From NCBI RefSeq assembly GCF_032854445.1, contig NC_088307.1:25804046-25868045 (forward strand): 64,000 nt of DNA. Direction: 5' to 3'. Below are positions 1 to 64,000 of the stretch, in pieces (the first letter of the stretch is position 1; each line of letters starts with the position of its first letter). A program made the translations under genes and the position numbers. A model generated the notes under the pieces. It was not told the origin of the DNA. It searched no databases and saw only the letters and a program-made list of their open reading frames with translations. Source of the stretch: Liolophura sinensis (lineage: Eukaryota; Mollusca; Polyplacophora; Chitonida; Chitonidae).

Positions 1-1170
1 TTGGCACGGCCTTAAAAAGCTTACCAGATCATCAAGTCCCAGGCGATAGTGTTCGACAGAATCGTAATAGAATCTCGGGAGAGAACCAGGCAGAGTTGTC
101 TTCGGTAAGGTCCGGCTTACATTCGGCAGTCCCCTGTGCCGTTCGGTAAAACTCGGGTGTTGTCGAGTGTTATACGTTTGTGGTTTTCGGTTTCCGGTGT
201 TTGACTTCCTGTCGTGCGCGCATACCGGTTCCGGCCATGTCTTTTGGTATTTGGTGATGTTTTGTTGGATATATCTATCCATAGCGATAATAATGACCGC
301 CAAATGTCCAACGAAATATTAGATTGTCTTTCGGACGTCTTTGCAACCAGGACGGCTGACTGCACAACACTGACTGAGAGAAATGAACAAATATGATTTA
401 CAAAAGAGATAGAGGGATGTGGCCTGTTTTATGTGAATTTAACGTTTACAAATTTAACACAAATATTTTGATTGTTTCATTTATATGGTTAGAGAATTAT
501 GCTGAAGGCAACAATATTTCTCATACACAACTCGTATGCAGTTCAGGTTTATAAATGTATATATGAAAGAAGACACGGCACCGGCCCCTTTTACTAAGCA
601 GACGCAATTTCCATAACCCTTTTTGAAGAGATATACGCCACCATAATAAATGCCCAAGGCACCAGATTACAAGCAACCACTAGACATAAAGCAGCTGAGA
701 GCCTACTTCCGGTACACGTTCACACTGGACAGTCCGTCGCCTTCAGTGTTAATGACACATGAGGCCATTGCGCAAGTTGTCCGAATTCTACCAAAAAGGA
801 CAAAGCTAATACACTTTTGATGTATTCAAGGCAAATTATTCACGACAAAATCAAAATCTGAATAAAAAGTTAAGATATGCGAGGTAATGTGATGCGTATT
901 AATCAGAAATTTTAAGTAACAAACGAATTTGTCCATTTTCCCCAAATTCAAATAGACCACTACGTTTCAAATTGGTAGTCATCAGCCTATCTAAGGTACA
1001 CGAAATCCTTCATCAGGACACAACAAGGGCACACTGCAATGGCGCACAATAGAAAAAAACACAGTCTGCATGAGAATATTACCTTTCACACAGTTTGGAA
1101 ATGATAACAAATGTTTGTTGTGCCGGTGTCAGTGCGCTGTTATTGGATGGGTGTCATATATTGTGTGCTG
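1..1170. other. No gene seen
   Basis: AT-rich sequence with only short open frames of no recognisable family and no tRNA-like boxes. It looks like ordinary intergenic or intronic DNA. Confidence 0.5.
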
Positions 1171-1189
1171 TCTGTGGTCGTATATGGGG

Positions 1190-1560
1190 TCATGTCTGGT
1201 CATATCTGGTGTGCTGTCTTTGGTCATATCTGGTGTATGTCTTTGGTAATATCTGTCATATCTTGTGTCATGTCTTTGGTCAAGTCTGGTGTCATATCTC
1301 GTGTAAATCTTTGACCATGTCTTTGGTCATATCTTGTGTCATGTCTTTGGTCATGTCTTGGTCATATCTTGTGTCATGTCTTTGGTCAAGTCTGGTGTCA
1401 TATCTCCTATGTCTTTGGTCATATCTTTGGTCATATCTTGTCTTTGATCAAGCCTGGTGTCATATCTGATGTCATATTTTTTCATGTCTTTGATCATGTC
1501 TTTGATCATGTCTTCTCTTTGATCAAGTCTGGTGTCATATCTGATGTCATGTTTTTTCGT
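1190..1560. repeat. Degenerate 11-12 bp minisatellite
   Basis: Imperfect tandem repeats of TCATATCTTTGG / TCATGTCTTTGG / TCATATCTTGTG type fill the stretch. The small frames that run through it on both strands, with repeated HVFGH or DMTKD-like residues, are by-products of the repeat and not genes. Confidence 0.8.
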
Positions 1561-1605
1561 TTTCTCGTTGGTCACCTCTTTTTGTGATGACTGCCGGTGA
1601 GACAA

Positions 1606-3060
1606 TACTGTGTGTATATCGGCTTATACGTATCTCTGTCTACATCATTCAAACCGAATGTCGATGTATAATTAAGATGGCGTCGTAGTATATAGTAAAA
1701 TTAACACAAAAATGACGCTATGTCCCAATTAAAGGAGTACTCTAAGAGTCAGACTTTACCTGTCAGTTTCACTGTATTTTCCTCGTGTACACCTGGACAC
1801 GCCGCCGTTCTCAGTACCCCTCCGTGTATTCCTGTGTGTGCATCCAATACCAGTAGTTAACACCCAATAGAAGACTTGTTACCTGCTGCTCGTCTTCGCA
1901 AGGGTATCCTCTCTATCTACTGACGTTGCTATGGTTATGGAGATCACGGGTTATGCTCAATGTCTGTTACACAGAAAGTATTTATTCACGTTACATCACG
2001 GACGTTTTGTTCTCTCCACAGATACTCACGGTATCATCACAGCTCTGGCTGAGCACTGACCAGGTTCCTCGTATCTCGGCACTACGTATGACAACGTCAC
2101 GCTTGTTTAGATACACGCAGAAGACAAACAAACATTTTCATGACTTTGTGTCAATAATTCAACACGTGTTTAAACGGTCTAATTTTTCTGTTTGGTGTGT
2201 TCCATCCAAAATAAAAAATCAAAAAAGCACTGAAGTATGTCAACAGTGTCAGTCTTCATCGCTCAGTTTGTTCCCAATCCCACTGGGTTGTTGAGTCAAT
2301 AATATAACGCGTTCTTGTATCGTTTTTATCAATATTTACTCTGGATCATCAGCTTGTAAATAAAATCAATAGATGAGCAAAAGGTGCGGTGTGGTGTTCG
2401 CCAACGTCATTGGCGTTTAATGGGTGTGATTCAGTTTGACCTAAAAGCCGAGAAAAGTGAAATGGCGCATCAGCAACCGCCTGTATAGGCTTGTATACAC
2501 CGTTGCGAAGCGTCATTTGCCAGATAACATACATCTCGTTTCTAGGCGTTGACAAGTGTGTCCTCAAAAATCGATATTCATAGAGGATCTGTATGCTGTA
2601 GTGTATCTAATATGGCTGGTATCGATTTCTGATAATAACATCCCTATTGTTGAAAACTAAATTGTTCGGCTAAAGGGTTACTCACATCATCTAGCCGTGA
2701 GGTCATGAGGTCTTTTCATGGCTCCGCTGCAGCTCTGAGTCAGGATGTTTGTCATCTACCTGGCAATGGGCGATGGTTTTATCCTAACACGCCGTACCTG
2801 AGACTTTCTTCATTGATACAATGGCGATCTGAGCCCGGTTGTTCGAGAGTGTATTAGCTAATACTGGTATTAAGTCATGTTATATATTTATGATTTTAAC
2901 AAAACCCAACAACAAATACAGTTGTACAGAGACCAAATAGAGCAGCTACAGCAGATTTAGGTCATATTTAATACACTATTACACAACTGCTTTTGGAACA
3001 AGTACAAAACTGCAGGCTTCGCTTAAAGTTCATTTTGGTATTAAGTCTATAAAACAAAAA
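1606..3060. other. No gene seen
   Basis: Nothing recognisable on either strand. The open frames are short and lack family motifs. Confidence 0.45.
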
Positions 3061-3061
3061 G

Positions 3062-3270
3062 GACCTGGTTTATAGGTGGAGAAGACGGGAATGCCCGCGT
3101 TAAGACATTGTCCTTTTTCGGGTAACCGACAAACTGCTTAGCTGATCTAAAACCGAAGACAAACCGGCAAGAACGGGATTCGAACCGGTGACCTCATTGG
3201 TCGGGAACCCATTGTCAGCGACGAGAACAGCGATTTTGGTGTAGAAGCAACCGAGGGTTTCAATTAATAT
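3062..3270 (-). repeat. Degenerate tRNA-headed dispersed repeat
   Basis: Contains a B-box-like sequence on the minus strand (complement of GGGATTCGAACCGGTGACC near 3177-3195), preceded by sequence resembling the conserved body of molluscan SINEs. Family membership is an inference from pattern only. Confidence 0.35.
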
Positions 3271-3654
3271 CCTTTGTGTATATTTAGGATTTTTAACACA
3301 TTGGATTTCATTCTAGGAGTGTGTCAATATGTTTCCGACTTTGCCGATAATCAGTTCGTGGATGTGCACTCACGATTTAGAAAAGCTCGATAAATTTGAC
3401 TGCTCAGCAAGCGCATAATTATTGACAACGTGGTGTGCCCATGTACGGTGCTTGGCAGCGTTTTTAGTGAGATGGAAAGGCGGTGCTTGTAACATGGGAC
3501 CCCGTGCAATCCAGGTAAACCCCGTCGTTGATGAATGTACCTGACGAAAATGCGCATAATCTCGTGAGTTATGGCGTTCCAATGCTACTCAAGACAAACA
3601 GAGCCACTACATTTGAGACGGGTTCAGTTAATGACAAAAGAAATGGGTAACATG

Positions 3655-3932
3655 AATGACAATGCAGAGAAACTGAATTTTAAACCTGTCCGTCCATTTT
3701 ATTGGTGGAAGAAACCAGAGTGAGCGAGGTAAACCATCGAGCTTTGGCAAGTTGCTAACTTTCCCAGGCACGTGTGGCATACCTGTGCCATATTGGTGGA
3801 AGACAAGGCGTCATCAGTGAACAAACTCATGAGCGCTGTCAATCGCTTATTGTCACCAACGCGCCAGAAACAATAAGAGCGGGGTGTCTACAAACTTCCA
3901 TGGTAAGGACGGGATTGAACCAGCGACCCAAC

Positions 3933-3961
<29 letters not shown>
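3655..3961. repeat. SINE-like repeat next to an oligo(A) run
   Basis: The body has a 'GGTGGAAGAAACCAGAG...CTTTGGCAAGTTGCTAAC' layout typical of a second molluscan SINE type. A tRNA B-box-like GGGATTGAACC lies near 3910. A run of about 29 A follows (3933-3961). The A-run directly adjoins the tRNA-like part, which is unusual and may reflect truncation or an unrelated homopolymer. Confidence 0.4.
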
Positions 3962-3963
<2 letters not shown>

Positions 3964-4192
3964 AAAGACATACTGCATAGAAAGTAGTGACGATATTGTG
4001 ATAATTGGAAAATGGTCGCACGTAAGCGGTGAAATACGGCCTCTTGTCAATCTATTGTGTGATTTTACCCAAAGGCTGGATGCATATATTAGGTAAATAT
4101 TTCCGATAGTTATTCTTCGTTTACCTTGACTGTGTGACATGATGTCCTATGTGTAGAGCCTCCAAAATCAGGAGATGAGCACTTTGTGGCAC

Positions 4193-4262
4193 TTAAGAAA
4201 ATTTCACTTATATGACGGCGGCCAGCATTACGATGAGAAGAAAGTGGGCAGAAGCTGAGGAC
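4193..4262 (-). mobile_element. SINE fragment (molluscan tRNA-derived family A)
   Basis: Short remnant with the body motif TTTCACTTATATGACGGCGG followed by a diverged GCCAGCATTA core, as in the fuller copies at 39863 and 57821. Confidence 0.5.
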
Positions 4263-4458
4263 GCGAATATTAGAGTTCAATATACACTGTAAGAGCAAAG
4301 GATCTGGTATGGTAAGGCGGGAAACCGGCCCTAATACACGAAACTGGGCACCTCAAGAAGCGAAATCGACACCAGCTGTGAGTGACAGCTGCTGTGAGGC
4401 TACACACTCGTGAGGCTACTTGTTTTTCAGTTCTATTTTACTCTTCTTTTTCTGTTCT

Positions 4459-4664
4459 ATTTATTTATTTATTTCACTGGTGTTTTACGCCGTACTCAAG
4501 AATATTTCACTTATACGACGGTGGCCAGCATTATGGTGGGTGTAAACCGGCAAAGGCCGGGGGAAACCCAGGACCATCCGCAGGTTGCTGGCAGACCTTC
4601 CCACGTACGGCCGAAGAGGAAGCCAGCATGAACTGGACTTGAACTCACAGCGACCGCATTGGTG
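4459..4664 (-). mobile_element. SINE, tRNA-derived family A, truncated at its 5' head
   Basis: Reads (TTTA)n tail, ACGCCGTACTCAAGAATA, CACTTATACGACGGTGGCCA, a GC-rich middle and part of the tRNA-like head with an inverse B box (ACTTGAACTCACAGCGACC). It stops before the A box. The element runs on the minus strand because its tRNA head is at the right end. Confidence 0.8.
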
Positions 4665-5665
4665 TTTTCCTGTTCTATGGCAAGCACGCAACGTATAAAG
4701 CTCCAAACATACACTAAAGCAAAGTATAGATCATAAAATCGAAAACTGGTAAACTGCTCGTGTTGCATTGAAATGTCATGTTTTTTTTTTTGCATCAAAC
4801 ACTGCAGAGTAGGGAAAATCATTGCGCCACAAATGTAATTTTCTGAAAAATTACTGAGCACGCAGATATGCACCAATCAATTACATACATATATAACAAA
4901 TGTTCAGCTTTATACCTCCGCTGTGCCTGACATGTTAATGATATGCTAGATGACCACGTGTGCCCTCAACCAGGATTCACGTATGATTGTGCTATAGTTG
5001 CCACAGGTTACGTAATACCATAACTTGACAATTATCCATTCTAATGCATGATAACACTGTTTTAATCCAAGACAGCCTATATCTTTAGCCCAATGAAGAA
5101 TCGAACTCTTTCTCGAAATGCAACCTCTTCTCGTTATAGTTCACGGTATTTTGAAGTATGCCCGACAGATTATGAGCGAAAAACGAATTTTTATCTTGCT
5201 AAAATATAACAAAAGTGATCACATTATAAAGTTTATTTTTTTACATATGAAGACCAACGTTAAGAGCGAAACTTTGACAGCACGTAAAAATATACACATG
5301 AAAATTTCAGTAAAGGTATTTTTCTGGTTAACGTTAATCTTCATATCGTAAATTAAAGACACATGCCTCGTTTGAACGGAAAATGAGCGGTTTTGATAGA
5401 GAGTGCATTTTTAGCGGGTTATTACTAATCAACCATCTATTTTATGGCCATACAACCTATATGGGTGATTCAATCAAGTTTTAGACTTCTGATTTGGAAA
5501 TCTACAGAACTGTGCTGGGATGTTGAAATTTGCACGTTCTTATCCCCTTTTCTCACCTCTCTAGGGCCGATTCTCCTAAGGCTGCTGTACCAGGTCCTTT
5601 GTATTATTACAATAAAAGTTGCTCGCGGTTTGGGTCACAATGCATTAATTTGTAAATGAACAGCT
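4665..5665. other. No gene seen
   Basis: AT-rich, no tRNA-like or coding signal recognised. Frames near 5118-5351 and 5444-5659 have no family motif. Confidence 0.4.
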
Positions 5666-5829
5666 CTCTATATTTATTTATTTATTTGATCGGTGTTTTA
5701 CGCGGTACTCAAGGATACTTCGCTTATACGACGCCGACCAGTACTATTGATGGGAGGAAACCAGGTAGAGCGCAGGGGAAACGGGCGAATATGCCTAGAT
5801 TTCTGGCAGACCTTCGTATGTACGGCCGA
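5666..5829 (-). mobile_element. SINE fragment, family A (tail and body)
   Basis: (TTTA)n tail and the diverged body motif CGCTTATACGACGCCGACCA. The tRNA head is absent here. Confidence 0.7.
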
Positions 5830-5936
5830 TGATAATTGAGTTTTCAAATACATACAGCAGGTAGGCCTGTTTGTACATGCCTAGTATCTTTTGTAGATCT
5901 ATTCCCTCCCCTTGTCTTTGTGAAGTCTTATATACA

Positions 5937-6108
5937 GCACCGTACTCAAGAAACCCAGGGCCATCCTCAGGTTGTTGCAGACCTTCCCACGTTCGGCCGG
6001 AGAGGAAGACAGCATGAGCTGGACTTGAACTCACAGCGACCGCATTGGTGCGAGGCTTCTGGGTCATTACGCTGCGCTAGCGCGCTAACGACTGAGACAC
6101 GGAGGCCC
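5937..6108 (-). mobile_element. SINE, family A, with complete tRNA-like head
   Basis: Carries the middle of the element and a full tRNA-like head at 6014-6104. On the minus strand the A box (GTTAGCGCGCTAGCGCA) and B-box region (GAGTTCAAGTCC) are visible. It lies about 100 bp from the preceding fragment and may be the other half of one rearranged insertion. Confidence 0.75.
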
Positions 6109-6723
6109 CTTATAATGTTATATATAATATTTGTAATATGTTTATTTGTAATGGCAACCACGTGTTTTTATATTGCCATTTACCTCAATTGATTGATGTA
6201 GCAAATATACACATTCTTACAAGTGTATTCAAGTACCTGACGCACATGAGGCCGCTTAAAGCTGTGGGCTTTTGGCTTGTTATTGCAATAATCGAATTCT
6301 CGGGAACATGCGCCTGATGAAAATTCTTGACATTATGTGTATTGATTTTACAATGCCTCTAAAATAGAAGCTCCAAGAGGATTAGATCCATTTATCAAAT
6401 CTATACAGTAATGTAGTACGGAATAAACCCCAAACGGCTTTGATGGGTAAATTTACACTTTGTCCTACATTACCTCATATAAATGAAGCATTGGGCAGAT
6501 TTGCAATCAGTGAAAACAGTGACATCGGATTGTGCGGACTGAGGATTAAAGTGAAAGAAAGATAAATAATGTAGTACAGTTTTTTTCAGGCGGACAATGT
6601 ACAGGTTTCGAGATACGACGTTAAGACAACAGAGTGACGTCCCTTTCAGACATGGAGTCTCTGTAGGAGTGTAAACCTGCCAATTAACATAGGGTTGGAT
6701 AAAGATTACAGAAAACCAATGCC
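6109..6723. other. No gene seen
   Basis: No recognisable gene or repeat in this stretch. Confidence 0.4.
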
Positions 6724-6828
6724 CCCTGGTTCTGTCCGGTTTCCTCCCACCATAATGCTGGCCGCCGTCGTAAGTAAAATATGGTTGAGTATGGCGTAAA
6801 ACACCAATCGAATAAATAAACAAACATC
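6724..6828 (+). mobile_element. 5'-truncated SINE, family A
   Basis: Only the 3' half is present: GGTTTCCTCCCACCATAATG, GCCGCCGTCG, then the AAACACCAATCGAATAAATA tail. Confidence 0.75.
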
Positions 6829-6859
6829 AATTTAAATAAAATTAACATTAAAACGCATA

Positions 6860-7545
6860 CAAAGTATTTTTTAGTATTAGCCTAGATTTTATTTTAACGA
6901 AAATGGTCTAAATTCAACCTATGCAGATGAAAATATAATTTTATCACACTAAATTTTAACTGAAAGGTTCTACGGCTTAAAGATTCGGAAAGAGACTGAT
7001 AACCACAGAAACAACACATAAAAATTAAAGGCAAAAACACTGATGCTCCAGGTGTCTTGTCTTGAGTACGGCGTAAAACACCAAACAAATAAATAAATAA
7101 ACATCAAAAAAGTAAAATGTGAAAAGCCAACAAGCTATTATTTCATGTTAGCCTGGATTTTATTTCTTTTCGTTTAACCAAAATGGTCTAATTTCAACCA
7201 ACGAATGCACAATCCACATCATACTTGAAACCTTGCAGATAAAAATATAAAATTATCACACTATATCAAATAAAGAAAAAAAACATCAACAAAATACATA
7301 AAGTAACACTGAAAAACCAACAAGCTATTTTTTGGCATTTAGCTAAGTTTTAACTGTTTTCTCTTAAAGAAAATGGTCTAATTTCAAATGACAAATGCAC
7401 AATCCACATCATACTTGAAACCTTGCAGATGAAAATATAAACTTATCACATTAACTTTTAACTGGAAGGTTCTGCGGTTTAAGAGATTCGGTAAGAGACT
7501 GGTGACTTCAGAAAAATACATCAAAATTAAAGGCAAAAACATTGA
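6860..7545 (-). repeat. Partial tandem copies of tRNA-Ile downstream flank
   Basis: Three diverged copies of a roughly 200-240 bp block each contain AAAATGGTCTAATTTCAA and GATAAAAATATAA-like motifs. The same block adjoins the tRNA-Ile genes and fragments at 11471, 11871 and 12533. The first copy ends in a 9-bp stub of tRNA-Ile (TGCTCCAGG, about 7044) fused to a SINE tail at about 7058-7108. Confidence 0.65.
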
Positions 7546-7655
7546 TGCTCCAGGTGAGGATCGAACTCACGACCTCCGCATGTCTAAAGCCTTGGTACAC
7601 AAGGTTAAGGTACTGTCTATAAGTACGGCGCGCTAACCGACTGAGCCACTGGAGC
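7546..7655 (-). tRNA. tRNA-Ile(UAU) with 36-nt intron
   Basis: The reverse complement folds as a complete 74-nt tRNA after removal of an intron. The acceptor stem GCTCCAG pairs with CTGGAGC and the discriminator is A. The anticodon stem CCGTA pairs with TGCGG and the loop is C-T-TAT-A-A. The intron sits one base 3' of the anticodon, the canonical eukaryotic position. The B box GGTTCGA-type sequence reads GAGTTCGATCC. A TTTTT run 6 nt downstream is a Pol III terminator. It decodes AUA. Intron-containing tRNA-Ile(UAU) is the usual state in animals. Likely functional. Confidence 0.93.
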
Positions 7656-8010
7656 TACGCAGCATTGACGTTTATTTTCCCATAAGTTCCACACTTTCAC
7701 AAAACATTGCTACAGTACAACGACGTTCGCTTCCTCAACTGCCTGGCTTCGACTAAATATTGTGTAGTTACGCCTACCCCTAGTGGCTGCCCTGTTACAA
7801 ATTAAAATGTAGCAGTCGTATTTTAATTCCAATTATAACAAAATTTTAGTGCTCCGTTCGGTATTGGAAGCTGAATCGGAACAATAAAAATATTGCAAAA
7901 TATATCCAAGCCAACAAAAATATCAGAACAAAACTGTATAGGAGGGCCAATTCCAGCAACCTTTATTTTGAGAAGACGTACTTAAGGGCATTTGTGACAA
8001 AAACGTATGG

Positions 8011-8062
8011 TGCGCCGCGGGAGAAATGAACCCGGGTAGCAGTAGTGGGAATCTTGCATGAT
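8011..8062 (-). pseudogene. tRNA-Gly 3' part, cut by a LINE insertion
   Basis: Matches the 3' half of the tRNA-Gly seen throughout 16.9-33 kb, with several changes in the T arm. It breaks off inside the anticodon arm where the LINE oligo(T) begins. The missing 5' half resumes at 11199. Confidence 0.75.
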
Positions 8063-8519
8063 TTTTTTTTCTTTTGAAAATAATGTATTCCACAATAATT
8101 TCAATAATACATGCATACATAGTCATATTAGGCTTCACAATAAGCCCATTTAAAAGAAGAAAACACCACAGATAGTTTGGGCTAAAGATTTTACAATATA
8201 TGCTTCAAAACAAGATACCTGTGACGATAATTTTAAGAAAGGGATTCATCATTTTAAGAAAAGGATTTTTGTATAAATAATTTTTGTGAAACAGAGGGTT
8301 TTGTCGTTTCCAATAAAATGCGGCGCTCTTTACATTTGTGTGCAGAAGTAATTTAAACACACATTTGCAGGTACAAACTCCCCTTTTAGCAACACAACGT
8401 TTCGTGATTTATACAATACAACCTTGATGGCGATAAAACTATGTTAATGAACACAACATTCAGACCTTTGACACTTAGCGACAAACCAAACAACAGAAGA
8501 AACTCATACGGGATATTAT

Positions 8520-9464
8520 TTACGAGAATTGGATGTTCAAACGGAAAAGAGATTCTACAATATCACAAATATAGTGTGTATAATTACTTTCAGGAGGGCA
8601 CACAACAAATAAATGACGTAAATCTTCTACGTCAGCATTACAAAAAAAAACACAGCGATTTGAACTGATCATTCTAATGCGGAAGAGCTTTTCTCTTGTA
8701 TACACTACATTGTGCATGATTTTCCAGTCCAACTGAACAAATAAGTAATGCCACGCCCAGTATCTTAACAAATCGAAGTGAGAAAACACATTCCCCCAAC
8801 ACTAAACACAGACAGGCTCAACAATATACATATTCCTAATAGCCCTGAATAGATTACCTGTCCTTAGCGAGTACAACGGGACAGATTCGCCTTTAACGGT
8901 TAGCAAAGGTTCATATTCCGCAACAAGTCGGTTGTTTGGTCAGCCAGTTCGCAGGCACTACAGCTTTTACAAGATCAAAATCCTTAATGATCTTTCCTTG
9001 CTCAGCTTGCGTTCGTTCTTAGGCAATCTCTACAATAGCTCTGTTTGGCAAGTAACCCGGAATAAAAATATGCAAAAAATCTTTTACACAAAACAACTTT
9101 GATTTTAGAAAAATATCTGACGAAAGAGGATTACCGTCCAAAGTAATCCTTTCGTTATATAATACAGGCTGATGTAACAACTGTTGTCGAGAAAAGCTTT
9201 TGCACAATGGCACTTGTGTTTGAAATTCAGACCAAGCTAACATAACCTCAGCATAAAATCCCGGCAATGAGTTCAACAAATATTTGTTTAGAGACATATA
9301 AAGCAAGGGCAAACATAAATTTAAATCATTCCATCTGGACAAGAAAAACCGGAAAAATCTTTCCAAACAGCACTGTACGTTTTGTTAAAAAACCTGCCCA
9401 AAAAGTTGAGCCTAAATGCTTTTACCTTACATGCGATGTCCGGTAATCCCATACCACCATTTTG
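8520..9464 (-). pseudogene. LINE 1 ORF2 C-terminal region (RT tail, zf-RVT)
   Basis: From high to low coordinates, a frame reads NGGMGLPDIACKVKAF-type residues (the conserved 'GGLGLP' block after the RT core). It continues through a W-rich segment and ends in a CFF-C...H....C zinc-finger-like tail near 8700-8570. Stops and frame changes separate the blocks. Confidence 0.7.
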
Positions 9465-9998
9465 TCATTGATCATAACTCCGAACGCCACAATATGGGGC
9501 TTCCCGTCTTAAAGAAAACGGCTGCATTATACCACAATTTTGACCTGATAGCAATCCCTTTCCTATAGCGGAGGCTACACCTTTGTAACTGTCTAGAGTA
9601 TTGCTACAATACACATCACCCTCTGTCATATGTTTTACACGGTTAATAAAGACATCGTCCCAGTGAGCTTTTTGCAAGGCAGTTACATGGGCATTTATAT
9701 CAACTTTGACAAGTTCTTGGATCTTATTAATATTTCTAAGACCATTACAGTTTACGGTGGCGAAACAGAGCATTGTGATGAAAGGAAAGAGAAAGCAGCA
9801 TACCTCCACAGTCATAATTATGAAAATACTGGTTGTGGATTGTAAGGCCAGACCTCCGTGTCCCACATCTGCAGGCTTAGCATAAGGAGCTTTCCTGTTC
9901 TGTGCTTTGGCCAGATTCGGTACTGGCACAATTCTTTTTCTATTTTGTACGGCTTGTCCGTTTCCCTTGTTCATCCTTTGTTTGTTTTGACAAAACAC
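9465..9998 (-). pseudogene. LINE 1 ORF1 end / APE endonuclease start
   Basis: A minus-strand frame of 177 codons. Residues from about 80 read TVNCNGLRN, the N-terminal strand of LINE APE-type endonucleases. The expected catalytic glutamate motif (QET/QEH) is replaced by LQKAHWDD, so the enzyme would be inactive. The upstream third is the end of ORF1 read in the same frame. It stops next to the RT tail, marking the internal deletion. Confidence 0.7.
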
Positions 9999-9999
9999 C

Positions 10000-11110
10000 A
10001 GCCCCCGTCAGTGCCGTCGTTCTCCCCCGTCGCCGCTCGATTTGGACCGCCCCTTTCCTCGCTGCCTATTTCCACGTGAGTCGCATGCTGTCCCACCACA
10101 TCATCGCTGCCCATTTCCCTCTGATATAGGTCACCCGTCTCGATATTCGTTCATTTTTCTACCTAAGGTTTTTGGTATCTGCATGGGTGCACGTTCTATT
10201 TCTTGGTTTTCAGGCCTATAACTTGAAAATAGGCCCCCTCGTCCACGGCTGGGCTTTCTACCAGGTTTTCTTGGCTTTCCCATGCTGTTGATTCCTCCAT
10301 TCGGTCTCTACAAAGCCACTTGAGCGCAATCAAACATTCCGCAGTACTGACACAAACGATCCGGACTCTCTCACACACAATCTTTTGCTCCACAAACTTC
10401 GCATCAAGTTCAACCACACTTGTTTCTTTAGCTCAAACAGTCCGTACATATCTCATCTTGGCACGGCCGGGCAACATGACTTAAAGCATGTAAACTTCGG
10501 ACACTGCCTGAACAAATGGTCCTCCCGAAAGGCACAAAGAACAGACTTTTTTTTTGGTTGTCGTGCAGCACTTTAAAATACTCCGAACTGTTTCCACTTG
10601 TAAATTTTATTGCATATTGTAGCGAGGTTTTGTTAGGTGGGAGTTGTACTCTTACATACCTCGTACCGTCTGCAATTGATATTCCGGGATAGTAACGCCT
10701 TTTGATCTCTGAGATTACTTGCGCTCCAACACCATTTCAACTTTTCCACAATTTCATCGTCCTTCACATATGCTAGCAAATGCAGAAATGAGACCATTAC
10801 AGTTCTCTGCGCTACACCCTTGCAAGCATAATTTATACAGTCAATCTCCAGTCACTCAGTAGATCACGTGAAGCTTTTGTCCGACAGTGTTATTTCATAA
10901 TGACACCCGGATTTCGACAAACATGCCAACACTTCACTCACGCCACAGCTTTTCTCCAACACACGGATAACGCTTTCTGCAGGCACCTTCTGGGTATCTT
11001 CCACATAAACTAGGATTGTAAAATCCTTACTATAATGTTTCCTTGCGGGGAGGCCATGCTTGACTTCAAGCAGGTACTAGAAGTACGCCACCAACAAACA
11101 ACAACAACAC
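10000..11110 (-). pseudogene. LINE 1 ORF1 remnant
   Basis: On the minus strand, several short frames in succession (for example 10417-10196) have the composition and order of the ORF1 seen in LINE 2, including segments like VYVEDTQKVPAESVIRVLEK from about 11020 downward. Multiple stops and shifts. Assigned by position and resemblance to LINE 2 rather than by a diagnostic domain. Confidence 0.5.
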
Positions 11111-11198
11111 TCTATTGTAAAAAGCACCAAACAAAACAAAACAAAAAACAAAAAAAAAAAACACGTCCTACCACCTTGGTAGTCACAGCGAGTCTCTG

Positions 11199-11232
11199 GG
11201 GAATCTTGCATGATACTACTACACGAGGGGAC
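11199..11232 (-). pseudogene. tRNA-Gly 5' part, right side of LINE 1 insertion
   Basis: Reads as the reverse complement of the 5' half of tRNA-Gly from the anticodon loop to the acceptor end. It starts with the 16 bp also found at 8047. A second copy lies in the duplication at about 11602-11634. Confidence 0.65.
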
Positions 11233-11470
11233 GCTTGTTACTAACGCATTTCAAATAAATGTACTATTTTCTAATCCTATCAACACATTGAAGGAAAAGT
11301 TTCATTCTTTTAACGAAAATGGTCTAATTTCAAGTGACAAATGCATGAAGATAAAAATATAAACTTACCACACAAAATTTCAACTGGAAGGCTCTGCGGT
11401 TTAAGAGATTCGGTAAGAGAATGATGACTTTATGAAACAGGACAAAAAAAAATATAGGCAAAACGTTGAT

Positions 11471-11532
11471 GCTCCAGGTGAGGATCGAACTCACGACCTC
11501 CGCATGTCTCAAGCCTTTGTACACAAGGTTAA
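11471..11532 (-). pseudogene. Truncated tRNA-Ile(UAU), 3' half plus intron
   Basis: Acceptor 3' side, T arm and most of the intron match 7546-7655, then the sequence breaks into the duplicated block. Confidence 0.8.
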
Positions 11533-11870
11533 AGTAAAAAGCACCAAAAAAAACAAAAAAAAACACGTCCTACCACCTTGGTAGTCACAGCGAGCCTCTG
11601 GGGAATCTTGCATGATACTACTACACGAGGGACGCTTGTTACTAACGCATTTCAAATAAATGTACTATTTTCTAATCCTATCAACACATTGAAGGAAAAG
11701 TTTCATTCTTTTAACGAAAATGGTCTAATTTCAAGTGACAAATGCATGAAGATAAAAATATAAACTTACCACACAAAATTTCAACTGGAAGGCTCTGCGG
11801 TTTAAGAGATTCGGTAAGAGAATGATGACTTTATGAAACAGGACAAAAAAAAATATAGGCAAAACGTTGA

Positions 11871-11910
11871 TGCTCCAGGTGAGGATCGAACTCACGACCT
11901 CCGCATGTCT
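11871..11910 (-). pseudogene. Truncated tRNA-Ile(UAU), 3' quarter
   Basis: Identical to the T-arm end of the intact gene, then broken at ...CCGCATGTCT. Confidence 0.8.
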
Positions 11911-12532
11911 CTTTCGAACAATTCAGTGACCATACCTCGCCAAAGAAATCCCTCCTTTATAACGGAAATGCTACCAGTATAAAATGATTTGCAACTGAAT
12001 TTACAAGACGGACGTCTAAATAACAAGTACCTAAAATGAATGTCGATGTGGGAACGGCTCTTATTACCCACCAGTAAAAGAATACTTAATTGTTTGTTGA
12101 GAAAACGTTCGCCTGTATATGAATGTATTGAAGAAAAGGTGATCTGACGAGTACAAACGGTTGGCAAGGTATGGTCCGAGTATGCTACCATAGAATTCTA
12201 ACATTTGAATGCAATGGAAAGACCTTTAAAAAGATGAAAAAAAAAAACACCAACCAAATAAATAAATAAACATCAATAAATGAAATAAAGTGACACTAAA
12301 AAGCCAACAAGCTATTATTTAGTATTAGCCTGGGTTTTGTTTCTTATCTTTCAGGAAAAATGGTCTAATTTCAAAGGAGAAGTGCACAATCCACATCATA
12401 TTTTAACCCATGCAGATAAAAATATCAACTCACCGAACAAAATTTCGACTGGAAGGCTCTCCGGCTGAAAAGATTCGGTAAGGGATTGATGACTAGACCA
12501 ACAAGACATAACAATTATAGGCAAAACATTGG

Positions 12533-12642
12533 TGCTCCAGGTGAGGATCGAACTCACGACCTCCGCATGTCTCAAGCCTTGATACACAAGGTTAAGGTAC
12601 TGTCTATAAGTACGGCGCGCTAACCGACTGAGCCACTGGAGC
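12533..12642 (-). tRNA. tRNA-Ile(UAU) with 36-nt intron, second copy
   Basis: Same exons as 7546-7655; the intron differs at two positions. Anticodon UAT in DNA is TAT, and the intron lies 1 nt 3' of it. TTTT lies 6 nt downstream. It folds with no mismatches in acceptor, anticodon or T stems. Likely functional. Confidence 0.93.
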
Positions 12643-12991
12643 TACACGACATTGAACTTTATTTTCTCATAAGTTCCACACTTTCATAAAACATTGCTAC
12701 AATACAACGACGTTCGCTTCCTCAGGTGCCTGGCTTCCACTAAATATATGTAGTTGCGCTTGTTAGTCGCTGATTTGCTACTATTTAAAATGAAGTAATC
12801 GTAAATCAATTCCAATTACAACAGAATTTTAGCGCGTCCTTCGGTATTGGGAGCTGAATGGCAAGAATGAGAATCTTGCAAAATACAGTCAAACCAAACA
12901 GTATCACAAAAAATATGCATATCATGACCAATTCCAGCAACCTTTATTTTGAATAGACGTACTTAAATGCATGTGTGACAAAATGTGTGGG

Positions 12992-13062
12992 TGCACCACG
13001 TGGGAATTTAACACGATAGCGGAAATGGAATCTTGCATGATACCACTACCGTCGCTTCCTCT
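12992..13062 (-). pseudogene. Degenerate tRNA-Gly
   Basis: GAATCTTGCATGATACCACT is retained, but the T arm and both acceptor strands have decayed. Confidence 0.65.
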
Positions 13063-13829
13063 TAACGCATTTCAAACAGATGTACTGTTCTCTAATCCTA
13101 CCGGCACATTCAACGAAAAGTTTCATGCCATACAGTCCTCTAACAATCAACGCAGGATTTCTTGTGTTTAAAATCTTTTTTGCATTCTTCAGTAAACCTT
13201 ATTTTTCAAAAAATGTACATGAAATTTTTTCACCAAGGCTGAGCTCGGCAAATGTTGATCATTCAAAATAAATATCAGAATATGAATTGATCACACATCA
13301 GCCGGCTGCTTAGCTTTCAAATAAATTCAGTGACAATACCTCACCAAAGAAATCGCTCGTTTACAAGGGACATACTACCAGTATAAACTCATTTGCGATG
13401 TGGGAACAGCTCTTATTACCCACCAGTAAAAGAATACTTTACTGTTGAGAAAGCGTTCGCCAGTATATGAATGTACAGTAGAAAAGGTGATGTGACAAGT
13501 ACAATCGGTTGGCAAGGTATGGTCCGAGAATGCTACCATTGAATTCTAACATTTGAATGCAATGGAAAGAAAAAAATGAAAAAAAAAAAAACACCCAAAA
13601 AATAAATAAATAAACATCAATAAATTAAATAAAGTAACACTGAAAAGCCAACAAGCTATTATTTAGTATTAGCCTGGGTTTTGTTTCTTTTCCTTCAGCA
13701 AAAATGGTCTAATTTCAAAGGAGAAGTGCACAATCCACATCACGATTTAACCCAAGCAGATTTTTTTTTTTTTTTTTTTTTTGGAAATTGTTGAATTTAT
13801 TCCCAGATTGTCATCAAATACACAAGATT

Positions 13830-14678
13830 TCACAATTCCCGGCTATCACAAACTTTTGAAATCACAAAGCAGTCTTGATTAAAATCCTCGTTTTGTTTCC
13901 CGCTAACGATGAGTACTCGATCAATGAAATCATTGTCTTGCAGTAATAGGTTGTTAAAAATAAATAACCCAGGGCCTCGCTCAACAGTACAAAGATCAAG
14001 TCTATGGAAAACGGTGCTGTGGTTACTAAACGAATTTCTCCTGTAGCATATTGATTGTACTTTAGCCGTTAGCGACCTACTCACAAACACATGATCAATG
14101 CGGCTTTGTTGTAATATACCGTAAGCAGAGCGCCTCCAAGAAAAACTAATGTTATCGGGGTGGCAATCCGCCACATATCTCTGACGTCGTGTTCATTGAC
14201 AGAGTGAAAAAAAACACCTGACGGGATCTATCATGTTTTAGGACCTTAATTGCCCAGTCGCGAGTTGAAAACACCACTTTAAGTCCCCAATAAAAATACA
14301 GTGAGCCTCTGAAGGTAAACAGTTTGAAAGAGACTGGAAAAAAATATCTTTCAAAGAATTCATAATATCATATTTCACAACATTTACTTCCACACATACG
14401 CGAATAATTCTGCCTGATGCATCACTTTTCCATTCAGTAACACAATGCTGCAGTTTCTGACTTACTACAATGGCCACCCACCCATGGCTTCTCCTGTCAA
14501 CATAGCTATTGTACAATTTATCCGGAATCAGATGTTTGAATTGATCAATAAAGCTATCGTCCCAAAATGTTTCCTGGAGACACATTATGCCTGACGCTGG
14601 AGAGAATAAAGTACTTACATTTTTAAGCTCCTGCACATTGCGCAATCCACTGCAATTAAGTGATCCCAAGAAGACCAT
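13830..14678 (-). pseudogene. LINE 2 APE-type endonuclease, broken
   Basis: Two frames with a break near 14180-14240 carry, in order, LNCSGLRN, CLQETFWDD (catalytic Glu), GDLKWCF (the GDFN position), SRIDHVFVS (the YSRIDY position) and SNHSTV (the SDH position, with Asp replaced by Asn). The order matches LINE exonuclease/endonuclease/phosphatase domains. The frame break and altered SDH make it inactive. Confidence 0.8.
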
Positions 14679-14962
14679 TTCTAGAGAAAAAATAAGAATT
14701 CATATATTGGTCTTGAACTTGATTGCTTGGTAGTTTGAATAATACAATACAGGTACAAGAAAGTTCTTATCAACACTTTTCTTCGTGTATGGCACAATGC
14801 GATTTGCCTTGACCAAATTCGGATGAGGCTTGAGTTTTCTTTTGTTCCGGACCTTGGAGAAGGCAGAAGATTTTGTGACCAACGTCTCACTGTCGTCGCT
14901 GTTCCCGTCTTGTTGTTTTTTCGTTTCACAACTTCTCTTTGCTGCACGCAACCCCCCCACTG

Positions 14963-15734
14963 TTATTTGTACACGTTTTCGCTGTTTTCTGGATTTTTGT
15001 TTTCCTTTTCACGGATCACTACGTCTGTTGTATGAGAGTGACACCCAAGCTGAGACACCTTTTCCCCACAGTCGTAAACAAATAACCCGCAAGTGTCACA
15101 CAATTCAGCGCCGCTGTTGTTGTTGCATCTACATCTCCCGAAACCGCATACATCACAAGGTCTGCAGAAACACTTATTCCCAGCGTAATCGTCCACCTCT
15201 TTGCAGGCTCGTGCCACGTGACCTTGTTTTCCACCATGGCAGCATGTAAAGTCCGGGCAGTCTCTATGCAGATATTTGATCTCAGGGATTTGATCTCTGG
15301 GCGCATTTTTACGCGTAAAAACCTCATCCTGCCTCCAACCTGAGTACCTTAGTAAAAACGTCTCCGTATTTCTGACACAGGCTCCACTCCGTACTTCTGC
15401 AACTTGTCGTAAATTTCCTTGTTTTCCACATAGCTTGAGCAAGAACGACATGACTAGGGTCTTTCAAGACACTTCCGTGCAAAAAATTGCTTGCCCTTGA
15501 TCTGTATTCCCCCCACCTGTAGAACACTTTCTTCACGGTTTGACACAGTAATTTCATACTGGCTACTGCCTTAAGGACACACGCAAAAATTGTGTCCAAT
15601 CCACATGTTGATTCAACGGCATTAATCACATCAGATGCAAATACTTCTAAGGTGCTTCCCACATTCACACATAGAGACAAATCTGTTTTAAACAGGCGTT
15701 TTGTCATATTACCCTGGCCACCTGAGGCAGCCAT
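14963..15734 (-). pseudogene. LINE 2 ORF1 (gag-like), frameshifted
   Basis: The first frame starts MAASGGQGN at 15734 and runs to 15324. The second frame (15451-14963) carries a zinc-knuckle-like CCHGGKQGHVARAC followed by a Cys-rich segment (CRPCDVCGFGRCRC). ORF1p-type RNA-binding protein of Tx1/L1-like elements is the best reading. The overlap of frames marks a shift at about 15.35-15.45 kb. Confidence 0.65.
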
Positions 15735-15967
15735 GGCACAAAAGGAGCCAGCACCCAGGCGTGCCTGTTAAATTCCGAACAACAAAAACCCAAGAAAAGC
15801 GCTTTCACGTCCGACCAGTTCAACAGACACTGTACCATCAACGCAGCGCTTTATACCGCTCGGCCATTCTGATTCGTCTCCATGCCATAATCATGCAAAG
15901 TCTGTTGTCGAATGTAAGGCCAGACCTTCACGTCCCACACCTGCAGGTGTGCAAGTGTAGGACGACA

Positions 15968-16010
15968 CCACTACACCAGCGGCGCTAAACGACTGAGCCA
16001 CAAAAGCTAC
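15968..16010 (-). pseudogene. tRNA-Gly 5' stub fused to tRNA-Ile 5' stub
   Basis: ACCACTACACCAGCGGCGC (tRNA-Gly 5' end) is followed at once by TAAACGACTGAGCCAC (tRNA-Ile 5' end). This is a junction of two array elements with the intervening sequence lost. Confidence 0.7.
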
Positions 16011-16491
16011 GGACCTTAGATCTTTGTTTTCTCATAACTTCCCTACATTTCCCAAACACATCCCAAAAAAGAATTGGTTTACCTCATAACCTTTTTTTTA
16101 TGTAATGAGCATCTATTTATTTGAAATTAATAACACCTGCATGGAATTTTTGACGACACCGCCGACAAATCGAGTTGTAAATTTGGCCACACAACCTCAA
16201 ATTTCACCTATTAAATTTGACAAATCTCACCTTTCAAATTCGACAAATTTTCAAAGGAAAACGTCCGTTTTTTTCTGTGCTGTATCAGGTAGTGAAAGTC
16301 GCTACATTGACAACTGCACAACGGTTTTCTCGCTACATTAGAGAAGCGCCAAAAGCAGCGCAAAAGCTGGTTGTGAATTCAAGCTGTCGAGCAGTACTTT
16401 AGTGCTAAATGCTGCACTTTATTCTCTTGAAATTCATATTTTTAATGCATTTGTAATCAAATCTACATGGAGCACCCGACCTAAAGTTGAA

Positions 16492-16598
16492 TGCTGCAGA
16501 TGAGAATCGAACTCACCACCTCCTCATTCCTCAGGCGTTGCTGCATAAGTGTGATACAGTCTATGACTACGGCGGGTTGAGCGACTGAAGTACTGGAC
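16492..16598 (-). pseudogene. Degenerate tRNA-Ile, array copy
   Basis: Keeps the B box and an intron-like insert, but the acceptor strands no longer pair (GTCCAGT against CTGCAGC). The anticodon loop also differs from UAU. Confidence 0.7.
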
Positions 16599-16949
16599 AG
16601 ATCTTTGATCTCCGTTTTCTCATCATTTTGGTATTTTTTCTAAAAGTATAACAATAGAGAAATGGCTTCCTGAGGTATCTTGTTCGCACGAAATATTATG
16701 ATCACCTTTCGTAGTTTCAAATTAAAACTCATTGGTCTTTTTTTTTAAAGCAGCCGTAGTTTTATCCCACTTGTAACAAAATATTTGTGCGCTGCCTTGT
16801 ATTGGAAGCTTAGACAAACAAATTGGGATCTTGCATGATACAGTCCAGCTAAAAAGAGTATGAGAGGCAATATGTATAAGAGGTAAGTGCAGCAGTCCCC
16901 TCCTTCAGCTTCTCTATTTTCCACAGCATTGGTAAATGTAAGTTTAGAT

Positions 16950-17020
16950 TGCGCCGCCCGGGAATCGAACCCAGGTCGCAAGAATGGGAATCTTGCATGA
17001 TACCACTACACCAGCGGCGC
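16950..17020 (-). tRNA. tRNA-Gly(CCC), array copy 1
   Basis: 71 nt including discriminator A. Anticodon arm CAAGA-TTCCCAT-TCTTG, so the anticodon is CCC (reads GGG). Acceptor GCGCCGC pairs with GCGGCGC. One T-stem change gives a U-G wobble at the second pair. The downstream T run is only TTT (TACATTTACC), so the normal terminator is weakened. The sequence matches the animal tRNA-Gly-CCC type closely. Confidence 0.88.
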
Positions 17021-17613
17021 TTCTTAATATCAATATTGTATATATTAAAATAGTGTATGTCAGTATGACACGCTAACCCACTGAGCCAATGGAGTCACAG
17101 AACTTAGATCTTGTTTTTCTCATAACTTGCCTACTTTTCTCAAACACGTGGCTATAAAATATTGTTTTACCTCAGAACCTTTTTTCCGACAACACATTTA
17201 CGTCTTTCTATGGAAAGTTGCCGTCTTATCTTTTAAGGTGGGTTCCTGCAATACATTTTATTCACACAGATATTTGAAAAATTATCATGTGATGGAATTC
17301 ATCCAGATAAGAAATAATTTCAAAAAAAATCTGCAGTTGCCTTAACTGATATGAGCGTTATTTGAAATTAATGACAACTGCATGGAATTTTTGACGACAC
17401 CGCGAACAATTCGTGTGTTGAATTAGGCCACACAACCTCAAATTTCACCTGATACAATTGACAAAGCTCGCCTTTCAAACTCGACAAATTTTCGAAGGAA
17501 AACGTTCGTTTTTTCTGAGCTGTACATCAGTTAGTAAAGGTCGCTACATTAACAATCCATATTTTAATGCATTTGTAACCAAATCACCACGCGACGCCCG
17601 ACCTAAAGCTGAA

Positions 17614-17722
17614 TGCTGCAGATGAGATTCGAACTCACCACCTCCTCATTCCTCAGGCGTTGCTGCATAAGTATAAGATACAGTCTATGAGTATGGCAGG
17701 TTGAGCGACTGAACCACTGGAC
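17614..17722 (-). pseudogene. Degenerate tRNA-Ile, array copy
   Basis: The anticodon loop reads CTCATAG, giving CAT at the anticodon, with broken acceptor pairing. Intron-like insert retained. Confidence 0.65.
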
Positions 17723-18076
17723 AGAACTTTGATCTCCATTTTGTCATTCCTTTGGTATTTTTCTTAAAATTATACCAATAAAGAAATGGCTTCCTGAGGT
17801 ATCTTGTTCCCACGAAATATTATGATCACTTTTTGTAGTTTCAAATTAAAATTCATTGGTGTATTTTTTTTTTAAAGCAGCGGTATTTTTAATCCTCTTG
17901 TAACAAAATATTTGTGCGCTGCCTTATATTGGAAGCCGAGAGACACAAATTAGAATTTTACATGACACAGTTCAACTAAAGAGAGTATGAGAGGCAAAAT
18001 GTATAAGAGGTAAGTGCAGCAGTCCCCTCCTTCAGCTTCTCTATTTCCCACAGCAGTGGTAAAAGTAAGTTTAGAA

Positions 18077-18090
18077 TGCGCCGCCCGGGA
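18077..18090 (-). pseudogene. tRNA-Gly stub (3' end only), array copy 2
   Basis: TGCGCCGCCCGGGA, then a T run and the CCGACAACAC block that normally lies about 180 bp further on. The rest of the tRNA and the spacer are deleted, which shortens this unit. Confidence 0.8.
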
Positions 18091-18698
18091 TTTTTTTTTT
18101 CCGACAACACATTTACGTCTTTCTATGCAAAGTTGCCGTCTTAACTTTTAAGGTGGGTTGCTGCAATAAATTTTATATACTGAGTCTTTTTTACAAAATC
18201 ATCACGTGATGGCACTCATCCATATAACAAATAATTATAAATAAAAACTGCAATGGCTGGAATAATTTTTCATGTAATGAACGTCTACAAATGCCTTAAC
18301 TGATTTGAGCGGTGTTTGAAAATAGTGACACGTGCATGGAATTTTTGACGACACCGCGGACAAATCGTGTGGTAAACTAGGCCACACAACTTCAAATTTC
18401 ACCTATTACATCTGACAAATCTCACCTTTTACATTTGACAAATTCTCCAAAAAAAAAAACGTCCGTTTTTTTCTGTGCTGTATATTAGTTAGTGAAAGTC
18501 GCTACATTGGCACATGCGCAACGCGGCCACATTTGCCCGCTACATTAGAGAAGCGCCAAAAGCAGCACAAAAGCTGGTTGGGAATTCAAGCTATGGAGCA
18601 GCACATTAGTGCTAAATGCTGCACTTTATTCTCTGGAAATCCATATTTTTAATGCATTTGTAACAAGATTACCACGCGACGCCAGATCTAAAGCTGAA

Positions 18699-18807
18699 TG
18701 CTACAGATGAGCTTCGAACTCACCACCTCCTCCTTCCTCAGGCGTTGCTACATAAGTATAAGATACAGTCTATGAGTATGGCAGGTTGAGCGACTGAAGG
18801 ACTGGGC
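18699..18807 (-). pseudogene. Degenerate tRNA-Ile, array copy
   Basis: Same decayed form as 17614, with further changes in the B box (GCTTCGAACT on the + strand). Confidence 0.6.
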
Positions 18808-19161
18808 AGAACTTTGATCTCCATTTTCTCATTAGTTTGGTATTTTTCTTAAAAGTATACCAATAAAGAAATGACTTCCTGAGGTATTTTGTTCCCACGA
18901 AATATTATGATCACTTTTCGTAGTTTCAAATTAAAATTCATTGGTGTATTCATTTTTTTATTAAAGCAGCCGTATTTTTACTCCACGTAACAAAATTTTT
19001 GTGCGCTGCCCTGTATTGGAAGCTCAGACGCTCGAATTGGAATTTTGCATGATACAGTGTAATTTAAAAGAGTATGAGAGGCAATGTATAAGAGGTAAGT
19101 GCAGCAGTCCCCTCCTTCAGCTTCTCTATTTCCCACAGCAGTGGTAAAAGTAAGTTTAGAC

Positions 19162-19232
19162 TGCGCCGCCCGGGAATCGAACCCGGGTCGCAAGAATGGG
19201 AATCTTGCATGATACCACTACACCAGCGGCGC
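19162..19232 (-). tRNA. tRNA-Gly(CCC), array copy 3
   Basis: Consensus copy: all four stems pair, anticodon CCC. A TTTT terminator starts 12 nt after the discriminator (GTCTAAACTTACTTTT). Confidence 0.94.
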
Positions 19233-19948
19233 TTCTTAATAACGTATAGGTCAAAATACTGTATGTCAGTATGGCGCGCTAACCCACTGAGCCAATGGAG
19301 TCACAGAACTTACATCTTGCTTTTCTCAAAACTTCCCTACTTTTCTTAAACACATGACTATAAAACATTGGTTTACCTCAGTACCTATTTCCGACAATCC
19401 ATTGACGTCTTTCTATGCAAAGTTGCCGTCTTATTTGTTAAGGTTGGGTTGCTCCAATACATTTCAATTACTTAGATATTTGAAAAATTATCATGTGATG
19501 GCATTCATCCAGATAACAAATAATTTCAAATAAAATCTGCAGTTGCCTTAACTGATATGAGCGGTATTTGAAATTAATGACACCTGCATGGAATTTTTGA
19601 CGGGAGCGGAGACAAATCGTGTGGTAAATTAGGCCACACAACTTTAAATTTCTCCTATTACATTTGACAAATCTCACCTTTTACATTTGAAAAATTTTTA
19701 AAGGAAAACGTACGTTTTTTTCTGTGCTGTATATGAGTTAATGAAAGTCGCTACATTGACAACTGCTCAACGCGGCCACATTTGCCCGCTACATTAGAGA
19801 AGCGCCAAAAGCAGCACAAAAGCTGGTTGGGAATTCAAGCTGTGGAGGAACACATTAGTACTAAATGTTGCACTTCATTCTCTCAAAATCCATATGTTTA
19901 ATGCATTTGTGACCAAATCTGCATAGGACTCCCGACCTAAAGCTGAAT

Positions 19949-20056
19949 GATACAGATGAGATTCGAACTCACCACCTCCTCATTATTTAGGCGTTGCTGC
20001 ATAAGTATAAGATACAGTCTATGAGTATGGCAGGTTGAGCGACTGAACCACTGGAC
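19949..20056 (-). pseudogene. Degenerate tRNA-Ile, array copy
   Basis: Decayed acceptor stem; CAT at the anticodon position. Confidence 0.6.
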
Positions 20057-20412
20057 AGAACTTTAATCTCCATTTTCTCATTACTTTGGTATTTTTCTTA
20101 AAATTATACCAATAAAGAAATGGCTTCCTGAGGTATCTTGTTCCCACGAAATATTATGATCACTTTTCGTAGTTTGAAATTAAAATTCATTGGTGTATTC
20201 ATTTTTTTATTAAAGCAGCCGTATTTTTAATCCACTTGTAACAAAATTTTTGTGCGCTGCCCTGTATTGGAAGCTCAGACGCTCGAATTGGAATTTTGCA
20301 TGATACAGTGCAATTAAAAAGAGTATGAGAGGCAATGTATAAGAGGTAAGTGCAGCAGTCCCCTCCTTCAGCTTCTCTATTTCCCACATCAGTGGTAAAA
20401 GTAAGTTTAGAC

Positions 20413-20483
20413 TGCGCCGCCCGGGAATCGAACCCGGGTCGCAAGAATGGGAATCTTGCATGATACCACTACACCAGCGGCGC
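20413..20483 (-). tRNA. tRNA-Gly(CCC), array copy 4
   Basis: Identical to copy 3 across all 71 nt, with the TTTT terminator intact. Confidence 0.94.
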
Positions 20484-21246
20484 TTCTTAATACCGTATAG
20501 GTCAAAATACTGTATGTCAGTATGGCGCGCTAACCCACTGAGCCAATGGAGTCACAAAACTTAGATCTTGTTTTTCTCAAAACTTCCCTACTTTTTTTAA
20601 ACACATGGCTATAAAACATTTGTTTACCTCAGTACCTTTTTCCGACAATGCATTGACGTTTTTCTATACAAAGTTGCCGTCTTATCTGTTAAGGTTGGGT
20701 TGCTCCAATACATTTCAATTACTTAGATATTTGAAAAATTATCATGTGATGGCATTCATCCAGATAACAAATAATTTAAAAAAAAACTGCAGTGGCCGGA
20801 ATAATTTCTCATGTAATTAGCGTATACAAATGCCTTAACTGATATGAGCGTTATTTGAAAATAATGACACCAGCATGAAATTTTTTGACGACACCGCAAA
20901 CAAATGCTGTGGAAAATTATACTGCACAACCTCAAATTTCACCCAATCATTACATTTGACAAATCTCACCTTTTACATTTGCCAAAGGAAAGGTTTTTCA
21001 AAGGAAAACGTCCGTTTTTTCTGTGCTGTATATCAGTTAGTGAAAGTCGCTACATTGGCACATGCGCAACGCGCCCACATTTGCCCGCTACATTAGAGAA
21101 GCGCCAAAAGCAGCGCAAAAGCTGATTGGGAATTCAAGCTGTCGAGCAGTACTTTAGTGCTAAAAGCTGCACTTTATTCTCTCGAAATCCATATTTTTAA
21201 TGCATTTGTAACCAAATTACCGCGCGTCGCCTAGCCTGAATTTGAA

Positions 21247-21355
21247 TGCTACAGATGAGATTCGAACTCAACACCTTCTCATTATTCAGGCGTTGCTGCA
21301 TACGTATAAGATACAGTCTATGAGTATGGCGGGTTGAGCGACTGAAGTTCTGGAC
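21247..21355 (-). pseudogene. Degenerate tRNA-Ile, array copy
   Basis: Decayed; B box retained. Confidence 0.6.
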
Positions 21356-21684
21356 AGAACTTTGATCTCCATTTTCTCATCAGGTTGGTATTTTTTCTTA
21401 AAGTATACCAATAAAGAAATGGCTTCCTGAGGTATCTTGTTCCCACGAAATATTATGATCACTTTTCGTAGTTTCAAATTAAAATTCACTGGTGTATTTT
21501 TTTTTAAAGCAGCCGTATTTTTAATCCACTTGTAACAAAATATTTGTGCTCTGCCCTGTATTGGAAGCTCAAACGCACGAATTGGAATCTTGCATATTAC
21601 AGTGCAATTAAAAAGAGTATGACAAGCAATATGCATAAGGGTTAAGCAGTCCCCTCCTTCAGCAGTGGTAAAGTAAGTTTAGAC

Positions 21685-21755
21685 TGCGCCGCCCGGGAAT
21701 CGAACCCGGGTCGCAAGAATGGGAATCTTGCATGATACCACTACACCAGCGGCGC
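21685..21755 (-). tRNA. tRNA-Gly(CCC), array copy 5
   Basis: The mature sequence is consensus. The downstream terminator is reduced to TTT by loss of one base (GGTAAAGTAAG on the + strand), so read-through is possible. Confidence 0.9.
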
Positions 21756-22511
21756 TTCTTAATACTAAAACCGTAAAGGTTAAAAATACTGTATGTTAGT
21801 ATGGCGCGCTATCCCACTGAGCCAATGGAGTCACAGAACTTACATCTTGTTTTTCTCATAACTTGCCTACTTTTCTTCAACACATGGCTATAAAACATTG
21901 GTTTACCTCAGTACCTTTTTCCGACAATGCATTGACGTCTTTCTATGCAAAGTTGCCGTCTTATTTGTTAAGGTTGGGTTGCTCCAATACATTTCAATTA
22001 CTTAGATATTTGAAAAATTATCATGTGATGGCATTCATCCAGATAACAAATAATTTTAAAAAAAAAATGCAGTGGCCGGAATAATTTCTCATGTATTGAG
22101 CGTCTACCAATGCCTTAACCGATATGAGCGTTATTTGAAAATAATGACACCTGCATGAAATTTTTGACGACACCGCAGACAAATGGTGTGGAAAATTATA
22201 CCACACAACCTCAAATTTCACCCAATCATTACATTTGACAAATCTCACCTTTTACATTTGCCAAAGGAAAGGTTTTTCAAAGGAAAACGTCCGTTTTTTC
22301 TGTGCTGTATATCAGTTAGTGGAAGTTGCTACATTGGCACATGCGCAGCGCCGCCACATTTGCCCGCTACATTAGAGAAGCAAAAGCTGATTGGGAATTC
22401 AAGCTGTCGAGCAGTACTTTAGTTCTAAAAGCTGCACTTTATTCTCTCGAAATCCATATTTTTAATGCATTTGTGACCAAATCACCACGCGTCGCCTGGC
22501 CTAAATTTGAA

Positions 22512-22620
22512 TGCTACAGATGAGATTCGAACTCAACACCTTCTCATTATTCAGGCGTTGCTGCATAAGTATAAAATACAGTCTATGAGTATGGCGGGTT
22601 GAGCGACCGAAGTACTGGAC
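22512..22620 (-). pseudogene. Degenerate tRNA-Ile, array copy
   Basis: Decayed as in the neighbouring units. Confidence 0.6.
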
Positions 22621-22971
22621 AGAACTTTGATCTCCATTTTCTCATCAGGTTGGTATTTTTTCTTAAAGTATACCAATAAAGAAATGGCTTCCTGAGGTAT
22701 CTTGTTCCGACAAAATATTATGATCCCTTTTCGTAATTTCATATTAAAATTCATTGGTGTATTTTTTTTAAAAGCAGCCGTATTTTTAATCCACTTGTAA
22801 CAAAATATTTGTGCTCTGCCCTGTATTGGGAGCTCAGACGCACGAATTGGAATTTTCCATGATACAGTGCAATCAAAAAGAGTATGAGAGGAAATGTGTA
22901 AGAGGTAAGTGCAGCAGTCCCCTCCTTCAGCTTCTCTATTTCCCACATGAGTGGTAAAAGTAAGTTTAGAC

Positions 22972-23042
22972 TGCGCCGCCCGGGAATCGAACCCGGGTCG
23001 CAAGAATGGAAATCTTGCATGATACCACTACACCAGCGGCGC
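22972..23042 (-). tRNA. tRNA-Gly(UCC): anticodon-switched array copy 6
   Basis: Identical to the consensus copies except for one base in the anticodon loop. The loop is TTTCCAT instead of TTCCCAT, so the anticodon becomes TCC (UCC in RNA). All stems are intact and the TTTT terminator 12 nt downstream is present. It should still be charged with glycine, because nothing else changed, but would read GGA (and GGG by wobble). A sequencing error is the main alternative. Confidence 0.88.
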
Positions 23043-23562
23043 TTCTTAATATCAATAACGTACAGTGTATATGTCAAAATACTCTATGTCAGTATGGCGC
23101 GCTAAGCCACTCAGCCACTGGAGTCACAGAACTTACATCTTGTTTTTTTCATAACTTTCCTACTTTCCTCAAACACATAGCTATAAAACATTCTTTTACC
23201 TCAAAACTTTTTTCCGACAACACATTGACGTCTTTCTATGCAAAGTTGCCTTCTTAACTTTTAAGGTGGGTTAAGAAATGGCTTCCTGAGGTATCTTGTT
23301 CCGGCGAAATATTATGATCACTTTTTGTAGTTTCAAATTAAAATTCATTGGTGTATTCATTTTTTTAAAGCAGCCGTATTATTACTCCACTTGTAACAAA
23401 ATATTTGTGCGCTGCCCTGTATTGGGAGCTCAGACGCAGGAATTGGAATTTTGCATGATACAGTGCAATTAAAAAGAGTATGACAGAAAATGTGTAAAAG
23501 AGAAGTGCACCCCTCCTTCAGCTTCTCTATTTCCCAAATCCGAGGTGAAAGTAAGTTTAGAC

Positions 23563-23632
23563 TGCGCCGACGGGAATCGAACCCGGGTCGCAAGAATGGG
23601 AATCTTGCATGATACCACTACACCAGTGGAGC
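23563..23632 (-). pseudogene. tRNA-Gly, array copy 7, damaged acceptor stem
   Basis: The anticodon arm is intact. The 5' acceptor strand reads GCTCCAC, and the 3' side has lost a base (GCGCCGACGGG on the + strand), so the acceptor does not pair. The unit is only 591 bp from the previous Gly. Confidence 0.8.
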
Positions 23633-24346
23633 TTCTTAATACCGTATAGGTCAAAATACTGTATCTCAGTATGGGGCGCTAACCCACTGAGCCAATGGAG
23701 TCACAGAACTTAGATCTTGTTTTTCTCAAAACTTCCCTACTTTTCTTAAACACATGGCTATAAAACATTGGTTTACCTCTCTACCTATTTCCGACAATCC
23801 ATTGACGTCTTTCTATGCAATGTTGCCGTCTTATCTGTTAAGGTTGGGTTGCTCCAATACATTTCAATTACTTAGATATTTGAAAAATTATCATGTGATG
23901 GCATTCATCCAGATAAGAAATAATTTCAAATAAAATCTGCAGTTACCTTAACTGATATGAGCGGTATTTAAAATTAATGACACCTGCATGGAATTTTTGA
24001 CGGGAGCGGAGACAAATCGTGTGGTAAGTTAGGCCACACAACCTCAGATTTCACCTAATACAATTGACAAATCTCACCTTTCAAATTTCACAAATTTTTA
24101 AAGGAAAACGTACGTTTTTTTCTGTGCTGTATATCAGTTAGTGAAAGTCACTACATTGACAACTGCTCAACGCCGCCACATTTGCCCGCTACATTAGAGA
24201 AGCGCCAAAAGCAGCGGAAAGCTGGTTGGGAATTGAAGATGTCGAGCAGTATATTAGTTCTAAATGTTGCACTTTGTTCATTTGAAATCCACATGTTTAA
24301 TGCATTTGTAACCATATCTGCATGCGACGCCCAACCTAAATTTGAA

Positions 24347-24455
24347 TGGTGCAGATGAGATTCGAACTCACCACCTTCTCATTCCTCAGGCGTTGCTGCA
24401 TAAGTATAAGATAAAGTCTATGAGTATGGCGGGTTGAGCGACTGAAGGGCTGGAC
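24347..24455 (-). pseudogene. Degenerate tRNA-Ile, array copy
   Basis: Decayed acceptor; CAT at the anticodon position. Confidence 0.6.
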
Positions 24456-24814
24456 AGAACTTTGATATCCATTTTCTCATCAGGTTGGTATTTTTTCTAT
24501 TAAAGTATACCAATAAAGAAATGGCTTCCTTAGGTATCTTGTTCCCACGAAATATTATTAAGACTTTTTGTAGTTTCAAATTAAAATTCATTGGTGTATT
24601 CATTTCTTTTTAAAGCAGCCGTATTTTTAATCCACTTGTAACAAAATATTTGTGCGCTGCCCTGTATTGGAAGCTGAGACACACAAATTAGAATTTTACA
24701 TAACACAGTCCAACTAAAAAGAGCATGAGAGGCAATATGTATTGGAGGTATGGGCAGCAGTCCCCTCCTTTAGCTTGTCTATTTCCCACAGCAGTGGTAA
24801 AAGTAAGTTTAGAC

Positions 24815-24884
24815 TGCACCGCCCGGGAATCGAACCCGGTCGTAAGACTGGGAAACTTGCATGATACCACTACACCAGCGGTGT
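24815..24884 (-). pseudogene. tRNA-Gly, array copy 8, decayed
   Basis: One base is lost before the T stem (ACCCGGTCG) and the anticodon stem is mismatched. The first acceptor pair is A-C. The third pair has changed on both strands to A-U, so it stays paired. Probably inactive. Confidence 0.7.
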
Positions 24885-25608
24885 CTTAATATCAATAACG
24901 TATATGTCAAAATACTGTACGTCTGTATAGCGCGCTAACCCACTGAGCCACTGGAGTCACAGACCTTACATCTTGTTTTTCTTATAACTTCGCTACTTTT
25001 CTTAAATACATGGCAAAACAACATTGGTTTTCCTCAGTACCTTTTTTCTGACAACGCATTGACGTCTTTTTATGCAAAGTTGCCGTTTTATCTTTTCAGG
25101 TGGGTTGCTGCAATACATTTCATATACTTAGATATTTGAAAAATTATCATGTGATGGCACTCATCCATATAACAAAAAATCTCAAATAAAAACTGCAGTG
25201 GCCGGAATAATTTTTCATGTAATGAGCGTCTACAAATGCCTTAACTGATATGAGCGTTATTTGAAATTAATGACACCTGCATGTGATAAATTAGGCCACG
25301 CAACCTCAAATTTCACCTATTACATTTGACAAATCTCACCTTTTACATTTGACAAACTTTCAAAAGGAAAACGTCTGTTTTTTCTGTGCTGTATATTAGT
25401 TAGTGAAAGTCGCTACATTGGCAACTGCTCAACGCCGCCACATTTGGCCCCTACATTAGAGAAGCGCCAAAAGCAGCGCAAAAGCTGATTGGGAATTCAA
25501 GCTGTGGAGCAGCATATTAGTGCTAAATGCTGCACATTGTTCTCTCGAAATCCACATTTTAATGCATTTGTGACCAAATCACCACGCGACGCCCGACCTA
25601 AATTTGAA

Positions 25609-25714
25609 TGCTACAGAAGAGCTTCGAACTCACCACCTCATTCCTCAAGCGTTGCTGCATAAGTATAAGATACAGTCTACGAGTATGGCAGGTTGAGCGA
25701 CTGAAGGACTGGAC
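25609..25714 (-). pseudogene. Degenerate tRNA-Ile, array copy
   Basis: Decayed, B box altered. Confidence 0.6.
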
Positions 25715-26169
25715 AGAATTTTGATCTCCATTTTCTCATAACTTTGGTATTTTTCTTAAAAGTATACCAATAAAGAAATGGCTTCCTGAGATATCTTGTT
25801 CTCAGGAAATATTATGATTACTTTTCGTAGTTTTAAATGAAATTCATTTTTTTTTTGAAAATAATTTATTCCCAATAAACAAATACAGAGTTGATATTAT
25901 AATACATCAGCCCAATTAAAACAATATCTTTATCACAGTAGATGTGGGCTGTCGTCTTTTTATATTTATGCACGGTATATGTATTTACAACAGATCAAAT
26001 ATTCCATTACAGAAAGAACTTAAGCTTTGAGTTGTCAATAGCACATATAACGTTTCCTCTGGCCCATGTTTTCCGAAAGTTGCCTTTACTGAGACGGCAG
26101 AAGTCTGAACAAACTCGTGATTTTACACATGACTCAACAGAAGTAACTATGCTTGCAACAGATTTCCTT

Positions 26170-26520
26170 TTACCTTGAAAAAACAGCCTCATTTCTAACG
26201 CACCATACACAAAACAAACAAACTGTTATAAGATATGTGTACATTGAATTCTCGTCCTTTGATAACGGAACACCAAACAATTTGTGTATTAGATCCTTCT
26301 CTGAAAAAGCAGGGAAAAAGCTTCCATACATCCCAAAAAGCCTTTGAAAATTCAACAGTACCTGTTGTGTAACGTTGCATTCTACAAACAAATGATTCCT
26401 GGTTTCGGATTTGCCACAAAAGCTACACAAATCATCTGTGCATATATTTCTTCTTAAGAGAATCTCCTTGACAGGCAGAATATTATGAACTAATTTAAAT
26501 GAAAAATTTATAAGATTGTT
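26170..26520 (-). pseudogene. LINE 3 ORF2 C-terminus with zf-RVT
   Basis: The frame contains INFSFKLVHNILPVKEILLR and a CSFCGKSETRNHLFVEC zinc-finger (C-x2-C-x7-H-x4-C), the zf-RVT domain of Tx1/L1-like elements. It continues the frame at 27098-26892 across the SINE. Confidence 0.8.
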
Positions 26521-26534
26521 ATCCAGGAAGGCGT

Positions 26535-26896
26535 ACCGGCCCGGATAGCACAGTTGATAGAGCGTCCGCTTCGGGACCGGTAGATCCAGGATCAATCCTT
26601 GATCGAGTCACACCTAAGACTTTAAAAGAGGAAGTTGTAACTTCCTCGCTTGGCGTTCAGCATGAAGGGGATAGTGCAACGACTGGTTGACCCGTATCAG
26701 TATAATGGCTAGGGCGGGGCGGCTTGCTTGCCTTCGGTAAGTCATCTCAGTGAGGCAGCACTAAATAAAAGAGCGGTGGAAATCCGTCCTGCAACAAGGA
26801 GGCACATTACATGTACATGCACCCTAATGATTCCTTCGTCGTCATATGACTGAAAAATTGTTGAGAACGACGTTAAACCCCAAGCACTCACTCACT
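26535..26896 (+). mobile_element. SINE with tRNA head and conserved 3' domain, nested in LINE 3
   Basis: Flanked by the 12-bp duplication CCAGGAAGGCGT (26523-26534 and 26897-26908). The 5' head has an A box (TAGCACAGTTGATAGAGCG) and a B-box-like AGGATCAATCC. The body holds AGGAAGTTGTAACTTCCTCG. The 3' end reads ATGACTGAAAAATTGTTGAG, then CGTTAAACCCCAAGCA and a CACT tail. The conserved tail is shared with the elements at 31773 and 36388 and resembles the Meta-type SINE domain described in molluscs (recognition, not verified). Confidence 0.88.
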
Positions 26897-27613
26897 CCAG
26901 GAAGGCGTTGAACACTGTACGCCATATCCGAGGCCACGGTAACATTGGTTGAGAAGCTACAACTCTCGGAGGTTCAGAAATATTGGACAGAAAGGCACTA
27001 TATATAAATTTATTGTGAAACATTGCTGGAGATAACTGTTGACCATGATAAAATTCTTTCCAGGCAGACAACACAAACCTATAAAAGGCTGGGAGCATTA
27101 ACGAGTGCGGTAAGCTTGACCTCGCAAACTTGACCTAGCAAAATATCTCCAATCCGCTTCAGTGTCATTCAATAATTTTAAGACATGTTTGACTGCAAAT
27201 ACCTTCAGTTTGCAAAAAATATTGTGGATATTTAACCCACCGTTATCATATGCATTAAACAAAACAGATCTCTTAATAGCTTCTGGTTTGCCATTCCAAA
27301 GAAACTTAAAGACATGCTGAGTGCAGTGTAAAATACATTTTGGTGTTAAGACAAAACATTGGCCAATATACCACAGAACAGACAAGGCAACAGTGTTAAT
27401 TATAACAGCCCGGCCCCGCATTGTAAGGTACCGGTCACCCCAACATGACACATTTTTTTTTACTTTCTTGAGTACACGTTCAATGTTTACATCTTCCTGG
27501 TTTTCACCAAAATATACACCACATATTTTAATGTTTTCCACAGTCCTAAAGCCGGCTACAGTATCGTCACTGACCTTCCATGTACCAATAGGAAGTACCA
27601 CACTTTTAGCCAC
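26892..27613 (-). pseudogene. LINE 3 ORF2, post-RT region
   Basis: Open from 27613 to 27098, with a stop or frame change into 27098-26892. Residues include RYLTMRGRAVIINTVALSVL and FKFLWNGKP, then a GGLNIHNI block ('GGLGLP' position). This is the standard region between RT core and zf-RVT. RT catalytic motifs are absent because of 5' truncation. Confidence 0.8.
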
Positions 27614-27857
27614 ATTAAGTTTAGCCCCAACTTCATTGGTGTATTCATTTTTTTAAAGAGGCGGTAATTTTATCCCACTTGTAACAAAATATTTGTGCGC
27701 TTGTCTGTATTGGAAGCTGAGACACACAAATTACAATCTTAAATGAAACAGTCCAACTAAAAAGAGTATGAGAGGCAATATGTATCAGAGGTAAGTGCAG
27801 CAGTCCCCTCCTTCAGCTTGTCTATTTCCCACAGCAGTGATAAAAGTAAGTTTAGAC

Positions 27858-27928
27858 TGCGCCGCCCGGGAATCGAACCCGGGTCGCAAGAATGGGAATC
27901 TTGCATGATACCAATACGCCAGCGGCGC
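27858..27928 (-). tRNA. tRNA-Gly(CCC), array copy 9, D-arm variant
   Basis: Acceptor, anticodon and T arms are consensus. The D-arm/A-box region has two changes (GGCGTATTGG for GGTGTAGTGG), which may weaken Pol III transcription or the D stem. Terminator TTTT present. Confidence 0.72.
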
Positions 27929-28657
27929 TTCTTAATATCAATAACGTATATGTCAAAATACTGTATGTCAGTGTGGCGCGCTAACCCACTGAGCCATTGG
28001 AGTCACAGAACTTACATATTGTTTTTTTCATAACTTTCCTACTTTCCTCAAACACAGCTATAAAACATTGTTTTACCTCAGAACTTTTTTCCGACAACAC
28101 ATTTACGTCTTTCTATGCAAAGTTGCCGTCTTAACTTTTAAGGTGGGTTGCTGCAATACATTTCATATATTCAGTTATTTAAAAAATTATCACGTGATGG
28201 CACTCATCCATATAACAAATAATTATCAATAAAAACTGCAATGGCCGGAATAATTTTTCATGTAATGAGCGTCTACAAATGCCTTAACTGATATGAGCGT
28301 TATTTGAAAATAGTGACCTGCATGGAATTTTTGACGACACCGCAGACTAATCTTGGGGTAAATTAGGCCACACAACCTCAAATCTCACCTTTCACAATTG
28401 ACAAACTTTCAAAGGAAAATGTCTGTTTTTTTCTGTGCAGTATATCAGTTAGTGAAAGTCGCTACATTGACAACTGCTCAACGTAGCCACATTTGCCCGC
28501 TACATTAGAGAAGCGCCAAAAGCAGCGCAAAAGCTGATTGGGAATTCAAGGTGTGGAGCAGCACATTAGTGCTAAATGCTGCACTTCATTCTCTCGAAAT
28601 CCACATTTTAATGCATTTGTAACCAAATCACCACGCGACGCCCGACCTAAAGATGAA

Positions 28658-28766
28658 TGCTACAGATGAGATTCGAACTCAACACCTTCTCATTATTCAG
28701 GCGTTGCTGCATAAGTATAAGATACAGTCTATGAGTATGGCAGGTTGAGCGACTGAACGACTGGAC
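28658..28766 (-). pseudogene. Degenerate tRNA-Ile, array copy
   Basis: Decayed acceptor; CAT at the anticodon position. The following spacer is shortened by about 200 bp in this unit. Confidence 0.6.
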
Positions 28767-28904
28767 AGAAATTTGATCTCCATTTTCTCATAACTTTGGT
28801 AAAGAAAAAAGGGTATGACAGGCAATATGTATAAGAGGTAAGTGCAGCAGTCCCCTCCTTCAATTTCTCTATTTCCCACAGCAGTGGTAATAGTAAGTTT
28901 AGAC

Positions 28905-28975
28905 TGCGCCGCCCGGGAATCGAACCCGGGTCGCAAGAATGGGAATCTTGCATGATACCACTACACCAACGGCGC
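28905..28975 (-). tRNA. tRNA-Gly(CCC), array copy 10
   Basis: One change, giving a U-G pair at the last acceptor position. The downstream T run is interrupted (GGTAATAGTAAG on the + strand), so the usual terminator is lost. Confidence 0.86.
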
Positions 28976-29730
28976 TTCTTAATACTTACCGTATAGCTCA
29001 AAATACTGTACGTCAGTATGGCGCGCTAACCCACTGAGCCACTGGAGTCACAGAACTTACATCTAGTTTTTCTCATAACTTCCCTACTTTTCCTAAACAC
29101 GTGGCAATAAAAGATTGGTTTGGCTCAGTACCTTTTTCCGGCAACGCAATTACGTCTTTCTGTGCAAAGTTGCCGTCTTATCTTTTAAGGTGGGTTGCTG
29201 CAATAAATTTCATATACTCAGATATTTGAAAAATTATCATGTGATGGCATTGATCCATATAAGGAATAATTTCAAATAAAATCTGCAGTTGTCGAAATAA
29301 TTTTTTATCCAATGAGCGTCTACAAATGCCTTGACTGATATAAGTGTTATTTGAAAACATTGACAACTGCATGGAATTTTTGACGACACCGCAGACAAAT
29401 CGTGTGGTAAATTAGGCCACACAACCTCAAATTTCACCTATTACATTTGACAAATCTCACTTTTAGCAGTAGCCAAATTTTACAAAGGAAAACGTCAGTT
29501 TTTACTATGCTGTATATCAGTTAGTGAAAGTCGCTACATTGACAACTGCTCAACGCGACCACATTTGCCCGCTACATTAGAGAAGCGCCAAAAGCAGCGC
29601 AAAAGCTGATTGGGAATTCAAGCTGTCGAGCAGCTCATAAGTGCTAAATGCTGCACTTTATTCTCTCGAAATCCATATTTTTAATCCATTTGTAACCAAA
29701 TTAGCACGCAACCCCCGACCTAAAGCTGAA

Positions 29731-29839
29731 TGCTACAGATGAGCTTCGAACTCACCACCTCCTCATTCCTCAAGCGTTGCTGCATAAGTATAAGATACAG
29801 TCTATGAGTATGGCAGGTTGAGCGACTGAAGGACTGGAC
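29731..29839 (-). pseudogene. Degenerate tRNA-Ile, array copy
   Basis: Decayed; B box altered as at 18699. Confidence 0.6.
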
Positions 29840-30195
29840 AGAACTTTGATCTCCATTTTCTCATAACTTTGGCATTTTTTATTAAAAGTATACCAATAAA
29901 GAAATGGCTTCCTGAGGTATCTTGTTCTCACGAAATATTATGATCACTTTTTGTAGTTTCAAATTAAAATTCATTGGTGAATTAATTTCTATTTAAAGCA
30001 GCCGTATTTTTATCCCACTTGTAACAAAATATTTGTGCGCTGCCCTGTATTGGAAGCTGAGACACACAAATTGGAATTTTGCATGATACAGTGCAATTAA
30101 AAAGAGTATGAGAGGCAATGTGTAAGGGGTAAGTGCAGCAGTCCCCTCCTTCAGCTTCTCTATTTCCCACATCAGTGGTAAAAGTAAGTTTAGAC

Positions 30196-30266
30196 TGCGC
30201 TGCCCGGGAATCGAACCCGGGGCGCAAGAATGGGAATCTTGCATGATAACACTACACCAGCGGCGT
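30196..30266 (-). pseudogene. tRNA-Gly(CCC)-like, array copy 11
   Basis: The anticodon arm is intact, but the acceptor stem has two mismatches (pairs 1 and 5), with further changes in the D arm and variable region. TTTT present. Doubtful function. Confidence 0.65.
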
Positions 30267-30980
30267 TTCTTAATAACGTATAGGTCAAAATACTGTATGT
30301 CAGTATGGCGCGCTAACCCACTGAGCCAATGGAGTCACAGAACTTGCATCTTGTTTTTCTAAAAACTTCCCTACATTTCTTAAACACATAGCTATAAAAC
30401 ATTGGTTTACCTCAGTACCTTTTTCCGACAATGCATTGACGCCTTTCTATGCAAAGTTGGCGTCTTATCTTTTAAGGATGGGTTGCTCAAATGCATTTCA
30501 ATTAGTTAGATATTTGAAAAATTATCATGTGATGGCATTCATCCAGATAAGAAATAATTTCAAATAAAATCTGCAGTTGCCTTAACTGATATGAGCGTTA
30601 TTTGAAATTAATGACACCTGCATGGAATTTTTGACGACACCGCAGACAAATCGTGTGGTAAATTAGGCCACAGAACCTCAGATTTCACCTCATACAATTG
30701 ACAAATCTCACCTTTTAAATTTGACAAATTTTCATAGGAAAACGTCTGTTTTTTCTGTGCTGTATATCAGTTAGTGAAAGTCGCTACATTGACAACTGCT
30801 CAACGCAGTCACATTTGCCCGCTACATTAGAGAAGCGCCAAAAGCAGCGCAAAAGCTGATTGGGAATTCAAGCTGTGGAGCAGTACTTTAGTGCTAAAAG
30901 CTGCACTTCATTCTCTCGAAATCCATATTTTTAATGCATTTGTAACCAAATCACCACGCGTCGCCTGGTCTAAATTTGAA

Positions 30981-31089
30981 TGCTACAGATGAGATTCGAA
31001 CTCAACACCTTCTCATTATTCAGGCGTTGCTGCATAAGTATAAGATACAGTCTATGAGTATGGCGGGTTGAGCGACTGAAGGACTGGAC
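30981..31089 (-). pseudogene. Degenerate tRNA-Ile, array copy
   Basis: Decayed; CAT at the anticodon position. Confidence 0.6.
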
Positions 31090-31442
31090 AGAACTTTGAT
31101 CTCCATTTTCTCATCAGGTTGGTATTTTTTCTTAAAGTATACCAATAAAGAAATGGCTTCCTTAGGTATCTTGTTCCCACGAAATATTATGATCACTTTT
31201 CGTAGTTTCAAATTAAAATTCATTGGTGTATTCATTTTTTTTAAAGCAGCTGTGTTTTTAATCCTCTTGTAACAAAATATTTGTGCGCTGCCCTGTATTG
31301 GAAGCTCAAACGCACGAATTGGAATGTTGCATGATACTGTGCAATTAAAAAGGGTATAACAGGCAATATGCATAAGAGGTAAGTGCAGCAGTATCCTCCT
31401 TCAGCTTCTGTTTCCCACATCAGTGGTAAAGTAAGTTTGGAC

Positions 31443-31513
31443 TGCGCCGCCCGGGAATCGAACCCGGTTCGCAAGAATGGGAATCTTGCATGATACCACT
31501 ACACCAGCGGCGC
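31443..31513 (-). tRNA. tRNA-Gly(CCC), array copy 12
   Basis: A single change in the variable region; all stems pair. The terminator is reduced to TTT. Confidence 0.87.
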
Positions 31514-31772
31514 TTCTTAATATGAATACCGTATAGGTTAAAGTACTGTCTGTCAGTATGACGCGCTAACCGACTGAGCCACTGGAGCTACAGAACTTAT
31601 CTATTAAGGTGGGTTGCTACAATACATTTGATATACTCAGATATTTGAAAAATTTATCATGTGATGGCATTCATCCACATAACATATAATTTCAAATAAA
31701 AACTGCCGGAATAGTTTTTATGTAATGAGCGTCTACAAATGCCTTAACTGATATGAGCGTTGTTTTAAATTA

Positions 31773-32084
31773 CCAGGTTTAATCCTGGGTCGGGTCACAC
31801 CTAAGACTTTGAAAGAGGAAGTTGTAACTTCCTCGGCTGGCGTTCAACAATAAGGGGAGAATGGAACGACTTGTTGACCCGTATCAGTATGATGGCTCGG
31901 GCCGCGGCTTACTTGCCTTCGGTAAGTCGTCTCAATGCAGCAGCACTAGATAAAAAGGCGGTGGAAATCCTCCCTGCAGCAAGGAGGCACATTACATACA
32001 CTCTCAGGACTCCTTCGTCGTCAAATGACTGAAAAATTTTTAAGTACGAGGTTAAACCCCAAGCACTTACTTACCCACTTACTC
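31773..32084 (+). mobile_element. 5'-truncated SINE (same type as 26535) in the array
   Basis: Lacks the A box and starts near the B box (AGGTTTAATCCTGGG). Body and 3' domain (AAATGACTGAAAAATTTTTA, GTTAAACCCCAAGCACTTAC) match 26535-26896. The 10-bp duplication TTTTAAATTA lies at 31763-31772 and 32085-32094. Confidence 0.87.
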
Positions 32085-32455
32085 TTTTAAATTAATGAGA
32101 CCTGCATGGCATATATAAGGGCAGGGTAGATAAATCGTTTGATAAATTAGGTCACACAGCCACAAATTTCACCTGTTGCATTTGATAAATTTTACCTTTT
32201 ACATTTGACAAATTTCAAATATAAACTTTCTTGTTTTCTATGTATATCATTTAGTGAAAGTCGGTACATCGACACCCGCAGGAACCCATTCACATTTGCC
32301 AGGTACATTACAGATGCGACAGAAGCAGCGCAAAGGCTAGCTAGGAATTCAAACTGTCGGGAACTACGTTATTGAACGCACTTTGTTTTTTCGAAATCAA
32401 TATTTTAAATGCATTTGTAACAAAATCTGTATGCGACTCTCGGGCAAAAGTTGGA

Positions 32456-32565
32456 TGCTCCAGGTGAGGATCGAACTCACCCCCACCGCATTCCTCAAAC
32501 CCTGATGCACAAGTATAAGATACTGTCTGTCAGTATGGCGGGATAAGCGATTGAACCACTGGAGC
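32456..32565 (-). pseudogene. tRNA-Ile-like, best-preserved array copy, anticodon GAC
   Basis: Unlike the other array copies, the acceptor stem is intact (GCTCCAG with CTGGAGC) and the T loop is good. The anticodon stem-loop reads CCATA-CTGACAG, so the anticodon position is GAC, and the D arm is altered. An intron-like insert of about 36 nt remains. Probably inactive. Confidence 0.6.
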
Positions 32566-32908
32566 TGCGGAACTGAGATCTTTATATTTTCATTTTCTGT
32601 ATTCTTATTTAAAGTACAGCAATAAAGAAATGGCTTCCTGAGGTATCTTGCTCCTAAATATTATGTCAAGTTTTTGTAGTTTCAAATGAACGTTCAGTGC
32701 TGTGTTCCTTGTTTTATAGCAGGTGTATTTTAAATCCACTTGTAACAAAATATTTGTGCGCCGTCCGCCATTGGAAGCTGAGAGGCACGAATTGGAATCT
32801 TGAATGATACAGTCCAACTAAACAAGGTATGTGAGGTAATATATACTAAGCTGTCTTTTCCTTCAGTACCTCTATTTCCCCAAAGCGGTTGTAAAATTAG
32901 GCTCACAC

Positions 32909-32979
32909 TGCGCCTTCAGGGAATCGAAACTGGGTCGCAAAAATGGGAATCTTGTATGATATCACTACACCAGCTGTGA
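32909..32979 (-). pseudogene. tRNA-Gly, array copy 13, highly degenerate
   Basis: Recognisable by the anticodon arm and position in the unit. T arm, D arm and acceptor are mutated. Confidence 0.7.
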
Positions 32980-33167
32980 TTAGGTCAAAGCAGTGTCTGT
33001 CAGTACGGCGCACTAACTGGCTGAGCCACTAGAGTATTTTTTTTCATTTATCTACAAATGCCTCAATTATATGTTTGTTAGTTGAAACTAATGACGCCTG
33101 CATGGAATTTTTGAGGGGAGCGTAGACAAACTGTTTGATAAATAAGCCACAGAGCCTCAAATTTTAC

Positions 33168-33325
33168 CTCTGGTTCAGTTGGTTAGCGCGCTAGCGCATC
33201 GTAATGACCCAGGAGCCTCTCACCAATGTGGTCCAGCTTGTAGGAGTTCCCAGTTTCCACCCATTATAATGCTTACCGCCGTCGTGTAAGTGAAATATTC
33301 TTGAAACACCAATTAAATAAAAAGA
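33168..33325 (+). mobile_element. SINE, family A, with tRNA head, internally shortened
   Basis: The head TCAGTTGGTTAGCGCGCTAG is followed by the body and CGCCGTCGTGTAAGTGAAAT, then the AACACCAATTAAATAAAAAG tail. About 100 bp of the middle is missing relative to 39863. Confidence 0.75.
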
Positions 33326-34540
33326 TCAATTAAATTTTACCTGTTACATTTGACAAATTTCACCCGTTGCATTTGGTCAGATATCATTTTTAAGACTACA
33401 ATACCCAGGCTATGTGAAATGACGGTTTTCGAATTTTTCGTCATTTATCCCAACATTTTCAATCTCACTTAGGAAGGTTTCTGACATTCCTCCACCGCCA
33501 TTTACTCCTCTAAAATGGTGTGTTACATAGCCCCCATCATTCCTAACTCACATTTTCTTTCATTACTCAGGATAGCTTATCGCATTTTCTCCACACTGGA
33601 CTTTGGTCTTGCAATTCTTCGCGCTCTTTCTAATGATCACTAACGCTAACAGAATGGTGTTCTAAATTACCTGTAACTCTGGAAGTAGTATTTAACTTGA
33701 ATCTCTCACTACTGGGTCAGAATTTCTTCATCTCTATGAAGGATTCCTTACAAGTTATCTTTCACTCAGGATGTCTCCCATACCTGTTAGTCTGGTGCCT
33801 TACATTCCTTGATCATTACATTTCTAACATTTGGGAGTCTAATGTCCATTGGTAATGGTAAACAGCATTTCTCTACAAGTCTTCCATACTTTCACAATCA
33901 ACAGCTTGGTGTTAAAAACATGCTATTTGTGCCCTTAAAAGCTTTCTTAACTAAAGTTTTCCATGGATCTCAAAACGTCTTTCTAAATTTTAATCTGACA
34001 ACGAGATAATTTATTGCGTCTTTCCAAACATCCTTTGTCCTGAAATAAAAAGCCAACAGACATCTAAATTTGGCCTGAACGCACGGGCTTGCCTAACCCA
34101 TACGGGTACGTGTTTACCTTTTCTTATTTGAAAGTTGTAAAAACATGATGGGCTGGGTTTGTCACACGATAAAGCTTTTCGTATTATTGTATAATTACTC
34201 CAAAAAAGAAAAGAATTAACATCGATTTCACATCCACACGGTTTTGGAAATAAAAATAATAGAAAGCAGATAAGCTAAGCATAACACATTCTTCTGTTTC
34301 CCGATGTAGCGGCAGAAAAACAGAATTCCAGACCAGACTTCACAAAAAAATCTTATCGGTAAGTGGTAATCTGATTTACATCACGGTCTATTAGGAAACT
34401 TAAACTTGCACTGGAGAACAGATATAGAATTTGTAAATAAGGTGAAAAAAAAACACATTTATCGATTAAATTAGTGTATTAAAGTCACTTTAAAATCTCC
34501 GACTTTATCCCTCTTATTTTCTACAATAGCCAGCTTCCGA
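33326..34540. other. Intergenic, end of array to MAGE gene
   Basis: No coding or RNA gene recognised. The last part (about 34540-34721) is probably promoter and 5' UTR of the MAGE-family gene; no clear core promoter element was identified. Confidence 0.4.
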
Positions 34541-34721
34541 GCACCATTATTGCAACAACGCGCGGCTGAAGAATACATACTGGCTCTCGACAGCCCTAGC
34601 CAGTGATATGGGGCTGTTGGGAGACAGCTCCAGACAAACCTCGCTTATCAGAACCATTTTATTTTGCGGGAAGCAGACGGGTGTAGATGAAACGGAAAGA
34701 GAAAACTCTGATCCATTCAAA

Positions 34722-34763
34722 ATGCCGAAATCCAAACAGAAATCGAACAAAAGTTCGGAATCA
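34722..34763 (+). CDS. NSMCE3: NSMCE3-like exon 1
   Basis: Codons 1-14 (MPKSKQKSNKSSES); donor GTAAGT, phase 0. Basic, Ser-rich start. Confidence 0.8.
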
Positions 34764-37700
34764 GTAAGTTTGATATTTCCTCCGAGGTTGAGATCTTTTC
34801 GTTAGTTCATTGTACTTGTTGTTGTCAATGACAGAAAATGTCAACGAGTGCCAGTAACAACGATGCTGTTGGCTGTCGTTGTTGTTGTTGTACGGAATGA
34901 GAAGACGGGTTCTTCCACATGCAGCTCTGTCATGGCATCGTCATATCAAGTCTTTTTTTTTCCCCAACAGTCATACAGCCTTGACAGTTATGCACCTATG
35001 GCGTAGGTCATGATGCTTGTCTTATTTGTTAGAAACCCTTGCCTTGATGCAGAGCTTTTCCTTCCTTGTTTAGTTGTTGTCATACTCGTAGATTAGAAAA
35101 CATCCAAAATTTTGGGATTCTTGAAATCTTGTGCCTGTATCATTACATATACCTGCATGATTTCTTTTCATTCACCATTTGTGGGATTTGTGAGGATTAG
35201 GGTCCTATTAACGTGTTTATTTCCACGTGCCTTTTGACGTCATTTTTTGTCCCCCGTAGTCACATGCTTTTACTGATTTTTCATTGGTTAAAAATGATTG
35301 GGGAGGCGTTCAGTTTACATAACAAAAAACAGCAGTAAATGAATTAAGATGTTCTTCACTCTAGTCTCTGTCAGCCAGGAGTGTTCTGCACTTAACTGGT
35401 TGCGGTTCACACATTTCTGATGGCAGCAACCTGCTGACAGTCGTGGGTTTCCTCCCACCATAATGCTGGCCGCCGCCGCTGCCGTATAAATGAAATATTG
35501 CTTATGGCATAAAACACCAATCAAATAACTCAAACATATTTCAGAAAGTTATCTCTTTAATCGTTTGTTTTGAAAGGCCCTAGATCTGAACTTCCTTCAG
35601 ACAGTGTGTCCAATGCTTATACCACTAGACTACTGTGGTTGTTGTGACAGAATGAGTCTTTCAGACTTTTTTGAGACATATGAACTTCGAAATACTCATA
35701 TACTTATTTGTGTGTGTGACATGCTTTTGTCATGTGGAATGAATGAATGAATGAATATGGCATTATGGCACATCGGCAATATTTCAGCCACATCGTGGAG
35801 ATACGTCAAGTAGATTCATGGGAGGAAACCCTGCTCGATCAGATATACCTAATGGCAAAGATCGTGTAGTTCCAAGTTTTTTTTTTACTCAACTGCAAAG
35901 ATTTATGTCACAACTACCATGTGTTTCAACCAAGTGAAGACACAGGTAAGGGATGATAAAGTTGGGGAAATTGTTGACATGGTTGATGAGGGTCAACATT
36001 TTTGAGGGTTTTCTTTTAAGCTGCATGTAATAATAACGTTTTCTCCAGTTGTTTTACAAGACATGTGGAGGTGGTTACATGCCTTGACCTCAGAGACTGA
36101 CATGTGCAGTCTGATGATAATGGTTAAACTTTAGATTGTCTACCACAGCTCACCAAACTCTGTTGTGTCTCTTTTTTTCCCCTCCATTAGGAAGTCAGCA
36201 GTTCACAGGCATCCTCATCACAAGCAGCATCCCAATACAGTCAGGCTGATGTTGATCGGCGGGTATGATTTACAGATACTTTTCGCTGTTTAAATCTCTC
36301 AGATGGACTGAAGTGTTCTTCATTGATTCACAGTGTGATTATAAATTGTAGCATAAGACGACAGTATAGATGGTAACATTGTACCACTTCAGAGGCCTAA
36401 TGGTCGGAGCATCCACATCCGAGTCGGGGAAACCCTGGGATCAAATCCGGGTTGGGCTCATTCCTTAACCTTTAAAAATGGTACCTCTTGCTGCCTCTCT
36501 TGGCACTCAACACTGGGAGGTTAGAACGAGGAAACAGGACTGGTTGGTCTCGTGTCAGGATAATTTGACAGGGTGAAGTTTATGCCTGGTGCCTTCAGCA
36601 TGATACTCCAGTGGCGACAGCATGGACTCACCCTGCCACAGGAAGACACAATATATGTAGACATACATGAACATAATGATTCCTTGTCATCATATGACCG
36701 AAAAATTGTTAAGTGCAATGTTAAACCCAAGCATTCATACATACATGCCACAACTATGTAATGGCAGAGGGGCCTGGCATGCTCACATTTTTTGTATAAG
36801 GCGCTGCTCACTGCAACTTTCAAGCACTTGATCAATGATCATGTTTGTTTGAATCCATCTCGAGCTGTTTTAAATAATTGGCAGATTTAGGTGAAGAGGT
36901 TTGCTGGCTGTTGTTATGTAAGGGAAACATTCTTGAGTGATGTATAAAAACAATCAAATACTGTAATTCTTCAATCTTTTTGCATATTTGCAAGATGTAT
37001 GTTCAGGCATATTCTGTGTAGATTGATATGCTGTAGTTTTGTGCTCCAACATCAAATGTGCATAAATGTCACTGAAAGTTGCTCTTTCACATGTGAAAAG
37101 TTGAGGAATTAGAGTAAACACATATCAGTTAACATTGCATGATTTCTCTGTGAGATAGCCCTCCAAAATTTGGTACAAACATTCTTGCCGTCCCTAAAAA
37201 ATTCTTTCTTGGTGTGGCGGGGTGGGGGGGGGGGGGGGGGCGTGTGGTGGGGTTGAATGGAGGGGAGGGAGAGAATTAGGCGGTAGAGAATTGTTCTTTT
37301 GTTTTTTTTTTCATTGAAAAAATAAATAAGTATTTTAGAGGAGCAGTGAGTGAAAAGGTGTCATTTGGTGGACTCTTGTTTCTCCAAAAATACATGTATT
37401 TAAGATACAGGTTCCAGATTTCGTATGCACAGTTTCCTTATTTTGAACATGGAGGCATTAGTTTTTACACTCTTGATTTTTACAGATTTTAAAACAAAAA
37501 AAAAAGTTCAAACAAAAATGAAAATATATGAATTTAATGACTAAAAAGCTCTTCTGTAAAAATTCAGGGGAGCTTGTTTTGATTTTATTCACCTGCTGAT
37601 TTCCTTCATCTCACCTTGTATATTTTGTTGCAGGTCAGTGATTTGGTGAAGTTTTTACTTATCATGGATCAGAAGAAGCTGCCTATAAAGAAACAAGGTA

Positions 37701-38944
37701 AATATTGCCCTATACAAAGCTCAAACAACCTTATTCACATGAAAAAATATCCTGTGTTAGCGACTTTTTAGAATGCCGTTTACAATGTTCACCTAACTGT
37801 TCTGATGTCAAAAGTATAAACTTTTCTTTGCTTTCATTCTGATTTCCACACAGTACACATTTGCAGAACATAAAAAAAAGATACTAAAATAAAATGATAT
37901 GATGTACATTTATAAGAAGAAAAAAAATTCTTGAATTTCAATCAGTGTACATATTGATAGACTAATCTTACCTCCATTGGAGAAGAGTGATTATTTGGTT
38001 TGCAGACCTCTCAGATCAACACATGTTGGCAAGTGAAAGTGATAAAGTTGAAGTGACAGCATTGAAGTCCTGCATTTGTCAGTAATTTTTCAGGTGTAAT
38101 AAAATATGTGAACAGTAGTCGTGCATTTTTTCTGAAAAAATTTTCAGCATCCAAAATTATGTTCTGAAGTCAGGCATTTTTCTATAATTTTCAGTTAATA
38201 TGTCCTTACTAAAGTCATGCCTATGTCTTGTAATTATATTCAGATATCAACAAACATGTTCTGAAGGAGCTAAGTCGAGCTGGCCCTGTTGTACTGGACA
38301 AAGCGAAGTTTCTATTACGGGATGTAAGTACCTATTATATGTCAGAGCCTTAGCTTCAAACAAAAAGAGGCAGGGTTGTGTTTTTCCAAAAGGGGTACAT
38401 TTTAGCTTTGAGGGGCTGTTTTCTGCTTGCATCTATAATAATGAATGTGATTAATAAATATGCTAAAAATAGCCTACTCAACACTGTACTATGCATTTGT
38501 ATACTGTAATCCTTCTAATTTTCAGGACGTATTAATTGGAAGTGCTTAAAGCAGAAAATTGCAAATATCAGTTTTGCAGACAAGTAAGAGACTGTCCCCA
38601 TAAATTGTCCCGGTGTAAATGATGTAAAGGAATCAAAACGATTCCCTGTATCAGTAATACTGTCAGTGTGTAGTGATACGTTGAAACATGGTTGTGTAAA
38701 CCGGCGATCGGTAAAGAGTCTACACAACAAACAAATCCAAAGAGACAACAGCAACAGTGATTCCACTCATGAAAACTTTCCAAAAAAAAAAAAAAAAACC
38801 TCAAGTTTTGCACTTACATATTTTCACGATATTCCCGAGTCTACTGATACCCAAAATATAGGCCTAAATATGTGGTCCGACATATATGCCAGAAACTCAT
38901 ACAGGCCTTGCCTACACCGTACAAGTACATGTGTGGCGGGACAG

Positions 38945-38975
<31 letters not shown>

Positions 38976-41900
38976 TATGGATTATGCAGTTCTTCGCAAT
39001 CCTAAATTTACTGCAGACATTATTAGGACAGGCTGTCATGATGTATCGGAAATTGAGGGATACCTCCTTGATCCTCACACCTAACAGGGATGCAGGTGCC
39101 ACATGAAATGTATGTGGTTTCTGTGTGATGGATGACAGGTATGCTCACATTTTCCCTCAAGGTGGGGAATCTGACATGACTTCCATTTGTTTTGTAAAAT
39201 AGTTTGTAAAGTTAAATAATATTCGGTGAATTGATGTCCTCCCAGTGAGCCTCCTCACTCTCCCTATTTTTGAGAATGGGCTGTCATATTGATGTCATTC
39301 TCCCAACAGAGCCTCTTCTGTGTTCGGGCACCATTGTTTTACCCTCGCAGGAGTTTTTCAAAAACTTTATTCACGTGAAAGGCAGCATTATGCATTGATG
39401 AAACGGCAATTCTTCGAATTCCAGTCACACATAGACCTCATGTAAGAGATGCTATGGACAAGCAGTCGGTAAATCCGAGACACGCCGGGGTTCCCTGTCA
39501 ATCATGCTACATAACTATCGACTCATTGGATACATAACATTTTGTCCAACCAATTAACTAAAAGCTAATTAAAAAAAAAGAGCAAGACCAAAACTGATTT
39601 TTAGACTAATTTGGTATTTAATTTAGTGCGTTGTCAGCATGGTCAATACCGTGGGGAGGTATCCTGCCAGTTGTGCCAGCAGGACTGCTTTCAGCAGGCC
39701 TGCTCCCTCTTCGGCTGTTTCCAGTGATCGGCTTCAAGGAATAAACTGAACAAAACCCGTTAAACCACCACGACAACCTATGTTGTAGACATTGTAGAGA
39801 TACAATGTAGAAGTACACTTAGCTTAGGGCTACTTAACACTATAAGTACGTTTCATGAAAACGCTCAGTTGGTCAGTGCGCTAGCGCAGTGCAATGACCC
39901 AGGAGTCTCCCACCAATGCGGTCGCTGTGAGTTCAAGTCCGACTCATGCTGGCTTCCTCCCCGGCCGTAAGTGGGAAGGTCTGTCAGCAACCTGCGGATG
40001 GTCGTGGGTTTCCCCCGGGCTCTGCCCGGTTTCCACCCACCATAATGCCGGCCGCTGTCGTATAAGTGAAATATTCTTGAGTATGACATAAAACACCAAT
40101 CAAATAAATAAATAAATTCATGAACCCGACCTCTGGTGAATAAAGCTGATAGCAACATTAAAGTCCAAGAAAGCACCTATTTTTAGAACATGTACAGTGT
40201 AGTCATGACGTGAAAAACGTTAGCTTTAACTGAATTACATTGGAGTCGTCAATTTTAGTTCTCTGAGTTAAACAAGAGGGGAGCTGATAGGTTTTCACCT
40301 CGTCTGTGAGTCTGTTGGCCTGTCTGTCTGTTCCATGTTATGTTTTCCACATTTTTGGGGGATTATTGTTTAAGATTTTGAATTGAAACTTTGCTCATGT
40401 GTTTAGCATAGCATGATACAGAATGCAGTTTGAATTTCAAAAAAGACCAGTCAATTTCAGGGTGGATATAGCCACACCAAAAGTAAAAATGGGGGTAGAA
40501 TATTCTGTCAACTGGTTAAGTTCTTCCAGATTTTTCCTGTGAAGACCTGACAACCTGTAGAGGATAATGTTTTGCTTATCAATACTTTTCAGATTGCCTA
40601 TTTTTTAACAGTTTCGATTACGCTGTTCCTCTTCATTTGACAGGAGTGTTTGCCCCATTATGTAGTAAAGCTCTCTCATCCAAAGTGTAACCATGGTAAC
40701 CAAGCGTTTTGCATTGACAGGTGTTCGGGATTGAGCTGGTGGAGTTGGAAGACAAACAGAAGGGAAATTACATTTTGGTGAATTCCTTAGAAACAGACGC
40801 AACAAATCCTCACCTGCAGTGGTAAGAAAGAGAAAATAGGTGTGCCAATATTCAACAGCTATTTAGATTTTCATTTGATGTGCATGTATCTCTCATAGTG
40901 ACATTTTGTTCATTAAAATCAATCTGTTTGATTCTTGGCATGTCAAAGATTTAAGTGAACTTATTATAACTTGCAACATTTTTTATGTTCAGTAGGTAAG
41001 GTTTAAAGGTCTTAATATTTTAACACTCCAGTTTCAAGAGAAGCCAGGCAAAAAAGTTTAAAATGATATGAAGAAAACCATATCATGCTGTAATGTGGAA
41101 GAGAACTAGCTCCATCATGTCCATGGTTGAAAAGGATGTAAAATGAATATAACAGAAGAGTCCACAAAAACAACAGGTTCAGGGTTTTCTGACATAGTTA
41201 CCTGATGTGATGTGTTAATATTCACATTGCTGTAGTAACATCAGGGGTATTATTTGAAAGTACATGTACGTTGTCATTTATTCATCAGCTATACATCAGC
41301 TATGGATAACATCATGTGCTCTTTCTTATTGTCACACCATGAAAAACAGTGAACAACAAACAAAAAACTATCCTCTTAGGCTTCAAATACAATAACAGTT
41401 TTAATGTGCAGCAAGTTTGTAATACACATGATTTAGTAAAGCAGCCCAGATTACGGGAACCTTTTACGGGAACCTTTAGTAAAGCAGCCCAGATTACGGG
41501 AACCTTTTACGGGAACCTTTAGTAAAGCAGCCCAGATTACGGGAACCTTTTACGGGAACCTTTAGTAAAGCAGCCCAGATTACGGGAACCTTTTATGGGA
41601 ACCTTTAGTAAAGCAGCCCCAGATTATGGGAACCTTTTAACCTCTCTGTAACTCACAAAGTTACAATTCAAGAAAGACCTTATCTGAAGTGCGTTCACAG
41701 GGTAAACATTCAAATGAAAATAGATCAGGCTGCATTTCATACTCTGCGTCCACACTCTGTGACCATTCGATTTCTACAAGTCTTAGGTTGGCTGTTTAGG
41801 TCTTTTCCCACCCTTCATCAAAAATAACTAAGAGTATTCTATTTGTTATCTTTTCTTTAAGGCCTTTAAGGGACAAACTTTAGGTGAAATATTGTATTTT

Positions 41901-44900
41901 ATTTTGTTTAGGTGTGTGTAGATCTGATCTTTTGAGTGGTTTGTGCAGCCTTTGTTCTGTGAGTGGTTTGTGCAGCCCTAATTTTATGAGTAGTTTGTTC
42001 GGCCTTAATTCTGTGAGTAGTTTGTGCGGCCTTAATTCTGTGAGTAGTTTGTGCAACCTTTATTCTCTGAGTAGTTTGTGTAGCCTTAATCCTGTGAATA
42101 GCTTGTGCAGCCTTTGTTCTGTGAGTAGTTTCTGCAGCCTTTATTCTGTGAGTAGTTTGTGCGGCCTTAACTCTATGAGTGGTTTGTGCGACCTTAATTC
42201 TCTCAGTAGTTTGTGTAGCCTTAATCCTGTGAGTAGTTTGTGCGGCTTTAATTCTCTTAGTAGTTTGTACGTCTTTGATGCTGTGAGAAGTTTGTGTAGC
42301 CTTTATTCTGTGAGTGGTTTGTGCGGCTGTAATTCTGTGAGTAGTTTGTGCAGCCTTAATTCTGCGAGTAGTTTGTGCAGCCTTTATTCTGTGAGTATTT
42401 GTGCGACCTTAATTCTGCGAGTAGTTTGTGCAGCCTTTATTCTGTGAGTAGTTTGTGCGACCTTAATTCTCTGAGTAGTTTGTGTAGCCTTAATCCTGTG
42501 AGTAGCTTGTGCAGCCTTTGTTCTGTGAATAGTTTGTGCAGCCTTTATGCTGTGAGTAGTTTGTATGGCTTTAATGCTGTGAGTAGTTTGTGCGACCTTA
42601 ATTCTCTGAGTAGCTTGTGGGGCCTTAATCCTGTGAGAGGTTTGTCCAGCCTTAATCCTGTGAGTAGTTTGTGCAGCCTTAATTCTGTGAGTAAATTTTG
42701 CGGTCTTAATTCTGTGAGTGTAGTTTGTGGAGCCTTAACTCTGTGAGTAGTTTGTGGAGCCTTTATTCTGTGAGTAGTTTGTGGAGCCTTTATTCTGTGA
42801 GTAGTTTGTGCAGCCTTTATTCTGTGAGTAGTTTGTGCAGCCTTAATTCTGTAGTTTGTGTGGCCTTAATTCTGTGAGTAGTTTGTGCAGCCTTTGTTCT
42901 GTGAGTAGTTTGTGCGGCCTTAACTCTGTGAGTAGTTTGTGCGACCTTAACTCTGTGTGTAGTTTGTGCGGCCTTAACTCTGTGAGTAGTTTGTGCGGCC
43001 TTAACTCTGTGAGGAGTTTGTGCGGGCCTTAACTCTCAGTGAGGAGTTTGTGCGGCCTTAACTCTGTGAGGAGTTTGTGCGGCCTTAACTCTGTGTATAG
43101 TTTTGTGCGGCCTTAACTCTGTGAGTAGTTTGTGCGGCCTTAACTCTGTCAGTAGTTTGTGCGGCCTTAACCCTTGAGTAGTTTGTGCGGCCCTAACTCT
43201 GTGAGTAGTTTGTGCGGCCCTAACTCTGTGAGTAGTTTGTGCGGCCTTAACTCTGTGAGTAGTTTGTGCGGCCTTAACTCTGTGAGTAGTTTGTGTGGCC
43301 TCAACTCTGTGAGTAGTTTGTGCAAGCCTTAACTCTGTGAGTAGTTTGTGTGGCCTTAACTCTGTGAGTAGTTTGTGTGGCCTTAATTCTGTGAGTAGTT
43401 TGTGCGGCCTTAACTCTGTGAGTAGTTTGTGTGGCCTTAACTCTGTGAGTAGTTTGTGCGGCCTTAACTCTGTGAGTAGTTTGTGTGGCCTCAACTCTGT
43501 GAATAGCTTGTGCAGCCTTAACTCTGTGAGTAGTTTGTGGAACCTTAACTCTGTGAGTAGTTTGTGCGGCCTCAACTCTGTGAGTAGTTTGTGCAGCCTT
43601 AACTCTGTGAGTAGTTTGTGGAACCTTAACTCTGTGTGTAGTTTTGTGCGGCCTTAACTCTGTGTGTAGTTTTGTGCGGCCTTAACTCTGTGAGTAGTTT
43701 TGTGCGGCCTTAACTCTGTGAGTAGTTTGTGCGGCCTTAACTCTGTGTGTAGTTTGTGCGGCCTTAACTCTGTGAGTAGTTTGTGCGGCCTTAACTCTGT
43801 GAGGAGTTTGTGCGGCCTTAACTCTGTTAGGAGTTTGTGCGGCCTTAACTCTGTGTATAGTTTGTGCGGCCCTTAACTCTATGAGTGGTTTGTGCGACCT
43901 TAATTCTCTCAGTAGTTTGTGTAGCCTTAATCCTGTGAGTAGTTTGTGCGGCTTTAATTCTCTTAGTAGTTTGTACGTCTTTGATGCTGTGAGAAGTTTG
44001 GTGTAGCCTTTATTCTGTGAGTGGTTTGTGCGGCTGTAATTCTGTGAGTAGTTTGTGCAGCCTTAATTCTGCGAGTAGTTTGTGCAGCCTTTATTCTGTG
44101 AGTAGTTTGTGCGACCTTAATTCTGCGAGTAGTTTGTGCAGCCTTTATTCTGTGAGTAGTTTGTGCGACCCTTAATTCTCTGAGTAGTTTGTGTAGCCTT
44201 AATCCTGTGAGTAGCTTGTGCAGCCTTTGTTCTGTGAATAGTTTGTGCAGCCTTTATGCTGTGAGTAGTTTGTATGGCTTTAATGCTGTGAGTAGTTTGT
44301 GCGACCTTAATTCTCTGAGTAGCTTGTGGGGCCTTAATCCTGTGAGAGGTTTGTCCAGCTTAATCCTGTGAGTAGTTTGTGCAGCCTTAATTCTGTGAGT
44401 AAATTTTGCGGTCTTAATTCTGTGAGTAGTTTGTGGAGCCTTAACCTCTGTGAGTAGTTTGTGGGAGCCTTTATTCTGTGAGTAGTTTGTGGAGCCTTTA
44501 ATTCTGTGAGTAGTTTGTGCAGCCTTTATCTGTGAGTAGTTTGTGCAGCCTTAATTCTGTAGTTTGTGTGGCCTTAATTCTGTGAGTAGTTTGTGCAGCC
44601 TTTGTTCTGTGAGTAGTTTGTGCGGCCTTAACTCTGTGAGTAGTTTGTGCGACCTTAACTCTGTGTGTAGTTTGTGCGGCCTTAACTCTGTGAGTAGTTT
44701 GTGCGGCCTTAACTCTGTGAGGAGTTTGTGCGGCCTTAACTCTGTGAGGAGTTTGTGCGGCCTTAACTCTGTGTATAGTTTGTGTGGCCTCAACTCTGTG
44801 AGTAGTTTGTGCGGCCTTAACTCTGTGAGTAGTTTGTGCGGCCTTAACTCTGTGAGTAGTTTGTGCGGCCTTAACTCTGTGAGTAGTTTGTGCGGCCTTA

Positions 44901-47900
44901 ACCCTTGAGTAGTTTGTGCGGCCCTAACTCTGTGAGTAGTTTGTGCGGCCCTAACTCTGTGAGTAGTTTGTGCGGCCTTAACTCTGTGAGTAGTTCGTCC
45001 GGCCTTAACTCTGTGAGTAGTTTGTGCGGCCTTAACTCTGTGAGTAGTTTGTGTGGCCTCAACTCTGTGAGTAGTTTGTGCGGCCTTAACTCTGTGAGTA
45101 GTTTGTGTGGCCTTAACTCTGTGAGTAGTTTGTGCGGCCTTAATTCTGTGAGTAGTTTGTGCGGCCTTAACTCTGTGAGTAGTTTGTGCGGCCTTAACTC
45201 TGTGAGTAGTTTGTGCGGCCCTAACTCTGTGAGTAGTTTGTGCGGCCCTAACTCTGTGAGTAGTTTGTGCGGCCTTAACTCTGTGAGTAGTTTGTGCGGC
45301 CTTAACTTTGTGAGTAGTTTGTGCGGCCTTAACTCTGTGAGTAGTTTGTGTGGCCTCAACTCTGTGAGTAGTTTGTGCAGCCTTAACTCTGTGAGTAGTT
45401 TGTGTGGCCTTAACTCTGTGAGTAGTTTGTGCGGCCTTAATTCTGTGAGTAGTTTGTGCGGCCTTAACTCTGTGAGTAGTTTGTGCGGCCTTAACTCTGT
45501 GAGTAGTTTGTGCGGCCTTAACTCTGTGAGTAGTTTGTGTGGCCTCAACTCTGTGAATAGCTTGTGCAGCCTTAACTCTGTGAGTAGTTTGTGGAACCTT
45601 AACTCTGTGAGTAGTTTGTGCGGCCTCAACTCTGTGAGTAGTTTGTGCAGCCTTAACTCTGTGAGTAGTTTGTGGAACCTTAACTCTGTGTGTAGTTTGT
45701 GCGGCCTTAACTCTGTGTGTAGTTTGTGCGGCCTTAACTCTGTGAGTAGTTTGTGCGGCCTTAACTCTGTGAGGAGTTCGTGCAGCCTTAACTCTGTGAG
45801 TAGTTTGTGCAGCCTTAACTCTGTGAGTAGTTTGTGCAGCCTTAACTCTGTGAATAGCTTGTGCGGCCTTAACTCTGTGAGTAGTTTGTGCGGCCTTAAC
45901 TCTGTGTGTAGTTTGTGCGGCCTTAATTCTGTGAGTAGTTTGTGCGGCCTTAACTCTGTTAGGAGTTTGTGCAGCCTTAACTCTGTGAGTAGTTTGTGCA
46001 GCCTTAACTCTGTGAGTAGTTTGTGCAGCCTTAACTCTGTGAGTAGTTTGTGCAGCCTTTGTTCTGTGAGTAGTTTGTGCGGCCTTAACTCTGTGAGTAG
46101 TTTGTGCAGCCTTAACTCTGTGAGTAGTTTGTGCAGCCTTAACTCTGTGAGTAGTTTGTGCAGCCTTTGTTCTGTGAGTAGTTTGTGCAGCCTTAACTCT
46201 GTGAGTAGTTTGTGCGGCCTTAACTCTGTGAGTAGTTTGTGCGGCCTTAACTCTGTGTATAGTTTGTGCGGCCTTAATTCTGTGAAAGGTTTGTCCAGCC
46301 TTTATCCTGAGAGTGGTTTGTGCGGCCGTAATTCTGTGAGTGGTTTGTGCGGCCTCAGCTCTTTGAGTAGTTTGTGCAGCGTTATTCCCATTGAAGCTCA
46401 CTTGTAATGTGGCAGTAGACTGTGGTTTAGCCTGGGCATTCCACTTCACCATCTTCATCCACCCACAAAACAGAGCTTTTTTTTCAGCTTGTCCATTAGC
46501 TACATAAATCTAATAAGATAAATATTCTGTTCATTGTTGCAGGCCTGGAGAAGATAACGCAAAATTTGGCCTTATTATTGTGATCCTCAGTCTCATCTTC
46601 ATGAATGGAAATGTAATCTCTGACGGTGAGAGATAACCTTTAGGGTCATTTTATAATCTCGTCTCCACAGGCATAGCTAATGTCATACACTGAGCGTCGG
46701 TGTCCAACAACAGTGAAAGCAATGTTAGGGATGGTACATTTATCTCAAAAGTACTCCATGTACATGTATTGAGCTCAGGTAAAGCACAATAATACCAGGG
46801 CGGGGGTGGGGGTGGGGGTGGTGGTGGTGGTGGTGGTGGTGGAGGTCGATGTTGGTGCTCTGTGTTGGGTTAATCACTGTATATTACAAACTTCACTACT
46901 TAGTGTCTTTTGTGTAATGTTTTGTATAATGTTAAGGTAATTGTTACAGGTGGTATCTGCATGTGTTGAGCTCAGATTTTTCATTCATGTCAAGAACAAC
47001 AACATGAGTGGAATTTACCATTTTGTGTTAATTAATGGACAAATTAACAAGTTCATGAAATTCACATATTTTCTGTATTAGAACCCATGTTAAGTCCTTT
47101 ATCTACCGAGCAGGCCTGTGATGATGAAGTGATCTTAGAACTAGATCTTAGCCAAAGTTTAAAAAATCATTAAAAAAGGTATGTTTCTTTCCATCATTTT
47201 ACCTGAAATTTGTTGTACAGTAACTTACACAAAGCTTACCTTGTCAAACAATATTTAGACCTTGTTATATTTAGACATTGTTTAAGTGGTTTGAAATTTT
47301 GGCTGAAGCCTAGGATCGCTTCGTGATTCCAGAGCTGCTCAATAGATAAAGAACTTTTGTAGCCGTGTGTTACCTACGGGCATGCTCTTTGGTAGCCTTT
47401 CTACCACATCTAGAGTTAAGGTCTGGCAGCAACCTGTGGATGGTCAATGGTTTCCCCCAGGCTCTGCCCGGTTTCCTCCCACCATAATGCTGGTCCTCGT
47501 CGTATAAGTGAAATATTCTTGGGTACAATAACCTAAAACAGCAGTCAAATAAAGAAACCAAGTCTTAAGTTTTTTTAAGGTTTTTTTCAGTGATAAGTGA
47601 TAAGATGTACTCATGTTAACGCATTCCTAATTCCTCAGCCTTTTTTTGCTAATGTAAGAGAAACTTTCAGTGTGATTTATGTACTTTTTAAATTTGATTT
47701 TGGAGACAACAATCTTGGCTTTGTTGGTCAGTTTCAGGGCTTCGCAATAAGTATAACTTCCTCAGTCTACTCAGTAGAATGTCCTCAGAATGTCATAGAA
47801 TAAGCATTTTGCAAACATGTGAAGTGGTTGAATTAAAACATAGTTTTACGTACGAGTATGAATGCAATCCCCTTGTTGACGACATTCATGTGGCCCCATG

Positions 47901-50900
47901 AGCAGTCTATTACAGGGTAATCTTTATTTTTTTATTTGATTTGTTGTTTTACGCCATACTCAAGAATATTGCACTTATATCACAGCGACCAGCATTATGC
48001 TGGGAGGAAACTGGACAAAGCCCAGAGGAAACCCATGACCATCTGCAGGTTGCTGGCAGACCTTCTCACTTACAACTGGAGAGGAAGCCAGCATGAGCTG
48101 GGCTTGAACTCACAGCGATCACATTGGTGAGAGGCTCCTGAGTCATTACACTGGGCTGGCGCGCTAACCATCTGAGCCAAGAGTCACATTGTGCCATTGG
48201 AAAGCATGGAATGAGAAGCCTTTGTCAGTTTCAGACGTTGTAATTGGAATGTTTGATTCTTGCAGGAGAAATGTGGCATGGGCTGAAAAGATTGGGTGTG
48301 GAACCAGAGTAAGTGAAATACCAACAAACATTTTTGCTAACCTTATTAATTTCTAAAATTTTTTTTTTATTAAATCTGAAATTGGACTAATTTCTGAGGT
48401 ATTTGTATGTTTGAATGTTCACAATGGTAAAATTTATTCGTGCAGCCTGTGTGGAATGTGTCTTCAAATTTGGAGATTTTCCATTTATTTTTAAATTTGT
48501 AGAAACGGAGCTTCTGCTTTGCACCTGTCTGAGGGGTGGATGTTTCTGTTTGTTTGTCGGTGTGTGAGCATAATGTTGAGACCTTAGTATTCCAAGAACT
48601 AATCGAGCTCAAAAGTTCAAAAGACCGTTCAAATTGAGATGGGCCGTGGTTCTTTCAACCATACACCTGACTGCAGGGTCACAAATGAAATATCCTTGAG
48701 CTTGTTAAGTGAAGTATAAACCCACAATGAAATAAATAAAAAAATGAATAATTAGCTTAGCCTTTGACTTCCCGCTGTGTACATGAACATGTATGTCTTT
48801 GTGTTCCATCTTGTATTTACACTCTCGTCACATGTATTTGTTTGTACAGGCAATGTCTTGGTGTTCCATCTTGTATTTAGGCTCTGGTCACATGTAATTG
48901 TTTGTACAAGCCATCTTGTATTTATGCTCTGGTCACATTCATTTGTTTGTACAGGCTATGTCTTGGTGCCCCATCTTGTATTTAGGCTGTGGTCACATTC
49001 ATTTGTTTGTACAGGCTATGTCTTGGTGCCCCATCTTGTATTTACCTTCTGGTTACATGCATTTGTTTGTACAGGCTATGTCTTGGTGCCCCATCTTGTA
49101 TTTACCTTCTGGTCAACATGCATTTGTTTGTACAGGCTATGTCTTGGTGCCCCATCTTGTATTTACCTTCTGGTCTCATGCATTTGTTTGTACAGGCTAT
49201 GTCTTGGTGCCCCATCTTGTATTTAGGCTGTGGTCACATTCATTTGTTTGTACAGGCTATGTCTTGGTGCCCCATCTTGTATTTACCTTCTGGTCTCATG
49301 CATTTGTTTGTACAGGCTATGTCTTGGTGCCCCATCTTGTATTTAGGCTGTGGTCACATTCATTTGTTTGTACAGGCTATGTCTTGGTGCCCCATCTTGT
49401 ATTTACCTTCTGGTCTCATGCATTTGTTTGTACAGGCTATGTCTTGGTGTCCCATCTTGTATTTAGGCTGTGGTCACATTCATTTGTTTGTACAGGCTAT
49501 GTCTTGGTGCCCCATCTTGTATTTACCTTCTGGTCTCATGCATTTGTTTGTACAGGCTATGTCTTGGTGCCCCATCTTGTATTTACCTTCTGGTTACATG
49601 CATTTGTTTGTACAGGCTATGTCTTGGTGCCCCATCTTGTATTTACCTTCTGGTTACATGCATTTGTTTGTACAGGCATTGTCTTGTTGCTCCATCTTGT
49701 ATTTACCTTTTGGTTACATGCATTTGTTTGTACAGGCTATGTCTTGTTGCTCCATCTTGTATTTACCTTCTGGTTACATGCATTTGTTTGTACAGGCTAT
49801 GTCTTGGTGCCCCATCTTGTATTTACCTTCTGGTTACATGCATTTGTTTGTACAGGCTATGTCTTGGTGCCCCATCTTGTATTTACCTTCTGGTCAACAT
49901 GCATTTGTTTGTACAGGCTATGTCTTGGTGCCCCATCTTGTATTTACCTTCTGGTCATATTCATTTGTTTGTACGAGCCCCCGTTTTTCTTTTCTCTAGG
50001 GTATCGCACACAGTGTTTGGAGACATTAAGAAACTAGTGACATCCGAATTCGTCAAACAGGGCTACATTGAGTATAACAAGAGACCTAACAGTGACCCGC
50101 CTGTGTATGACTTTAAGTGGGGGTGGCGTGCCCGTGAAGAGACATCCAAGAAACATGTGCTGGACTTCGTCAGCCAGGTAAGCATTTCTGTGATTCATAT
50201 CCTAGACTTAAAGGATACACATCCCAGACTGCAGTGATACGTGCACACATCCCAGACTCCAGTGATTCTAATGATACACATCCCAGACTCTGGCAAAATA
50301 CGCTCCAGACTCCAGTGATACCCATCCAAGACTCCAGCCATACACATCCCAGACTCTTGAGATATAAATATCTGACACACATCCCAGACTCCAGCCATAC
50401 AGACTTTGAAATCTGTACCCTTCCCAGACTCCCGCCATTCTCATCCCAGACTCCAGCCATACATATCCGAGACTCCAGAGTTACACATCTCAAACTCCAG
50501 AGTTACACATCCCAGACTCTGGCGGTACACACCTTAGACACTAGTGAGTACACCAGCAGTACACATCCCAGTAAAGTACATGCTGGTTTCCATCGATACA
50601 ATTCCCAGACTCCAGGAATATCGATCCAAGACATGCAATACACATTGTAATCACCAGCGATACATACCCCAGACTCGCGTGATGCATACCCCAGACTCGC
50701 GTGATGCATACCCCAGACTCACATGATGCATACCCCAGACTCACATGATGTATACCCCAGACTCAAGCAATACAAATGGAAGACCCCAGCAATACACATC
50801 CAAAACTCCAGCAATACATATCCAAAACTCCAATGATACACATGTATGTCCCAGACTCCAGGTGTCTCTGAGAATGACAGTTGTCTTGCTCAGCTATGAT

Positions 50901-51322
50901 GTCCAAGTATATAGCTGAGGCAAGGAATGACCCGGTATTGTGAGCTCTGGAGAAAGCGGAGGCTAGACAGGAAGTAAATCTTACATACATATTTGACTCC
51001 TGCTAATATATGGCAAGTATACAAGAACAGATGCTAGGCTAGTCGGGCCTTACATTTACATGTGAGACTTTTGCTGATTGCTGTACACTTACATATACTC
51101 TTAGTTTACTGATTTAGCAAGTGCACCCAATACATCATATAGAATACAGTTGTTTTTATACATACATGTATTGATATTTTCTTGTAGGTACAAAGTACAC
51201 CTACAGTTACCAAAGGAGTTCATATTGTGTTTTATTCTCAGGTGTACAGCATGGATCCGAAACAGTGGACATCACAATGGCAGGATGTGGTTCAGACAGA
51301 AGGGATAGAGGATGAGGTGTGA
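34722..51322 (+). CDS. NSMCE3: MAGE-family protein, NSMCE3-like (SMC5/6 complex subunit), nine exons
   Basis: Exons: 34722-34763, 36191-36262, 37634-37697, 38244-38323, 40721-40821, 46543-46625, 48266-48308, 50000-50177, 51242-51322. The total is 744 bp, 247 residues plus stop. All introns are GT-AG and all phases join. After a Ser/Gln/Lys-rich N-terminus, the MAGE homology domain runs from about residue 39 to 240: LVKFLLIMDQKKLPIK (first winged helix), FGIELVELED, LIIVILSLIFMNGNVIS, then FGDIKKLVTSEFVKQGYIEY and FKWGWRA (second winged helix). Known family role: NSE3 pairs with the RING protein NSE1 and NSE4, and helps the SMC5/6 complex bind DNA in repair. The start is the only Met in frame before the first donor that gives a family-like N-terminus; an upstream in-frame ATG (34608) exists. 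The introns are unusually repeat-rich. Confidence 0.93.
35440..35530 (+). mobile_element. 5'-truncated SINE, family A, in intron 1
   Basis: GGTTTCCTCCCACCATAATG through AAACACCAATCAAATAA; tail half only. Confidence 0.75.
36191..36262 (+). CDS. NSMCE3: NSMCE3-like exon 2
   Basis: Codons 15-38, Ser/Gln/Ala-rich (SSSQASSSQAASQYSQ). The acceptor follows a T/C-rich tract (CCATTAG); donor GTATGA, phase 0. Low complexity, so it rests on splice sites and phase. Confidence 0.75.
36388..36746 (+). mobile_element. SINE with conserved 3' domain, in intron 2
   Basis: tRNA-like head (CTAATGGTCGGAGCATCC as A-box region, GGGATCAAATCCGGG as B-box region). The 3' domain (ATATGACCGAAAAATTGTTA, then GTTAAACCCAAGCATTC) is shared with 26535 and 31773. 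The middle is partly different from those copies. Confidence 0.8.
37224..37240 (+). repeat. G17 homopolymer in intron 2
   Basis: An unbroken run of 17 G, within a G-rich stretch to about 37270 that could form a G-quadruplex on the transcribed RNA. Confidence 0.85.
37634..37697 (+). CDS. NSMCE3: NSMCE3-like exon 3
   Basis: Codons 39-59 plus one base. Start of the MAGE domain (LVKFLLIMDQKKLPIKK). Acceptor TTGCAG, donor GTAAAT. Confidence 0.93.
38244..38323 (+). CDS. NSMCE3: NSMCE3-like exon 4
   Basis: Codons 60-86, helix segment DINKHVLKELSR...FLLRD. Acceptor TATTCAG, donor GTAAGT, ends in phase 0. Confidence 0.93.
38324..39862 (+). other. Left part of intron 4
   Basis: Holds a (TA)n microsatellite at 38944-38972 and otherwise no recognised feature. 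Confidence 0.6.
39863..40118 (+). mobile_element. Full-length SINE, family A, in intron 4
   Basis: Reference copy for the family in this window. The tRNA-like head is GCTCAGTTGGTCAGTGCGCT (A box) and GAGTTCAAGTCC (B box). The body is GGCTTCCTCCCCGGCCGTAA, CAACCTGCGGATGGTCGTGG, CCACCATAATGCCGGCCGCT and ATAAGTGAAATATTCTTGAG. It ends in an AATAAATAAATAAA tail. About 255 bp. Confidence 0.9.
40721..40821 (+). CDS. NSMCE3: NSMCE3-like exon 5
   Basis: Codons 87-119 plus two bases; the conserved FGIELVELED...YILVNSL block. Acceptor TTGACAG, donor GTAAGA. Confidence 0.95.
41432..41640 (+). repeat. 43-bp minisatellite, ~4.8 copies, in intron 5
   Basis: Unit begins TTTAGTAAAGCAGCCCAGAT and contains ACGGGAACC twice. 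The copies are nearly identical, with small changes in the last two. Confidence 0.93.
41935..46400 (+). repeat. Large 27-bp minisatellite (~165 units) in intron 5
   Basis: Unit of the form TGTGAGTAGTTTGTGCGGCC plus TTAACTC. Because 27 is divisible by three and the unit lacks stops in several frames, long frames of up to 635 codons on the minus strand and 500 on the plus strand run through it. They encode only nine-residue repeats and are not genes. Blocks of variant units recur in the same order (for example about 42170-42720 and 43875-44430), showing higher-order duplication. The array sits between exons 5 and 6 of the MAGE-family gene. Confidence 0.95.
46543..46625 (+). CDS. NSMCE3: NSMCE3-like exon 6
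   Basis: Completes Trp120, then codons 121-147 plus one base; the MAGE core FGLIIVILSLIFMNGNVI. Donor GTGAGA. Confidence 0.95.
46799..46845 (+). repeat. G-rich (GGT)n microsatellite, intron 6
   Basis: GGGGGT units pass into about nine GGT repeats; possible G-quadruplex former. Confidence 0.9.
47410..47560 (+). mobile_element. 5'-truncated SINE, family A, in intron 6
   Basis: Body from GCAACCTGTGGATGGTC to a diverged tail (AACAGCAGTCAAATAAAG). Confidence 0.78.
47927..48185 (-). mobile_element. Full-length SINE, family A, in intron 6
   Basis: Starts with the T-rich tail, carries ACGCCATACTCAAGAATA, and ends with the complete tRNA-like head (GCGCGCTAACCATCTGAGCC as inverse A box). It lies about 80 bp before exon 7. 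Confidence 0.88.
48266..48308 (+). CDS. NSMCE3: NSMCE3-like exon 7
   Basis: Completes Gly148, then EMWHGLKRLGVEP (149-161) plus two bases. Acceptor TTGCAG, donor GTAAGT. Confidence 0.93.
48783..49976 (+). repeat. 60-bp minisatellite (~20 copies) in intron 7
   Basis: Unit contains CATTTGTTTGTACAGGCTAT, GTCTTGGTGCCCCATCTTGT and ATTTACCTTCTGGT. Between about 49140 and 49560 two variants alternate, giving a 120-bp higher-order unit. Long frames through it (up to 379 codons) are repeat artefacts. It ends about 25 bp before exon 8. Confidence 0.96.
50000..50177 (+). CDS. NSMCE3: NSMCE3-like exon 8
   Basis: Completes Glu162, then codons 163-221, the longest exon, with FGDIKKLVTSEFV and DFKWGWRA. 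Acceptor CTCTAG after a strong T/C tract, donor GTAAGC. Confidence 0.96.
50203..50870 (+). repeat. Imperfect 22-24 bp minisatellite in intron 8
   Basis: Units such as CATCCCAGACTCCAGTGATA. The best-ordered part is 22-bp units of GATGCATACCCCAGACTC type at about 50680-50765. It begins about 25 bp after the exon 8 donor. Confidence 0.85.
51242..51322 (+). CDS. NSMCE3: NSMCE3-like exon 9 (last)
   Basis: Codons 222-247 and TGA; acceptor TATTCTCAG. Ends in an acidic tail (EGIEDEV). A possible polyadenylation signal AATAAA lies at 51465-51470. Confidence 0.92.
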   Translation: MYSMDPKQWTSQWQDVVQTEGIEDEV

Positions 51323-51464
51323 AACAAAGAATTCTCCGATCTCCAGTCTCCAGTTAGGGTTTTTTTTTTCACTAAAACTTTGAAGGTGTTTGTTTGGTGC
51401 AGACTCATTCAGATGGTGCTCTAGGTTGCACGCATGTAACAATTCCTGTCGAAGAGGTGGTGAC

Positions 51465-51470
51465 AATAAA
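51465..51470 (+). terminator. Candidate polyadenylation signal of the MAGE-family gene
   Basis: AATAAA 143 bp after the stop codon. No other strong candidate was seen before the SINE at 51520. Confidence 0.45.
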
Positions 51471-51519
51471 GTTTTGTAACATGTTACATGCAGATGTGAA
51501 CATTACAGTGTCTGTACCT

Positions 51520-51628
51520 GTGAAGGTCTTGCAGCAACCTGTGGATGATCGTAGGTTTCCCCCAGGCTCTGCCCGGTTTCCTCCCACCAAATGCAGGCCG
51601 CTGTCGTATAAGTGAAATATTCTTTCAA
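51520..51628 (+). mobile_element. 5'-truncated SINE, family A
   Basis: GTCTTGCAGCAACCTGTGGA through ATAAGTGAAATATTCTTTCA; downstream of the MAGE-family gene. Confidence 0.75.
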
Positions 51629-53160
51629 TGTCAAGATTAACAAGGCGATACTGATTCTGAGGTCCAAGGCATCCTGAGTTCTGAATTGTACAGAGTCCTG
51701 ACGAGGAAATTGTAGGAGGGTTTGTCTAAGACAAGGTTTGACAAAAGTGTGACTGGCAAAAGGGGAAAGAAGCCTTGACAAAATACAGTGTACTATGATT
51801 GCCGTTAGTGTACTGTCTTGTCTATTGATACATGCACGACAAAGGATGTGAAAGGGATTTGAATATCTGGGTGCTGATGGTGACATAAGCTAAACTATAG
51901 CCTTGCATCATCCAAATCTTGCCGGAATTCTGCATGTGAAAACGTCCTCTTTTAAAGTTTATAAGACATCCGAAGTGTAAGGATCATGGAAAGTTGTTGT
52001 TTCGTGGTAATGGATTAGCACATGCCAATCATGTCAGTTTATTAGATTAGCAGGCGGAACTTACAGATTAATAACTCGCTGGTATATCCCACAAGCTGTT
52101 ATTATATTGTGTGTCGGCCAATAGACAAGCAAATCTTCGCAGCCACGGTCATAAAAAAAAAGATGTTTCAGAGATTCTTGGTAATGGCGCTGTGTCCATT
52201 CAAATCACCAATCTACATACTGAAGTTTTGATGGATTTTGCCCATATTGTGGATGATTCCGACAAACTACTGGCTGTGTGAGACTCACAGGACACGGTAC
52301 AAAGGAGCACAACGGAGAAGTGATTTATTTCTAAAATCGATAAAACATTGTTTCTGACCTTGCATGTCCTTCTTAAACAGTACACATGCAGTACTTGTAG
52401 GATCAATACGACGGCCTGTGGGTTCTGGCTGCGACGAACAGCTATGTATCAAGCAGCTCGATTATCCGGTGGGTTGGTCGGTTGGCTGATTGGTAAAATG
52501 TGACGTCCTGTATTTTTTGTAAACACTGTGTGGAATACGAGACAAAGCCCTACCTCGTCTGGGCAATATGGTTATGGATGGTCTCGCACACAGGGCAGTA
52601 AATCTGTCGATACATATTGTATCTCAGATATACTTTGTATCTCCTACAAATATATGTACACTTTATATCTACAAAGTGTATCTAGACAACGAGCTGATTC
52701 ATTGTCATCATATATTGTGACAAAACATTTTTTTATCGTTGAGGTGGTTTGATAAGAGTGACATTTGTATTTTTATATTAGGTGTGTCAAATGTTCATCA
52801 GTTCATCTTTGTTATTAAATACAAGCACTATGTCTAAATTGTTTCTTCATTGTTTTGTAAAATCTATGTGGACTGAATTGTGCAGTGTTGATTAACATGT
52901 GCAATTTCTATTTATCACACGTTTCCTACCTAAACTCAGCTGTTATAATCAATGTACAGTTTCTTGTGCTAATAAAACAGATAAAATTATTAACACATGC
53001 CATTTGTCTTCCAGTTGTCATCTGGTGATCTTCAAAGACAATGTCAAGATGTGATTTAATGAAGATTCATTGTTTCTGTGGTCATTTTCATTTTCGCTGT
53101 CTTTGAAAATATTTTGAAGTAACGTACAAGTAACCCCTTGATAAGGAGGCTTTTGGTGAT
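51629..53160. other. Intergenic between convergent genes, no gene seen
   Basis: Short frames only; no family motif, tRNA box or ordered repeat recognised. Confidence 0.4.
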
Positions 53161-53164
53161 AAAA

Positions 53165-53275
53165 GAATTTATTTATTTGATTGGTGTTTTACGCCGTACT
53201 CAAGAATATTTCACTTAGACGTCAACGGCCAGCATTATGGTGGGAGAAATCAACGGCCATTCACGGGTTGATTGT
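53165..53275 (-). mobile_element. SINE tail fragment, family A
   Basis: ATTTATTTGATTGGTGTTTT, ACGCCGTACTCAAGAATATT and CGGCCAGCATTATGGTGGGA, then it breaks off. Confidence 0.8.
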
Positions 53276-53707
53276 GAAATAAGGACCGCTCACTCAGCAT
53301 TCAGACGAGCACCTGATTGTTTTGTCTTTCTGCCCTCTGGAATGACACTCATGCATGGACAGGTTGAAATTATGAAGGGAAGAATGTAGTTTCGTACATT
53401 TTAGACTTGCTGATAAAGCATTTTGATCATAATCTTGTGATGCCTCTCCGCTTGCTCACCCCGATGATGCCTGCGATGAAATTACATGGGGTTACCTAAG
53501 CGGAAACAGCTGCGTTCTGGGAATATAGAGAAAACTCTGTCGAAATTGACTGAAACTGATAACATGGCGACGAGTTTGATTTTCTCAATGTGTGCTTCTT
53601 TATTGAATTGCGATATTATAAGGACAAATTGTTATGATATTTAAGCTTAATGTACTATATTATTATACTATGTCGATGGGTATATGCATGTACATTTGGG
53701 ATTGTGT

Positions 53708-54013
53708 TGACGATTAACACACTCAAAAAAAAAACTAATCTGTTAATTTTTTTATTTTAAAAAAGTTAGAATTTTAATTCTAGCATCTCAGAGAGTGTTA
53801 TCTCAGTGATGCTAGAATGTATTCTGTTATTGCAGCATATTATTCTGTTAAATGTAGCACGCGTATTCTGTTAATTCAACATAAATATTCTGCTAGACTA
53901 ACAGGATGTTATATTGTTGAATATGAAAATATTGTGTGGTAATAACAGAATAAATTCTAGCATCACTCATACAACAGAGTTTCTGTTAAAATTAAGAGAC
54001 TAATTTATTTAGT
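53708..54013. mobile_element. Foldback/MITE-like palindromic element
   Basis: The ends are inverted: CACTC(A)n...ACTAATCTGTTAATTTT at the left against the complement of AAAATTAAGAGACTAATTTA...TTTAGTG at the right. Nested inside, GATGCTAGAATGTATTCTGT (from about 53810) has its reverse complement, with one mismatch over about 24 bp, at about 53940-53965. TTCAACATA pairs with TATTGTTGAA near the centre. The motif ATTCTGTTA recurs. No target-site duplication was identified with confidence and there is no coding capacity. Confidence 0.6.
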
Positions 54014-54657
54014 GCACAATGGCTCCCCAGAGTTTCTGACTATGTAAAATCCGTTCATACTTTTGAAACACCATGGCCCAAAACTTGCCAGGGCCCTGTG
54101 TCAAGAATATCTTGTATTGGAAAGAAAACTTATGTAATTGATGCAGACCAAGTGAGATGAATTCATATACAGGGAACACTATTTTCAATTGATTCTGGGT
54201 TATTAGACCGGAAGTAGTTAAAACTCATTTATTTTATTCATTTTGCTATATTTTGCAAGGTACTCGTGATATCCAACTGCATGATGGGAGAAAATGAGAG
54301 GAATGACTAAATACTTTCCAGCATACAGTCACCTTAAAGATATTTAAAAAAGATACCATAAGATAAACCGGATTTCAGTGACAGGGATGACAGATGTATA
54401 TAAACAACATCAGTTTGTAGAGATAACTATGCACACAGAATCGAAGGTTGCATTTTAACCAGATTTTAAGATTCAAATGGCAATAGTTTCCTATATGTAT
54501 TTCTATCAAGATATACACAAAGTTGCTTGAATAAGTAAAAGACATACAAGAACTTTTGAATACGTTTGCATGTGAAAGCAGATCTACACGATGGCCTACA
54601 CCAAACAATACTGAAAAGTTTATATTACACGGTCGGTTGCTCTCTCTTTTTTTTTTT
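54014..54657. other. 3' flank of the acyltransferase gene
   Basis: Probably 3' UTR of the minus-strand gene. Possible polyadenylation signals (AATAAA on the minus strand) lie at 54228-54233 and 54233-54238. Confidence 0.4.
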
Positions 54658-54789
54658 TTACTTTTCTGCTCGCTTCCTGTCTCCTCTCAGTAGCACTCTC
54701 TCCAGACCGATCATCGGGGCTTCAAACGCAAGGGAGACAAGAAAAGCTAGTCCGTATGACAAAACGATGTGCCCGAGGAAATAGTAGAT
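54658..54789 (-). CDS. nrf-6-like exon i (last)
   Basis: Acceptor GGTTTCGCAG; IYYFLGHIVLSYGLAFLVSL and AFEAPMIGLERVLL, a final membrane span plus a basic tail (RGDRKRAEK), then TAA. Confidence 0.92.
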   Translation of the reverse strand: MYYFLGHIVLSYGLAFLVSLAFEAPMIGLERVLLRGDRKRAEK

Positions 54790-57700
54790 CTGCGAAACCG
54801 AAAGTGACGATAAGTATGACAGGATATAGTTTCTATGTTGAGTTCGTTCTCAACGATAATAGATTGCACTCAGTACTGTCATTTATAGAGTGGCTCTTTG
54901 GCACTGCTTCGCGACTGTGTCTAATTCCGCTTCACCAGGGGCTAGGGGCTGTAGGCCTATATTTATCGTTGCCAAGATGGATGTATGAAGACTTGCCATC
55001 AGGGTACAACTCCGATACATATTTTGAATAACAAATACTTAAACGAATTAATTAACATGGTACACGATCTGCACAGGCCTACTGATTTCATTCATTCGCC
55101 TGCATTCCTTGAATATTTCCAACATCATTGAAAATTTGATTACTTCTTTTTGCATGAAGCCGTCTTTGACTGTTAGTGTTGAACATTGTTTTGGGAAATA
55201 GCCTTGTGGTTATTGACCTGGAACGTCCACATTAGTATAAGGATGTCTGTTTAGACGCCTATAATCACCTTTAACTTGATTCGAACAAGAACGTTCTTGA
55301 ATGTGAATGGGACTGGTATGTATGGATCCAACACATTCGATGTTCCACTAACCCTTCTCGTAACAACGTTACCTTTAATTCTGTTCCCGGTGAAAGCAAT
55401 TATGACGCCATGACGTCACAGAAGATCGAACATTTATAACCATTGTGTGGAAAATCGGCTTGACCTATTAGCACAATACGGCTTATGGTTGGTCAGTTGC
55501 GTGTTTTTGATTGACAGTTCGAAAAGGTCCATATTTCCATTTGTCCACTCTTGATATCAAGAGGCAGCCTTCATAAAACTTCGACAATCCAGTTGTCAAG
55601 TTTGGGCTTTGTGATGGAAACCTTAGAAAATAGGCTGATATTTAGTGTCATATTACCGTGTTCAGGTCAGAAGCATGAGGTACGACGTCTCTTCCGGTCG
55701 CAAAGTACAGCATGACGAGCGGGTGGATTAGATAGGCGCAGTAGGTGAGCCGACCGAGAGGTTGGAAGGGAGCCCAGGAGAGAAGGCTGTTGATGACGCC
55801 TGGAAGAGATAAACGGAGATAATGTAGATTTTCGGGAGCGAGTGTTCCAAAAGTCGTTTTTCTTTGTGTGTGTGTTTGAGTTTCATTAGGTCCATCATTT
55901 CTGACCAGTATGCGCATAGGCCTACACGAAGTTCCAAGTGTCGTCTTGTCGGGGATAATCTTTTTCAGGAATAGTTAGGTCTATTATAAATTGCAATTAA
56001 CACCATTGCATTTTTTTTCTAATTTTGCTTAAGCCGTGGTGTTATAGGGTGCGTAAGTTCAAGTATTTATGCAGCACATGAACAGTTAAAATAAAACCCT
56101 GACAAGAGGTCGTATTTTATCTGTAATCAGATATCAGCTAGGCCTGTCATACCGTCGTCGCTGCTCGGGTTTTACTCTCTGTGCGGTACGACTTTTAACT
56201 ATAGGCCTGTTCATTTCACTATATTTTTTTTTATTATTGGTATGCCTAATTTCTGTATGAATTTACAAAGGCAAGCCTAGAATGCTTTGATGGATGGGTA
56301 CCTTGAGCATTATTAAACTATATTAAACACACGAAATGAAGCTTGGCATAGCAAATGCATGTAGTGTCACAAGTGCTTAGTTGCCTGATAAATGTGTTAG
56401 GATTTATATACGTCGAGAAACATGTATCCTTTCATCAGTGAGCTGAGGCAAAAGGTATGAAAACAACCTCTACTGTCTTATTTCTACAGAGGCAACTTGC
56501 TCGTTCTGATTGGTGTAGGCTGTTTCTTTCAGATTGAAAAGAGGCCAAGCCACGTGTGATCGTGAATATATGTGGGTGTGAAGAGAGTCTTAATTTACCT
56601 CCGTTTCCTGAAGAGCAGGCAATAACCAGCCAGGCGAGTCCGAGTGCCCACACGGTTCTGGACACTGTATTGTAGAGGGCGCTGACGTCTGATGTCAGCG
56701 GTTCTGTGTTGAAGTGTCCATACAGGCCGTAAAGCACAGCTAAGTTACACGTAAATGTCAAAATCCAGCCAAACACCACAACTTTCTACATGGAAAAGAT
56801 GAAAGAAAAAAAAAACAAAAGATGAAATCATGATGGCGTAGGCTTGGGGCCATAATTAGTCGAACAAAATTTTGTTTTAATTATCAACGCGAAGCTGGGC
56901 ACTGTAAGATCATACATGGTTATCTAGAGTCAAAGTCTAGTGGACATTCACTTGAACTAATGGGGAACGATGTTCATGGCCCATGAGCAAGACGTGCATA
57001 GTGCCTTTTAGATGTTGTCTAAGGGAGTAAGAGCGAGTGGTATGGTCCACAGAATTGTTCCAGTGAGTTATTCTCTCTTGGCCAGCATCCACATAGAGCT
57101 ATGCCCGTTTTCCATTGATAAACTCGGCAGATACGGGAAGAAATTAGCGTTTAAAACACGTTTCAAATCATGACTTATGTCAAAAGAAACTAGATACTCA
57201 TGTAGAGTCCATTATCGACCCCATTGAACGCCGTAACAATGTTACCGAAAGTTGTAACCGTTGCATGATAGCACAACCATATATGGACATACCTTAGTGA
57301 AACTGATCTTGGAGCCAGTCCTGTACAGTATATAACCCACAGTCATTCCCACGAGGTACGGTCCTATACGACAGTATGGCTTTTCGTAGTATAAGTCCTG
57401 GTATAGGTTTGGTTTGCTTTAAAGACCAAAATAATACATATATTTATGGCCACTGAATGTTCATGAGTGATAGTCTGACGTCAGTCAAAATATTTGTAAC
57501 TGACATTAGAACCAATGATGTGATGATAACGCGTAATTCCAGACTGGTGACATCTAATAAATTGCAATATCTGCACTACACCTCTGTTTTGTTGGGTTTT
57601 TTTTTTTTGGCAAAATTGTGCTTAAACCTTGGTGCCAGCTGGTATGTAAGTTGCTAACACTTCTACATATCAATTACATGAACAGTTAGAACAAAGCCCT

Positions 57701-60700
57701 ACCTCAGATAAAGTGACAAGAGGCCGTATTTCAGCTGTTATGTATAACCATTTGCCAGCTATAACACTGTTGCCGTTACTCTGGTTTTATTCTATGAGCT
57801 GTTGACTTTTATATTGTAATTTTATTTATTTATTTATTTGATTGGTGTTTTATGCCGTACTCACTTATTTCACTTACACCACGGCGGCCAGCATTATGGT
57901 GGGTGGAAACCGGACAAAGCCCGGGAGAAACACACGATCATCCGCAGATTGCTGGCAGATCTTCCCACATACGACAGGAGAGGAAGCCAGCAAGAGCTGG
58001 ACATGAACTCACAGCGGCCGCATTGCTAAGAGGCTGCTGGGTCATTGCGCCGCGCTGGCGTGCCAGGCACTTCGGCCACGAATGCCACTATTGTAATTTT
58101 GGACAGATTCTTAAAGGTGTGCAGCTTTTGTAATTAATGCATATTGCCTGAATGGGGTCGGTTGAGGTGAGGAGGTTGGTAGCTTGTTGATAGAACTGAT
58201 TATTCAAATCGTCGTCGCAAAGGCTGCAATGAACCGCTTACTACATTGCCCAGGACCGAATGATACTGCATGTGAAAACTAAGTGGACCACTATAACAAA
58301 ACATCTTGTGTCCACTTTCTGGAAATCCTTTTGCGGAAAAGACGATGCCAGTATGTTGTCAACAGTTACCGAAAAACTAAAGTAGGCCTACCAAGTTCTG
58401 AAAAAATTTGGCCCGGAACTCTTATGATGACGTACGTAAAATCTTGGTTGAGGTCATTTCCTGTGGGAGGTAGCTTGTTGACGGAACTGATCACCCCCGT
58501 TGTTATAAATGAACCTGTCAGGAGAGTCATGAGGACGGCGGTGCCGGCAACCTTTGATCTGGATAGGGAGATATGAACAACAGCAAAATCGTGCACATAA
58601 TAATATAACAATGTGTAAAGTAAGGCATGAACACCTCATTACGTTGATATGGGTCTTTCATTTATTTATTTCATTGATGTTTCCACACCGTTCTGAAGAA
58701 TGTTTCACTTATATGCCATCCGTCAGTTTATCCTTCACCGAAACCGAAGTGCCCAAAGGAAACAATGATTACTGACCTTTATCAGTTACTTGTACCTGAC
58801 CAAAAATCGTGCAACGTAACGTCATAGAAGGGACCAGCAAGAGCTGGATTCGAGCATGCGACCTCATTAGTCAAGATCTGATCAACTGCTGCCAAAACAA
58901 CGCATGGTGCGGGTGACCCAGCGTTAGCCCTCTGGGACTTATTTGCAACACAAGACGTTTACTAGACAAACACCTTTTCCTTACAATGGGACTGCCCCCG
59001 GCTATCTTTAAGTTCACTGCTACACGAATACCAGGCCGCATAGCCCGATTGTTTGGATCGAGAAATCAAAAATATGTCCGTCATGTCGAATATTAAAACC
59101 TCAGACAAGGTACTTGATGGCTGTTTGAAATACAAAACTTTGGATTACGACATCCAATGACTACGGTACCCTTATATTTGAATGCAGAAAAAGACAGAAA
59201 AACATTTACTGCGAAAAGTCCTGGTGGAACTGAGAAACTTTGGAACAGCCAGCACGTACCTGCCTGAGGTTAAAGTATGAAACACGGTGAATGTCGGTTT
59301 GACGTCTCGATTTCAAATTTTTCGGATAATTGGTAGCAGAGGGCTTAACGGTGCAGGATCCGATATTTTTTCAACCGGATAACCCGGAATTAGAGTAAAT
59401 CAAACAATAGGACAGGCGTCAGGTGTATAGATATGTGGAATTTTCCTGCTGGACCAAATACAAATAGTGTACATGGGAAGGTCTTCCAGCAACCTTCGGA
59501 TGGCCGTGGGTTTCCCCTGGCTCAGCCCGGTTTCCTCCCACCATAATGCTGGCCGCCATCGTATAAGTGAAATATTCTTGAATACGGCGTAAAACACCAA
59601 TCAAATAAATAAAATAAATAGGAGCCGGACATGTGTTTGCAGTTGATGTGTTGGGCTAATGTTCATCACAAATCAAACTGGTTTCAAAGAACAAACATAC
59701 AAAGTCTAACTAACTTCCTGTAAAGCTGTTTGGCATAAAAATATCAGCTGGACCAAAATGAATCAAATTTATCAGCTTACAATCTCGACCACTTACCTGT
59801 ACAGAGTAATCAGCACCAGTGGACTGATGACGTAAAACTGCATATCGTTGGCCAAGTACCATGCCCAGGACATACACTGAAATCAAAATAAATTTTTTCC
59901 CTGAATCTTTGGTAAGATATATTGTATTATTATCCGTTTTTTGAACGTGGAGTTCCTTTATAAACGCGGATCAATTTAATAGATTGTCGTCACGGTACAC
60001 ATAATGTGCCTAAATTCAACAAACCATCTAAATTTTTTCCATGAAGTCTTGAAGCTTATTTCCAATTGAGGCGGTAACGTTGTATATGTGAGGCTGGGGT
60101 GGCTTAGCGGTTTAGAATGGGTATAAGGCACTCGCCTGAGCATAACATTCAAGGCATGTGACCATCGAAGACCACTTGTCTTTCAGTAAATATGACATCC
60201 TTTATCCGATGGTCACACGTGGGAAATTTCATCAGTAACCTTCATCGTAGAGGTGGAAACTTCTTCAGATTTATTTATGTCATTGGTGTCGTTATACGAC
60301 GACGGCCAGCATTATGGTGGGAGGAAACCGGGCAGAGCCCCAGAGGTGGGGGCGGGGAGCGTGGGGGGGGGGGGGAGCACGGTTATCCGCATGTTGCAGA
60401 CAGACACTGTCTTTGAACGCCAACGGAAGATAACTGGATGACAAATTACATGTATTAATACTTTGAACTGCTTTATTAGCACAAGAAACTGTATATCTAC
60501 AGCTGAGTTTGTACGGGAAATGCGGGATAAATCAAAACGGTTGTCCTGGGATTTAAACAACAATAATTTATTTTTTTTATTTGATTTGTGTTTTACGCCT
60601 TCCTCAAGAATATTTCACTTATACGACGGCGGCCAGCATTATGGTGGGGAAGAAATTGGGCAAAACCCCGGTGAAACCCACGACCCTCCGCAGGTTGAAA

Positions 60701-63700
60701 CAGCAATAAAAATTATAAATTAATATAAAGGGATTTGTGAAAAATAATAAAGATGGAAATTTGCAAGGAAATGAGAGAGAAACGTACCCCACTGTAGAAA
60801 GAAAAGAAGTTATTTATGTATAATAAATTCTTCCACCAGGAATCCTTGCAGAAGTTGACCTCTAACCCCTGCTGAGGCCAAATGGGACCGTCTCCAAAAT
60901 ACCGGAGAAGGCAAATATCCACCATCATCACCAACATGTAAGCTGGGGTCAACCTGAACGGAAAGAGAGTCGTGTTTGCTGGAAGATTCCACTTTAGGGA
61001 TGTAAACCTACATTATTATGCCAACTATAACGAGCCGGTCTCATGAAGCATACTTAATGCTAAGTAGCCCTTAGCTAAGTGTACTTAATATCCCTATAGC
61101 ATACGTCGTCATGGTATTTAAGCGCAAATTTAGCTAACGGAGCTTCATGAAGCAGGCCCGAGAGGTTTGTTTTTAGAATGGCTGGAGTTAGAGCAGTGAT
61201 AAAATAGATTAATTATCACACTTATTATTTGTGCACGATTAAAACTTCCATTATGATCAAGAGTTAAGCGATTATCTCTGGTCAGTGCTATTTCGAATTA
61301 TTTAATAGTTCTGTCTCATAATACGGAGCAGGTAATAATACACCAAGCCTAATCGCCTTAAATCTTCTTGGATGTAAACTAGATTTGTAATGTGGTCAGA
61401 GAAGTCAGGAAATACTCTTGTTTAACAATTGCATATGGAAAAAAATCTAAAAATGACTATACATGTATGTACGTCACACAGCAGACATGCATTAAACACA
61501 GGTCTCCTTTGAATGGTTTGAACACCGTAGGCGTTTAATAATGAGGTTGCCGGAAGCAAAAATCTATCAGCCTAATACAGAAGATGTACATATACTTAGC
61601 CTTGTCAACATACCGCCAAAACCTGTGGAAATAGAACAATGCCCAGTTGATTCGACCCTTGCTCTTGTCCATTTCTTTAAAGGTGATATATGCCACCAGA
61701 AGTCCGCTGCAACAGGCATGTACATGTATGTACAAGCTATTAGAAGTATATATTTACTACAGAAATCAGATAATTTACGACTTTACGTCATCTGTTTATA
61801 AGGCTGTACTGGAGAATGTTTACCTTTTCTACAGTACGACGACGATCAGAAGCATAGGTTGGTAAATTAGCTGCAGGGACAAACTTGACACACCTGCTGA
61901 CTTCGAATGCTGGCTTCGCACCTGCGATCTCCGTCGTGTGGGTCTCTCTGTCGTCCTATAAAAAGCTCTACAGCCGTAGGCTGCTAAGCGTCCCTCGTTA
62001 ATTTCCGAATTAAAGTCAATGATTTTGATATTTATGTCTAGCATGTTTGTTTCTTTGAAGTTTACGGAGATTTTACACTATTTCGGTCATATTCCTTATT
62101 GGCAAAGGTCAAGCCAATATAAGTAGAGCTACATTGACAAAAAAAACAAAAAAAAAAACAAAAAAAACAAAAAACAATGGGCCAATTCAGGGAAAACTGT
62201 TTTGCTGAACACCCATATTGTACATAATGGACTCCTCCAACCTGATCAGAAGTACAATCAGTTGAGCCTTCTATGACTCAGTCATTGGTCAGTGAGCACT
62301 GCTGCCTCATCGGAACACTAAGACGAAGACGCCAAAACAGACACCCAACTTGGTCAAAGTACAATGAAGTGTTAACTCTGTCACTCATACACAGCTTGCA
62401 AACCATGAAGAGACAATCTAGTTCAATAACGGCAAAGTTCCCACATAATAGAGACTTGGTTCCATGCTGAATTGACAGCAGCACCCCCCTCCCCCATCCC
62501 GCAGCACCCCCCTTCCCCCCTTTCCGTCCAAAGGCCATCGTAAAAGTAGCAATGAATAATAGTCCAGAAATATGTCAGGTGCAAAATGCTCCCTATTGAT
62601 CTAAACATCTAAACTAAGCGACCTGTTCCCTACCTGAGAAAGAAAAAGGAATCAACCGAAAACGTTCCATTGACAATGGCTTGAAACGTCCAGCGTTTGA
62701 AAATCACAGTTCCGTAGTCTATCAGATTATCTAAATAAAAACAGAGCAAAGAATACACCGGAAGAGAATAGTTATGCACGTGTCTGACAAGGCGTTCTAA
62801 GGTTCCAGGTGGGTAAACTTTACGGTTTGACTATTATAGGCATTGGGCGTATGAAATAAAAGACGATGGAAATGTCGAACCCATAACACATCTAGGAGAA
62901 AAGTCTGGGTATGTTATGGTAAGCGAATTAACTTATTGCCCATGTTAACCTATACTGGGCAGCTTTGCCGTACTTTTTACTCATTCAGTGAGCAAGCGCG
63001 TATTTCATCCTTGCGACACTATCGTGACGGTGCTTACCAGCTGAGGATTTGAACCAGCGATTTCTGTGCTTCTAGTCCAAGATTCTAGCGCTAGACTAAA
63101 GGGAAAATCCCTACAGCCTGTAGGTAGATACTGGTTGTATATCACCCTGTTACATTATATTGCACCACATACTTTGAATGTTATAATTCCTTTCACAAGG
63201 GTACAAGACTAAATTAGCATTAATGCATACGTCTGAACCACACACATACTCACCAATGCATTAATAGCATACCTGCATTTGCGTAAAATAAACGACTAGA
63301 GTATCGAGAGTAAAATAGGACACTGGCGACAGTTTGGTAGTTAACAAATGGTGACGTGTAGCCCGGGAAATTCGGCCTCTTGTCTATTTACCTCAGTTAT
63401 AGGCTTTTATTCTAACTATTTTTGTAAATGCTTATAAGAGAAGTAAGCTATAGTCGCTTCTCCAGCACCTCGGTGTCACCAATAGGTAGAATGATCAGTG
63501 ATTTTAATCATGGACTTTATTTCACGTTACCGCTTTTGACCCACTACATGACCCACACACATACTCACGAGTCACTATCAGTGTGACTGCATACGCCCGA
63601 CCCACGCACTTACTCACCAGACACTATCAGCATGATTGCATACGTATGACCCACAAACATACTCATCAGACATTATCAGCATCATTACATACGTATACCC

Positions 63701-64000
63701 ACGTACATACTCACCAGACACTATCAACGTGGTTGCATACGCCTGACCCACGTACATACTCACCAGACTCTATCAGTATGATTGCATACGTATGACCCAC
63801 GTACATACTCATCAGACTCTATCAGTATAAATGCATACGTATGACCCACGTACATACTCACCAGACACCAAGATTGTATACGTCTGACATACTCACCAGA
63901 TACTATCAGCATGATTGCATACGTATGACCTAGAATAACCCAGCTCATACTCAGGAACCGGATACCATTTAAACAGGTCAGGCTTCCTGGGGCCTGTGCA
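54658..64000 (-). CDS. Acyltransferase-3 / nose-resistant-to-fluoxetine (nrf-6)-like membrane protein, 3' part
   Basis: Exons in transcript order: >64000-63897, 62730-62634, 60953-60788, 59876-59797, 58558-58436, 57416-57293, 56785-56599, 55799-55657, 54789-54658. All junctions are GT-AG and every phase joins, giving 384 codons and TAA. Motifs in order: LTCLNGIRFLSMSWVILGHT (opening helix of the acyltransferase-3 domain), FSVDSFFFLR, CKDSWWKNLLYINNF, CMSWAWYLANDMQFYVISPL, GPYLVGMTVGYILYR, SRLTYCAYLIHP-like GRLTYCAYLIHPLVM, and SLAFEAPMIGLE near the end. The family is multipass and membrane-bound; in worms NRF-6/NDG-4 act in lipid or drug transport. The N-terminal NRF domain would lie beyond the window. 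Three or more SINE insertions sit in its introns. Confidence 0.93.
55657..55799 (-). CDS. nrf-6-like exon h
   Basis: Acceptor CTCTTCCAG; LSWAPFQPLGRLTYCAYLIH. The open frame runs on to a TGA seven bases into the intron, but the GTAATA donor joins in phase to exon i, which carries the expected family C-terminus. Confidence 0.92.
56599..56785 (-). CDS. nrf-6-like exon g
   Basis: Acceptor TCCATGTAG; two membrane spans (VVFGWILTFTCNLAVLYGLY and TVWALGLAWLVIACSSG); donor GTAAAT, one base carried. Confidence 0.94.
57293..57416 (-). CDS. nrf-6-like exon f
   Basis: Acceptor CTTTAAAG; YYEKPYCRIGPYLVGMTVGY; donor GTATGT, phase 0. The acceptor is weak in pyrimidines but phase and family match support it. 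Confidence 0.92.
57821..58090 (-). mobile_element. Full-length SINE, family A, in the intron between exons e and f
   Basis: (TTTA)n tail, GATTGGTGTTTTATGCCGTA, a GCGGCCAGCATTATGGTGGG body, and the complete tRNA-like head at about 57995-58080. Confidence 0.88.
58436..58558 (-). CDS. nrf-6-like exon e
   Basis: Acceptor CTATCCAG; a hydrophobic segment (VAGTAVLMTLLTGSFITTGV); donor GTACGT, two bases carried. Confidence 0.88.
58655..58900 (-). repeat. Degenerate SINE-like repeat
   Basis: TTTATTTATTTCATTGATGT tail with a diverged body, and a B-box-like GGATTCGAGCATGCGACCTC near 58845-58865. Confidence 0.55.
59470..59618 (+). mobile_element. 5'-truncated SINE, family A
   Basis: GGTCTTCCAGCAACCTTCGG through AAACACCAATCAAATAAATA; opposite orientation to the host gene. 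Confidence 0.82.
59797..59876 (-). CDS. nrf-6-like exon d
   Basis: Acceptor GATTTCAG; CMSWAWYLANDMQFYVISPL, the most diagnostic family motif; donor GTAAGT. Confidence 0.95.
60273..60410 (-). mobile_element. SINE fragment, family A, with G-rich insert
   Basis: GACGACGGCCAGCATTATGG and GGGAGGAAACCGGGCAGAGC, then a stretch of G runs (G13 at 60363-60375) replacing the usual middle. Confidence 0.65.
60570..60702 (-). mobile_element. SINE fragment, family A
   Basis: T-rich tail, TTTTACGCCTTCCTCAAGAA, CGACGGCGGCCAGCATTATG, ending near CCGCAGGTTG. Lies just downstream of exon c. Confidence 0.8.
60788..60953 (-). CDS. nrf-6-like exon c
   Basis: Acceptor CCGTTCAG; LTPAYMLVMMVDICLL and the conserved CKDSWWKNLLYINNF; donor GTACGT, phase 0. 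Confidence 0.94.
60990..62630. other. Intron between exons b and c
   Basis: No coding or RNA feature recognised. An A-rich run with scattered C lies at 62139-62175. Confidence 0.5.
62634..62730 (-). CDS. nrf-6-like exon b
   Basis: Acceptor TTTATTTAG; NLIDYGTVIFKRWTFQAIVN and GTFSVDSFFFL; donor GTAGGG, two bases carried. Confidence 0.93.
63558..63939 (-). repeat. 49-bp minisatellite derived from an exon end and its splice donor
   Basis: Seven intronic units precede the genuine exon a boundary. Each, on the + strand, is of the type CATACTCACCAGACACTATC + AGCATGATTGCATACGTATG + ACCCACGTA. The last 30 or so bases match the end of exon a, and CTCACC is the inverse of its GGTGAG donor. Period 49 except one shortened unit (about 63853-63888). 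Confidence 0.9.
63897..64000 (-). CDS. nrf-6-like exon a (partial, window edge)
   Basis: Encodes TAQAPG-to-MLIVS order with LTCLNGIRFLSMSWVILGHT; ends with one base before GTGAGT. The left end is duplicated as a 49-bp minisatellite. Confidence 0.92.

Follow-up and report, generated by a model that had tools for sequence, protein, structure and literature searches.

Minisatellites built from exon-intron junctions are already known from two human genes, CBS and ABCA7, the former carrying a VNTR reportedly associated with enzyme activity (in work by Lievers from 2001, going by its title), and the array described here from the chiton Liolophura sinensis joins them. The CBS repeat has a unit of 31 bp and the variant name c.1444_1467+7(16_21), by which each unit comprises 24 nt of exon tail and 7 nt of intron head (PMC2630376). 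In intron 18 of ABCA7, a 25-bp VNTR begins at the exon 18 donor GT, and the available text describes an out-of-frame isoform with one retained unit at 2 ± 1%, as well as alternative transcripts (mostly exon 19 skipping) that combined exceed the canonical one in 90% of cases in one brain area, meaning that donor arrays need not be silent (PMC5954066). Variable internal tandem repeats have also been described at exon-intron boundaries of human segmental-duplication genes, with 27 intron modifications in the portion accessible (PMC2812944). As for donor competition in human cells, a DOK7 minigene in which the downstream donor sequence also took the place of the upstream one showed increased upstream use after disruption of an SRSF1 site, which indicates that an upstream donor copy can be used (PMC5585400, in part), and competing donors are likewise the subject of PMC1877881. 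C. elegans minisatellites near alternative exons are treated in PMC4039745, the available text of which does not mention donors. Our literature search on competition among several identical donors found no paper on a natural ladder.

The junction array of an nrf-6-like gene

The window, the whole 64,000-nt stretch of DNA that was analysed, contains part of a gene that by its profile matches is an nrf-6-like membrane acyltransferase, as proposed in the earlier note, with both an NRF N-terminal domain (PF20146, E 5.5e-17, upstream pieces) and an Acyl_transf_3 domain (PF01757, E 9e-10, above cutoff, downstream exons); these matches were taken on exon pieces joined by hand, short of a full gene model. 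The joined peptide of exons a and b gives a weak Acyl_transf_3 match below the Pfam cutoff (E 8e-05). Exon a carries R-FLSMSWVILG-H, which matches RX10H, and we take the histidine of its GHTY to be the RX10H histidine of the acyltransferase-3 family. Homology identifies the real junction, with exon a ending at 63897 on the minus strand before a GTGAGT donor, where the earlier reading had also put it, and an in-phase join to exon b (62730-62634) that gives the phase-1 junction peptide LTCLNGIRFLSMSWVILGHTYAIMLIVS/D.

TRF reports an array of period 49 and 8.1 copies (score 430) across this junction. The final 34 nt of exon a, together with 15 nt of intron, recur in seven extra copies, a number previously put at about seven, at intervals of 35, 49, 49, 49, 48, 49 and 49, and the last exon-like base at each extra donor position falls at 63862, 63813, 63764, 63715, 63667, 63618 and 63569. 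The donor CTG/GTGAGT is intact at 63862, 63764, 63715 and 63618, a weaker CTC/GTGAGT stands at 63569, and GT has become AT (ATGAGT) at 63813 and 63667. This recount reproduces the earlier tally of four intact GGTGAGT, an altered first unit and two ATGAGT, whereas the unit positions given with it lie 9-11 bases below the recounted donors.

The locus has two features of a CBS-type junction VNTR: a tandem array of several minisatellite units (49 bp x 8.1), and a unit of exon tail plus donor GT whose first copy is the true junction, true here by homology. As in CBS, every unit carries a donor position; the chiton unit, however, is 34 + 15 nt and its array comes from one assembly, whereas the CBS repeat is polymorphic (16-21 copies). 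As in ABCA7, the array starts at the exon's own donor, each unit is a possible donor and retention of one unit would break the frame, but the ABCA7 unit starts at GT and repeats no exon tail, while the full chiton unit holds 34 nt of exon. The ABCA7 VNTR can also be far longer, with measured effects on splicing and expression in the text available (PMC5954066).

Table 1 Coordinates of the array, its donors, the host gene and two further junction arrays (positions in the window unless a scaffold is given).
Feature	Position	Strand	Remark
Coding exon a, part inside window	63897..64000	-	runs on to about 64064; end GHTYAIMLIVS(G), phase 1
49-bp minisatellite	63548..63930	-	full unit = 15 nt intron head + 34 nt exon tail; copy 1 = real junction
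Real 5' splice site CTG/GTGAGT	63891..63899	-	frame kept on join to exon b
Decoy CTG/GTGAGT, +35 nt	63856..63864	-	frameshift, predicted stop in exon b
Dead donor CTG/ATGAGT, +84 nt	63807..63815	-	sole in-frame, stop-free extension
Decoy CTG/GTGAGT, +133 nt	63758..63766	-	predicted stop at exon b junction
Decoy CTG/GTGAGT, +182 nt	63709..63717	-	predicted stop within extension
Dead donor CTG/ATGAGT, +230 nt	63661..63669	-	
Decoy CTG/GTGAGT, +279 nt	63612..63620	-	in frame, but earlier stop in extension
Weaker decoy CTC/GTGAGT, +328 nt	63563..63571	-	predicted stop within extension
Intron holding array, 1166 nt	62731..63896	-	join of exon a to exon b
Exon b, 97 nt	62634..62730	-	(D)NLIDYGTVIFKRWTFQAIVNGTFSVDSFFFL(S), acceptor TTTATTTAG; phase-1 join
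Downstream exon segment, host gene	58432..58581	-	DNA 86% identical to paralog
Downstream exon segment, host gene	56585..56785	-	DNA 88% identical to paralog
Ankyrin-repeat exon array L038	C1 about 830 kb		23 + 8 nt unit, by eye from sequence
Mot1/BTAF1-like exon array L071	C1:4179893-4180012	-	21 + 27 nt unit, by eye from sequence

Paralogs and origin of the array

A head-to-head duplicate gene 14 kb away (C13:25881988-25882080) carries a related array at the same junction, with 23 aligned units starting at the exon end; counting the real donor, the window gene thus has 8 donor positions versus 23 in its duplicate, the two being paralogs and not alleles. Two upstream exons of this longer-array copy show single-base deletions when set against the window gene, and the copy may be a pseudogene. 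All six other paralogs for which both exons were read, a count that leaves out a ninth candidate matched at exon b only, have the same phase-1 intron and an exon end of the GH[TS][YF] or CHTF type, and the 49-bp array is absent from the junction in each of the six. Since these arrayless paralogs share the exon end and the intron, the exon end predates the array, which grew from the junction; together with the unit structure, this supports the original proposal of a minisatellite made from an exon-intron junction. The first intronic copy is of the shortened type in both head-to-head genes, at the same place and with 23 of 25 bases in common (GTGAGTATGTCAGRCKTATACAATC). Identity between the arrays is 78, 75, 75 and 73% in four pieces and 78-88% between exons of the two genes; the arrays have diverged about as much as the exons or slightly further. 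The shared shortened copy and a divergence near that of the exons fit an array that was copied together with its gene, which suggests that it predates the head-to-head duplication. Boundary minisatellites in duplicated paralogs are likewise seen in human segmental duplications, although those are recent and have transcript support, while the chiton pair is older and known from DNA alone.

An unrelated intronic repeat touching the exon by chance, or an assembly artefact, is a very improbable source of this pattern. Minisatellites are common in the L. sinensis genome, as such a repeat would have it, but copy 1 is coding, with its GHTY conserved among paralogs, and a diverged array is present at the corresponding junction of the second gene. 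When the assembly was searched at the DNA level, the array turned up at these two nrf-6-like places only (the search skips very common words, so that absence elsewhere is unproved), and this recurrence at one junction argues against chance; a dispersed repeat is unsupported by the same two places. An artefact would have to survive HiFi reads with a mean length of 8,347 bp, which can span the array, albeit at only 14x according to the available text (PMC11068029).

Predicted fate of the decoy donors

Four decoys equal the real donor over positions -3 to +6 with the same computed U1 pairing (-8.7 kcal/mol), and alternative donor choice is therefore possible. The earlier note had expected the frame to be restored by adding three units, and had suggested that the donors could give rise to allele-dependent splice-site choice or to frameshifted isoforms of the enzyme. 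As the first interval is 35 nt and one interval is 48, the frame is instead kept after 84 nt, at a dead donor, and after 279 nt, where a stop has already been passed. The ladder of donors stands, but its isoforms fare poorly: none of the five live decoys joins exon b with an open frame, and the sole open extension has lost its donor to AT. Productive alternative isoforms are accordingly strongly disfavoured and, in our estimate, highly unlikely, even though donors are present and the exon frame stays open for 134 nt beyond the real one, over three donor intervals. Decoy products, judged from their predicted frames, are likely decay substrates rather than enzyme isoforms, and would break off not far beyond the first predicted transmembrane segment.

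We therefore consider it probable that this is an exon-intron-junction minisatellite whose decoy ladder is removed with the intron by splicing at the first donor, slips to a decoy leading to decay. A segment made up of the final 34 nt of exon a and the 15 nt of intron that follow would have been tandemly duplicated in the ancestor of the two head-to-head genes, and the array would then have expanded into the intron. Growth would be tolerated because copy 1 still holds the complete exon end, so that splicing at the 5'-most donor, presumably the one used, removes the whole array. The other copies would serve at most as decoys, a slip of the spliceosome bringing a premature stop and probable mRNA degradation, perhaps as a leak into nonsense-mediated decay. 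Where donors of equal strength compete in reporter tests, the intron-proximal one is often favoured, a preference that would break the host gene unless something favours the first donor.

Across the two arrays we found no conserved donor pattern: the column of the first G of GT ranks with the less conserved ones, and the 9-mer taken whole slightly exceeds the remainder of the unit in conservation (few units). Of the 7 decoys of the window gene, 5 retain GT, as do 13 of 22 unit positions of the paralog, where all 22 further positions lead to stops. As GT is not clearly purged (lost in 2/7 and 9/22; small numbers), the sequence of the two arrays gives no hint of selection against using the decoys.

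RNA structure as a selector of the first donor, or as a means of sequestering decoys, received no support from folding (z-score -0.15).

Alternatively, the ladder may be a working regulator, in which decoy number or state sets the unproductive fraction of splicing and thereby tunes surviving acyltransferase mRNA. The identical decoys, the stops behind all five live ones and the frameshift that skipping of the 97-nt exon b would also cause are compatible with such a role, and expression may depend on unit number. The donor-anchored ABCA7 VNTR is, in the text available, linked to reduced expression and to increased next-exon skipping as its length grows, although unit retention there is independent of VNTR length (PMC5954066). 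Given also the unconserved donor pattern and the exon deletions in the longer-array paralog, we regard a regulatory role as unlikely. Removal by first-donor splicing remains the reading we prefer.

Other junction arrays and their meaning

Further GGTGAGT ladders lie on scaffold C1, and two of the 17 examined sit on homology-supported coding exons, one encoding ankyrin repeats and the other Mot1/BTAF1-like. Like the nrf-6-like array, both repeat an exon tail and intron head into the intron; because the genes and sequences are unrelated, the three point to independent origins, and junction arrays may recur in this genome. The Mot1-like exon has an in-frame TAG 6 nt past its donor. Three more C1 arrays (L057, L066 and L073) look junction-anchored by open frame and were excluded from the confirmed cases: none of the three was matched in a Pfam search, and a PDB search, covering L057 among them, gave only weak matches (E 0.076). 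Motif counts gave a mixed picture of genome-wide seeding by donors. Against the reversed motif, CAGGTGAGT counts were 703 vs 40 for triplets and 10097 vs 2731 for single motifs, and those of GGTGAGT 3397 vs 2227 and 112675 vs 63364, with 267 vs 162 for CAGGTAAGT and 1945 vs 2763 for GGTAAGT. We do not rely on these counts because many of the matches in the listed places sit in a small number of large arrays.

We tentatively raise the possibility, which is less than an even bet, that splice junctions repeatedly seed minisatellites in this chiton, and that rows of donors identical to the gene's own lie in something of the order of tens to 100 or more genes, among them the Mot1/BTAF1 homologue, which has a single genomic match and in which use of any decoy would introduce an in-frame stop. 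If so, each of these genes would amount to a natural contest among many identical 5' splice sites, and they would show that the spliceosome can be relied on to choose the one nearest the exon. Donor choice among equally good sites is usually studied in reporter minigenes; here, a natural case sets a real donor ahead of four others that are identical to it throughout the U1-contact 9-mer and are all predicted to ruin the product; the duplicate gene carries a longer array, and the genome holds at least two further, unrelated cases. As published RNA-seq covers five tissues (digestive gland, foot, gill, gonad and heart, in the text available; PMC11068029), donor use is directly countable, and such counts would show whether junction minisatellites are a general route by which genes are loaded with splicing decoys.

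Anatomy of the junction array

Transcript-sense sequence of the nrf-6-like acyltransferase gene bore out the exon a end and GTGAGT donor that the earlier note had placed at 63897: the exon reads ...LTCLNGIRFLSMSWVILGHTYAIMLIVS(G), with 63897 as its last base, then GTGAGT. Exon b (62730-62634) is preceded by TTTATTTAG and begins AT AAT CTG, giving a phase-1 join that reads ...LIVS-DNLIDYGTVIFKRWTFQAIVNGTFSVDSFFFL. Upstream pieces of this gene match Pfam NRF (PF20146, E 5.5e-17) and downstream exons match Acyl_transf_3 (PF01757, E 9e-10), as do exons a and b together, at E 8e-05, below the Pfam cutoff. By wrap-around alignment, a full repeat unit consists of about 15 nt of intron head (e.g. GTGAGTATGTACGTG) and 34 nt of exon tail (e.g. 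GGTCATACGTATGCAATCATGCTGATAGTGTCTG). The best of the six full intronic units is identical to the exon tail at 33/34 positions; the remaining five reach 25-31 of 33-34 and the shortened first intronic unit 24/27.

Other repeats were observed in and near the window. A 27-bp tandem repeat (41933-46384, ~165 copies) is open for hundreds of codons on both strands, 27 being a multiple of 3, and a 60-bp repeat (48911-49974, 17.7 copies) includes an acceptor-like TTTGTTTGTACAGG in its unit. Long repeated segments at ~16000-33000 carry similar open frames of the ANGVTELTSCFSQNFPTFLKHMAIKHWFTS type, with at least seven occurrences. Upstream of exon a, in the region adjoining the window (L009 4237-4834; ~66237-66834 in extended window coordinates), a 50-bp x 11.7 tandem repeat probably sits in a further intron of the nrf-6-like gene.

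Paralogs and the origin of the array

We searched the genome (609,464,459 bases, 632 contigs; window at C13:25804046-25868045) of the chiton assembly described in PMC11068029 under the species name Liolophura japonica, since corrected to L. sinensis (PMC12441733). With the exon a+b peptide as query and E up to 1, there were 17 matches to exons, of which 16 pair up into eight genes having both exons; the 17th (C13:15722811) is exon b only and lies outside the eight-gene junction comparison. Reading the printed sequences by eye, we found the phase-1 junction at the same place in all eight. The array is present only in the window gene and its head-to-head duplicate (C13:25881988-25883499, plus strand) and in none of the other six paralogs, and a DNA search of the genome located array DNA at these two genes only. 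In one of the six arrayless paralogs (L029; C13:11480749-11481872), an unrelated 58-bp tandem repeat of 5.1 copies adjoins the acceptor of the same intron.

In both array-bearing genes the first intronic copy is shortened at the same position, with 23/25 bases identical (GTGAGTATGTCAGRCKTATACAATC), while six aligned exon segments are 78-88% identical and matched array pieces 73-78%. Taken together, the shared shortened unit and these identities fit an array that predates the gene duplication and then grew separately in each copy; alternatively, gene conversion may have occurred between the two genes. The head-to-head paralog may be a pseudogene, since, compared with the window gene, two of its upstream exons each have 1 nt deleted (L010 2001-2905).

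Predicted outcome of the repeated donors

Exon a was lengthened to each donor, joined to exon b and translated. Because stops arise from +35, +133, +182, +279 and +328 (nt past the real donor), none of the five live decoys, which keep their GT, is predicted to yield an open frame. With a first interval of 35 nt, the earlier proposal that adding three units would preserve the frame does not hold. Four decoys preceded by CTG share the 9-mer of the real donor and its computed U1 duplex energy (-8.7 kcal/mol), with computed values of -5.3 for the CTC decoy and -2.1 for the AT donors, where GT is lost. Each of the 22 further unit positions in the paralog follows an in-frame stop in the extension.

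Junction arrays and predicted outcome of donors in the window gene
Feature	Position	Strand or state	Description
Junction array, window gene	63548-63930	minus-strand gene	period 49
Decoy	+35	live	stop in exon b
Donor	+84	AT	frame open
Decoy	+133	live	stop at exon b junction
Decoy	+182	live	in-frame stop inside extension
Donor	+230	AT	in-frame stop inside extension
Decoy	+279	live	in-frame stop inside extension
Decoy	+328	live	in-frame stop inside extension
Array of head-to-head paralog	L010 6008-7124		23 aligned units
Array in L038, a stretch of scaffold C1	1450-1970, C1 ~829.9-830.4 kb		last 23 nt of ankyrin-repeat exon + 8 nt intron per unit
Junction minisatellite in L071, presumed Mot1/BTAF1-like gene	C1:4179500-4181000	minus sense	48-bp units

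The gene would tolerate such an array because the first copy is still a complete exon end; were the first donor to win, the array would be removed along with the intron. RNA folding gave no hint of what favours the first donor. For the window gene we would predict mainly use of 63897, with traces of decoy use and perhaps skipping of exon b (97 nt, frame-shifting). For the similar array of human ABCA7, PMC5954066 describes a one-unit retained form (~2%) that is out of frame and independent of VNTR length, more premature-stop transcripts when translation is blocked, and more next-exon skipping with longer VNTRs, which in some brain samples helps alternative forms to exceed canonical splicing. 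The unit of CBS c.1444_1467+7(16_21), like that of the chiton array, is exon tail plus intron head (PMC2630376), and boundary minisatellites are documented in human duplicated genes (PMC2812944). This kind of array is already known, and the chiton nrf-6 pair is newly added to it.

Donor ladders elsewhere in the genome

Among ~100 matches listed, of 3397 genome matches to GGTGAGT x3, we distinguished 17 arrays, all within the first 5.2 Mb of C1 and therefore not a random sample; six were examined as search loci and eleven as small fetched stretches. For each array, coding anchors were sought as open frames entering its three or four leading intact donors, so some may be missed. A coding junction was supported by homology in two of the 17. 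The L038 exon encodes ankyrin repeats (Ank_2, E 2.1e-09) and ends ...CTTACACATAGCAGCCGCCAAAG, followed by GTGAGTGG, its tail being repeated in ~31 bp units. The L071 exon matches a helicase-like protein, Mot1/BTAF1 (PDB entries, E 2.6e-18); it ends ...TGTGATCTCAGTCCCTTACAG, followed by GTGAGTTAG and then the repeat units. As each unit contains the exon tail CDLSPLQ and CAG/GTGAGTTAG, every decoy falls beyond an in-frame stop; the fetched stretch holds four further intact CAG/GTGAGT, each past an in-frame TAG.

Three more ladders (L057, L066 and L073) are preceded by open frames with no Pfam match and are candidate junction arrays, and the remaining 12 of 17 gave no clear coding anchor in the open-frame test at those first donors. 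Genome counts of the motifs against reversed motifs were mixed, so the number of junction arrays in the genome is a guess. Recurrence beyond the nrf-6 pair, suggested by the two homology-supported cases, would be new. If true, the novelty would lie in recurrence across unrelated genes of one genome, one of them apparently single-copy, the L071 exon peptide having one genome match at E up to 0.01.
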